A stretch of 49,353 nt of DNA from Peptococcaceae bacterium BRH_c4a. GTDB taxonomy: Bacteria; Bacillota; Desulfotomaculia; Desulfotomaculales; Desulfocucumaceae. The stretch covers positions 1 through 49,353 of the forward strand of contig LADN01000078.1 in assembly GCA_000961585.1 (NCBI GenBank). The letters are read 5' to 3'. Below are positions 1-49,353 of this stretch, in pieces. Numbering within the stretch: position 1 is the first letter of the stretch; each line of letters begins with the position of its first letter. The notes under the pieces are model-generated. The model was not told the origin of the DNA. It saw only the letters and a list, made by a program, of their open reading frames with translations, and did not search any database. A program made the position numbers and the translations under genes.

Positions 1-38
1 TTAAGCGGACCGGTACTAATAGGTCGAGGGCTTGACCT
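1..38 (+). rRNA. rrl: 23S rRNA, 3' end (partial)
   Basis: The window opens with the conserved last bases of bacterial 23S rRNA (ttaagcggaccggtactaat followed by aggtcgagggcttgacc). Only the extreme 3' end is present; the rest lies upstream of the window. The exact mature end is uncertain by a few bases. A 5S gene follows about 220 bases downstream, so this is the tail of an rRNA operon. Confidence 0.93.
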
Positions 39-40
39 TA

Positions 41-82
41 AATTCGAGGTTCGAAGTTCGAAGTTCGAGGTTCGAGGTTCGA
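41..82. repeat. Degenerate GAGGTTCGA/GAAGTTCGA tandem repeat
   Basis: Between 23S and 5S there are about five tandem variants of an 8-9 base word (ttcgaggttcgaagttcga and so on). It is followed at about 89-113 by a short palindrome (ggaattggccgatgccaatt) that recurs, slightly changed, at about 48238-48262 downstream of smpB. The function is unknown. It is one of several short-word tandem repeat families in this window. Confidence 0.75.
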
Positions 83-261
83 TTGTGAAGGAATTGGCCG
101 ATGCCAATTCCGGAAAGAATTAAATCTCCGGCAGGACTTCAGCCTTTGAAAAACCTGCGTTTATTGTTCTCAAATACACTGTGAAGTTTTGAAGGTGCGT
201 ATTCGGTCGTCAGACGTCGGACGTCGGACGTCGGAAAAACATCTGAAAAATATATAAAGTT

Positions 262-375
262 TTCCGGTGGCCATACCGGAGGAGGTACACCCGTTCCCAT
301 CCCGAACACGGTAGTTAAGTCCTTCTGGGCCGATGGTACTTGGGTTTTCCCTGGGAGAGCAGGTCGCCGCCGGAA
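262..375 (+). rRNA. rrf: 5S ribosomal RNA
   Basis: The conserved 5S core is present (cccgttcccatcccgaacac, then gtagttaag and gatggtacttgg, then gggagagcaggtcgccgcc). Bases 262-271 pair with 366-375 over ten positions, forming the terminal helix I, which sets both ends. Its length of about 114 nt is normal. It follows the 23S end and is followed directly by a strong terminator. Confidence 0.95.
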
Positions 376-383
376 TTAATTTT

Positions 384-416
384 GAAAGCCCTGCGTTTTT
401 AAAACGCAGGGCTTTC
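384..416. terminator. Bidirectional intrinsic terminator after 5S
   Basis: The stem AAAGCCCTGCGTTTT / AAAACGCAGGGCTTT is almost without a loop, with A and T tracts on both sides. It would terminate the rRNA operon on the plus strand and could also stop the minus-strand aminotransferase transcript ending at 500. Confidence 0.85.
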
Positions 417-499
417 GTTATATCCAAGCTCCAAATGAATGCTCCAGAAAACCGACGTCCGACGTCTGACGACCGACGACCGAAGTTATATCCAACCTC

Positions 500-1690
500 T
501 CATCTCCCACTTCTCATTTCAGTGGCCAGCGCTGTGAAGGCGGGGAGGGAGTTGAGGATTATCTGCCTGTCGATACAGTATGCTATTCTGAAATATCCGG
601 GCCCCCCGAATCCCGAACCGGGAACGAGGAGGATGTTGTATTTCTGGGCCAGTCTGACGAATTCTACATCGTCCGGCAGGGGCGATTTTGGAAAAAGGTA
701 AAAGGCTCCCTGGGGTTTGACCATTTCAAAACCTAAAGAGGTGAGGTGGTTGTAAAGAATATCCCTTTTTTCACGGTATTCTTCCAGATCTACAGTTTCC
801 CTCTGCAGTGAGGCCACAACCCGCTGCATAAGGGCAGGGGCGTTTACAAACCCCAGGGTTCGGTTGGCAAATATCAGCCCATCCATCATCAGCTGACCTG
901 AATCTATTTCAGGATGTACAGATATGTACCCGATCCGTTCACCCGGAAGGGCCAGATCCTTACTGTGGGAGGTAACCATTATACTATTCCGGTAGCTCTG
1001 AAATATGCTGGGCACCTTCACCCCGTCATAGGCTATTTTGGCGTAAGGTTCATCTGAAATAAGGTAAATGGCTTTGCCCAGCTGGGATGCCTTCTGGTAC
1101 AGTACTTTCCCCAGGTTATCCAGCATTTCCTTGCTGTAAACCACGCCGGTGGGGTTGTTGGGGGAATTGATCAGAACCGCCTTGGTCATGGGACCGATGG
1201 CATCGGCCAGGGCGCTTAAATCAGGCTGGAAGTTGGGGTCGGTCGGGATTTCAACGGTTTTCCCCGAATGATTGTCTATGTAAAATTTATACTCCACAAA
1301 AAAAGGTTTAAATACAATAACTTCTTCCCCTTCATCCAGAAGGGTTTTTAACACAACGTTAAGTGCGCCTCCGGCCCCGGTGGTCATCACTATGTTGTCC
1401 GCACTGACGGGAAGACCTGATTCCTCGGCCAGCACTGCGGCCACGGCGGTCCTTGTCTCCGGATATCCGGCGTTGCTCATATATCTGTGCATTCCCGGAA
1501 CAGGGTTTAGGGTTAGTTTTTTTAATTCCTCCCTGAATTTTTCGGGAGGCTCCACATTGGGATTTCCCAGGGTAAAATCGTACACCTTTTCAGGGCCGTG
1601 AATTTTCCTGAGCCTCTCACCCTCCTCAAACATTTTCCTAATCCAGGAAGCTCCGCTGAGAAAACGTTCAATCTTTTTACTTATAGCCAT
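500..1690 (-). CDS. PLP-dependent aminotransferase, class I/II
   Basis: A fold-type I pyridoxal-phosphate aminotransferase of about 396 residues, probably moving amino groups between an amino acid and a 2-oxo acid. Visible motifs are NSPNNPTGVVYS (PLP/substrate pocket), SDEPYAKIAYDG (Asp and Tyr contacting PLP), SHSKDLALPGERIGY (the Lys forming the Schiff base) and a C-terminal FRIAYC carrying the Arg that binds the substrate carboxylate. The ATG at 1690 is chosen over the in-frame TTG at 1708 because GGAGGA lies 10 bases upstream of it at 1701-1706, which would fall inside the coding part of the longer form. The substrate cannot be told from sequence. It stands alone, divergent from the ferritin-like gene at 1803. 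Confidence 0.9.
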   Translation of the reverse strand: MAISKKIERFLSGASWIRKMFEEGERLRKIHGPEKVYDFTLGNPNVEPPEKFREELKKLTLNPVPGMHRYMSNAGYPETRTAVAAVLAEESGLPVSADNIVMTTGAGGALNVVLKTLLDEGEEVIVFKPFFVEYKFYIDNHSGKTVEIPTDPNFQPDLSALADAIGPMTKAVLINSPNNPTGVVYSKEMLDNLGKVLYQKASQLGKAIYLISDEPYAKIAYDGVKVPSIFQSYRNSIMVTSHSKDLALPGERIGYISVHPEIDSGQLMMDGLIFANRTLGFVNAPALMQRVVASLQRETVDLEEYREKRDILYNHLTSLGFEMVKPQGAFYLFPKSPLPDDVEFVRLAQKYNILLVPGSGFGGPGYFRIAYCIDRQIILNSLPAFTALATEMRSGR

Positions 1691-1802
1691 GTTATGAACA
1701 TCCTCCAAGATTACATTTTATAAGCCCTTTAAATATTCTATACATAACAGAAAAAACCTCTACGGTAAATTATTAAACCCGAAACCGGATAGAATAGTAT
1801 GG

Positions 1803-2297
1803 GTGATAAAAATGTATACAGGGGAACTGGAAATATTGAAACAGGCCATTCTCAACGAGCATGAGGGGTATCATTTTTACAGGTTGGCTGCGGAAAAAGC
1901 TGTGGATGACGAGGTAAAGAACGTTTTTGAGTCAATGGCAGAGGAAGAAAAAAGACATGAAGAGTGGTTAAGGAAGGCTTATGGGCACATGCTGGAAAAC
2001 AAACCTCCTATCGTGGAGCCCTTTTCTGTGGAACAGGCAGACTCTCCCGGTATCTTTTCGGAAAAAAGAATGATGCACCAGGGGCTAGAGGTTTCAGCTC
2101 TGCATATTGGGGTGATGATGGAAAGATTATCCGTTGAATACTATAAGGAGGCGTCAGAAAAAACACGGGTCGGGACCTTAAGTAATCTTTACTCAGAATT
2201 AGCCCGGTGGGAGCAAGAACACCTGGAGAAATTGGAAAAGGCTTACGATTTCGCCCGGGAAGAATGGTGGGGAAAACAGAACTTTTCACCGGCATAG
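1803..2297 (+). CDS. Rubrerythrin/ferritin-like diiron protein
   Basis: A 164-residue four-helix ferritin-like protein. It has two E..EH-type half-sites: NEHEGYHFYRLA near the N-terminus with EEEKRHEEW, and EVSALHIGVMMERLSVEYY with WEQEHLEKLEKA in the second half. This pattern fits a carboxylate-bridged diiron centre as in rubrerythrin. No C-terminal rubredoxin CxxC domain is present, so it is a short, rubredoxin-less form. A role in peroxide reduction or iron handling in an anaerobe is likely but inferred. The start is GTG at 1803 or ATG at 1812; neither has a strong ribosome site. A terminator follows immediately. Confidence 0.85.
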   Translation: MIKMYTGELEILKQAILNEHEGYHFYRLAAEKAVDDEVKNVFESMAEEEKRHEEWLRKAYGHMLENKPPIVEPFSVEQADSPGIFSEKRMMHQGLEVSALHIGVMMERLSVEYYKEASEKTRVGTLSNLYSELARWEQEHLEKLEKAYDFAREEWWGKQNFSPA

Positions 2298-2301
2298 TTT
2301 T

Positions 2302-2336
2302 AAGAGACCCCTTTCTTTTAAAGGGGTCTCTTAATG
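2302..2336 (+). terminator. Intrinsic terminator
   Basis: An AAGAGACCCCTTT / AAAGGGGTCTCTT stem with a short loop, just after the ferritin-like gene. Confidence 0.85.
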
Positions 2337-2417
2337 CAAACTTGGCTATACGGAGTAGAAGGAAGTGGTAGTTAGTTGTAGAATGATTACGCATAGTTTG
2401 GCGTTGGAGGGTTAGAA

Positions 2418-3134
2418 TTGAAGGCACTACTGGTTCAGCACGAGGATCAGGTTCCGCCAGGAAGGCTTCTGGAAGTTTTGAACCATTTAAAATGGGACGC
2501 AGAGGTAATAATGATGGAGAAAAGCCCTGAAGTTCCTGCTTCAATAAATGAATTTGACTGCCTGGTATTGCTGGGGGGGACCGTTAATGTGGATGATGTA
2601 AAAGGTTATCCCTATCTGGAAAATCTCCGGCGCCTGACTTCTTCTGCTATAAAGGCAGGTTTTCCGGTATTGGGCCTGTGTCTGGGGGCGCAGATGATAT
2701 CAAGGGCTGTTGGCGGTAGAGTATATAGAAACCAGTGTGGTGAAATAGGCTGGGAAAAAGTATGGTTTACCGAAGAAGGACTACGGGACCCTGTACTACA
2801 GGGGTTTGAAAGTCCCTTGGAGGTTTTCCAATGGCACGACGATATGTTTGATGTTCCTAATGGCTCTGCTCTTCTGGGAAGATCCCGTTTGTGTCCCAAT
2901 CAGATAATAAGATTGGGAAAAACCACCTATGGATTCCAAAGTCATTTGGAGGTTACCGAGGATATTATCTTTGATTGGATCGAAAGCTATCATGTCAAGG
3001 AGGAATCAAGGCTGGGGTCCGGGGGAGCAGACCGGCTGGCAAGGGATACAAGGGAAAAGATGTCGCTTTATAACAATATCTCCAGGCAAATACTGCTAAA
3101 CTATTTTAATAACATTTTAAAACTACAGGGGTAA
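2418..3134 (+). CDS. Class I glutamine amidotransferase-like protein
   Basis: A 238-residue GATase1-fold protein resembling stand-alone GMP-synthase-type amidotransferases. The nucleophile elbow GLCLGAQMIS supplies the Cys, and GFQSHLEVTEDII supplies the catalytic His followed by Glu, completing a Cys-His-Glu triad. An oxyanion-loop-type LLGGTVNVDD motif is also seen. The TTG start at 2418 is supported by GGAGGG at 2406-2411, seven bases upstream. The acceptor substrate is unknown. No synthetase domain is attached, so it may be a glutamine hydrolase or a peptidase-like member such as gamma-glutamyl hydrolases. It stands alone between terminators. Confidence 0.85.
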   Translation: MKALLVQHEDQVPPGRLLEVLNHLKWDAEVIMMEKSPEVPASINEFDCLVLLGGTVNVDDVKGYPYLENLRRLTSSAIKAGFPVLGLCLGAQMISRAVGGRVYRNQCGEIGWEKVWFTEEGLRDPVLQGFESPLEVFQWHDDMFDVPNGSALLGRSRLCPNQIIRLGKTTYGFQSHLEVTEDIIFDWIESYHVKEESRLGSGGADRLARDTREKMSLYNNISRQILLNYFNNILKLQG

Positions 3135-3158
3135 TATTTCTAAACAATTTAGAAATGG

Positions 3159-3184
3159 AAAACCAGCCCTAAGGCTGGTTTTCT
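3159..3184. terminator. Bidirectional terminator between convergent genes
   Basis: An AACCAGCC / GGCTGGTT stem with A- and T-tracts lies between the GATase gene (plus) and the small membrane protein (minus). The stop codon of the latter lies within the stem. Confidence 0.75.
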
Positions 3185-3351
3185 TCGTCCTGGCTGTAAA
3201 GAAACTCATTTTCCCTTCGGTTCCTCATTTTCCTGGTGGAATACCAGGTGATCAGGGCGCCGGACAATGCGGCCAGGGAAACCGCCCCTGCGATTGTGGC
3301 ATTGCTTTTGGTTTTCTTCTTGGGCCACAAGCGGTTAATCATATCCATCAT
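3169..3351 (-). CDS. Small single-span membrane protein, unknown function
   Basis: About 60 residues: a basic N-terminal segment (KKKTKS), one hydrophobic stretch (ATIAGAVSLAALSGALITWY) and an Arg-rich then acidic tail (RKMRNRR...EENQP). This suggests one transmembrane helix. An ATG at 3351 is preferred because AGGTGG sits a few bases upstream; a GTG nine bases further upstream is also in frame. No family is recognised. It may be an accessory envelope protein, but nothing in the context fixes its role. Confidence 0.55.
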   Translation of the reverse strand: MMDMINRLWPKKKTKSNATIAGAVSLAALSGALITWYSTRKMRNRRENEFLYSQDEENQP

Positions 3352-3536
3352 AAGCACCACCTCGGAGTTATTATTCCCTTTATACTAAAGACCGTAATAA
3401 GGTAATTAATGTAAGACCGAGTATTTGAAATAATTGATATAGATGTGAACTCAAGTTATTAATATGTTATAATATATAAATATTGTCAGCCGGACAATAC
3501 TACGTAAGACAATGGTCCAAATGATGAGGTGTATAA

Positions 3537-3848
3537 ATGGTCAGAATGGCTATTAACAATTTTCACCCTGACTCGGTGAATATATCGGTTATCGCTTATA
3601 CTTTGGATAAAATACTGGTGAGTATTCTGAAGGGGACCGGGGTGGTGGTGCCGCATAAAATAAGCGAGCTTGAGTATGTGGTCCATTCTGAGGTTATAAA
3701 GTGTTTTAAAGATTATTACCCGGACTCAGGAGAGGTGCAAACCGATCTTATTTTTGACCAGGATCTTGTGGTCACCAGGATATCAAGGCAAACCAGCCAA
3801 CGGCTGGAGGAGCTTTTTTCAATAACCGCTGACAGGTGGAATGCCTAA
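3537..3848 (+). CDS. Hypothetical protein, DUF2294-like possibility
   Basis: A 103-residue soluble protein with no recognised catalytic motif. It is rich in beta-type segments (VNISVIAYTLDKILVSIL) and ends in a charged amphipathic stretch (ISRQTSQRLEELFSITADRW). The ATG at 3537 is preceded by GATGAGGTG. It is bracketed by terminator-like hairpins, so it is probably monocistronic. The name given is only a possibility and I do not firmly recognise the family. Confidence 0.5.
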   Translation: MVRMAINNFHPDSVNISVIAYTLDKILVSILKGTGVVVPHKISELEYVVHSEVIKCFKDYYPDSGEVQTDLIFDQDLVVTRISRQTSQRLEELFSITADRWNA

Positions 3849-3963
3849 AAGCGCCCTGACGGGCGCTTCAGAATACAGGAGCCGGAATTGTGATAGCCTT
3901 CATTAAAAGAGACACTAAAGATGTATGGGTAGGACACCACCGTAATCTGGTGTGGTTTTTTCT
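3848..3963 (+). terminator. Two tandem terminator hairpins
   Basis: AAGCGCCC / GGGCGCTT at 3848-3869 lies directly after the stop codon. A second hairpin (ACACCACC...GGTGTGG) at about 3933-3956 is followed by a run of Ts to 3962. The second has the better T-tract and would separate this gene from the convergent asnB. Confidence 0.65.
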
Positions 3964-3977
3964 TAAACTTTGTTTTT

Positions 3978-5825
3978 CTAAACTATAGTTATCCGGTATT
4001 CCCTTAGCCATGTGTCCATCTGAATAAGGTAGGCAAAAAGCTGTGCCCCGCCCATTAACTGACCGAACCATGCCGGGCTGAAGGCCGAACCGTCTGATAG
4101 GACGGTTTTTCTTACAGCGTCGGTGTTTATGAGCCGGATAATGGGGGAGGTGTTTTCGTCCAGTATTTGCAGTACACGATCCCGAACGGCAGTCAGATAC
4201 ATTGGGTTGTGAGTTTTGGGATACGGACTCTTGCGCCTTTCCAGGACGTCATCAGGTATTATTCCATCCAGTGCCCGCCGCAGAATTCCTTTTTCCCTGA
4301 GACCGTAACTTTTCATCCACCAGGGTATGTTCCATACGTACTCCACCAATCGGTGGTCGCAGAAAGGCACTCTCACCTCCAGGCCTACCGCCATGCTCAT
4401 TCGGTCCTTGCGATCCAGCAGGGTTGGCATAAACCTGGTGATGTTGAGGTAGAACAATTCCCGTATGCGGGCTTCCCGGGGGCTTTCCCCCGGCAGCCGG
4501 GGAACCTCATCCAGGGCTTCCCGGTAACGCCGGGCAACATATTCTTCCGGCCTGATCATTTGTGATATCGAGGGATCCAGCAACTGTGCCCTCTCCCTCA
4601 CCATTCTTATCCAGGGGAATGTATTGCCGGACAGGGCCTCCTCATTGTAGAACCAGGGGTAGCCGCCAAATACCTCGTCGGCGGATTCTCCCGAAAGGGC
4701 GACGGTGGAATGGTTTTTTGTTTCCCGGCAGAAAAGGTAAAGGGAGGAATCAACATCGGCCATCCCCGGCAGGTCGTTGGCGTGTACCGCCCGAACCAGG
4801 GATTCAGCCAGGTCTTCGTTATTTATTTCAATGTAGTGGTGAGTTGTGCCGTAATGGTCGGAGACCCGGCGAACCCAGGGAGCATCGGCGTTGGGCTGAA
4901 ATGCGCTGGGGCGGAAATACCGGTCGTTTCCGGCATAGTCCACCGAAAAAGTATGCAGGGGGCCCATGCCGGCCCTTTCATAATACCTGGAGGCAAAGGC
5001 CGTTATGGCACTGGAATCCAGTCCTCCCGACAGAAAAGAGCAAACAGGCACGTCGGACACCAGCTGACGCTCCACGGTATCTTGCAGCAACTGGCGTATC
5101 TTTTCCGCGGTGATTTCCAGGCTGTCTTCGTGTGGCCGGCTTTCAAGTCTCCAATAGTTTCTGACCCGGGTACCCTTGCCATTGTGTTCAAGGCACTGGC
5201 CGGGTCTCAGCTCATGTATTCCCCGAAAAACTCCCTGGCCGGGTGTACGGGAAGGGCCCATTACAAATATCTCGGCCAATCCCCGGTAATCCACCTCGGG
5301 CGGGACAGCAGGGTGTGCCAGAAGGGACTTTATTTCGGAGCCAAAAATGAAGGAGCTGCCCCTTTCAGAATAAAACAGAGGCTTGACTCCCAGTCTGTCC
5401 CGGGCCATAAATAGTGTCTGATCGGTTTCGTTCCAGATGGCAAAGGCAAATATACCATTGAATCGGTAAACACAATCCGCCCCCCACTCTATGTAAGAAA
5501 GCAGAAGTGCCTCGGTATCCGAGTTTCTGGTAAGAAAGGAATGGCCCCGGGCCTCCAGGTACTGCCTCAACTCAGACGTGTTGTACAGTTCTCCGTTATA
5601 TGTTATTGTGTATACTTGGGCACCCCGGCTCCTGGTCATTGGTTGGGCGCCACCTACGGGGTCCACCACCACCAGACGCCGGTGGCCAAGGGCGGCCCGC
5701 GGTGTCAGCCATAATCCCGAAGCATCCGGCCCACGGTAGGCCAGTGTACCGGTCATTGCTTCCAGGGTGGGGCGCTCAAGGGTCAGGTCCCTTTCCCAGT
5801 CTATCCAGCCAGCAATACCGCACAT
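3978..5825 (-). CDS. asnB: Asparagine synthase (glutamine-hydrolysing)
   Basis: A 615-residue enzyme making asparagine from aspartate, glutamine and ATP in the cytoplasm. It starts MCGIAGW, so Cys2 is the class II amidotransferase nucleophile after Met removal. GHRRLVVVDP and YNGELYN are glutaminase-domain motifs. The synthetase half carries the PP-loop SFLSGGLDSSAITA near residue 265 and the downstream ALSGESADEVFGGYPWF and VPFCDHRLVEYVW motifs. Length is full for the family. A clear AGGAGG precedes the ATG. The leader on the minus strand contains a GC-rich hairpin (see separate entry). Homologues in this family can also amidate cell-envelope substrates, so free asparagine as product is likely but not certain. 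Confidence 0.93.
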   Translation of the reverse strand: MCGIAGWIDWERDLTLERPTLEAMTGTLAYRGPDASGLWLTPRAALGHRRLVVVDPVGGAQPMTRSRGAQVYTITYNGELYNTSELRQYLEARGHSFLTRNSDTEALLLSYIEWGADCVYRFNGIFAFAIWNETDQTLFMARDRLGVKPLFYSERGSSFIFGSEIKSLLAHPAVPPEVDYRGLAEIFVMGPSRTPGQGVFRGIHELRPGQCLEHNGKGTRVRNYWRLESRPHEDSLEITAEKIRQLLQDTVERQLVSDVPVCSFLSGGLDSSAITAFASRYYERAGMGPLHTFSVDYAGNDRYFRPSAFQPNADAPWVRRVSDHYGTTHHYIEINNEDLAESLVRAVHANDLPGMADVDSSLYLFCRETKNHSTVALSGESADEVFGGYPWFYNEEALSGNTFPWIRMVRERAQLLDPSISQMIRPEEYVARRYREALDEVPRLPGESPREARIRELFYLNITRFMPTLLDRKDRMSMAVGLEVRVPFCDHRLVEYVWNIPWWMKSYGLREKGILRRALDGIIPDDVLERRKSPYPKTHNPMYLTAVRDRVLQILDENTSPIIRLINTDAVRKTVLSDGSAFSPAWFGQLMGGAQLFAYLIQMDTWLREYRITIV

Positions 5826-6000
5826 ATTTACAAACCTCCTTTTATTATGTGCTTAACACAAATTCAGTGCTGGACATCATCGTCTCATTCTCCAGGGACC
5901 CCGTTGTCCCAGGCCTTTCCTTGGTAAAACTCTATGCTTCGGGTGTCATAAAAGAGCCTGGACCAGTTTTATATTAAAATGATTGTATATTTAGCTCATT
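5826..6000 (-). promoter_or_regulatory. asnB leader region with GC hairpin
   Basis: The 207-bp gap upstream of asnB contains, on the minus strand, an imperfect hairpin CCTGGGAC-aacggg-GTCCCTGG at about 5894-5916. A second weak inverted repeat (GTGCT/AGCAC) lies closer to the gene. I found no T-box signature, so no riboswitch class is claimed. It may simply be leader structure. Confidence 0.3.
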
Positions 6001-6033
6001 CTTCCAAGGGTTAAGCGGGGAGGTTGGATTATT

Positions 6034-6393
6034 TTGGGCAGGACTGAAAAAGCTACCGTTACCATTGACGGTTTTACCGAAGCAGCCCATAGAATAATTG
6101 ATCAAATACCGGAAAAATTTTGCAGGGATTTAAACGGAGGATTCAATATCGTTGAAGACTGCAGGAAAGACGGGGAATATCTGATAATGGGGGAGTACAT
6201 ACAGGATGAAATGCTGGGTGCCGTCATAATGATTTATTATGGCTCCTTTGTAGAGTTGCTGGGTGAAAGTGATAATGAAGTATGGGAAATGGAATTGAAG
6301 GAAACCATTTTGCATGAGCTCCGCCACCATGTCGAGTTTATGGCGGGGGTTGATTACTTATCTGAGGAGGAAAGGCTCCCCTCCGGCCAGTAA
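6034..6393 (+). CDS. Minimal zincin-type metallopeptidase
   Basis: A 119-residue protein with ETILHELRHHVEFMAG near residues 89-104. This is an HExxH zinc motif followed by a conserved second His, typical of the minimal zincin family (PF06262-type, formerly DUF1025). The Glu of HELRH would be the catalytic base. The TTG start at 6034 is supported by GGGGAGG at 6017-6023. The third zinc ligand is not obvious. Substrates of the family are unknown. No operon partner is evident. Confidence 0.75.
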   Translation: MGRTEKATVTIDGFTEAAHRIIDQIPEKFCRDLNGGFNIVEDCRKDGEYLIMGEYIQDEMLGAVIMIYYGSFVELLGESDNEVWEMELKETILHELRHHVEFMAGVDYLSEEERLPSGQ

Positions 6394-6481
6394 AAGAAGG
6401 ATTATTAATAAATTTGAAATAAAAAAAGCGGTGTTTTCACATAATAAGTGTGGTTTTAATAATTAATCGGAGGTGTTCCGC

Positions 6482-6718
6482 ATGATTACTGCTGAGGTAG
6501 CCCTGTATCCACAGAAAACAACAAATGCCGGCCAGATCATCAATGATTCCCTGAACTCCCTTGATAAAGGGAACCTTCAGGTTAACGTCGGCTCCATGTC
6601 AACCCGGTTACAGGGTTCGGAAGAAGAGGTTTGGGACGGAATCAAATCCCTTTTTGACCAGGCCAGGGGCAGAAGCGAGGTCAACATGGTGGTAACCATC
6701 TCAAACTGCGCAGGTTAA
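6482..6718 (+). CDS. MTH1187/YkoF-family thiamine-binding-type protein
   Basis: A 78-residue small alpha-beta protein (ITAEVALYPQKT...NVGSMSTRLQGSEEEVWDGIKSLFDQA...VVTISN). It matches the layout of the MTH1187/YkoF family, which binds thiamine or its pyrimidine moiety: an N-terminal strand, a central G-S-x-x-T-x-L-x-G segment and a last strand ending in S-N-C. The start is the ATG at 6482 because GGAGGTG lies 5 bases upstream. A strong terminator follows, so the gene is monocistronic. Ligand binding is inferred only from family resemblance. Confidence 0.7.
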   Translation: MITAEVALYPQKTTNAGQIINDSLNSLDKGNLQVNVGSMSTRLQGSEEEVWDGIKSLFDQARGRSEVNMVVTISNCAG

Positions 6719-6740
6719 AATAGGTATACTTGTTTGTAAA

Positions 6741-6780
6741 ATAACCCCTATGGCGTACTGCGCCAAGGGGTTATTTTTAT
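6741..6780 (+). terminator. Intrinsic terminator
   Basis: An AATAACCCCT...AGGGGTTATT stem with a GGCG/CGCC inner helix is followed by a T-run, 22 bases after the MTH1187-family gene. Confidence 0.88.
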
Positions 6781-6802
6781 AAGGTTTACACGGCGCTTTT
6801 TT

Positions 6803-6955
6803 AATCCAGAATACAGAACTCAGGACACAGGACTCAGAATAAAAAAGAAAAAGATGATAACCGATGCCCGCCGTAATAATCTTCTATCCCGGCCCGGAAG
6901 ATTCTGAGTTCTGAGTCCTGTATTCCAGCCGCCCGCAGGGCGGCTTTTTTTTCGC
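6803..6955. repeat. Inverted pair of CAGGACTCAGAATACAG-type repeats plus GC hairpin
   Basis: Bases 6803-6840 (words like cagaactcaggacacagg) and 6901-6928 (attctgagttctgagtcctg) are two copies of the same degenerate heptad repeat in opposite orientation, separated by about 60 bases. A GCCGCCC-gca-GGGCGGC hairpin with a T7 run follows at 6928-6951 and looks like a terminator. No gene lies here. Confidence 0.7.
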
Positions 6956-6974
6956 TTAGGAAAGTATATGACGC

Positions 6975-7408
6975 ATTAAAGCATTAAAACGCTGAAGTAC
7001 TGAAGCACCAAAGCATTTTTATGCAAGCCCAGAGTTTTTCTGGGGTCGCTCCGGGGTCACTTGAGGGTCGCTGCATTGTCGCTAATGGGTAGGCGGAGCG
7101 ATTTAAGTCCGGCCTGCATTACCTCTTGCTGCAACTGTCTCTAAACTCGGTCGCCAACGGAATGCCGACCGCCTCCAACGCCGCATCCTTGCGTCGATTC
7201 CGGCTTCCGGCTGCGTCCTGCAGCCGGCTCGGCATTCCGTAGGCTCGGTCGTTAAGAGACAGTAGCAGCCTCCGGTACATTCCGCACGGGCTTAAATCAC
7301 TCCCCCTCACTGCATGTCGCTTGAGGGTCGCTTTTAAGGCAGGCTGTCACCATTCTGGCTCCTGGCTTCTGGCTTCTGAATTCCGCCGTCTGCAAGACGG
7401 CACCGCCG
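6975..7408. repeat. Large repeat, copy 1 (about 430 bp with 207-bp palindromic core)
   Basis: This block is nearly identical to 48929-49353, an offset of 41945 bases through the core. It begins with AAAGCATTAA/GCTGAAGCACC-type tandem words and holds a long imperfect palindrome (7096-7302). It ends in an ATTCTGGCTCCTGG repeat and a GCCGTC-tgca-GACGGC hairpin. In the palindrome GAGCG.TTTAAGTCCG (7096 onwards) pairs with the complementary CGGGCTTAAAT near 7287-7298. CTGCAACTGTCTCTAA pairs with TTAAGAGACAGTAGCAG, and an inner GGAATGCCGACC pairs with GGCTCGGCATTCC. A 63-codon minus-strand open frame exists in both copies but is probably a by-product of the palindrome. See findings. Confidence 0.85.
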
Positions 7409-7422
7409 GCAAGGCGGTTATT

Positions 7423-7626
7423 TTACTCCCCGCGCTGCCTCCGCACAGTGACGGTTTCCCCGCCAATACCCCAGTTATCCGTTTCCACTTCGTCTATTAC
7501 CACCACGGTGGTTCTGGGGTTTTTACCCAGAAGATCGGCCAGCAAATCGGTAACACCTCTGATTAGAAGGGCTTTTTTTTCCGGGCTTACCCCATCCCGG
7601 GTGATCTTGATGTTTACAAAAGGCAT
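7423..7626 (-). CDS. 4-oxalocrotonate tautomerase family protein
   Basis: A 67-residue protein beginning MPFVNIKITRDG. Pro2, N-terminal after Met removal, is the catalytic base of the 4-OT/tautomerase superfamily. The remainder (EKKALLIRGVTDLLADLLGKNPRTTVVVIDEVETDNWGIGG) follows the normal beta-alpha-beta layout and length of a 4-OT subunit, with the conserved Arg in KNPRTT and the W-G-I-G-G end. It would act as a small cytoplasmic oligomer interconverting keto and enol acids. The substrate is unknown, as no aromatic degradation genes are nearby. The ribosome site is gaggggagcg. Confidence 0.88.
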   Translation of the reverse strand: MPFVNIKITRDGVSPEKKALLIRGVTDLLADLLGKNPRTTVVVIDEVETDNWGIGGETVTVRRQRGE

Positions 7627-7649
7627 TTTCTATCGCTCCCCTCTATTTT

Positions 7650-8438
7650 TTAAATGGTTAACGTGGGACCGTTTTCCTTCAGCCACTTATGGTGCAGCTT
7701 ATAATCAGGGCAAAATTTCTCCACCAGTTTCCAGAATCTGCTGGAGTGGTTCATTTCCGCCAGGTGGGCAACCTCGTGGATAATCAGGTAATCTATCACC
7801 TGGACCGGGGCCATTATCAGCCTCCAGTTGAAGTTTAAGTTTTTCAGGCGGGAACAGCTTCCCCACCGGGTCTTTTGATTTCTTATGATAATTCTGTTGA
7901 ATTGCAGGTTTAGCTGCCGTCCGATTTCCATGGCCCTCTCTTTTATTACTTTTGCCGCTTCCAGGCGATACCATCCCTCCAGGGCTTGCACCAGAGTTTG
8001 CCGTGAATCGTCCGGCACAGTTATGAAAAGTCTGTCGTCAATCATTTTCACCTCTGGGGCGATGTCCTTTCTGATTACCATTATATGGCTGTACTCACGG
8101 CCCAGGTATAAAACAAAATTTCTTTGTTCAAAGTCATTTGGCTTATTTTTTTGTCTTATGAGTTCAAAATGGCGCAGTTTGGAGAGTATCCAGTTTTCCT
8201 TTAAATTGATCAGCGGCTCAAGTTTTGATGTTTTGAAACCTTCCGGTACAATCACCTCCAGCCCGCCGTCTAAATCAATTTTCAACCTGACGCCCTTTGA
8301 TTTTTTACTAAACCTTAGCTTGTATTCCACCTCTTTTCCGGCCAGTGTGATCAAGCCGCTGCCTTTCCAGGCACTGTCCTTCTTCCTTTTAATATGCTCA
8401 GCCAAGGTCAATCCTTCCCCTGATTTTTTCTTCCCCAC
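7650..8438 (-). CDS. YgjP-like (DUF45) metallopeptidase
   Basis: A 262-residue protein whose C-terminal part holds KTRWGSCS followed by IDYLIIHEVAHLAEMNHSSRFW. The HEVAH zinc motif and the downstream H-S-x-x-F-W are the diagnostic features of the YgjP/SprT-like DUF45 family (PF01863). The N-terminal half (EYKLRFSKKSKGVRLKID) is the usual family beta domain. The GTG at 8438 is the assigned start. The gene follows the Ste24-type protease on the same strand with a 42-base gap and may be co-transcribed with it. The target is unknown; some relatives accompany restriction systems, but none is seen here. Confidence 0.88.
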   Translation of the reverse strand: MGKKKSGEGLTLAEHIKRKKDSAWKGSGLITLAGKEVEYKLRFSKKSKGVRLKIDLDGGLEVIVPEGFKTSKLEPLINLKENWILSKLRHFELIRQKNKPNDFEQRNFVLYLGREYSHIMVIRKDIAPEVKMIDDRLFITVPDDSRQTLVQALEGWYRLEAAKVIKERAMEIGRQLNLQFNRIIIRNQKTRWGSCSRLKNLNFNWRLIMAPVQVIDYLIIHEVAHLAEMNHSSRFWKLVEKFCPDYKLHHKWLKENGPTLTI

Positions 8439-8480
8439 CCTAATTAAACGCTGGTTAGCTGTTTTCCTGTTTCATCTGGG

Positions 8481-9701
8481 CTATTTTAATTTGATTTTGA
8501 CATTGGCTATGCGTTCCGGGGCTGGAGGATGAGAGTAACTGAACCAACGTATAAAGGGGGGCGGCGATACATCGGACATATTTCTGGCGGACAGATCCAC
8601 CTGGAGTCGGACAGCTGCCGGTATATCTCCGGTCAGTGTGACGGCAATCCTGTCGGCCTCCTCCTCCATATTTCTTGAAATGTAGTTCTGTAAAGGGCTG
8701 GAGGCAAATGAAACCAATAAGAAAAACAGCAGCACCACTGCCCAGGTAACCGGAGGGAAACGACCGGATACCGGTGAAGGGGCCTTCAGCATCAAAAACA
8801 AAAGGCCCCAGAGAATGAAATTACCCAGTATCCCCATGGTTAATCCTTTGATAATATGCCCCTGCCGCCAGTGGGACAGCTCATGGGCCACCACTGCCTT
8901 AACCTCGTCCGGTGGGTATTTTTCCAGCAGGGTGTCGTAAAGCACTATTCTTTTTGTCCTGCCAAGTCCGGTAAAATAGGCATTTGCCTTGGTGGTGCGC
9001 TGGCTGGCATCCATTACCAGCACCTGATCCACCGGCAGCCGGGCCTTTTGGGACAGCTCTCTGACCATGGATAAAACTGTGGTATTTTTTACCGGTTCAA
9101 AGCGGTTAAAAAGCGGGGATACCACCACCGGCCAGAGAAAAATCTGAAGTATCAGCCACAGTGAGAAAAGAAATGCTCCGGCCAGCCACCAGTGCGGCCA
9201 CCGGTTAATCAACCAGAAAAACAGCACCACGCCCACCGAGGTTACAGCCAGTTCCAGTCCTGCCCCCTTCAGGTAATCCATCCACCAGGCACCCATGGTT
9301 TGGGTGGAAAATCCCCAGCGGTGCTGCCAATAATAGCTTCCAAAGATGGCAAAGGGCAGTCCGATTATCTGTAAAAGCCCCCATAGGGATGCAAAGAACA
9401 GCAGAATCCCCCCCCAGTAGCTGCCCAAAGCGGCCTGCTGGGCCCAGCGGGAAAGGGCCGCCCCCTGATCCCCAAAAATCAGCCATATAAGGAAGGCCGC
9501 CTCTGCGATGAAACTCCCTATAAACACCAACCGAAGCGCCTGATTGTATTCCCGGCCTTTGTTCACCTGATCCACACTAAAATACTGCATGGTTTCACCG
9601 GCCACATTTCCAGGGAAAAGAGAATACCAAAGATAAAGCAGTGTAAAAACAGCCGAAGTTGCAATAAGGATTACCCAGGCAACATTTAATCTGGTCTGCA
9701 T
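8481..9701 (-). CDS. M48 family (Ste24/CAAX-type) membrane metallopeptidase
   Basis: A 406-residue membrane peptidase. VKAVVAHELSHWRQGH is the HExxH zinc site, and ISRNMEEEADRIAV supplies the third ligand Glu (E-x-x-x-D). About six to seven hydrophobic segments surround the active site, as in Ste24/HtpX-like enzymes, together with the extended N-terminal M48 region (SRWAQQAALGSYW...). The start is the ATG at 9701 with GGGGGATGG just upstream; a longer frame to 9764 lacks a ribosome site. The likely role is membrane-protein quality control or cleavage of lipidated or membrane substrates. The prenyl-protein activity of eukaryotic Ste24 should not be assumed. Confidence 0.9.
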   Translation of the reverse strand: MQTRLNVAWVILIATSAVFTLLYLWYSLFPGNVAGETMQYFSVDQVNKGREYNQALRLVFIGSFIAEAAFLIWLIFGDQGAALSRWAQQAALGSYWGGILLFFASLWGLLQIIGLPFAIFGSYYWQHRWGFSTQTMGAWWMDYLKGAGLELAVTSVGVVLFFWLINRWPHWWLAGAFLFSLWLILQIFLWPVVVSPLFNRFEPVKNTTVLSMVRELSQKARLPVDQVLVMDASQRTTKANAYFTGLGRTKRIVLYDTLLEKYPPDEVKAVVAHELSHWRQGHIIKGLTMGILGNFILWGLLFLMLKAPSPVSGRFPPVTWAVVLLFFLLVSFASSPLQNYISRNMEEEADRIAVTLTGDIPAAVRLQVDLSARNMSDVSPPPFIRWFSYSHPPAPERIANVKIKLK

Positions 9702-9764
9702 ATTCCATCCCCCATATAAATCATAATAACAAAAACATATGGCGCCTGTCCCTATAATATGCAT

Positions 9765-9797
9765 TTTACCCGCAACCGTAAAGAATTGCGGGTAAAA
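9765..9797. terminator. Hairpin with T/A tracts
   Basis: A TTTTACCCGCAA / TTGCGGGTAAAAA stem with a 9-base loop. It lies downstream of the minus-strand DUF438 gene (stop at 9987) and just upstream of the Ste24-type start, so it probably ends the DUF438 transcript. Confidence 0.7.
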
Positions 9798-9825
9798 ATT
9801 GCTTATATGTGATGCTTTTTGGTCC

Positions 9826-9964
9826 GAATTCAGAATCCAGAATCAAGGGAGGAAGAAAATTAACATTTCAGCCACAGAGTATACAGAGAGTAGGGGAACC
9901 TTTTGAGGTGACATTTAAAATAGGCTGTTATTATTCTGGATTCTGGCTCCTGGATTCTGGATTC
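9826..9964. repeat. Inverted pair of ATTCTGGATTCTGG repeats
   Basis: Bases 9826-9844 (gaattcagaatccagaatc) and 9933-9964 (attctggattctggctcctg and onwards) are opposite-strand copies of a degenerate heptad repeat, about 90 bases apart. The spacer holds a gccacagagtatacagag word that recurs at about 48901 as gccacagagatcacagag. Further copies of the ATTCTGG word occur at 7350-7380 and 49298-49328. Confidence 0.75.
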
Positions 9965-9986
9965 GAGCAGCCGTAGGTCTGCTCAT

Positions 9987-11228
9987 CTAGTGCCTCATGT
10001 CTTCGTACTGCAGGAGCCTCCGTTCTCCCTGGAGGGCTCTCAGTCTGGTCAGGTCCATGGATACCTCCATGGTTCCCATGTACTCCCCCTCACTGTCCAT
10101 AAGGGCCAGATAGCGGATGTGTATAAACGATCCGTTCAATTCCAGCCAGAATTCAGCGTTGCTGTGTTTGCCGGTTTTAAAATCCGAAACAATTTTTTCC
10201 ACCACGTGAACGCTTTCCGGTGGGTGACAGTTTTGCACCTTTCGTCCGATAATTGACTTGGTCCTGGTAAATATCCTTTCTTTACCCTGGGAAAAATACC
10301 TTACCGTATCATCCTTTCCCACAAAGGTTATATCTATTGGTAAATTTGTAAGTATGGCATTTATTTCAGCCGGTGTCAACGATCCCGTATCAAGCCCTAA
10401 GCCTTTATCGTCCCGTTGGGGCCGGGCCTGAGTGTTGCTGACACTTTCAGCTTTCCATATTCCGGCGCCGGGATCTGAGAATATCATGCCAAATTCCGAG
10501 GATTGTTCTTTAATTTCTGCCCATTCCTCTTCTGACAGGGCGTTTTGCATCATGGGTGTGAGGATGTTTTCTTCCTTGAAAAACATCTCGGTCACCCTGT
10601 CTCTCATTTTTATAAAACTGTCTTTCATTTCATCCAGTTCACGGCTATTTCCGGGATCCCATTTGTTTACCAGTTTTTTAAAAGACTTGACCATATCCCT
10701 TATTTCATCATCCACAGACCACATTACCGAAGGCGGCCCGGTTATATTCCTTTTTTCCAGATAGGGGAAAAATATGTTTTCCTTTTTGCTGAAATGCTTA
10801 TCCAGGTTACTTCTGAAAAAACTCACTTTTTCCTTTAAATCTTCCAGAATAGTGGTACGGTCTTCACGAACCTGGGAAAGGGCCTCTATGCCTTCAGCTA
10901 TGCTGTCCAGCGTCTTTCTGGCCTCATCATTTTCATGCTTTACAATGTGCAGCGGATGGCCCGGTATTAATTCGGGCTGCTGGTTATTCAGCAGGGAGTC
11001 TCTGAAAACGGCGGCATGCACATCGCACAGCTTTTTAATCTCCTCGGGCGGCATTCCCTCTGAAATAAGCTGCTGTTCCATACTGGCGATTTCAGTGGCA
11101 TCCACCTCTTTAACCAAGTCATTAAATTCCCTTTTAACGGCATCAAAATTTCTGCCGCTGTGCAGGTCCTTGATCAGACCTTTCAGTATCTGCTGCTTAT
11201 ACTCTTTGTTATTAAGATATTCGCTCAT
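9987..11228 (-). CDS. DUF438 / hemerythrin HHE / PAS sensor-type protein
   Basis: A 413-residue protein with three parts. Residues 1-85 (YKQQILKGLIKDLHSGRNFDAVKREFNDLV...HAAVFRDSL) are a DUF438 domain. The middle is a hemerythrin-type four-helix domain with iron ligands in GHPLHIVKHEND, NLDKHFSKKENIFFP and FFKEENILTPMM. The C-terminal PAS_10-type domain (NLPIDITFVGKDDTVRYFSQGKERIF...GRKVQNCHPP) is typical of DUF438 proteins. The His/Glu set suggests a diiron site sensing O2 or NO, with the PAS domain possibly holding haem or another cofactor near NCHPP. The start is the ATG at 11228 with GGAGGG upstream. It has no output kinase or DNA-binding domain. Confidence 0.9.
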   Translation of the reverse strand: MSEYLNNKEYKQQILKGLIKDLHSGRNFDAVKREFNDLVKEVDATEIASMEQQLISEGMPPEEIKKLCDVHAAVFRDSLLNNQQPELIPGHPLHIVKHENDEARKTLDSIAEGIEALSQVREDRTTILEDLKEKVSFFRSNLDKHFSKKENIFFPYLEKRNITGPPSVMWSVDDEIRDMVKSFKKLVNKWDPGNSRELDEMKDSFIKMRDRVTEMFFKEENILTPMMQNALSEEEWAEIKEQSSEFGMIFSDPGAGIWKAESVSNTQARPQRDDKGLGLDTGSLTPAEINAILTNLPIDITFVGKDDTVRYFSQGKERIFTRTKSIIGRKVQNCHPPESVHVVEKIVSDFKTGKHSNAEFWLELNGSFIHIRYLALMDSEGEYMGTMEVSMDLTRLRALQGERRLLQYEDMRH

Positions 11229-11378
11229 ACAGCCCTCCGGCAATGTTTATCAGTATTGGTTTGTCATATAAATACCCCGCTGAAGGTTTTTTATACCTTT
11301 GGTGTAATTTTACCGGGAAATACCTGTTAAATTGACTTTAATTTGTTTAGAATAGAGCAATGAGAGGTGATTTTAGAA

Positions 11379-13301
11379 ATGCTGTATTCTTTAAAGATAG
11401 CTCTGGGGCAAATGGATGTAATCCCGGGAAGGCCTGATTTAAATGCCGGAACAATGCTGGATATGATGGCCCGGGCAAGGCAGAAGAAGGTTCAAATGAT
11501 AATCTTTCCCGAGATGGCTATTCCCGGATATTTACTGGGAGATACCTGGGAGCAGAGGGCTTTTTTGCGGGACTGCCAGGAATACGGAAGGCAGATAGTT
11601 GAGTCATCAGGTGACCTATGTGTTCTTTTCGGAAACGTGGGACTGGACTGGAATAAAACCGGCGATGACGGAAGGGTCCGTAAGTATAATTCATTTTTTG
11701 TGGCACAGAATGGCAGGCTGCTGGGGGAGGATAACTTCCCATATCCATTCAGGATAAAGACACTTCACCCAAATTATCGGGAATTTGACGATACGCGTCA
11801 TTTTTACAGCCTCCGAAAACTGTCCATGGATCTTGGAAAGTCAGTGGGGGATTTATTGCAGCCGGTGAACCTGAATGTAGACGGGAAAGCTTTGAAACTG
11901 GGCTGTATACTGTGCGAAGACGGGTGGAGCGATGATTATAATCTGGAGCCGGCTAAAATAATCAACAAAAACGGGCCAGTTGATCTGTTTGTGAATATAT
12001 CAAGCTCTCCCTTCACTTTAGGTAAGAACAACAAGCGTAACAGGGTTTTCTCAAGGCAGGTAAGAGATTCCGGCATTCCGCTTATATATGTAAATAACGT
12101 TGGGATACAGAATAATGGAAAAACAATTTATACATTTGATGGTTACAGTACCGTTTATAACGGTAAAGGTGAAATAGTGCATTACTGTGAACCTTTCCAG
12201 CAGGATTTAAAAATCTTATATTTGAACCAGACGGGTGGCTTAAATAATGCGAAACCGGTGGAGGTACCTGACGACAGTGGCATAGCCAGTATATACCAGG
12301 CCCTTATATATGGTATCAGTAAGTTTGTGTCATTTGCGGATATTAAAAGGGTGGTAGTTGGTATTTCCGGTGGAATTGATTCAGCGGTTAGCGCCTGCCT
12401 GTATACCAGGGTTCTGGGGTCTGAGAATGTGCTTCTGGTAAACATGCCCAGCATATATAATTCCAGAACCACAAAGGATCTGGCGGCCAGGTTAGCCGGA
12501 AATTTAGGCTGTTTGTATACTGTTATGCCTATACAGGATTCAGTTGACCATACAGTGGATCAGATTACTAACAATGCGGTAACTAACCTTAAAGATGGTC
12601 AGCAATTGAAACTCACCGCAAGTTCATTTGTGCTGGAGAATATTCAGGCCCGGGATCGATCGGCCCGTTTACTTGCCGCTCTGGCGGCTGCCTTTGGGGG
12701 GGGGTTCACCTGCAATGCCAATAAAAGTGAGATGACGGTGGGCTACTCCACCCTGTACGGTGATCTGGCCGGTTTTCTGGCCGCCCTGGCCGACCTCTGG
12801 AAGCACCAGGTTTATGCTCTGGCAGGATTTCTCAACGAACAGGTATACGGACACGAGGTTATTCCCCGGGATGTAATAAACCTGGTGCCCAGCGCCGAGC
12901 TTTCCTTTGAACAGTCCGTTGATAAGGGAAAGGGCGACCCCGTTATCTATCCGTACCATGATTATCTCTTCCGGGCTTTCATGGAGCACTGGGACAGGGC
13001 TACCCCGGAAGAAATACTGGACTGGTACTGCCGGGGGGTTCTGGAAGATAAACTGGGATGCCGGCCGGGACTGGTAAAAAAGCTTTTCTCCTGTCCTGCG
13101 GAATTTATAAGTGACCTGGAGCGCTGGTGGAAACTGTACACAGGTATGGCTGTGGCGAAAAGAATACAGGCGCCGCCGGTGCTGGCCGTCAGCAGAAGGG
13201 CCTATGGTTTTGACCACAGGGAAGCCCAAAATGGAGCCTATTTCACCGCCCGGTATCACCTGTTGAAAAGAAGGTTACTGGAGCCCGGCAGTGTGGGATA
13301 A
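11379..13301 (+). CDS. nadE: Glutamine-dependent NAD+ synthetase
   Basis: A 640-residue two-domain enzyme performing the last step of NAD+ synthesis: ATP-dependent amidation of nicotinate adenine dinucleotide with glutamine nitrogen. The N-terminal nitrilase-fold glutaminase domain shows FPEMAIPGY (catalytic Glu) and GCILCEDGWSDDY (nucleophile Cys). The C-terminal synthetase has the PP-loop VVVGISGGIDSAVSA near residue 325 and the CNANKSEMTVGYSTLYGD and ADLWKHQVYALA segments. The ATG at 11379 is chosen because GAGAGGTGA precedes it; the frame extends upstream to a GTG within that site. The length matches bacterial long-form NadE. It stands alone. Confidence 0.94.
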   Translation: MLYSLKIALGQMDVIPGRPDLNAGTMLDMMARARQKKVQMIIFPEMAIPGYLLGDTWEQRAFLRDCQEYGRQIVESSGDLCVLFGNVGLDWNKTGDDGRVRKYNSFFVAQNGRLLGEDNFPYPFRIKTLHPNYREFDDTRHFYSLRKLSMDLGKSVGDLLQPVNLNVDGKALKLGCILCEDGWSDDYNLEPAKIINKNGPVDLFVNISSSPFTLGKNNKRNRVFSRQVRDSGIPLIYVNNVGIQNNGKTIYTFDGYSTVYNGKGEIVHYCEPFQQDLKILYLNQTGGLNNAKPVEVPDDSGIASIYQALIYGISKFVSFADIKRVVVGISGGIDSAVSACLYTRVLGSENVLLVNMPSIYNSRTTKDLAARLAGNLGCLYTVMPIQDSVDHTVDQITNNAVTNLKDGQQLKLTASSFVLENIQARDRSARLLAALAAAFGGGFTCNANKSEMTVGYSTLYGDLAGFLAALADLWKHQVYALAGFLNEQVYGHEVIPRDVINLVPSAELSFEQSVDKGKGDPVIYPYHDYLFRAFMEHWDRATPEEILDWYCRGVLEDKLGCRPGLVKKLFSCPAEFISDLERWWKLYTGMAVAKRIQAPPVLAVSRRAYGFDHREAQNGAYFTARYHLLKRRLLEPGSVG

Positions 13302-13512
13302 AATACCGTCATAGCGCTTCCAGTCGAAAAAGTGAGTTAAATGATTTATTAATTTGTTGAATTTATAATTTAAGGGGTGTCCAGGGTATGCTATAATATA
13401 TAGGCAGTAATGAAATATAAGGGAATGGAATTCAAGGGTGAAGCAGAAAATATAAGCTTGAATGGTATGTTTATAATTATTAAATAATCTTTATAAAAGG
13501 AGGGTGAAGTAT

Positions 13513-14211
13513 ATGCCTAACAGTGTAAAATGGCTTGGCCACGCCGCCTGCCAGATTACCTCAGCAACGGGTAAGGTGATACTGATTGATCCCTGGATAA
13601 CCGGAAACCCCGGGTGCGCAATTAAAAAGCAAGATGTTAAGAGGGCGGACTTGATTTTAGTTACCCACGATCACTCCGACCATGTGGGAACGGATATACC
13701 GGATTTGGTGAGGTCAACCGGGGCAATGGTTCTCACACACCCTGAACTTGCTGCGGTATTAGTGCAATCCGGTGTAAGCCCTGATAATATCATCAACGGC
13801 ATTGGGATGAATATAGGCGGGCAGGTTGAATGGGCGGGAATAAAAGTAACCATGACCCAGGCTTTCCATTCCAGTAGCATAGGTGATGCGGTGGGCTATA
13901 TTATTATCCTGGAAGACGGCAAAACCGTGTATCATGCGGGAGACACCGGTATTTTCAGCGGCATGGAGCTTTTGGGCAGTATTTATAGTATAGATGTTGC
14001 ATTGATACCCATAGGAAGCGTTTTTGTGATGGATCCTTTGCAGGCCGCATACAGCCTTACCCTGCTAAAGCCTGGCATAGCAGTGCCCATTCACTATAAA
14101 ACATTTCCCATATTGGTGCAGGATGCCGGTGATTTTATCAGGCTGGCCCGGGAAAAAGCTCCTGACACAAGGGTGGAAGCCATTAACCCCGGGGAGGAGA
14201 TTTTCATCTGA
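13513..14211 (+). CDS. UPF0173 metal-dependent hydrolase (beta-lactamase fold)
   Basis: A 232-residue metallo-beta-lactamase-fold protein. THDHSDHVG is the HxHxDH metal motif, and YHAGDTGIF contributes the bridging Asp. The protein ends with VPIHYKTFPI, the His characteristic of the YtkL/UPF0173 group, which is near this length. The ATG at 13513 follows AGGAGGG. The 210-bp upstream gap is AT-rich with a TATAAT-like box at 13392-13397, a plausible -10 without a convincing -35. The substrate is not predictable. Confidence 0.88.
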   Translation: MPNSVKWLGHAACQITSATGKVILIDPWITGNPGCAIKKQDVKRADLILVTHDHSDHVGTDIPDLVRSTGAMVLTHPELAAVLVQSGVSPDNIINGIGMNIGGQVEWAGIKVTMTQAFHSSSIGDAVGYIIILEDGKTVYHAGDTGIFSGMELLGSIYSIDVALIPIGSVFVMDPLQAAYSLTLLKPGIAVPIHYKTFPILVQDAGDFIRLAREKAPDTRVEAINPGEEIFI

Positions 14212-14212
14212 T

Positions 14213-14243
14213 TCCAAAGCCCCCGCTTTTGTAAACGGGGGTA
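14213..14243 (+). terminator. Weak terminator hairpin
   Basis: A CCCCCG-cttttgtaaa-CGGGGG stem just after the UPF0173 stop. The T-tract is poor, so it may rely on other features. Confidence 0.45.
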
Positions 14244-14257
14244 TTCAGGCGGAACAT

Positions 14258-14581
14258 TTAAGGAATATAATCGTCCCTTACAGGGGCGAAGACCTCCACC
14301 GCAATTGAGTTTTCAACTATTTTTGCCCAGTGTTCGGTATTTCCGGGAATAACCCAGCTGTCTCCGGGTTTCACCTCACATTCTTCACTCTGAATATACA
14401 GTACTATTTTTCCGGATATCAGATAGCCGGTCTGCTCCTGGGGATGTTTGTGCATGGGGAGGATCTTACCCTTTTCCAGCAGGAACTCTGTCATCAAGGT
14501 TTTTTCCCCGTAAACAAGGGTTTTTCTCTTTATCCCATCAACAGTGCTTATATAGCCGTCTTGGCTTTTTTTGGCAAACAT
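14258..14581 (-). CDS. Cupin domain protein
   Basis: A 107-residue single-domain cupin. [21 protein letters not shown] matches cupin motif 1 (HxH(x)3-4E-type ligands), and [17 protein letters not shown] matches motif 2 with its His. It probably binds a divalent metal and a small ligand. GGGGAGGGG precedes the ATG. It is convergent with the hydrolase at 13513. No enzymatic role can be assigned from sequence, and such proteins may also be small-molecule sensors. Confidence 0.85.
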
Positions 14582-14782
14582 TGGTTTCCCCTCCCCGTTT
14601 AATATTTCCTTCTTTATGATAACATAGCGGCTGTTTTTCCGGTAGCTAAAAGGCCGGAATCCTCAGGCCGCCATTTTTCCCCGTCCTGCCGGCACGCCAT
14701 CACGCCATTGTTTCTTACCATTTGTACAGTTGCTGTGATAAAATAATATGGTTATGGATAGGGGAGGGGAATCTTTATTGAA

Positions 14783-15973
14783 ATGTTAGCCGGAAAAAAG
14801 AGGGATTTTTTTCTTTTTTGCCTGTCCGGTGCTTTTTTAGGTATGTACACCGGACTTTACGATCCAATTTTCAATAATTATATAGCTGAGACCTTTCAGG
14901 TAAGTGAGGCCACCCGGGGAGGGCTTGAATTCTTCCGTGAATTGCCGGGATTTTTAGTGGTTATCTTTTCAGGAATATTGATGTCCCTGGCAGATATACG
15001 AATTGCCGTTATTTCATTATTAATTATGTCCCTGGGCCTTTTCGGACAGGGGTACGTTTCTCCTACCCTGCAATGGGCTGTCGTCTGGATGGTAATGTGG
15101 AGTATCGGCGCTCACCTTTTTATGCCCGTTTCCAGCAGTATTGCCGTCAGCCTTTCGGAACCCGGCGAGGTGGGCCGTAAGCTGGGAAAATGGAGCGCCA
15201 TAAACACCGCGGCCTCACTGTTGGGATACCTATTTGTTTGGACAGGCTTTCGCTATTTTAATATCGACTACCGTATGACCTTCGGAATCGCTGCCTTTGC
15301 GGTGGTTGCCGCCATGGTTTGCCTTTTGGGAATGAGGGTACCCAAGGTAAGCCGTCCCGGAATAACCTTTATGTTTAAAAGGAGATATTCACTCTATTAT
15401 CTGTTAAGCCTTCTCTTCGGAGCCCGTAAACAGATCTTTTTAACCTTCGGCCCATGGGTTTTGATAAAAGTATTCCATCAGCCGGTAACCACCTTTGCCC
15501 TGCTGGGACTGGCTGGAACGGCACTGGGAATATTTTTCAAGCCGGCGCTGGGAGCCGCCATCGACCGACTGGGAGAACGGACAATAATAATGGGGGAATC
15601 GCTGGCACTGGTGGCCGTTTGCCTTGGGTACGGCTTTGCCCAAGACATTTTCCCGGCTACACTGGCCATATTTGTGGTATATGCCTGTTTTGTGGGCGAT
15701 AGTTTACTCTTTGCCTGCTTAATGGCCAGAACCACATACCTTAATAAAATAGTTGAAAAAAGGGAAGATCTGACGCCCACCCTTTCCATGGGGCTAAGTG
15801 TCGATCATGCTGTTTCCATGACTATCCCGTTTTTTGCGGGGCTTTTGTGGGAGTTAGTAGGATTCAGGTATGTGTTTCTGGTGGCGGCCCTTCTTGCCTT
15901 GGCCAATTTCTGGGCGGCAACCTACATCAGAACAGGCAGGGAACAGTCCTGCGAAACATCCACCAGAGCCTAG
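14783..15973 (+). CDS. Major facilitator superfamily transporter
   Basis: A 396-residue integral membrane protein with roughly twelve hydrophobic segments in two halves joined by a basic loop (MRVPKVSRPGITFMFKRRYS). An A-motif-like AAIDRLGERT appears in the second half. This fits an MFS permease or exporter. Substrate unknown. The GGGGAGGGG site lies upstream of the ATG at 14783 with somewhat long spacing, so an earlier in-frame ATT at 14777 cannot be excluded. The gene ends directly inside the palindromic element at 15973. Confidence 0.85.
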   Translation: MLAGKKRDFFLFCLSGAFLGMYTGLYDPIFNNYIAETFQVSEATRGGLEFFRELPGFLVVIFSGILMSLADIRIAVISLLIMSLGLFGQGYVSPTLQWAVVWMVMWSIGAHLFMPVSSSIAVSLSEPGEVGRKLGKWSAINTAASLLGYLFVWTGFRYFNIDYRMTFGIAAFAVVAAMVCLLGMRVPKVSRPGITFMFKRRYSLYYLLSLLFGARKQIFLTFGPWVLIKVFHQPVTTFALLGLAGTALGIFFKPALGAAIDRLGERTIIMGESLALVAVCLGYGFAQDIFPATLAIFVVYACFVGDSLLFACLMARTTYLNKIVEKREDLTPTLSMGLSVDHAVSMTIPFFAGLLWELVGFRYVFLVAALLALANFWAATYIRTGREQSCETSTRA

Positions 15974-16096
15974 GAGGCTGTTGAAAAAGTCCATCTGCGG
16001 CGTTGCGGCGGCGGCTTCAATGCTCAACGTACAAGGAGTACGCCTCCGCTTGAAGCCTTGCCGCGCCTTGCATCTGGAGCTTTTTGAACAGCCTCC
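15973..16096. repeat. 124-bp palindromic MITE-like element
   Basis: Terminal inverted repeats GGAGGCTGTT (15973-15982) and AACAGCCTCC (16087-16096) are perfect. Similarity continues inward (AAAAAG, CATCTGC, GGCG and the complementary words on the right arm), so most of the element folds on itself. No coding sequence is inside. The layout is that of a small non-autonomous mobile or REP-type element. It overlaps the MFS stop codon and could act as its transcript end. Confidence 0.7.
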
Positions 16097-16306
16097 GGTT
16101 GTAGTCGAATAAGTACTTTGTTGACCTCTTAATATAGTTTTGCAACACTCTCCTAGGTGCCGCTTGTCCAAAATAATCGAATTGAATAGGAAAAAACTAA
16201 TGGGCTCCAGGTAGGATTTAACAAAATATGGTAGAATATGGATCTACGGGCTTCCGGTTTTTTTGCTTTAAAGTACCGGTGGTGAGTTAGAAGGAGTGTT
16301 CTACCT

Positions 16307-25284: not shown

Positions 25285-25737
25285 CTATCCCTTCCTGGCA
25301 GGTCCAAGTTTTTTCAGCAGCTCCGAGAATTCCTTCATATGGTTTGTAAACGGCTCGGCACAGACCGAGCAGATGCCTGACATTCTCACCCTCTGGGGTT
25401 CGTACCCTTTTTGAGTGAGTAGTTCCTGGGCCTCCTGAGCGATATGCGACGTCCTTTCCGCACAATCCGGAAGGTATGCGCATTCTTCCCCGTCGGTGGC
25501 CAGGAAGATCCCGTCAAAACCTTTTTCCACCGCATATAATATCCACTCAGGCTTAATACCGCTTGAACAAGGCATACTGGTTACCACCACCGTAGGAGAG
25601 TAGTGCATGTGAGAGCTGCCGGCCAAATCGATGCCGGGATCTGAAATGTTGTGCGTTGAAAAGACAAGGATCTTAGGGGAAAAATCCCTGTTTTCTCCCG
25701 CCTGCACTGTATTGCCTTCTCTCGTTTGCCCTGCCAT
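25285..25737 (-). CDS. mvhD: MvhD/FlpD-like hydrogenase iron-sulfur subunit
   Basis: A 150-residue protein of the MvhD (FlpD) family (PF02662): KILVFSTHNISDPG, VVTSMPCSSGIKPEWILYAVEKGFDGIFLATDGEECAYL and RMSGICSVCAEPFTNHMKEFSELL. The Cys residues in MPCSSG, EECAY and ICSVC are consistent with a [2Fe-2S] cluster that passes electrons between a dehydrogenase partner and HdrA. No hydrogenase or formate dehydrogenase gene is in the window. Here the NAD(P)H module of the next protein is the obvious electron donor or acceptor. It is one base from the tusA stop. Confidence 0.88.
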   Translation of the reverse strand: MAGQTREGNTVQAGENRDFSPKILVFSTHNISDPGIDLAGSSHMHYSPTVVVTSMPCSSGIKPEWILYAVEKGFDGIFLATDGEECAYLPDCAERTSHIAQEAQELLTQKGYEPQRVRMSGICSVCAEPFTNHMKEFSELLKKLGPARKG

Positions 25738-25738
25738 G

Positions 25739-25993
25739 CTACTTCAGCCTCTTTACATACAACTTGAAGGTTCCGGCGTCATCGATTACACCCAGATACT
25801 CATGTCCCATCTTTTTCGCCCAGGCCGGAATATCTTTTTGAGTACCGCTATCGGTAGCCAGGATCTCCATAATTTCTCCCGCCTTCACGTCCACGATGGC
25901 CTTTTTGGCCGCAAGAATCGGCCCCGGGCAGGAAGTGCCTCTGGCGTCAACCACCTTGTTTACATTGATGTTCTTCAGTTGGTCAGTTGTCAT
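25739..25993 (-). CDS. tusA: TusA-family sulfur carrier
   Basis: An 84-residue TusA/SirA-like protein with the diagnostic DARGTSCPGPILAAKKAI: the Cys of CPGP carries a persulfide. The rest (GEIMEILATDSGTQKDIPAWAKKMGHEYLGVIDDAGTFKLYVKRL) matches the two-layer TusA fold. It is the first gene of the operon, with AAGGAGG upstream. With the DsrE-like protein at the far end, it suggests the Hdr complex acts on protein-bound sulfur instead of the methanogen CoM-CoB heterodisulfide. Confidence 0.92.
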   Translation of the reverse strand: MTTDQLKNINVNKVVDARGTSCPGPILAAKKAIVDVKAGEIMEILATDSGTQKDIPAWAKKMGHEYLGVIDDAGTFKLYVKRLK

Positions 25994-26045
25994 AAAGATA
26001 AATCCTCCTTAATATATGTTTTCGATCTTACCGTTAGCCTTAATT

Positions 26046-26064
26046 TATACCTTTAAAGGGTATA
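26046..26064. promoter_or_regulatory. ATACC-N7-GGTAT candidate operator
   Basis: ATACC (26047-26051) and GGTAT (26059-26063) are separated by TTTAAAG. The site lies about 55 bases upstream of the tusA start. G/C-tract pseudo-palindromes ending in TAC/GTA are typical of CsoR-family repressors, which include the persulfide sensor CstR. Confidence 0.5.
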
Positions 26065-26111
26065 TGCGTAATTGATCATGCAAACAACCGCCATTCAGCA
26101 CCCATAATAAA

Positions 26112-26133
26112 ATACCAATACCGGTATGGGTAT
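26112..26133. promoter_or_regulatory. Nested ATACC/GGTAT palindrome (22 bp)
   Basis: Two ATACC half-sites (26112-26116, 26118-26122) mirror two GGTAT half-sites (26123-26127, 26129-26133) exactly about 26122/26123. It is a perfect palindrome in its half-sites between tusA and the divergent ferritin-like gene. A third looser site, ACCCCCCGAGGGTAT, lies at about 26234-26248. It is a likely binding site for a CsoR/CstR-type or other dimeric/tetrameric repressor. Confidence 0.55.
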
Positions 26134-26350
26134 ATGTTAAAATTAACACAAATTCTTACCCGAAGTCAAGTTGTTATTATTCTAAGATTTTACCAATATT
26201 CTCAGAATGCCTGTGCTGTAGGGAAATTTTGTAACCCCCCGAGGGTATTGAACATATTTCCATTAAGAATCTATATTTACCAATATTTCTCGCCGTATAT
26301 TTTTAACCGCTAAACAGAGAATAAGAATAAAATTATTAGGGAGTGATTAA

Positions 26351-26665
26351 ATGGCATTATTGAGTAATCCCTTTGTTGCAAACGTGCCCCGGCAATTATC
26401 CGCTGAAGAATTGGTGCAGGCCTTACGTGTTGACCTGGCCGGCGAAATCGAGGCGATTATCGGTTACGAGGCGCACGCAATGGCCACAACTGACGACAGA
26501 GTGAAGAAGGTTCTATATCACATCGCCGACGAGGAAAGGGAACATGTGGGTGAGTTGCAGCAGCTTATTTATATGCTTGATCCAAATGAACAACAATTTG
26601 TGGAAAAAGGAAAACAAGCTGTTGCTCAGCAGCAGGCCCAGGGATTTCAACAGCCCATGCAGTGA
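26351..26665 (+). CDS. Short ferritin-like protein, encapsulated-ferritin type
   Basis: A 104-residue two-helix ferritin-like protein. ALRVDLAGEIEAIIGYEAHAMATTDDRVKKVLYHIADEEREHVGELQQLI contains one E...E-x-x-H half-site (E in DLAGEIEA, EEREH). This resembles the short encapsulated-ferritin (EncFtn) subunits that assemble a diiron site between chains. The Gln-rich tail (AVAQQQAQGFQQP) may be a flexible targeting or linker segment. No encapsulin shell gene is in the window. The ATG at 26351 has GGGAGTG upstream. It is divergent from tusA, sharing the palindrome-bearing spacer. Confidence 0.75.
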   Translation: MALLSNPFVANVPRQLSAEELVQALRVDLAGEIEAIIGYEAHAMATTDDRVKKVLYHIADEEREHVGELQQLIYMLDPNEQQFVEKGKQAVAQQQAQGFQQPMQ

Positions 26666-26693
26666 GTTGTTCGCCGCCATAACTCCAAAACAA

Positions 26694-26723
26694 AAAAAGG
26701 CAGGAAATTCGGCCTGCCTTTTT
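26694..26723 (+). terminator. Intrinsic terminator
   Basis: An AAAAAAAGGCAGG / CCTGCCTTTTTT hairpin about 30 bases after the ferritin-like stop. Confidence 0.9.
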
Positions 26724-26802
26724 TCATTAGCAATGAACAAATTAACTTATTTTAGTCCGGTTATTGCACTTCACCTTATAAACCATTGGAGATGAACATG
26801 CA

Positions 26803-27345
26803 TTGAATCAATCGTCACTCTATAATAAAGAGATCGAATTGCAAACAGAGGCCGATATTGCTTTACGGGAATACTGGCTAAAATATACATTCCTAACCTG
26901 GGAGTTTTGGCTTTTAATTATTCTAATGTTGTTTCCCTGGGTAGTTTGGTGGAGGGTTTTTGATCGTAAGAGGTTATTTGAAATTTTAACTTACGGTTTT
27001 TTAGTAATGTTCGTTTCAATTGTATTTGATGCGATAGGTGTGGAGTTTGACTTGTGGGATTACCAGCACCAACTGGTACCACTGTTCGATGTTTTTGTGG
27101 TGTATGATTTTTCAGTAATGCCAGTTACCTACATGATAGCTTATCAATATTTTAATAAGTGGAAGGATTTTATTGTTGCACATATTATTATAGCTGGAAT
27201 TTTTGCATTTGTAGCAGAACCATTGTTGGTGCCGATAAATTTCTATAAATTGCTGCAATGGGAGCATTACTATTCCTTTCCTATATATTTTGCCATAGCA
27301 GTGATTTTAAAATGGGTTATGGGTATTCTAAAAAAGGGGATATGA
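26803..27345 (+). CDS. CBO0543-family membrane protein
   Basis: A 180-residue membrane protein with about five hydrophobic segments (FWLLIILMLFPWVVWW, ILTYGFLVMFVSIVFDAIG, a third at MPVTYMIAYQYF, AHIIIAGIFAFVAEPLLVPI and FPIYFAIAVILKWVMGIL). The arrangement and W/Y-rich loops match the CBO0543 family common in spore-forming Firmicutes. The TTG at 26803 with GGAGATG upstream is the only reasonable start, because the nearby ATG at 26798 hits an immediate stop. It is AT-rich compared with neighbours. Function unknown. Confidence 0.75.
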   Translation: MNQSSLYNKEIELQTEADIALREYWLKYTFLTWEFWLLIILMLFPWVVWWRVFDRKRLFEILTYGFLVMFVSIVFDAIGVEFDLWDYQHQLVPLFDVFVVYDFSVMPVTYMIAYQYFNKWKDFIVAHIIIAGIFAFVAEPLLVPINFYKLLQWEHYYSFPIYFAIAVILKWVMGILKKGI

Positions 27346-27386
27346 AATCGTCAGCCCTTAGTTCCCCATTATCAAATCCTTGCCGC

Positions 27387-29141
27387 TTAAAAATCGTACT
27401 CCTTGATTTTCCGGTAAAGGGTGGCTATACCAATGCCCAGTACGTCTGCCGCCTGCTTTTTTCCTTCGGCGTTGAAACTAAATTTATCCAGTGTGGATTT
27501 GATATGATCTTTCTCCAAATCCTTTAATGTGCTGAAGGTATGGGTGTTTATTTTCTTTCCCGGCCCCCGCAGCTTAATGGGGAGGCTGTCTTCAAGAATA
27601 TAATTTGTGGTTTCAATGTTGAAAGCATACTCAACGGCATTTTCCAGCTCTCTTACATTTCCGGCCCAGTCATAGGCCAACATGACATCAAGAGCCTGCT
27701 TGGAATATCCTTTGATCGATTTGCTGAATAACTTGTTATATTTGTTCGAAAAGTGATCCAGCAAGGGTAGTATATCCTCTGTCCGCTCTCTTAAAGGGGG
27801 TGCGGACAGTGGGATGACGCTCAGGCGGTAATACAGATCCTCACGGAATTCGCCCTGGGAAATCATGGTTTCCAGCGGTCGGTTGGTGGCGGCGATGATT
27901 CGGGCATCAATGTTCAGGCTGGTGTTGCCGCCCAGCCGCTCAACAACTTTTTCCTGTAATGTGCGAAGAATTTTGGCCTGTAAATGAATGGGCATATCGC
28001 CGATTTCGTCCAGAAAAATGGTTCCGCCCTCGGCCATTTCAAATTTGCCGGGCTTTCCCCGCCTGTTTGCTCCGGTAAAGGCGCCTTCCTCGTATCCAAA
28101 CAATTCACTTTCCAGAAGGGTATCGGGTATGGCGCTGCAGTTGATGGCGATGAAGGGCTTGTCTTTCCGCGGGCTTGAGCTGTGGATTGCCCGGGCGATT
28201 AATTCTTTTCCGGTGCCGCTTTCCCCCCTGATCAGAATGGTGGAGGAGCTGTTTGCGAATTGGAGGATCTTTTTGCGCAAGTCTTCCATTACCTTGCTTT
28301 TCCCGATAAGGGTGTTTATAGTAATATCCATGCGCTGCTCAGTATAATCCAAAACCAGCTGCTTCACTTCTTCGATGGGGCGAAAAGTGGATACGGCGCC
28401 TATTATTCTGTGATGGGACATGATAGGCCTGGCGGTGCTGAGAAATCTTTTTTGTAATTGCGGGTAGTGGATTTCTTTGTTGATATAGCCCTGGCCGGAG
28501 GTTATCACGTCAATCATGGGTGAACCCGGCAATACTTCGCCGATAAACCGGCTGATTATGTCGTCTTTGTTTTGGTTAATCAACGAGGCGGCAGAATCAT
28601 TGATATGGGTGATTCTGCCTGAATTGTCCACAGCCAGTATGCCTTCGTTTACCGAGTTCATAATAATCAGCAATTGCTCTCTGGCCACCCGCAGCTGATT
28701 GATATATTCCTCTTCATTTATCTTGGAAACAATCATTCCGCCCATTTGTTTTATGAAAGTCAACAATTCGGTGGTATGACGAATAAGTATTTTGCGCTGG
28801 GCCTGATCAAAGGCCACCAGGCCGAAGATGCCGATTACCGCTTCATTTACCATGATGGGAGTGCATAATTCGGCACATTCCTGGCAGCAATTTTTATCAG
28901 GGCATGGAGTGCAAAACTCGTGCTCTCTGGGGTTGGCAATCAGCACATCCAGTTTTCTGGCAATAACTTGCCGGTAAACATAATTGTTTTTAATGGGTAG
29001 CCCGATATTATTGGCATATTTACCGGTTCCGGCAATGCGAATGTATTCCAGATTGACTACTTCCACGTCCACGTTAAGAACGGTGGAAATGGCGGTGGCA
29101 ATTTCTTGGACAGGCTCCCTGATATTAAGCAAGTCGATCAT
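27387..29141 (-). CDS. Sigma-54-dependent activator of the purine-type cluster (YgeV-like)
   Basis: A 584-residue enhancer-binding protein. N-terminal sensory domain (about 1-150) with an unusual Cys cluster CTPCPDKNCCQECAELC that could bind a metal or Fe-S cluster. A PAS domain (MNSVNEGILAVDNSGRITHINDSAA) follows. The AAA+ domain has GESGTGKE (Walker A), GAFTGA (sigma-54 contact), GGTIFLDEIGD (Walker B) and ATNRPLE. A Fis-type HTH is at the C-terminus (KKQAADVLGIGIATLYRKIKEYDF). GAGGTGAAG precedes the ATG. It is divergent from ridA, with three matching palindromes and a -24/-12 promoter in the spacer, so it most likely activates the ridA-xdhD operon in response to a purine, selenium or redox signal. 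Confidence 0.92.
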   Translation of the reverse strand: MIDLLNIREPVQEIATAISTVLNVDVEVVNLEYIRIAGTGKYANNIGLPIKNNYVYRQVIARKLDVLIANPREHEFCTPCPDKNCCQECAELCTPIMVNEAVIGIFGLVAFDQAQRKILIRHTTELLTFIKQMGGMIVSKINEEEYINQLRVAREQLLIIMNSVNEGILAVDNSGRITHINDSAASLINQNKDDIISRFIGEVLPGSPMIDVITSGQGYINKEIHYPQLQKRFLSTARPIMSHHRIIGAVSTFRPIEEVKQLVLDYTEQRMDITINTLIGKSKVMEDLRKKILQFANSSSTILIRGESGTGKELIARAIHSSSPRKDKPFIAINCSAIPDTLLESELFGYEEGAFTGANRRGKPGKFEMAEGGTIFLDEIGDMPIHLQAKILRTLQEKVVERLGGNTSLNIDARIIAATNRPLETMISQGEFREDLYYRLSVIPLSAPPLRERTEDILPLLDHFSNKYNKLFSKSIKGYSKQALDVMLAYDWAGNVRELENAVEYAFNIETTNYILEDSLPIKLRGPGKKINTHTFSTLKDLEKDHIKSTLDKFSFNAEGKKQAADVLGIGIATLYRKIKEYDF

Positions 29142-29161
29142 TTCTTCACCTCAAATAATTA

Positions 29162-29251
29162 TTATCATAATGATAATAATTTATCAAGATGATAATTTCT
29201 TTTTTCATGATTTAACGACATTTTTCATTGCTTGTATTATCAAATTGATAA
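29162..29251. promoter_or_regulatory. Three TTATCA-N3-TGATAA upstream activator boxes
   Basis: Exact 15-bp palindromes TTATCAnnnTGATAA occur at 29162-29176 (spacer TAA), 29181-29195 (AGA) and 29237-29251 (AAT). The first is embedded in a perfect 12-1-12 palindrome at 29157-29181. They lie 60-150 bases upstream of the sigma-54 promoter and next to the activator gene, the expected place for enhancer sites. Confidence 0.85.
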
Positions 29252-29312
29252 ATATGAGTTTGCGCTGGCCTGTTAATCGCCTTATAAAGCCTTTCTCCGT
29301 TCAGGGTCATAG

Positions 29313-29330
29313 TTGGCACAACAATTGCTA
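29313..29330 (+). promoter_or_regulatory. Sigma-54 (-24/-12) promoter for ridA-ygeX operon
   Basis: TTGGCACA-acaa-TTGCTA matches the RpoN consensus TGGCAC-N5-TTGC[A/T]. GG (29315-29316) and GC (29327-29328) are separated by exactly 10 bases. The expected transcript start is near 29341, about 38 bases before the ridA ATG. Confidence 0.88.
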
Positions 29331-29378
29331 ATAATTAAGTGCCGGTAGCTTTTTTAATAAATGCTGGAAGGTGACAAC

Positions 29379-29756
29379 ATGCTTAAACAAACAATTAATA
29401 CCGAGTCTGCGCCAAAACCCATCGGCCCGTACTCACAGGCTATTAAATGCAGCGATCTGATATTCGTTTCGGGACAAATACCAGTCGACCCCAACACTGG
29501 AAAATTAGTTGAGGAAATTGAGGCTCAGGCAAGGCAATGCCTTGATAACATATCGGCAATACTGACCGCAGCCGGTTCCGACCTGAGAAAAGTAATAAAA
29601 ACCACTATCTTTTTGAAGGATTTGAACGATTTCAAAACTGTCAATGAAATTTATGGAAGTTATTTTACCAATACTTACCCGGCCAGGAGTACTATAGAGG
29701 CAGCCCGGTTACCCCTTGACGCAAAAGTTGAGATCGAGGCTATTGCGGCATTATAG
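29379..29756 (+). CDS. ridA: RidA-family enamine/imine deaminase
   Basis: A 125-residue RidA (YjgF/YER057c/UK114) protein: PIGPYSQAIKCSDLIFVSGQIP at the N-terminus, and NTYPARSTIEAARLPLDAKVEIEAIA with the Arg that binds the substrate carboxylate and the terminal Glu. It hydrolyses reactive enamines and imines such as 2-aminoacrylate released by PLP lyases. This fits its place immediately before ygeX, whose product makes 2-aminoacrylate twice per diaminopropionate. The ATG at 29379 follows GGAAGGTGAC; the frame extends to 29361. It is the first gene after the sigma-54 promoter. Confidence 0.93.
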   Translation: MLKQTINTESAPKPIGPYSQAIKCSDLIFVSGQIPVDPNTGKLVEEIEAQARQCLDNISAILTAAGSDLRKVIKTTIFLKDLNDFKTVNEIYGSYFTNTYPARSTIEAARLPLDAKVEIEAIAAL

Positions 29757-29774
29757 CAGTTAAGGAGAAGCCAA

Positions 29775-31001
29775 ATGGATAAACAGATTAAGTGGATAGC
29801 TAATGGGAATGCCCGGAATAACGGGGAAAAGGCATCCTTAGATTTTCTAAGTGAGAATGAGACAAAAAAAGTGATGGATTTTCACCAAAGCTTTCCCCAG
29901 TATCAGGCAACGCCCCTTAAAAGCCTGTCCAATCTGGCCGGCTGCGCGGGTGTGTCGGGAATTTATGTGAAGGACGAATCCTACCGCTTTGGCCTGAATG
30001 CTTTTAAGGTTTTGGGAGGGACTTACGCCATTGGCAGGTACCTGGCGGGACGCCTCAACCGGGATATTTCCGATCTTTCTTTTGAAAAGCTGAAAACAAA
30101 AGAGATAAGAGAAAAGCTGGGGGATATTACATTTACTTCGGCCACAGATGGGAACCACGGCAGGGGAGTGGCCTGGGCCGCCCAGCAGCTTGGCCAGAGG
30201 GCAGTCATTTATATGCCCAGGGGCTCATCTCTGGTAAGATTGGAAAACATTAAGGCAACCGGGGCCGAGGGGTACATTACAGACCTGAATTATGACGATG
30301 CGGTAAGGCTGGCAGCCGGTAACGCCCAAAAACACGGCTGGGTGATTGTGCAGGATACAGCCTGGGAAAGTTATATGGATATCCCCACCTGGATAATGCA
30401 GGGCTATGCCACCATGGCTGCCGAGGCCCTGGAGCAGCTAAACCGGCTGGGAGGAAAGCCGACCCATGTATTTGTCCAGGCCGGAGTGGGCGCCCTTGCC
30501 GGCGCTATGCAGGGATTCTTTGCCTCGGCCTTTGCTGAGTCCCGCCCTATTACCGTGGTGGTTGAGCCCGATAAGGCCGACTGTATTTATAAATCCGCCC
30601 TGGCCGGAGACGGAAGGCCAAGAAATGTTACCGGCGACATGGATACCATTATGGCCGGCCTGGCCTGCGGGGAGCCCAATTCTATCGGGTGGGAAATTTT
30701 ATGGGACTATTGCGATGTGTTTATATCCTGTCCTGATTACGTGGCTGCAAAAGGAATGAGGATTTTGGGCAACCCGCTGGGAGCTGACCCGAGGGTTGTT
30801 TCAGGAGAATCAGGGGCGGTAACCACAGGTGTTTTAATTGATATTCTGCAAAATGAAAATTTAAGTGAAATCAGGGATTTGCTTAAGCTTGATAAGGACT
30901 CAAGAATACTGGTCTTTAGCACCGAAGGGGACACCGACCCTGATAGTTACAGGGATATTGTCTGGGATGGCAAGTACCCCAGCTGCGGCTGTAAGGGCTG
31001 A
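29775..31001 (+). CDS. ygeX: Diaminopropionate ammonia-lyase
   Basis: A 408-residue fold-type II PLP enzyme converting 2,3-diaminopropionate to pyruvate and two ammonia. ESYRFGLNAFKVLGGTYA contains the PLP Lys (N-A-F-K). TSATDGNHGRGVAW is the Asn/Gly phosphate-binding and re-face region, VQAGVGALAGAMQGF the glycine loop, and FSTEGDTD the C-terminal pyridine-nitrogen region. This matches E. coli YgeX closely in motif order. AAGGAG lies upstream of the ATG, 18 bases after ridA. It is part of the cluster recently linked to anaerobic uric acid degradation. Confidence 0.93.
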   Translation: MDKQIKWIANGNARNNGEKASLDFLSENETKKVMDFHQSFPQYQATPLKSLSNLAGCAGVSGIYVKDESYRFGLNAFKVLGGTYAIGRYLAGRLNRDISDLSFEKLKTKEIREKLGDITFTSATDGNHGRGVAWAAQQLGQRAVIYMPRGSSLVRLENIKATGAEGYITDLNYDDAVRLAAGNAQKHGWVIVQDTAWESYMDIPTWIMQGYATMAAEALEQLNRLGGKPTHVFVQAGVGALAGAMQGFFASAFAESRPITVVVEPDKADCIYKSALAGDGRPRNVTGDMDTIMAGLACGEPNSIGWEILWDYCDVFISCPDYVAAKGMRILGNPLGADPRVVSGESGAVTTGVLIDILQNENLSEIRDLLKLDKDSRILVFSTEGDTDPDSYRDIVWDGKYPSCGCKG

Positions 31002-31015
31002 AAGCGAAGGGATAC

Positions 31016-31058
31016 AGGTAATAGGTAATTGGTATAGGGTAATAGATAATAGGTGGTA
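31016..31058. repeat. GGTAATAGGTAATTGG-type tandem repeat (first copy)
   Basis: A run of degenerate (G)GTAATAG words lies directly before the ssnA ribosome site. A related run sits at 35238-35281 before the ygeY ribosome site. Both are inside the operon's spacers. Confidence 0.65.
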
Positions 31059-31073
31059 GAAGGAGTTAATCCA

Positions 31074-32402
31074 ATGCTGCTTGTTGGCAACGGGCGGGTT
31101 ATTACCCGTGATGGCGGCCAGCCCTATCTGGCTGAGGGCTGTGTGGTTATTGAAGACAATATAATCGTGGAAGTGGGCTCCACTTCGGATCTGTCAGATA
31201 AATATCCCGGCGCTGCCTTTATTGACGCCAGGGGCAGGGTAATAATGCCGGGCATGATTAATACCCATATGCACCTGTACAGCACCTTCGCCCGAGGCAT
31301 GGTCTTAAAGGGCGCCCCGCCGCATAATTTCCAGGAAATTCTTGCAGGGTTATGGTGGAGGCTGGACAAAGTTCTGACATTGGATGACATCTACTATAGC
31401 GCCATGGTGCCTCTGATTGATTGTATCAAGAGCGGCACCACCACTATCTTTGATCATCATGCCAGCCCCGGAGCGGTGCGGGAAAGTCTTTTTGTTCTGG
31501 CTTTGGCATCCCGCGACGCCGGTGTCCGCAGCTGCCTGTGCTATGAGGTGTCCGACCGGGACGGCGCGGCGGTAATGGATCAGGGAATAATGGAAAATGT
31601 GGAATTTATCCGGCTTGCCAACAGCGGCAAAGATGATCTGGTGAGGGGCATGTTCGGCCTGCATGCGTCTCTGACCTTGAGTGATGAGACCCTGGCCCGG
31701 TGCGGCGAGGCCAATGCCGGCTTGGGAACGGGCTTCCACATCCATGTGGCCGAGGGGGCCGCCGATCTTGCCGATTCCCTGGCCAAGTCGGGCAAGCGGG
31801 TGGTGGAGCGGCTGGCAGGCTTTGGAATACTTGGCCCCAAATCAATAGCCGCCCACTGTGTGCATGTGAATGACCGGGAAATCGGTATCCTCAGTGAAAC
31901 GGACACCAATGTGGTGCACAATCCGGAGTCCAACATGGGCAATGCGGTGGGCTGCGCCCCCGTGCTTGAGATGCTGCAAAAAGGCGTCAGGGTGGGCCTG
32001 GGGACTGACGGGTATACCAGTGATATGTTTGAGTCCTTTAAGGTGGCCAATATTTTACACAAGCATCACCATGCCAACCCCAGTGTGGCCTGGGCGGAAG
32101 CGCCGGCAATGCTTTTCAGGCACAACGCCCCCATTGCGGCCTCATATTTCCCCCGCCCCCTGGGAAGGCTGGCGCCGGGCTGTTTTGCCGATGTGATTAT
32201 TGTCGATTACGACCCGCCGACGCCGTTTAATGAAGGCAACGCCGACGGCCATATTTTGTTTGGCATGTCCGGCAGGGCGGTGGCAACAACCATAATCAAC
32301 GGCCGGGTGGTTATGGAGGAAAGGCGTCTGACCGGTATTGACGAAGCGGCAATTTGCGCCAAGGCCCGTGAATTGAGCGGTAAATTGTGGGAAAGATTTT
32401 AG
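31074..32402 (+). CDS. ssnA: SsnA-type amidohydrolase
   Basis: A 442-residue metal-dependent amidohydrolase related to chlorohydrolases and guanine deaminase. MINTHMHLYSTFARGM is the first HxH metal pair, GFHIHVAEGAADL and IAAHCVHVNDREI supply further His ligands, and RVGLGTDGYTSDMFES supplies the metal-binding Asp. This family accompanies selenium-dependent molybdenum hydroxylases and is part of the urate/purine cluster, where a ring-opening or deaminating step on a purine intermediate is the likely job. The ATG at 31074 has AAGGAG upstream; the frame opens at 31053. It follows ygeX by about 70 bases holding a short repeat. Confidence 0.9.
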   Translation: MLLVGNGRVITRDGGQPYLAEGCVVIEDNIIVEVGSTSDLSDKYPGAAFIDARGRVIMPGMINTHMHLYSTFARGMVLKGAPPHNFQEILAGLWWRLDKVLTLDDIYYSAMVPLIDCIKSGTTTIFDHHASPGAVRESLFVLALASRDAGVRSCLCYEVSDRDGAAVMDQGIMENVEFIRLANSGKDDLVRGMFGLHASLTLSDETLARCGEANAGLGTGFHIHVAEGAADLADSLAKSGKRVVERLAGFGILGPKSIAAHCVHVNDREIGILSETDTNVVHNPESNMGNAVGCAPVLEMLQKGVRVGLGTDGYTSDMFESFKVANILHKHHHANPSVAWAEAPAMLFRHNAPIAASYFPRPLGRLAPGCFADVIIVDYDPPTPFNEGNADGHILFGMSGRAVATTIINGRVVMEERRLTGIDEAAICAKARELSGKLWERF

Positions 32403-32535
32403 ATAACAGAGGGAAGCTTCCTTATAAAAAATGCCAAAGCTATCGTTGTTTTCAAACTGCCCAGCATGGTCTCCGCTTTCATGCAGATGGACATTATAGG
32501 GGATTGGGAAAAAGGCGGCAAACATCGTGGAAAAA

Positions 32536-32690
32536 GAAGGTGGTTTATGGGTTTAGATTTGCGTGCCCGGTTGACGAAATGTTATCGCTCGGGCAATTAT
32601 TTACCTGTTAAGTAAAGATCAGCTTATTTATATTATTAATGATGACTTGTTTACCTGTGGTATTGCTGCGATCATTAAAACAAACGCAAA
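32536..32690 (+). pseudogene. Remnant of an NCS2 purine permease gene
   Basis: The 307-bp gap between ssnA and the intact permease encodes, in one frame near 32540-32611, VVYGFRFACPVDEMLSLGQLFTC then a stop. About 30 codons on it encodes DDLFTCGIAAIIK. These match the start (VNQMLPIGQLIPLG) and the segment AADLFTCGIATLLQ of xanthine/uracil permeases, including the next gene. The two pieces share TTTACCTGT, so an internal deletion between short repeats is plausible. It is a decayed permease, probably an older one replaced by the intact copy. Confidence 0.7.
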
Positions 32691-32709
32691 TTAATTGGGA
32701 GGTGGATTT

Positions 32710-34065
32710 ATGGCAGGGGGAAAAGTTGCTACTGTCGATAAGGTGAATCAAATGTTGCCAATTGGGCAATTAATACCACTTGGACTTCAACACGTTTTAG
32801 CCATGTATGCAGGTGCGGTTGCAGTACCTCTTATCGTAGGCGGAGCTGTGGGGTTAACCCCACAACAACTGGCCTTCTTAGTTGCCGCAGATTTATTTAC
32901 CTGTGGTATAGCCACATTACTTCAAGCTATTGGAATAGGACAATTCGCAGGGATAAGGCTGCCTGCAATCCTTGGCTGCACATTTGCTGCTGTAGGTCCA
33001 CTGATTGTTATCGGTAAAGAGTCAGGAATGGCCACTGCCTATGGCGCTATTATTACGGCAGGTATTGTAGTTGCTCTGCTTGCTCCGCTTTATGGTAAAA
33101 TTTTAAGGTTTTTTCCCAGTGTAGTTACAGGTTCCGTCGTTACGATTATCGGACTTTCTTTGATATCCGTCGGTGTTCGTAATGCAGGAGGCGGCTTTGG
33201 GCCAACTTTCGGAGACCCTAAAAACCTGCTTTTAGCGGGATTTACAATGCTTGTTATAATCATAATGAATAAATTTTTCAAAGGATTCTTACAGGCGATT
33301 TCCGTCTTAATCGGATTAATAGTTGGTACGATTGTTGCCGCATTTGTGGGTATGGTTGATTTTACAGTGGTGGTTAATGCTAAGTGGGTAAGTCTCGTAC
33401 ATCCTTTTGCTTTTGGAGTTCCCAAGTTTGAAATTGGTGCGATTCTAATGATGACTATCGTTATGCTGATAGTTATGATTGAATCCACAGGTACTTTCCT
33501 GGGAATTGGTAAAGTCTGCGATAAAAGTCTTACCGAAAAAGATATTGTCAGAGGGATGAGAGCTGAAGGAATAGCTACTGTCATGGGGGGAATATTCAAT
33601 TCATTCCCATATACAACTTATAATCAGAATTTAGGACTTCTTGCCTTGAGTAGAGTTACCAGCCGTTTTGTGGTTATCGTTTCTGGAATTATTCTGGTTT
33701 TGCTAGGACTAATTCCTAAGTTTGCGGCATTGGCTACGATTATTCCTGCGCCTGTCTTTGGCGGGGCTACAATTATCATGTTCGCCATGGTAGCAGTTGC
33801 TGGTCTCAAAATGCTGCACAATGTGGATTTCAACAAAAACTCAAATATGTTAGTTGTGGCATGTTCAATCGGTGTTGGACTTGGCGTGACAGTTGTGCCG
33901 GGTTTATTTGCCAAGACGCCTCAAATAATAAATACCGTATTTGGACACAGCGGAATCGTTTCCGGAGCTCTTGTTGCAGTTCTTTTAAATGCTTTCTTAA
34001 ACTTTGGTGATAAAGAAAGTCAGGAAAGCTCAAATCCTTTTGAAGAAGAACATTTTGTTGGTTAA
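32710..34065 (+). CDS. NCS2-family xanthine/urate permease
   Basis: A 451-residue transporter of the nucleobase:cation symporter-2 family with about 12-14 hydrophobic segments. Diagnostic motifs are GLQHVLAMYAGAVAVPLIVG near the N-terminus, FAGIRLPAILGCTFAAVGP (substrate helix), IESTGTFLGIGKV and FNSFPYTTYNQNLGLLALSRV. The last is the NxGxxxxT-like signature region, here NQNLGLLALS. It resembles PucJ/UacT/XanQ-like purine importers. The ATG at 32710 has GGGAGGTGG upstream. It is markedly more AT-rich than the genes either side, suggesting separate acquisition. It presumably feeds urate or xanthine to this cluster. Confidence 0.92.
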   Translation: MAGGKVATVDKVNQMLPIGQLIPLGLQHVLAMYAGAVAVPLIVGGAVGLTPQQLAFLVAADLFTCGIATLLQAIGIGQFAGIRLPAILGCTFAAVGPLIVIGKESGMATAYGAIITAGIVVALLAPLYGKILRFFPSVVTGSVVTIIGLSLISVGVRNAGGGFGPTFGDPKNLLLAGFTMLVIIIMNKFFKGFLQAISVLIGLIVGTIVAAFVGMVDFTVVVNAKWVSLVHPFAFGVPKFEIGAILMMTIVMLIVMIESTGTFLGIGKVCDKSLTEKDIVRGMRAEGIATVMGGIFNSFPYTTYNQNLGLLALSRVTSRFVVIVSGIILVLLGLIPKFAALATIIPAPVFGGATIIMFAMVAVAGLKMLHNVDFNKNSNMLVVACSIGVGLGVTVVPGLFAKTPQIINTVFGHSGIVSGALVAVLLNAFLNFGDKESQESSNPFEEEHFVG

Positions 34066-34142
34066 GCACTAACTCATTTTCATTTGCTTTCTAACCTATT
34101 AAAAATATCAGAGTATTTCCGGATTTAAAGGAGTATTGCGAA

Positions 34143-35237
34143 GTGGCTAAACTGAGTGTAAACATCTGTGGTATTACCTTTCCCAATCCGGTTATGCCGG
34201 CAGCCGGCCCCACCTCCAAGGACGGGGCTATGTGCCAGGCGGCTGCCCGGGGAGGGGCCGGCGGTATTGTTACCAAAACAATATCGGTTAAGCCGGCCGA
34301 GGTTCCAAGGCCGTGCATGGCGGAAATTAAAGGCGGTTTCTTAAATACCGAGCTCTGGTCGGAACTGCCCAAGGAGCAGTGGCTGGAAAATGAATACAGA
34401 ATGGTCAAAGAAACTGGCCTGCCGGTAATAGTCAGCCTGGGTTACACCGCCGATCAAATCAGTGAGCTGGCGCAGCTGGTGAAACCTTACGCCGACGCTC
34501 TGGAGCTGTCCACCCACTATGTGGGAAATGACATTTCTCCCATTGTCGACGCCTTAAAGGCGGCCAAGTCGGCGGTTGACGTTCCGGTCTTTATGAAAAT
34601 GAGCCCTCATCCCAATATTCAGGATATAGCCAAAGCGGTGGAAGATGCGGGGGCGGACGGGCTGGTGATGATTAATTCCTTTGGCCCCTGCATGGGAATT
34701 GATATTGAAACCGGGCTGCCTCTGATGGGCAGCAGGGAAGGCTACGGCTGGCTTTCCGGCGCTGCCGTCAGGTCACTGGCCGTCCGTTGCGTATATGATG
34801 CGGCCGGGGTTGTAAGGATACCCATATTTGGAGTGGGCGGCGTCACCAGCGGCCGGGACGTGGCTGAATTGTTCATGGCCGGGGCCTCGGCTGTACAGGT
34901 TTGTACCGCAGGCATTTTAAAAGGGCCCGGCGTATATGGCAAAATTGTCAAAGAGCTGGAAGAGTTTTTAGACAGCCACGGCTATGCCGATGTTTCCGAA
35001 ATTAAAGGGCTGGCTCACCGGAAAATGGCCCGGAGGGCTTTTCGAACAACGGCCGTTGTGCCGGTGGTTGACAATGATCGCTGCAATCTTTGCGGTCTTT
35101 GCGAAATAAGCTGCTCTTATGATGCCATTTCCCGCTCCGGCCAGCTGGTTATCGATGCCGGGAAGTGTTTCGGCTGCGGCCTCTGTGTCACCCGCTGCCA
35201 GAGAAAGGCCTTGACGCTGGATGGCGGGGAGAGTTAA
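34143..35237 (+). CDS. preA: Dihydropyrimidine dehydrogenase PreA-like protein
   Basis: A 364-residue FMN TIM-barrel oxidoreductase of the dihydroorotate/dihydropyrimidine dehydrogenase family with a C-terminal ferredoxin domain. FPNPVMPAAGP, GIVTKTISV, MKMSPHPNIQDIAKAVEDAGADGLVMIN and FGVGGVTSGRDVAELFMAGASAVQV are FMN-barrel motifs. CNLCGLCEISCSYDA and CFGCGLCVTRCQRKA bind two [4Fe-4S] clusters. I do not see the large YgfK protein that usually holds the oxidoreductase role in urate clusters, so this may take its place in reducing a purine or pyrimidine ring. GTG start at 34143 with AAGGAG upstream. Confidence 0.88.
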   Translation: MAKLSVNICGITFPNPVMPAAGPTSKDGAMCQAAARGGAGGIVTKTISVKPAEVPRPCMAEIKGGFLNTELWSELPKEQWLENEYRMVKETGLPVIVSLGYTADQISELAQLVKPYADALELSTHYVGNDISPIVDALKAAKSAVDVPVFMKMSPHPNIQDIAKAVEDAGADGLVMINSFGPCMGIDIETGLPLMGSREGYGWLSGAAVRSLAVRCVYDAAGVVRIPIFGVGGVTSGRDVAELFMAGASAVQVCTAGILKGPGVYGKIVKELEEFLDSHGYADVSEIKGLAHRKMARRAFRTTAVVPVVDNDRCNLCGLCEISCSYDAISRSGQLVIDAGKCFGCGLCVTRCQRKALTLDGGES

Positions 35238-35297
35238 GGTAATAGGTTGTTGGTGATAGGTAATTAGGTTATTGGTTGCAGAAAGGAGTAAATTGTT

Positions 35298-36542
35298 TTG
35301 AGCGAAAATTTTGGGAAGGCATTGGAATTAGCGCAAAAGTACCAGCCGGAAATGAGCCGGTTTTTGCGGGATATGATTGCCATTCCCAGTGAAAGCTGTC
35401 AGGAAGAAAAGGTTGTTTTAAGAATCAAAGAAGAAATGGAGGAGGTGGGCTTTGATAAGGTTACCATTGATCCCATGGGAAACATACTGGGATACATTGG
35501 TAGCGGAAAACACCTGATTGCCATGGATGCTCATATCGACACCGTGGGTGTGGGTAATCCCGGGAACTGGCAGTATGATCCTTATAAAGGCTATGAAGAC
35601 GATGAAATAATAATCGGCCGCGGCGCCAGCGATCAGGAAGGCGGCATGGCCTCCATGGTATACTCCGGAAAAATAATCAAAGAGCTGGGGCTGGAAGACG
35701 ACTACACCCTGGTTGTGGTCGGCTCGGTACAGGAGGAAGACTGTGACGGGCTGTGCTGGCAGTATATTATCAACGAGGGCAAACTGAGGCCGGAATTCGT
35801 GGTTATCACCGAGCCCACCGACGGCAGGATTCACCGGGGCCAGCGCGGCAGGATGGAAATAAAAGTGGCCGCCAGAGGCGTCAGCTGCCATGGATCCGCT
35901 CCCGAGCGGGGCGATAACGCCATCTACAAAATGGGGCCGGTTTTGGCCGAGCTTAGGGCATTGCATGAAAACCTCAGGGTCCATGATTTTCTGGGTAAAG
36001 GCAGCTTGGCGGTATCGGAGATTTTTCATACCTCCCCATCCCGCTGCGCGGTGGCCGACAGCTGCTGGATTTCCATCGACAGGCGGCTCACCGCCGGTGA
36101 AGACGCCGATTATGCCATGCAGCAGATAAAATATCTCCCGTCGGTTAAGGCGGCCGGCGCTGAAGTGTCCATGTATACCTATGAGAGACCTTCCTATACT
36201 AATCTGGTGTATCCTACTGAATCTTATTTTCCCACCTGGCTGATCGAGGAAGATCATCCTGTCTGCTCGACGCTGGTGGATGCGTATAAAGGCCTTTTTA
36301 AGCAGGACCCGGTTATAGACAAGTGGACGTTCTCCACAAACGGAGTATCCATCATGGGAAGATACGGCATTCCCTGCATCGGCTTTGGCCCCGGCCATGA
36401 AGATCAGGCCCATGCTCCCAATGAAAGAACCTGGAAAAAAGAGCTGGTTTACGCGGCAGCCATGTATGCCATGATTCCCGGAATATATGTAAAAAAATAT
36501 GCCGGCAAGATGCCTGGGGCCACCCAAAACCTGGTAAAGTAA
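35298..36542 (+). CDS. ygeY: YgeY-type M20 family hydrolase
   Basis: A 414-residue metallohydrolase of the M20 dizinc peptidase/deacylase family, YgeY subgroup. Metal ligands are visible in [11 protein letters not shown] (His, Asp), [10 protein letters not shown] (bridging Asp), VQEEDCDG (catalytic Glu-Glu) and [14 protein letters not shown] (last His). The lid domain starts near CHGSAPERG. In urate clusters YgeY acts between ring-opened intermediates and diaminopropionate. TTG start at 35298 with AAAGGAG upstream, after a short TAATAGG-type repeat. Confidence 0.92.
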
Positions 36543-36597
36543 ATCAATTTGCCGGATCATTTTAAATAAACTATGTATATCAAGGAGGATTTAACTG

Positions 36598-37581
36598 ATG
36601 CAATCCATTTTCCGCGGAAGGCACTTTATCGACCTGGAGGATTTCAACAAAGAAGAAGTGGAAACAATGTTGGAAGTGTCCTTTGGTCTGAAGAAAAAAT
36701 TTGCCATGGGAGTGCCTACCCCGTACCTGCAGTACCAGACCATGTTTCTGATGTTCTTTGAGCAGTCCACCAGAACCAGAAACTCCATGGAAGCCGGTAT
36801 TGCCCAACTGGGCGGGCACGCAAACTACCTGGATTCCAGCGGTATGCAAATCGCCCACGGCGAAAGCGCCAAGGATACAGCCATCATTCTCTCCCGCTTC
36901 GGTCATGCCATTGCCTGCAGGTACTGCAACTGGGGCATCGGCAATAAGTACCTGAACGAAATGGCTGAATGGTCCACCGCTCCCATCATGAATCTGCAGT
37001 GTGACCTTTATCACCCCTTCCAGGCTTTGGCCGATTTGATGACCATGAAGGAGAAAATAGGTGACTTGAAGCGGGTTAAGGTTTCCATCATCTGGGCCTA
37101 TGCCGAAAGCCACAAGAAGCCTATCTCGGTCCCTGTATCGCAGCTTCTGCTCTTCCCTCGCTATGGCATGGACGTGGTTCTTGCCCACCCCAAAGGCTAT
37201 GATCTGCCCGACTGGGTGATTGAGAAAGCCAGGGCCAGCGCCGCCAGGTACGGTGGCACGGTTGCCATTACCAACAACGAGGCCGAGGCGTATGAAAACG
37301 CCCATATCGTTATTCCCAAAAACTGGGGGAGCTGGACGACTGACCAGGGCACGGCCGTTATCGATGACCGCCTGGTTGCCAACAAGAGCTGGATATGCAC
37401 CGAAGAAAAAATGGCCACAGCCGATAAAGATGTAATGTACATGCACGCCCTGCCCGCTGACCGGGGCAACGAGGTGGTGGATTCGGTCATTGACGGCCCG
37501 CACTCCATCGTGTACGATGAGGCTGAAAACCGCCTGCATACTGCCAAAGCGGTAATGACACTGCTGATGGGCGGCAGATAA
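36598..37581 (+). CDS. ygeW: Knotted carbamoyltransferase YgeW
   Basis: A 327-residue aspartate/ornithine-carbamoyltransferase-fold enzyme. FFEQSTRTRNSMEAG is the carbamoyl-phosphate loop (STRTR), DLYHPFQALADLMT is the HPxQ-type motif, and HALPADRGNEVVDSVIDG is the C-terminal substrate region of the YgeW group. It probably releases carbamoyl phosphate from a ureido compound (phosphorolysis) for the adjacent carbamate kinase. AAGGAGG precedes the ATG. It is somewhat shorter than E. coli YgeW as I recall it (near 400 residues), missing mainly N-terminal length. Confidence 0.9.
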   Translation: MQSIFRGRHFIDLEDFNKEEVETMLEVSFGLKKKFAMGVPTPYLQYQTMFLMFFEQSTRTRNSMEAGIAQLGGHANYLDSSGMQIAHGESAKDTAIILSRFGHAIACRYCNWGIGNKYLNEMAEWSTAPIMNLQCDLYHPFQALADLMTMKEKIGDLKRVKVSIIWAYAESHKKPISVPVSQLLLFPRYGMDVVLAHPKGYDLPDWVIEKARASAARYGGTVAITNNEAEAYENAHIVIPKNWGSWTTDQGTAVIDDRLVANKSWICTEEKMATADKDVMYMHALPADRGNEVVDSVIDGPHSIVYDEAENRLHTAKAVMTLLMGGR

Positions 37582-37583
37582 AT

Positions 37584-38534
37584 ATGAGCAAGCTCGCTGT
37601 TGTTGCCATTGGTGGAAACTCCCTTATTCGTGACAGCGCGCACCAAACCGTTGAGGATCAAAATGATGCCATTTGTGAAACAATCAGGCATGTTGCCGGG
37701 ATTATTGAGCAGGGCTATGAAGTCATTATCACCCATGGCAACGGCCCGCAGGTGGGCTTTATTCTGAGGAGGTCGGAAATAGCCGCTGAATTGGCGGGTA
37801 TGCACCACGTGCCGCTGGTCATCTGCGTCGCTGACACCCAGGGCGCTATAGGCTACCAGATACAGCAGGCTATGGACAATGAGTTCAGAATACGCGGGCT
37901 GAAAAAATCAGCTGTCACCGTGGTAACGCAGGTGGTGGTGGCGGTGGATGACCCGGCCTTTGAAAAGCCCGGCAAGCCCATCGGATCGTTTTATGATAAG
38001 GAGAGGGCCGAGGCTTTTCAAAAAGAAAATCCGGGCTGGGTGATGGTCAACGATGCCGGAAGGGGTTACCGGAGGGTTGTTCCTTCCCCTCTCCCGCAGG
38101 AAATTGTGGAAAAAGAAGTAATCAGGAAACTGGTTGGTAACGGCTATTGTGTTGTGGCCGTGGGCGGCGGGGGCATTCCGGTGGCCAGGCAGCCCGACGG
38201 CACTTTGATGGGTGTGGATGCGGTAATTGACAAGGATTTTGCTTCCAGCCTGCTGGCCTCTGAGGTAGGTGCCGATATGCTGATCATCTCAACCAGCGTA
38301 CCCAGAGTATGCCTTAACTACGGCAGGCCGGATGAAAAAGCGCTGGATAAAGTAACCGTGGCTGAATTAAAACAGTATGTGTCAGAAAACCATTTTGCTC
38401 CCGGCAGTATGCTTCCCAAAATACAGGCTGTGATAAACTTCCTGGAAAATGGAGGCAAAAGGGCCATTATACTTAATCCGGATTCTCTGGAAGAAGCAAT
38501 TGCCGGAAAAACGGGAACACATATTTATCCATAA
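37584..38534 (+). CDS. arcC: Carbamate kinase
   Basis: A 316-residue amino-acid-kinase-fold enzyme turning carbamoyl phosphate and ADP into ATP, CO2 and ammonia. Motifs: VVAIGGNSL at the N-terminus, THGNGPQVGFILRRSE, VAVGGGGIPVAR and GVDAVIDKDFASSLLASEV. It ends with LEEAIAGKTGTHIYP as is usual. It starts two bases after the ygeW stop, so the two are coupled. This is the ATP-yielding step of the cluster and equivalent to E. coli YqeA. Confidence 0.94.
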   Translation: MSKLAVVAIGGNSLIRDSAHQTVEDQNDAICETIRHVAGIIEQGYEVIITHGNGPQVGFILRRSEIAAELAGMHHVPLVICVADTQGAIGYQIQQAMDNEFRIRGLKKSAVTVVTQVVVAVDDPAFEKPGKPIGSFYDKERAEAFQKENPGWVMVNDAGRGYRRVVPSPLPQEIVEKEVIRKLVGNGYCVVAVGGGGIPVARQPDGTLMGVDAVIDKDFASSLLASEVGADMLIISTSVPRVCLNYGRPDEKALDKVTVAELKQYVSENHFAPGSMLPKIQAVINFLENGGKRAIILNPDSLEEAIAGKTGTHIYP

Positions 38535-38536
38535 CG

Positions 38537-38617
38537 GGCTTTTTGAGGGGCCGGCAGGTGGTGCGTGATGGTAAACTGTACGACCGGAACCCCGGGGGAG
38601 TTTACCTTTGCCGCTAA
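38537..38617 (+). pseudogene. Likely C-terminal remnant of hydantoinase hyuA
   Basis: In the 111-bp gap between arcC and xdhD one frame reads RGRQVVRDGKLYDRNPGG and ends YLCR-stop at 38615-38617. The pattern RGxxVVRDGxL...G...L.R is that of the extreme C-terminus of dihydropyrimidinase/hydantoinase proteins. In E. coli hyuA (ygeZ) neighbours the carbamate kinase gene of the equivalent cluster, and no intact hyuA is in this window. It looks like the last 27 codons after deletion of the body of the gene. This rests on a short match. Confidence 0.5.
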
Positions 38618-38645
38618 CCATTTCGTAACAGTGAGGTGAGGCGGT

Positions 38646-41195
38646 TTGTTCGCAATAGACCTTAACGGTGGCATTTACACTGCAAAAGAGGATATGAACC
38701 TGTTAGATTTCCTGCGGGACGAATTACAGGTCACCTCACTTAAAAACGGCTGTGGTGAGGGGGCCTGCGGCGCCTGCATGCTGCTGGTGGACGGCAAGGC
38801 CATGCGGGCATGCCTCTTGACTGTGGCTAAGATGAGCGGTAAAAAGCTTATGACGGTGGAAGGCCTGCCGGACAGGGAAAAGGAAATTTATGTCCGGGCT
38901 TTTGCCGAGGCGGGGGCTGTGCAGTGCGGCTTTTGCATCCCCGGCATGATCATCAGCGCCAAAGCACTGCTGGACAAAAACCCCCATCCTGCTGCCCGGG
39001 AAATTAAGGAATCCATACGCGGCAACATATGCCGCTGTACGGGATATGTAAAAATAGAACAGGCCATCAGCATGGCGGCCAGACTGCTGCGCGGGGAATC
39101 GCTGCCTGATTCGCCGGCACATCCGGGGATAGGAGCCAGCCTGCCGCGGGTTGACGCCCGGGAAAAAGTGCTGGGAACAGGCCAGTATGTAGATGACATG
39201 CATGTCAAAGATATGCTTTACGGAGCTGTGCTGCGTACTAAATACCCCCGGGCTCTGGTGAAGGGCATTGATGTGTCGGCTGCCCGGGCCTGTCCGGGAG
39301 TGGAAGCGGTGCTGACGGCTGAAGATGTGCCGGGTGAGCGTTTTTGGGGCTTTATTTTTAAGGATTGGCCGGTTTTGGTGGCCACCGGTGAAGAAACACG
39401 GTATATAGGCGATGCTATTGCGCTGGTGGCGGCCCGCTCCAAAAAAATCGCCCGGGAAGCGCTGGCATTGATAAAAGTGGAGTATGAAGAGCTGGAGCCG
39501 GTAACCACCCCCGCCTTTGCGCTTCACGAGGACGCTCCAAAGATTCATCCCAAAGGAAATCTTTTAAGCACCACCAGCATCAAAAGAGGCGATGCCCAAA
39601 AAGATCTGGCCGGGTCGGCCTATGTGGTAACCAACCGCTATGCCACCCCGCCCACCGAGCATGCCTTTATGGAGCCGGAAAGCGCGCTGGCCATCCCCCA
39701 GGGGAACGGGGGAATTACCGTCTGCTCAGGAAGCCAGAGTGTATACGAAGACCAGCACGGGATAATGGCAATACTGGGCTTGCCGGCCGAAAAGGTGCGG
39801 GTTGTCAGCAAATTGATCGGCGGGGGCTTCGGCGGTAAAGAAGATTTATGCGTGCAGCACCATGCCGCGCTGCTGGCGGTGAAAACCAAAAAGCCTGTAA
39901 AGATTACCTTTACCAGGCGGGAAAGCATACTTGTTCATCCCAAGCGCCACGCCATGGATCTGGAATTAAGCACCGGCTGCGATGCCGAAGGAAAAATCAC
40001 GGCGGTGGTGGCTAAAGTTGTGGCTGACACGGGGGCTTATTCATCGCTGGGGCCGCCTGTTTTACAGAGGGCCTGCACTCATATCGGCGGGCCTTACCAT
40101 GTTCCCAGTGTGGATATAACCGGATATTGCGTATATACCAACAACCCCCCGGCAGGGGCGTTTCGGGGCTTCGGAGTTCCCCAGGCCGCCTTTGCCTGTG
40201 AAACCAATCTGGATTTATTGGCTCACAAGGTTGGTATTTCACCGTGGGAGATTCGCTACCGCAATGCACTGGAGCCGGGCATGGCTAATGCCACCGGGCA
40301 GATCGCCGATGAGGGCACGGCCATCAAGGAGACGCTGCTGGCCGTGCGCCAGGCCTACGAATCCCACCGGTGCGCCGGAATTGCCTGCGCCTTGAAGAAC
40401 ACCGGCATAGGAGTGGGATTGCCCGATATATCCCGGGTCAAAATAAAAGTGGCGGGCGGCAGGGCGCTTGTTTTAACCAGTGCGGCCTGCATCGGCCAGG
40501 GGATGGCCACCATTGCCGTTCAAATGGTTTGTGAAACCACAGGACTGCCTGCGGAATTAGTTGAAGTGGCGGCGCCGGATACCGCCCTGACCCCTGACGC
40601 CGGCACAACCACCGCCTCCAGGCAGACTCTTTTTACCGGCGAGGCTACCCGCCAGGCGGCAATCAAACTGAAGCAGGCGCTGCAGCAGGCGACGCTGGCC
40701 CAACTTGAGGGCGGCGAGTTTTACGGAGAGTATTCTGGTAACACCGACCCGATGAGATCCGATAAACCCAATCCGGTAAGCCATGTGGCCTATAGCTATG
40801 CCACTCATGTTGTTTTGCTGGATGAAAAGGGCAAGGTGCAGAAAGTATTCGCAGCCCATGACGTTGGCCGGGCTATCAATCCAAAGGCCATCGAGGGGCA
40901 GGTCGAAGGGGCCATTGCCATGGGGCTGGGCTATGCCCTGAGGGAAGACTTCCCTCTGCAAAAAGGGGTGCCGACGGTAAAATACAGCACCCTGGGACTG
41001 TTCCGGTCCACCGATATGCCGGAGATAGAGGTGATACTGGTGGAAAAAAATCCATCGCCGCTGGCATACGGCGCCAAAGGAGTGGGTGAGATTGCCGCCA
41101 TTCCAGTTACCCCGGCGGTGGCGTCGGCGTACTACAGGTATGACGGAAGGATAAGGCTGAGGCTTCCTTTGCCGGAAACCGCATATAGAAAGTAA
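38646..41195 (+). CDS. xdhD: Xanthine dehydrogenase-type molybdenum hydroxylase, fused Fe-S and Mo subunits
   Basis: An 849-residue fusion. Residues 1-150 carry two [2Fe-2S] clusters: the ferredoxin-type GCGEGACGACMLLVDG, and QCGFCIPGMI with NICRCTGYVKI. Residues 165-849 are the molybdopterin subunit, with GGGFGGKED, the PPAGAFRGFGVPQ arginine/substrate loop, and GQGMATIAVQM. KGVGEIAAIP near the end bears the catalytic Glu. There is no FAD domain, so electrons leave by another partner. This is the XdhD/selenium-dependent xanthine dehydrogenase type, hydroxylating a purine. TTG start at 38646 after GTGAGGTGAGG. It is the last gene of the cluster. Confidence 0.92.
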   Translation: MFAIDLNGGIYTAKEDMNLLDFLRDELQVTSLKNGCGEGACGACMLLVDGKAMRACLLTVAKMSGKKLMTVEGLPDREKEIYVRAFAEAGAVQCGFCIPGMIISAKALLDKNPHPAAREIKESIRGNICRCTGYVKIEQAISMAARLLRGESLPDSPAHPGIGASLPRVDAREKVLGTGQYVDDMHVKDMLYGAVLRTKYPRALVKGIDVSAARACPGVEAVLTAEDVPGERFWGFIFKDWPVLVATGEETRYIGDAIALVAARSKKIAREALALIKVEYEELEPVTTPAFALHEDAPKIHPKGNLLSTTSIKRGDAQKDLAGSAYVVTNRYATPPTEHAFMEPESALAIPQGNGGITVCSGSQSVYEDQHGIMAILGLPAEKVRVVSKLIGGGFGGKEDLCVQHHAALLAVKTKKPVKITFTRRESILVHPKRHAMDLELSTGCDAEGKITAVVAKVVADTGAYSSLGPPVLQRACTHIGGPYHVPSVDITGYCVYTNNPPAGAFRGFGVPQAAFACETNLDLLAHKVGISPWEIRYRNALEPGMANATGQIADEGTAIKETLLAVRQAYESHRCAGIACALKNTGIGVGLPDISRVKIKVAGGRALVLTSAACIGQGMATIAVQMVCETTGLPAELVEVAAPDTALTPDAGTTTASRQTLFTGEATRQAAIKLKQALQQATLAQLEGGEFYGEYSGNTDPMRSDKPNPVSHVAYSYATHVVLLDEKGKVQKVFAAHDVGRAINPKAIEGQVEGAIAMGLGYALREDFPLQKGVPTVKYSTLGLFRSTDMPEIEVILVEKNPSPLAYGAKGVGEIAAIPVTPAVASAYYRYDGRIRLRLPLPETAYRK

Positions 41196-41216
41196 GTTTT
41201 AATCAGGGTGTACAGA

Positions 41217-41472
41217 AGGGTGTCTCCCGGTTCCCATTCTGACCAAATTGGTAATGATACTTTCAGGGGTGATTGTCCAATGTCAAGGGCTGACCCCGCA
41301 GGTGATTTTATCAGAAAAGCAAAGATCGCTTCTTCCAGCGCATCCGTTAGCTTTTGCGCCGTACTCGGCTCCAGCGGCGTTTCGGCAATGCAGGCATAGA
41401 TGCCATCCAAATCCCGATAGGCATGCGAAAGCAATTTTACGGCGTATTTATCCAGAGTGCCGCCTCCTTAAT
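41217..41472 (-). pseudogene. Truncated ParE/RelE toxin gene
   Basis: The minus strand encodes (L)DKYAVKLLSHAYRDLDGI then YACIAETPLEPSTAQKLTDALEEAIF, the N-terminal half of a ParE/RelE toxin. After AIF the similarity stops where a 24-bp GGGGTCAGCCC repeat sits (41274-41297). The expected catalytic C-terminal strands are lost and the frame continues as unrelated sequence. The expected first codon reads CTG, though AAGGAGGC is still present before it. It is probably inactive. The partner antitoxin gene just upstream is intact. Confidence 0.72.
41274..41297 (-). repeat. GGGGTCAGCCCTTGACAttggaca repeat (single copy)
   Basis: On the minus strand this 24-base word is identical to 42837-42860, and a 2-mismatch relative lies at 43650-43673. 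Here it marks the exact point where the ParE gene breaks. Confidence 0.8.
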
Positions 41473-41711
41473 GTGGAGAGGACTTTCCTCGCGTCCAACA
41501 GCTGGCTGTCAGACGCATACTCGGCCTCGGCTTCCGCGATGGCGGCATCAAGCTCCCGTTCTTCCAGCATGGCTTCGTAAGTTTCGATGCTCATAACTAC
41601 CAGATCGCCATACCCATTTTTTGTAATGAAAACCGGCTCTTTTTTGGCGTGGCAGATGTCGGAGATTTCGTTGGTATTTCTCAAATCAGTAATCGGTCTA
41701 ATCTGCGGCAT
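41448..41711 (-). CDS. Phd/YefM-family antitoxin
   Basis: An 87-residue antitoxin. PQIRPITDLRNTNEISDICHA is the DNA-binding N-terminus of Phd/YefM proteins, and EPVFITKNGYGDLVVMSIETYEAML completes the domain. The C-terminal acidic helix (ERELDAAIAEAEAEYA) would wrap the toxin. The start is set at the MPQIRP ATG by family convention; no clear ribosome site is seen. Its stop is followed at once by the broken ParE gene, so this is an orphaned antitoxin. Confidence 0.85.
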   Translation of the reverse strand: MPQIRPITDLRNTNEISDICHAKKEPVFITKNGYGDLVVMSIETYEAMLEERELDAAIAEAEAEYASDSQLLDARKVLSTLRRRHSG

Positions 41712-41823
41712 AGGAGGCGGTATCCTAAAAAAGCTAAAATAAAACGCCAAGGGGTAATCCACTAAACGTTCCATATTTTTAAATATCAAAACCGCCGCTT
41801 TTTCTAACAGTGCCTTTGTGTAA

Positions 41824-42279
41824 TTATTTGTTTGGCAATAATGTAGGACTGTCCTGCGATGGTGATTCGTTCTGCTCCTGTTCTTCCCGCGTCATTTCTG
41901 GTGCGAGACGCAGAACAAAATCTCGGACCGCTTTTGCGCCGCTCAGTGCCTGCCGCATATCCCGTTCCTCCAGGATGGGTTCCATTGGGTATCTTGGCTG
42001 AATGCCGAAAGCAGTCAGGTCGGAGCACTGGTCGGCTATCTTTTTAAAGGTATCGGACAGATCCGAACAGAGTTTGCGCAATTCATTTAAATCATGTATC
42101 TTGGGCGGATTAATACCGTGCAAAACAAGATAACCCTTAAGGTATTTCTCGGCGGATTGCTGGCAGTGATAGCAGATAATTTCCACAGGGACGGGACGCA
42201 TGTTGAGTAAATATTCGGCGCTGCTTAAATCCATTTCCGCAAGCCTTTGCCATTCCTGCGCGCGGGTGTGCTTATCCAT
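41824..42279 (-). CDS. HEPN-domain protein (MNT/HEPN module)
   Basis: A 151-residue HEPN protein (RAQEWQRLAEMDLSSAEYLL, VEIICYHCQQSAEKYLKGYL, PPKIHDLNELRKLC). It overlaps the preceding nucleotidyltransferase gene by 8 bases, the classic arrangement of an MNT-HEPN toxin-antitoxin pair. A clear Rx4-6H ribonuclease motif is not obvious to me, so it may belong to a HEPN subgroup without it. The acidic C-terminal tail (EMTREEQEQNESPSQD) looks disordered. Confidence 0.85.
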   Translation of the reverse strand: MDKHTRAQEWQRLAEMDLSSAEYLLNMRPVPVEIICYHCQQSAEKYLKGYLVLHGINPPKIHDLNELRKLCSDLSDTFKKIADQCSDLTAFGIQPRYPMEPILEERDMRQALSGAKAVRDFVLRLAPEMTREEQEQNESPSQDSPTLLPNK

Positions 42280-42595
42280 ACAGCACCATGCCCTCTTGGG
42301 CTATTTGCCGCTCAATGGTGGGAGTGGATTTGCGTTGGTTAAACTTATTTTTTTTGCTGACTATCACATCCACAGGCATTGTTTTTTTATCCCGGATTGC
42401 TCTGTGGATTAACCTCATTGCGTCAATTTCCCGAAGATCTGTATTCTCTGACATCACCACATAAATATCCAGGTCTGAATCAGCATGCGGCGTACCGTTT
42501 GCGTAGGAGCCGAACAGGAATATCTGCTCCACGGGAATGGTGTTCACGATGATATCTTTAAGGATGTTCAACTCATCCCGGATTCGTTTTTCCAT
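42272..42595 (-). CDS. Minimal nucleotidyltransferase (MNT) antitoxin
   Basis: A 107-residue polymerase-beta-like nucleotidyltransferase. FGSYANGTPHADSDLDIYV shows the GS-X10-DxD metal-binding motif. Such MNT proteins neutralise their HEPN partners, in some systems by adding nucleotides to a tyrosine on the toxin. It is the first gene of the pair and translationally overlaps the HEPN gene. Confidence 0.9.
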   Translation of the reverse strand: MEKRIRDELNILKDIIVNTIPVEQIFLFGSYANGTPHADSDLDIYVVMSENTDLREIDAMRLIHRAIRDKKTMPVDVIVSKKNKFNQRKSTPTIERQIAQEGMVLYG

Positions 42596-43033
42596 ATCGG
42601 CACCTCCATCTATTTTCAGTATATCCCGGCAGTTTCAGTATTACCATCTATCGGATATAACTATTATATCATAATTTTTGGAAAAAAGTGAGGAATCCAC
42701 CCGCACAAAAATCCTCTAAAATAATCCACCGTTCTCTGTGGAAGTCCTCGAACTTTTCGGTGGTCACATTATTAGGGTAAAGTTTTATGAAGAAGGCAAT
42801 ACAATATTTTACAAAATCACTGTTAATAGAGCGTTAGGGGTCAGCCCTTGACATTGGACATATTATCAAATGTCAAGGGCTGACTCCATAGGTCCGACCC
42901 CACAGGTCCCCTCGACCAGTTTGTTTTACAAACATATTTAAAACGGTTATACTTGTAAATAAAGGATGACAGATAACTGTTTTCATAACTGTTTTCATAT
43001 AAACCCTTACTAAAACTGCTGATAGATCGTGAT
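42596..43033. other. 438-bp non-coding spacer with hairpin repeat
   Basis: It holds the divergent start regions of the MNT and XRE genes and a palindromic repeat at 42837-42887: GGTCAGCCCTTGACAtt facing aaTGTCAAGGGCTGAC around a short loop. An ACTGTTTTCATA direct repeat lies at about 42977-43000 just before the XRE frame. I see no gene in it. Confidence 0.7.
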
Positions 43034-43210
43034 ATGAAATTAACGGACCTCGGGCTGTCATCGGCCACTAGGGCGAAGATTAACAAAAACGAATATGTGG
43101 CCATGGATGTTCTGAATCGGATTTGCAACCAACTGGACTGCCAGCCTGGGGATCTGTTTGAATACATCCCCGACAAAGAGGAGGAATCCACTCATGCAAC
43201 GCAGATTTAA
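43034..43210 (+). CDS. Small XRE/Cro-type regulator (possibly 5'-degenerate)
   Basis: From the ATG at 43034 the frame gives 58 residues: KLTDLGLSSATRAKINKNEY, then VAMDVLNRICNQLDCQPGDLFEYIPD. This is the second half of an HTH_26-type Cro/C1 domain. Codons upstream (SYKPLLKLLIDRD) clearly belong to the same protein back to 42989, but only a CTG is available as start before a stop at 42988. The helix-turn region is also a few residues shorter than usual. Its stop lies 17 bases inside hicB. It is likely the operon's autoregulator, perhaps damaged. Confidence 0.7.
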   Translation: MKLTDLGLSSATRAKINKNEYVAMDVLNRICNQLDCQPGDLFEYIPDKEEESTHATQI

Positions 43211-43421
43211 GGTAATCCTGGATTGGAATGAAGACGGGGGAGGATATACTGTTACTGTCCCGGCTTTACCCGGTTGTGTAACCCAGGGCGATACCATCGA
43301 AGAATCGTTAGAAAGGGCACAAGATGCCATAGAAGGCTTTATTGAGGCGTTAAAAATTATTGGTGAACCAATCCCTGTGAGTGATGTTGAAATTGCCGAA
43401 GTACAGGTAAATGTTTCATGA
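43194..43421 (+). CDS. hicB: HicB-type antitoxin
   Basis: A 75-residue HicB-like protein (RRFKVILDWNEDGGGYTVTVPALPGCVTQGDTIEESLERAQDAIEGFIEAL), the partial RNase-H-like fold of HicB antitoxins. No separate C-terminal DNA-binding domain is present, consistent with the XRE gene just upstream supplying that role. The ATG at 43194 has AGAGGAGG upstream. Its stop overlaps the hicA start (ATGA). Confidence 0.92.
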   Translation: MQRRFKVILDWNEDGGGYTVTVPALPGCVTQGDTIEESLERAQDAIEGFIEALKIIGEPIPVSDVEIAEVQVNVS

Positions 43422-43648
43422 CCCGCCTGCCCAGGGTAACTGCCAAAGAAGTCTTCAACGGCTTAAAAAGAAACGGTTTTGAAGTTATCAGAACCAGTGG
43501 TAGTCATCATTTTTTGCATCGCCCGGGAAGCGGGATAGTTACTATATCAATTCACCCTGGTGAAATTGTTAAGCCAAAAACGCTGAAGTCTATTTTAAAG
43601 CAAACAGGCCTTACAGTTGAAGAGTTGATTGACTTGCTACGAAATTAG
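43418..43648 (+). CDS. hicA: HicA-type mRNA interferase toxin
   Basis: A 76-residue HicA toxin with a dsRBD-like fold: LPRVTAKEVFNGLKRNGFEVIRTSGSHHFLHRPG. The His in GSHH is the catalytic residue; it ends VKPKTLKSILKQTGLTVEELIDLL as is typical. It cleaves mRNA when free of HicB. It overlaps hicB by 4 bases. The gene appears intact. Confidence 0.92.
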   Translation: MTRLPRVTAKEVFNGLKRNGFEVIRTSGSHHFLHRPGSGIVTISIHPGEIVKPKTLKSILKQTGLTVEELIDLLRN

Positions 43649-43649
43649 T

Positions 43650-43673
43650 GGGGTTAGCCCTTGACATTTGACA
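43650..43673 (+). repeat. GGGGTTAGCCCTTGACATttgaca repeat
   Basis: A third member of the GGGGTCAGCCC family, between hicA and the transposase remnant. It is near-identical to the words at 41274-41297 and 42837-42860. Confidence 0.75.
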
Positions 43674-43769
43674 GAGACGTTTAGCGCAGTTATTTCGATC
43701 CCGTATCCTCTATTATTTCCTCCCTTACCTTGAAAAATAGCTTATTTTCTTTGGTGGCTCACGAATAGC

Positions 43770-44363
43770 TTAACTCCCTACAGGTCTCCTCTGATGGCAA
43801 ATTATACCAGACAAGGCAAGAACCGTCCCCGCTTGCCTCCCGGTTGTAAGAAGTGCCCTGTCCGGATAAGCATGACCGTCTTGATACACAAGGCATTGAT
43901 GAATTTTTACACCTGCTTTTGTTTTGCGGTAATCGGCCCATCTGTAACTGTTAAGACAAAGGGTAATGGTGCTGGCATCAATTATATGGACACGGTCGGC
44001 ATTAGGGGTGGCACTTAAACTATTGGTGGTTTTTTGCATTGCAATTTTTGCCACTTGGGTAAACACGGCTCCCCAGAAGTCACTACTCATTTCTTTAAAA
44101 CGCCTGGATAACTGTGATGCACTGATTGAATTAAGCTTTAGATTGTCTTGAAGGTCAATATCATTTTTTACCCTGTCGGCCAGTGCCCTAATGGATTCAA
44201 TTTGGACAACCTGAGCAATAAACATGATGTAGAGCAATTTAATTGTAAATAGTTTTTTGATGTACCTGTCTGCACTGGTGTCTTTGATTAGGGAACAAAA
44301 TTTTTCATAGGGAAATTGATTTAGTACTTCAATAAATGTGGATTTAGTGGTATCCTTATCCAT
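43770..44363 (-). pseudogene. Truncated IS4-type transposase
   Basis: Residues 1-150 match the N-terminal region of IS4-family DDE transposases with a DUF4372 start (FIEVLNQFPYEKFCSLI, RALADRV, LDLQ-like DIDLQDNLKLNSISASQLSRRF). HIIDASTITLCLNSYRWADY supplies the first catalytic Asp. After HAYPDRALLTT the protein loses similarity and ends at 197 residues, about half the usual length. The downstream DDE parts are missing, and a short continuation is visible only in another frame. It is non-functional. Confidence 0.8.
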
Positions 44364-44691
44364 GCGAGCTCTCCTTATTTTAGAGACTATGGACAGGATT
44401 ACCTGCTATAACTCTATTATAAGGAGTTTTTTAGTGAAATACAATGATATTTATTGAAAATGAACTAATTTGGATAAATTTAAGCAAATTTAAGGGTTGA
44501 AATTTTTATTTTTTGTTTGTGCAATGCTACTGATCTACGACACAAAAATATGGATTTTGTAGCTAGTTTTAAATATTCATTAACCTAAAAATATGCTTTT
44601 TTCAGTGGTCTCAATCGTCCCCTGACCCATATGGCGATTCAGGGCAGATTTATTAGCTTACACCATAAAGGCGTTCAAAGAGCCGACAACC
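44364..44691. other. AT-rich spacer, no gene seen
   Basis: About 330 bases of AT-rich sequence between the transposase start and the 4-fold-beta-flower-like gene. I see no open frame of note, tRNA or clear terminator. It probably holds the IS end and promoter remnants. Confidence 0.5.
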
Positions 44692-45087
44692 TCATTTGAA
44701 AAATTGTCTGCCGGACAGATTAGACCAGCTTAATGATTTTACCGATTTCACAAATTTGACCTGTCGAACACTTTTGACCGGTTTCACATGTTTTACGCTC
44801 TTGACGGGCTTTACATGTTTTACTGGTTTCACCGGTCCGGAACCACTGGCATCTTCAGTATAAAATACGCATTGGCCATGCAAGTCTCTAATCCACCCGT
44901 CTTCAAACCAACCCAAATGATTGCCGTTGAATCCATATGCGGCATCATCGTGGAAATATGCCACGGGTTCGCCGGTAAACAAATAGATAGTTTCACCGTC
45001 TTCGGTATAAGCTATGGGTTCACCGTTTCTGTTATAAAATGTTATTTTTCTCTCTCCTTTAAGTAAAGTCAAACCGTGCCTTTTCAT
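44692..45087 (-). CDS. 4-fold beta flower-like protein with VKxVK repeat tail
   Basis: About 131 residues. ITFYNRNGEPIAYTEDGETIYLFTGEPVAYFHDDAAYGFNGNHLG, then GWIRDLHGQCVFYTEDASG, forms repeated G-x-x-[IV]-x-Y/F blades like the '4-fold beta flower' family. The C-terminus is an unusual (VK[PS]VKHVK) tandem run. The start is unclear: the ATG at 45087 overlaps the end of the ATPase gene by 29 bases, and an AAAGGAGAG at 45051-45060 has no standard start codon after it. Overlap with the ATPase suggests one functional unit. Confidence 0.65.
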   Translation of the reverse strand: MKRHGLTLLKGERKITFYNRNGEPIAYTEDGETIYLFTGEPVAYFHDDAAYGFNGNHLGWFEDGWIRDLHGQCVFYTEDASGSGPVKPVKHVKPVKSVKHVKPVKSVRQVKFVKSVKSLSWSNLSGRQFFK

Positions 45088-47227
45088 TCGATACGAATCG
45101 TTCCGCATCAGTGATGTAATGATCGGGGACGATGTTGAAGCGCCGTACATCGAGCGAATACAGATAATCGTTCTCAATGTGATAGGTCTCATCAACATAT
45201 TTTCGTAACACGTCGTTCGTTTTGCGGAGCCGCTCTCTTGCCTCCGCATTCTGCTCCGTATACGAGCGGAGAATAAGCATTTTTATATACGGCAATCGTT
45301 CGCTCGAATATCGTTCCATTAAGCACTGGGGCGTGCATTGTGCGAGGACGGTGGCGTAGTCAAAGTCGGGTATGTAGTCTTTGATGAACGCGATGCCGTC
45401 AGCCTTTTGTGCGTCTGTTAATTTGTCTGTACCCTCGGAATCGTGTGTCGGCTCGGTGCGTCCATGTATAAGGCTCGACAAGATATTGTAGGCTTCCGAT
45501 TCTGCCCTCGGGTTCCTATACTGATGCTCAATGAATTTTCTGAGGCAACCTATCCGGGCGGCAATATCGATGCCCGAATCCATCGCCAGTTCCTTGAGCA
45601 ACACAACAGAGGACATCAGATCAGCATTCTTTTGGATAGGAGTACATTTTAGTTGGCCGTCGATGTTTTCAAAATACATGGCGCACACGGCAGAAGGGTC
45701 TTGCCGCCCCGAATTTGTCTGAATATAATCAATCACCGGTTCGAAGTCGTGCGTTAGCATTAGGACGGTGCGTTGGTATAGACTATTGGCCTTATCACCG
45801 GTTTTAAATAACCTGTTTATGATCGCATATTTTTTATTGCTGTCGAACGATGATATCGGGTCATCAAGTATCATAAGCTCAGCGTTTTGGCTGATGGCAT
45901 CGAACATGAACAAGATTAGCGCAAACGCGTGCTTTTCGCCCCAACTGAGATGCTTTCCAGGCGACTGTACATCGCCGGGATTTCCATCCGGCAAAATGAA
46001 CTTCAATAAAGCCCTTGCGTTATTCTCGCCGTTGACTTCAACGTCAAACGTATATTTGAATCCTGCTATGCTCAGAAAATCATTTATGTCCTTTTTGCGG
46101 TCGTTGACCTTATCCTGAATGTATTTGTTGTATTTTCCGATTTCGCCTTTCAGCACGCCGACCTTCGTCAACAAACTGTCAATCTCGGCGTTAATCGTTC
46201 CCATCTCAGTCTTTGTTAACTCTGATACGAAATAGGTATCGCAAGCCCGAAGGTCGACTTTCATATCAGCCAGTTTGGATTCCAAGTCCGCAATGGTATC
46301 CCTGTCTACAGAGGATCCATTGAACGACACAATCGCTGTTAAGCGGTCGTGAAGATATCGAGCTTCAGCGCCCAGTTTTGCAAGCTGTGTTTCGAGCACC
46401 GGAATACTCTCCTTAACGCCGAATAAGGAGCGCAGTTCCTTTGCTTTGTCCATGTTCAGATAGTCAGCAAGGTTTTCTATTGCTCTCGATATAGCGGCGG
46501 CATATTCCACACTTGCCTTATCAAAACTATCGACGAATACCTCATTTAACTTCTTTGTTTGCTCCGTATCGCTTACGGAGCAGTAAGGGCATCGGCCTTT
46601 GGCGCCAAACTCGGTGTAGCCCTTCAACCGCCACTCCGCCCACTTGGAGACCGTATCCTCTTCAAAGAAGGGGCTCAGTTCATTCAGTTCTGCGGGAGGG
46701 TTAAAGTACGCACCCTTACCGCTGAGGACGCCCTTGATTCCGCCTTTTCGCTTGGCAAGTTTATTACTCCCGCCCGTGAATTCAATATTACTGATTAAGA
46801 CGCCTATCTGCTGCTGTAGAGCAATTATCTCTTGGCGGCCTGTGATTGTCGTCTTGATCGTTGACAATGCGTCGTCAATATTCTTCTTAGCCTCATCGTA
46901 CTCTTTGGAGCGGATCAGCACCTCAAATGTATCCTTTATCAGCGTATCGGGCTGATAAACATACTGGCTAACGTAGGTATCGTCGAAGATCGCGGCTTTG
47001 CCGAAAGCCATACCGTCGATTGTCGGCGGTGCGGTGTCACTGTTTATACCGTAGGGCGCAAGCTCCGTAAGGGCTTTGCCTTGAGACGCAAGGTCGATAG
47101 CCCGCGCAATGGTGGACTTGCCAGTGCCGTTGCGCCCAAATAAGATGTTCAGCTTATCTGCACAAATATCTATTTCGCCACTCGTGATGTTATTGCAGTT
47201 TATAATTTTGATAGTCGCATCAGGCAT
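45059..47227 (-). CDS. AAA_13 family ATPase, RloC/PrrC-like
   Basis: A 722-residue SMC/ABC-type ATPase. LNILFGRNGTGKSTIARAI is Walker A near residue 30. A coiled-coil region surrounds GRCPYC (residues about 212-217), a single CxxC resembling the zinc hook of RloC/Rad50. HLSWGEKHAFALILFMFD is the ABC signature, and AELMILDDPISSFDSNKK is Walker B with D-loop. After LMLTHDFEPV a C-terminal domain contains RKFIEH and later IHGRTEPTH, an R-x3-E...H arrangement like that proposed for anticodon nucleases. A phage-defence role is plausible, but AAA_13 proteins are diverse. It is in a region of mobile and TA genes. Confidence 0.8.
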   Translation of the reverse strand: MPDATIKIINCNNITSGEIDICADKLNILFGRNGTGKSTIARAIDLASQGKALTELAPYGINSDTAPPTIDGMAFGKAAIFDDTYVSQYVYQPDTLIKDTFEVLIRSKEYDEAKKNIDDALSTIKTTITGRQEIIALQQQIGVLISNIEFTGGSNKLAKRKGGIKGVLSGKGAYFNPPAELNELSPFFEEDTVSKWAEWRLKGYTEFGAKGRCPYCSVSDTEQTKKLNEVFVDSFDKASVEYAAAISRAIENLADYLNMDKAKELRSLFGVKESIPVLETQLAKLGAEARYLHDRLTAIVSFNGSSVDRDTIADLESKLADMKVDLRACDTYFVSELTKTEMGTINAEIDSLLTKVGVLKGEIGKYNKYIQDKVNDRKKDINDFLSIAGFKYTFDVEVNGENNARALLKFILPDGNPGDVQSPGKHLSWGEKHAFALILFMFDAISQNAELMILDDPISSFDSNKKYAIINRLFKTGDKANSLYQRTVLMLTHDFEPVIDYIQTNSGRQDPSAVCAMYFENIDGQLKCTPIQKNADLMSSVVLLKELAMDSGIDIAARIGCLRKFIEHQYRNPRAESEAYNILSSLIHGRTEPTHDSEGTDKLTDAQKADGIAFIKDYIPDFDYATVLAQCTPQCLMERYSSERLPYIKMLILRSYTEQNAEARERLRKTNDVLRKYVDETYHIENDYLYSLDVRRFNIVPDHYITDAERFVSNEKARFDFT

Positions 47228-47400
47228 AACGATCGGTGTTCCTTTCTTTGTATTAAGCGTGTTTCAATGCCAAAGCAGTCTTGGACAGACATGCCTTTTC
47301 CTTATTTCTGTTAATTGGGGTTCTGGAATATATTTTCCTTATTATATCACAAGTTTTCCATAAAAAAATAGCAGTGCTCCGCTTTGAAAATCAACAAGGG

Positions 47401-47765
47401 TTAAGGTTGCAGCGTCTGCTTGTGAGCGGTCAAGTGTTTTGGATCCATTTCAAAGCCGCCCTTAAAGGTAATCCGTATCTTGCTGTCAGATAAAACCTTG
47501 ACTGAGTCTACGAACTGCCTGATCATGGCGTCGTCATACTCGGTCAGGTTGAAGTTTTCAATTTCAAGGATTCTAAAGATCTCATGCATTCTTGACTGGG
47601 TGTTTTCAGCGATGACATGCCGCTGCTCATGGTTTTTCAGGGCATCCTGCAGGTCCTTGATTTCATCGGATATCTCTTTGAATTTGCCATCGAAGTAATC
47701 GGCGCCGGCGCTTGACTTCGCGCTGATCTGGACGAGGTCGAGCATGGGGTCTTCCGGTACCGGGT
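47401..47765 (-). pseudogene. C-terminal fragment of a large serine recombinase
   Basis: The 114 residues (GKFKEISDEIKDLQDALKNHEQRH, IENFNLTEYDDAMIRQFVDSV, DSKIRITFKGGFEMD) match the coiled-coil and extreme C-terminal region of large serine recombinases. The catalytic N-terminal and zinc-ribbon domains are absent; the frame begins about 75 bases from the tmRNA 3' end. It is likely a leftover integrase of an element inserted beside ssrA. Confidence 0.75.
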
Positions 47766-47796
47766 ACCGAAGTTATTAAGTTATTTTTGATAGACA

Positions 47797-47824
47797 AAAC
47801 AAAAACCGCCCTATTAGGCGGTTC
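47797..47824 (-). terminator. Terminator of the tmRNA gene
   Basis: On the minus strand ACCGCC-taatag-GGCGGT is followed by TTTTTGTTTT. It lies about 17 bases after the tmRNA CCA end. Confidence 0.88.
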
Positions 47825-47840
47825 ACTTGTTTATGGGTAT

Positions 47841-48192
47841 TGGTGGAGGCGGGGGGAGTTGAACCCGCCGTCCGAAAGAAAGACCATAAGAGTTTCTCCG
47901 AGCGCAGGCTGCGATTTAAATTTTGCGCCTTTGGCGGCCGCAGCCGGCCTCCGCGGGAGCTATCTCGATGAGAGTCCCTTTGAGCCTCCGAGAATTGGCC
48001 CAAGAGCAAGCCCGTTTAAGTTACGCCTCATCCCGGGCCACGGGCCCAGCGCGGGTGAGACGTTACGCATTAAGCCGCGTAGGCTAGTTCGTTGTTGTTG
48101 GCAATTATAATTTTTCCACCGTATTACGGGCTGATGGAACCCCGGCTCGCTACTCTTACCACCTTTTCCCCCGTCGAAACCATTACGCCCCC
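47841..48192 (-). ncRNA. ssrA: tmRNA (SsrA)
   Basis: A 352-nt transfer-messenger RNA for ribosome rescue. The 5' end GGGGGCGTAATGGTTTCGAC and the 3' end GGGTTCAACTCC...CGCCTCCACCA pair through the 7-bp acceptor stem (one G-U). The CCA is encoded at 47841-47843. The tag frame reads A-NNNELAYAA-stop at about 48072-48105. It lies just downstream of smpB on the same strand, and the 3' end faces the recombinase fragment, a common integration target. Confidence 0.97.
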
Positions 48193-48297
48193 ATGTTTTG
48201 AGAGGTGGGAGGTGAGAGGTTGGAAGTGGGATGCTCGTGGGAATTGGCGATGCCAATTCCTTCTTAATCTTACCTCGCACTTCTCATGTCTCACTTC
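48193..48297. repeat. Inverted CTCACTTCTCA-type repeats around a palindrome
   Basis: Between smpB and ssrA, GAGAGGTGGGAGGTGAGAGG (about 48200) and CACTTCTCATGTCTCACTTC (about 48280) are opposite copies of a degenerate repeat around the palindrome GGAATTGGCGATGCCAATTCC (48239-48261). Relatives of both words occur near 89-113 and 496-520 beside the rRNA. Confidence 0.7.
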
Positions 48298-48753
48298 TCA
48301 ACGATTGCTTTCTTTCCTGGCTCTTTCCATTTCTCTCTTGGCGTCCCTTTCGGCCATGTCCTCCCGGCGGTCGTAGAGCTTTTTGCCACGGGCCAGGGCC
48401 AGTTCCACTTTGGCCCAGCCGTTTTTGAAGTATACTTTTAGGGGGATGAGGGAGAATCCCTTTTCCCGCACCTTGCCTAAAAGCCTCATTATTTCCGACC
48501 GGTGCATGAGCAGACGCCGTATGCGCTTGGGCTCGTGATTGAATCTGTTGCCCTGGGTGTAAGGGGATATATGCATATTATACAACAATAGTTCGGAATT
48601 CTCAACCCGGGCATAGCTGTCCTGCAGGTTGGTCTTGCCGGCGCGCAGGGATTTAACCTCGGTTCCGGTCAGCTCAATGCCTGCCTCGAAGGTTTCGATG
48701 ATCATGTATTCGTGCCTGGCCTTGCGGTTTACCGTTATTACTTTTTCAGGCAT
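48298..48753 (-). CDS. smpB: SsrA-binding protein SmpB
   Basis: A 151-residue tmRNA-binding protein required for trans-translation. [32 protein letters not shown], then [41 protein letters not shown], is the conserved OB-fold. The basic C-terminal tail ([24 protein letters not shown]) enters the ribosomal mRNA channel. The ATG at 48753 has GGAGGTCTCACG upstream; the longer frame to 48783 has no ribosome site. It is next to its RNA partner ssrA. Confidence 0.96.
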
Positions 48754-48928
48754 CGTGAGACCTCCGAGAAAATAGGGTAACACTAATTATAACTCACCCC
48801 GGGCTGCTGTCAAGCAAAATTAAAGTCCCATCGGGCAGGGGCACGGGGACGCTGTCCCTGTTTTTCATTTTGAAGGATTTTATGAGGGTAAAATTTTTTT
48901 TGCCACAGAGATCACAGAGGAAAGAACA

Positions 48929-49353
48929 TTAAAGCATTAAAGCGCTGAAGCACCAAAGCATTTTTATGCAAGCCCAGAGTTTTTCCGGGGTCGCTCCGGG
49001 GTCACTTGAGGGTCGCTGCATTGTCGCTAATGGGTAGGCGGAGCGATTTAAGTCCGGCCTGCATTACCTCCTGCTGCAACTGTCTCTAAACTCGGTCGCC
49101 AACGGAATGCCGACCGCCTCCAACGCCGCGTCCTTGCGTCGATTCCGGCTTCCGGCTGCGTCCTGCAGCCGGCTCGGCATTCCGTAGGCTCGGTCGTTAA
49201 GAGACAGTAGCAGCCTCCGGTACATTCCGCACGGACTTAAATAACTCCCCCTCACTGCATGTCGCTTGAGGGTCGTTTTTAAGGCAGGCTGTCACTATTC
49301 TGGCTCCTGGCTTCTGGATTCTGGATTCCGCCGTCTGCAAGACGGCACCGCCG
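48929..49353. repeat. Large repeat, copy 2 (cut by window end)
   Basis: A near-identical second copy of 6975-7408, in the same orientation. The 207-bp palindromic core is at 49041-49247. Differences between copies include one in the outer stem that turns a G-U pair into A-U (CGGGCTT at copy 1, CGGACTT at copy 2) and one that breaks a pair. It is preceded by the gccacagagatcacagag word at 48901. The copy continues past the window end. Confidence 0.85.

Follow-up and report, generated by a model that had tools for sequence, protein, structure and literature searches.

The window, that is, the whole 49,353-nt stretch of the Peptococcaceae bacterium BRH_c4a genome analysed here, carries a divergent arrangement in which a putative transcriptional activator gene and a nine-gene operon beginning with ridA flank a short control region (Table 1). 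A first-pass annotation, made from the letters of the window, had placed three palindromic boxes and a promoter between an activator and ridA, and our gene calls agree with that layout. The activator contains an AAA+ sigma-54 interaction domain (PF00158, 241 bits) with YEEGAFTGANR in the translation, and a C-terminal Fis-type helix-turn-helix (HTH; PF02954, residues 538-582); with a GAFTGA-bearing AAA+ domain and a Fis-type HTH it is, as judged from its domains, a sigma-54 enhancer-binding protein (bEBP). Its recognition helix, LGIGIATLYRK, is found in this protein alone among 27 relatives in its own genome (E<=1e-40). The best NCBIfam match was NF041552 (PrdR), and membership was rejected at 426 bits, far below the 795-bit cut-off.

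Table 1. Coordinates of the control region, the activator gene and the target operon in the window
Feature	Position	Strand	Remarks
sigma-54 enhancer-binding protein	27387..29141	-	PAS, AAA+ with GAFTGA, Fis-type HTH, helix LGIGIATLYRK
activator box 1	29162..29176	.	TTATCATAATGATAA; exact TTATCA-N3-TGATAA
activator box 2	29181..29195	.	TTATCAAGATGATAA; exact TTATCA-N3-TGATAA; 19 bp from box 1
activator box 3	29237..29251	.	TTATCAAATTGATAA; exact TTATCA-N3-TGATAA; promoter-proximal
sigma-54 -24/-12 promoter	29313..29329	+	TTGGCACAACAATTGCT; GG 29315-29316, GC 29327-29328
ridA family, first gene of the operon	29379..29756	+	TIGR00004
dpaL/ygeX, diaminopropionate ammonia-lyase	29775..31001	+	TIGR03528
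ssnA, aminohydrolase	31074..32402	+	TIGR03314
pbuX, xanthine permease	32695..34065	+	TIGR03173
uacX-like, dihydroorotate-dehydrogenase fold + 4Fe-4S	34143..35237	+	below TIGR01037 cut-off
ygeY hydrolase	35298..36542	+	TIGR03526
carbamoyltransferase (OTC/YgeW-like)	36598..37581	+	below OTC and YgeW cut-offs
arcC, carbamate kinase	37584..38534	+	TIGR00746
xdhD, selenium-dependent xanthine dehydrogenase	38646..41195	+	TIGR03311

The gene content of the operon corresponds to the reductive uric acid pathway set out in PMC12507026, and by analogy with that work the uacX-like product is assigned to the UacX family. The hydantoinase of the pathway was not found in the ridA-xdhD operon; a strong homologue is encoded on another contig (C76:6167-7513), where the sole box (up to one mismatch) is located inside an activator reading frame 3.5 kb away. 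The minus strand just beyond the activator gene (19276-25737) encodes an electron-transfer module, made up of two HdrA-like FAD/4Fe-4S proteins, an MvhD/FlpD subunit and a CCG-domain protein, that might serve the energy metabolism of this anaerobe. Downstream of the operon, positions 41824-47227 encode a HEPN protein, a transposase fragment, a beta-flower protein and an AAA_13 ATPase, possibly a small variable region related to defence.

The three exact TTATCA-N3-TGATAA palindromes of the first-pass annotation are present as proposed, and its consensus -24/-12 promoter (GG-N10-GC) was likewise recovered: the element has the GG-N10-GC spacing and the TGGCAC/TTGCW halves, it is the sole full-consensus TGGCAC-N5-TTGCW match in the whole window, and rpoN is found in the genome. 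The transcript start predicted from this element lies near 29340, which places the box centres approximately 171, 152 and 96 bp ahead of it; these distances come close to the range of 100-250 bp that the text of PMC6615313 gives for upstream activator sequences (UAS) before sigma-54 promoters. Exact boxes arose by chance in 1 of 20,000 simulated 220-bp regions (Markov model of the AT-rich local sequence), and exact copies number only five in the entire 3.49-Mb genome, three of them in the control region; the two further copies, located by the genome-wide search that the annotation had suggested, were discarded as sites, each being single and within a reading frame. The three boxes and the promoter are real and non-random.

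The same arrangement recurs beside the closest relatives of the activator, those of Desulfotomaculum copahuensis (73% identity) and Ca. Formimonas warabiya (74%), where triple boxes and a sigma-54 promoter adjoin the activator gene in the same order of pair, single box and promoter. D. copahuensis has a second box triple before dpaL-ygeY-otc-arcC, and its operon adjoining the activator encodes deaminases of the deoxyadenosine/guanine and adenine types. The relatives also bear on whether autoregulation of the activator is the main role of the boxes and activation of the operon a secondary one. Such a role would suit boxes 1 and 2, which occupy the stretch 21-54 bp ahead of the activator start and coincide in part with a weak sigma-70-like match on the minus strand; matches of that kind, however, occur at chance level (two found, 1.4 expected), and in many relatives the boxes are downstream of the activator gene, in the interval that separates it from the target operon, and therefore autoregulation cannot be their general role. 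We regard it as quite unlikely to be the main one here.

Many orthologous clusters do carry the boxes, so that the outcome which the first-pass annotation had named as refuting its reading, absence of the boxes there, did not occur. Paired boxes, defined as at least two boxes with up to one mismatch each and 15-130 bp apart, were found at 21 of 80 named ssnA loci, while 59 half-site-permuted palindromes used as controls gave none each at the same 80 loci. The boxed clusters belong to Clostridium, Anaerosalibacter, Anaeromonas, Pelosinus, Desulfosporosinus and Propionigenium. Their boxes stand ahead of dpaL, pbuX, ygeY, uacX or xdh genes and are followed, in nearly all cases, by a sigma-54 promoter at a distance of 40-250 bp; at some of the Desulfosporosinus and Pelosinus loci no matching activator was paired with the boxes in this analysis. 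No paired boxes were detected within 10 kb at the other 59 ssnA loci, which would therefore be served by other regulators or by distant sites.

From 87 sites the motif reads TTATCA-W3-TGATAA; its central triplet is about 93-96% A/T, and constraint is weakest at the outermost base. Pairs are spaced 17-21 bp apart, mostly 19 bp (17/23 pairs; 10/16 when sites found by the 19-bp pattern are set aside), and a third box is found to one side of the pair or the other, at a distance of 43-102 bp. The half-sites TGATAA/TTATCA are common to these boxes and to the Fur consensus (TGATAAT-N-ATTATCA and variants), with which box 1 agrees at 15 of 19 positions, so that Fur-type iron sites had to be considered. 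The Fur score over 82 boxes (11.8/19), however, is no better than that of simulated boxes with random flanks (12.1), the 7-1-7 Fur motif with up to one mismatch was absent from all 80 ssnA loci, the box centre can be any three A/T bases, and the boxes track activator helices. TGATAAT-N-ATTATCA itself is not what the boxes contain, the identification with Fur boxes was rejected, and we consider it highly improbable.

In a blind scan, 398 genomes of the phylum were searched for two boxes at 19-bp spacing (34 bp in all, up to two mismatches); eight of them, the window genome included, gave matches, and the reversed control gave none. All eight matches adjoin an activator with the recognition helix L[GD]IG[IL]AT[LV]YRK. 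Some neighbours in this set are not purine genes: they encode serine hydroxymethyltransferase (SHMT) and PLP enzymes, a serine dehydratase alpha-type protein, or an aminotransferase. The loci L195, L196 and L198 have the same helix and boxes beside genes for SHMT/PLP-dependent enzymes, a serine dehydratase alpha-type protein, or an unassigned protein with an aminotransferase. Non-purine operons lie behind some boxes, and the box therefore appears to track the helix and not the pathway. The first-pass proposal of an operator for regulators of anaerobic purine/urate clusters thus holds for many ssnA clusters and for the E. coli YgeV-regulon promoters described below, but is too narrow in that the boxes also precede non-purine operons.

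These data also weigh on the possibility that the boxes are operators of a different regulator, a repressor or another activator, and that the neighbouring activator uses other sites. TTATCA-N3-TGATAA is short and AT-rich, binding of the activator to it is deduced from sequence, and most ssnA loci (59/80) are without paired boxes, all of which leaves some room for such a regulator. A separate shared regulator would not explain, on the other hand, why 8/8 blind-scan matches in varied gene contexts stand beside one helix class, and paired boxes were found in only 8/398 genomes; we hold this explanation to be improbable, if slightly less so than autoregulation as the main role.

When activators were sorted by recognition helix, at least two boxes within 700 bp were found for 14 of 18 with L[GD]IG[IL]AT[LV]YRK and for none of 51 with other helices (Fisher p = 2e-11, a value inflated by shared ancestry); leaving out the loci that had been found through their boxes gave 10/12 against 0/51 (hypergeometric, approximately 5e-10). 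The four helix-bearing activators lacking two boxes in range fall just short: the triple boxes of L194 and L137 lie slightly beyond the range, and L197 and L143 have one exact box close by and others that are weaker or more distant. Activators with the helices LGIG-R-AT, LGIS-I-AT and LGIS-L-AT are without boxes. The association of helix and box is in part, on these sequences, one of shared ancestry, although the helix label needs about four changes on a tree of the AAA+/HTH region. A pair of LGISLAT activators is nested in the box clade, yet has no boxes, and a replacement palindrome was looked for beside the LGISLATLYRK activators and not found. It is likely, in our estimation, that all sigma-54 activators with the helix L[GD]IG[ILM]AT[LV]YRK, among them E. 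coli YgeV, have TTATCA-W3-TGATAA as a common operator, conserved in Bacillota, Fusobacteriota and Pseudomonadota, and that the two helix residues preceding AT determine this operator, given that G-R, S-R, S-I and S-L helices go without the box; here again the box would follow the helix and not the pathway.

For the window itself, the boxes are very probably upstream activator sites of YgeV/DioR-type enhancer-binding proteins, in this case of the neighbouring activator. Boxes, promoter, genes and an arrangement conserved across phyla are established at the level of sequence, and the conserved boxes support the initial reading of the region as a sigma-54 control region with activator boxes as its operator. 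An activator dimer would bind each 15-bp box through the Fis-type helix-turn-helix and the recognition helix LGIGIATLYRK, and the 19-bp pair together with the third box would nucleate the AAA+ oligomer. The inducer is probably a purine-pathway compound. The induced oligomer may then loop to the sigma-54 RNA polymerase at 29313-29329 and open the promoter, which would lead to transcription of ridA-dpaL-ssnA-pbuX-uacX-ygeY-otc-arcC-xdhD, a predicted operon for reductive uric acid/purine breakdown. Some autoregulation of the activator is conceivable in addition, because boxes 1 and 2 overlie its own upstream region.

Part of this regulon has been predicted before. According to the text of Nie et al. 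2019 (PMC6615313), a DioR group was predicted in Clostridioides, Clostridium and Desulfotomaculum, with targets that include dpaL, tdcF (RidA family), pbuX and ygeW-ygfK-ssnA-ygeY, with sigma-54 promoters, and with a UAS motif reported as distinct from TGT-N10-ACA; the function of DioR was listed there as unknown in 2019. The same text gives TGT-N10-12-ACA for the sites of PrdR, the proline reductase activator, which differ from the TTATCA-N3-TGATAA boxes of the window. In C. difficile, the sigma-54 promoters of dpaL1, dpaL2, tdcF and pbuX have been assigned to DioR1/DioR2, with DioR2 as the regulator of dpaL2 and tdcF; DioR2 (CD3186) is numbered between dpaL2 (CD3184) and tdcF (CD3187), and dpaL2 drops to 0.3-fold in a sigL mutant (PMC7438776). 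The DioR target set described in PMC6615313 is nearly that of the window operon, with dpaL, ridA/tdcF, pbuX, ssnA and ygeY under a sigma-54 promoter, and the window box is a candidate for the DioR UAS motif. The window activator is 41-43% identical to ssnA-linked Clostridium activators, yet the tree sets them apart. For Clostridiales, a DioR motif and a regulon of nearly the same genes had thus been predicted in 2019 (PMC6615313, from its text). The earlier remark that the binding site is not well described therefore has to be qualified by the DioR motif derived in that report; for E. coli YgeV, no description of a binding site was found in the most relevant of the openly accessible papers that name it. 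Nor did the literature searched contain the extension to E. coli or the helix-box rule.

E. coli YgeV (= IsrR), a regulator associated with uric acid genes, has the same recognition helix as the window activator (LGIGIATLYRKIKKY against LGIGIATLYRKIKEY), and is divergent from an operon with dpaL/ygeX and ygeY, as the window activator is. The two proteins differ in that overall identity is 33% and in their tree positions: in the AAA+/HTH tree, whose root is arbitrary, a branch with support 100/99 separates the window activator from a clade of E. coli YgeV and Clostridium activators. "YgeV-like", the earlier label of the activator, is therefore apt for its predicted mode of action and its recognition helix but not for its placement, outside the clade of E. 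coli YgeV. A 35-kb stretch of E. coli was scanned with a matrix built only from non-E. coli sites. The best intergenic matches comprised an exact TTATCATAATGATAA before ygfK-ssnA, the very word of box 1, which also occurs in Formimonas, and imperfect boxes elsewhere: ATATCAATATGAGAA occurs twice, ahead of ygeW and in the ygfT-uacT interval, and TTATCACATTGATTT lies ahead of xdhA. By chance, 0.18 boxes with up to two mismatches are expected in the 19-kb ygfK-uacT region. The boxed promoters are those of genes of the YgeV iModulon as listed in PMC12132413, and genomic SELEX has reported RpoN binding at ygeV/ygeW (PMC8743547). Unlike the exact triple of the window, most of the sites in E. coli are single or imperfect, and the -12 elements at the boxed promoters are partly off consensus. 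The window activator and YgeV have the same recognition helix and the same predicted operator.

The anaerobic degradation of uric acid by gut bacteria is relevant to gout and hyperuricaemia, and the enzymes involved have recently been worked out. The present analysis provides a defined 15-bp candidate operator that can be tested in E. coli K-12; it also connects YgeV with the DioR regulon of clostridia and offers a helix rule that predicts which activators use the box.

A YgeV relative 72% identical to the E. coli protein is encoded on the Salmonella enterica plasmid CP053580.1 (L206), where the exact word of box 1 lies between ygeW and ygeV and ATATCAGAATGATAA lies before ygfK; both align with the E. 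coli ygeW and ygfK sites, and the -24/-12 regions are conserved as well. This conjugative plasmid carries ygeW-dpaL-ygeY-hydA-arcC and ygfK with the boxes and the YgeV relative, and is possibly the bearer of a mobile uric acid degradation cluster. Finally, the N-terminal sensor region of the window activator contains a Cys-rich stretch at residues ~76-95 (FCTPCPDKNCCQECAELCTP), at the matching place of which E. coli YgeV has LCEGCDSKENCREK; the stretch might bind a metal or an Fe-S cluster and act in redox sensing.
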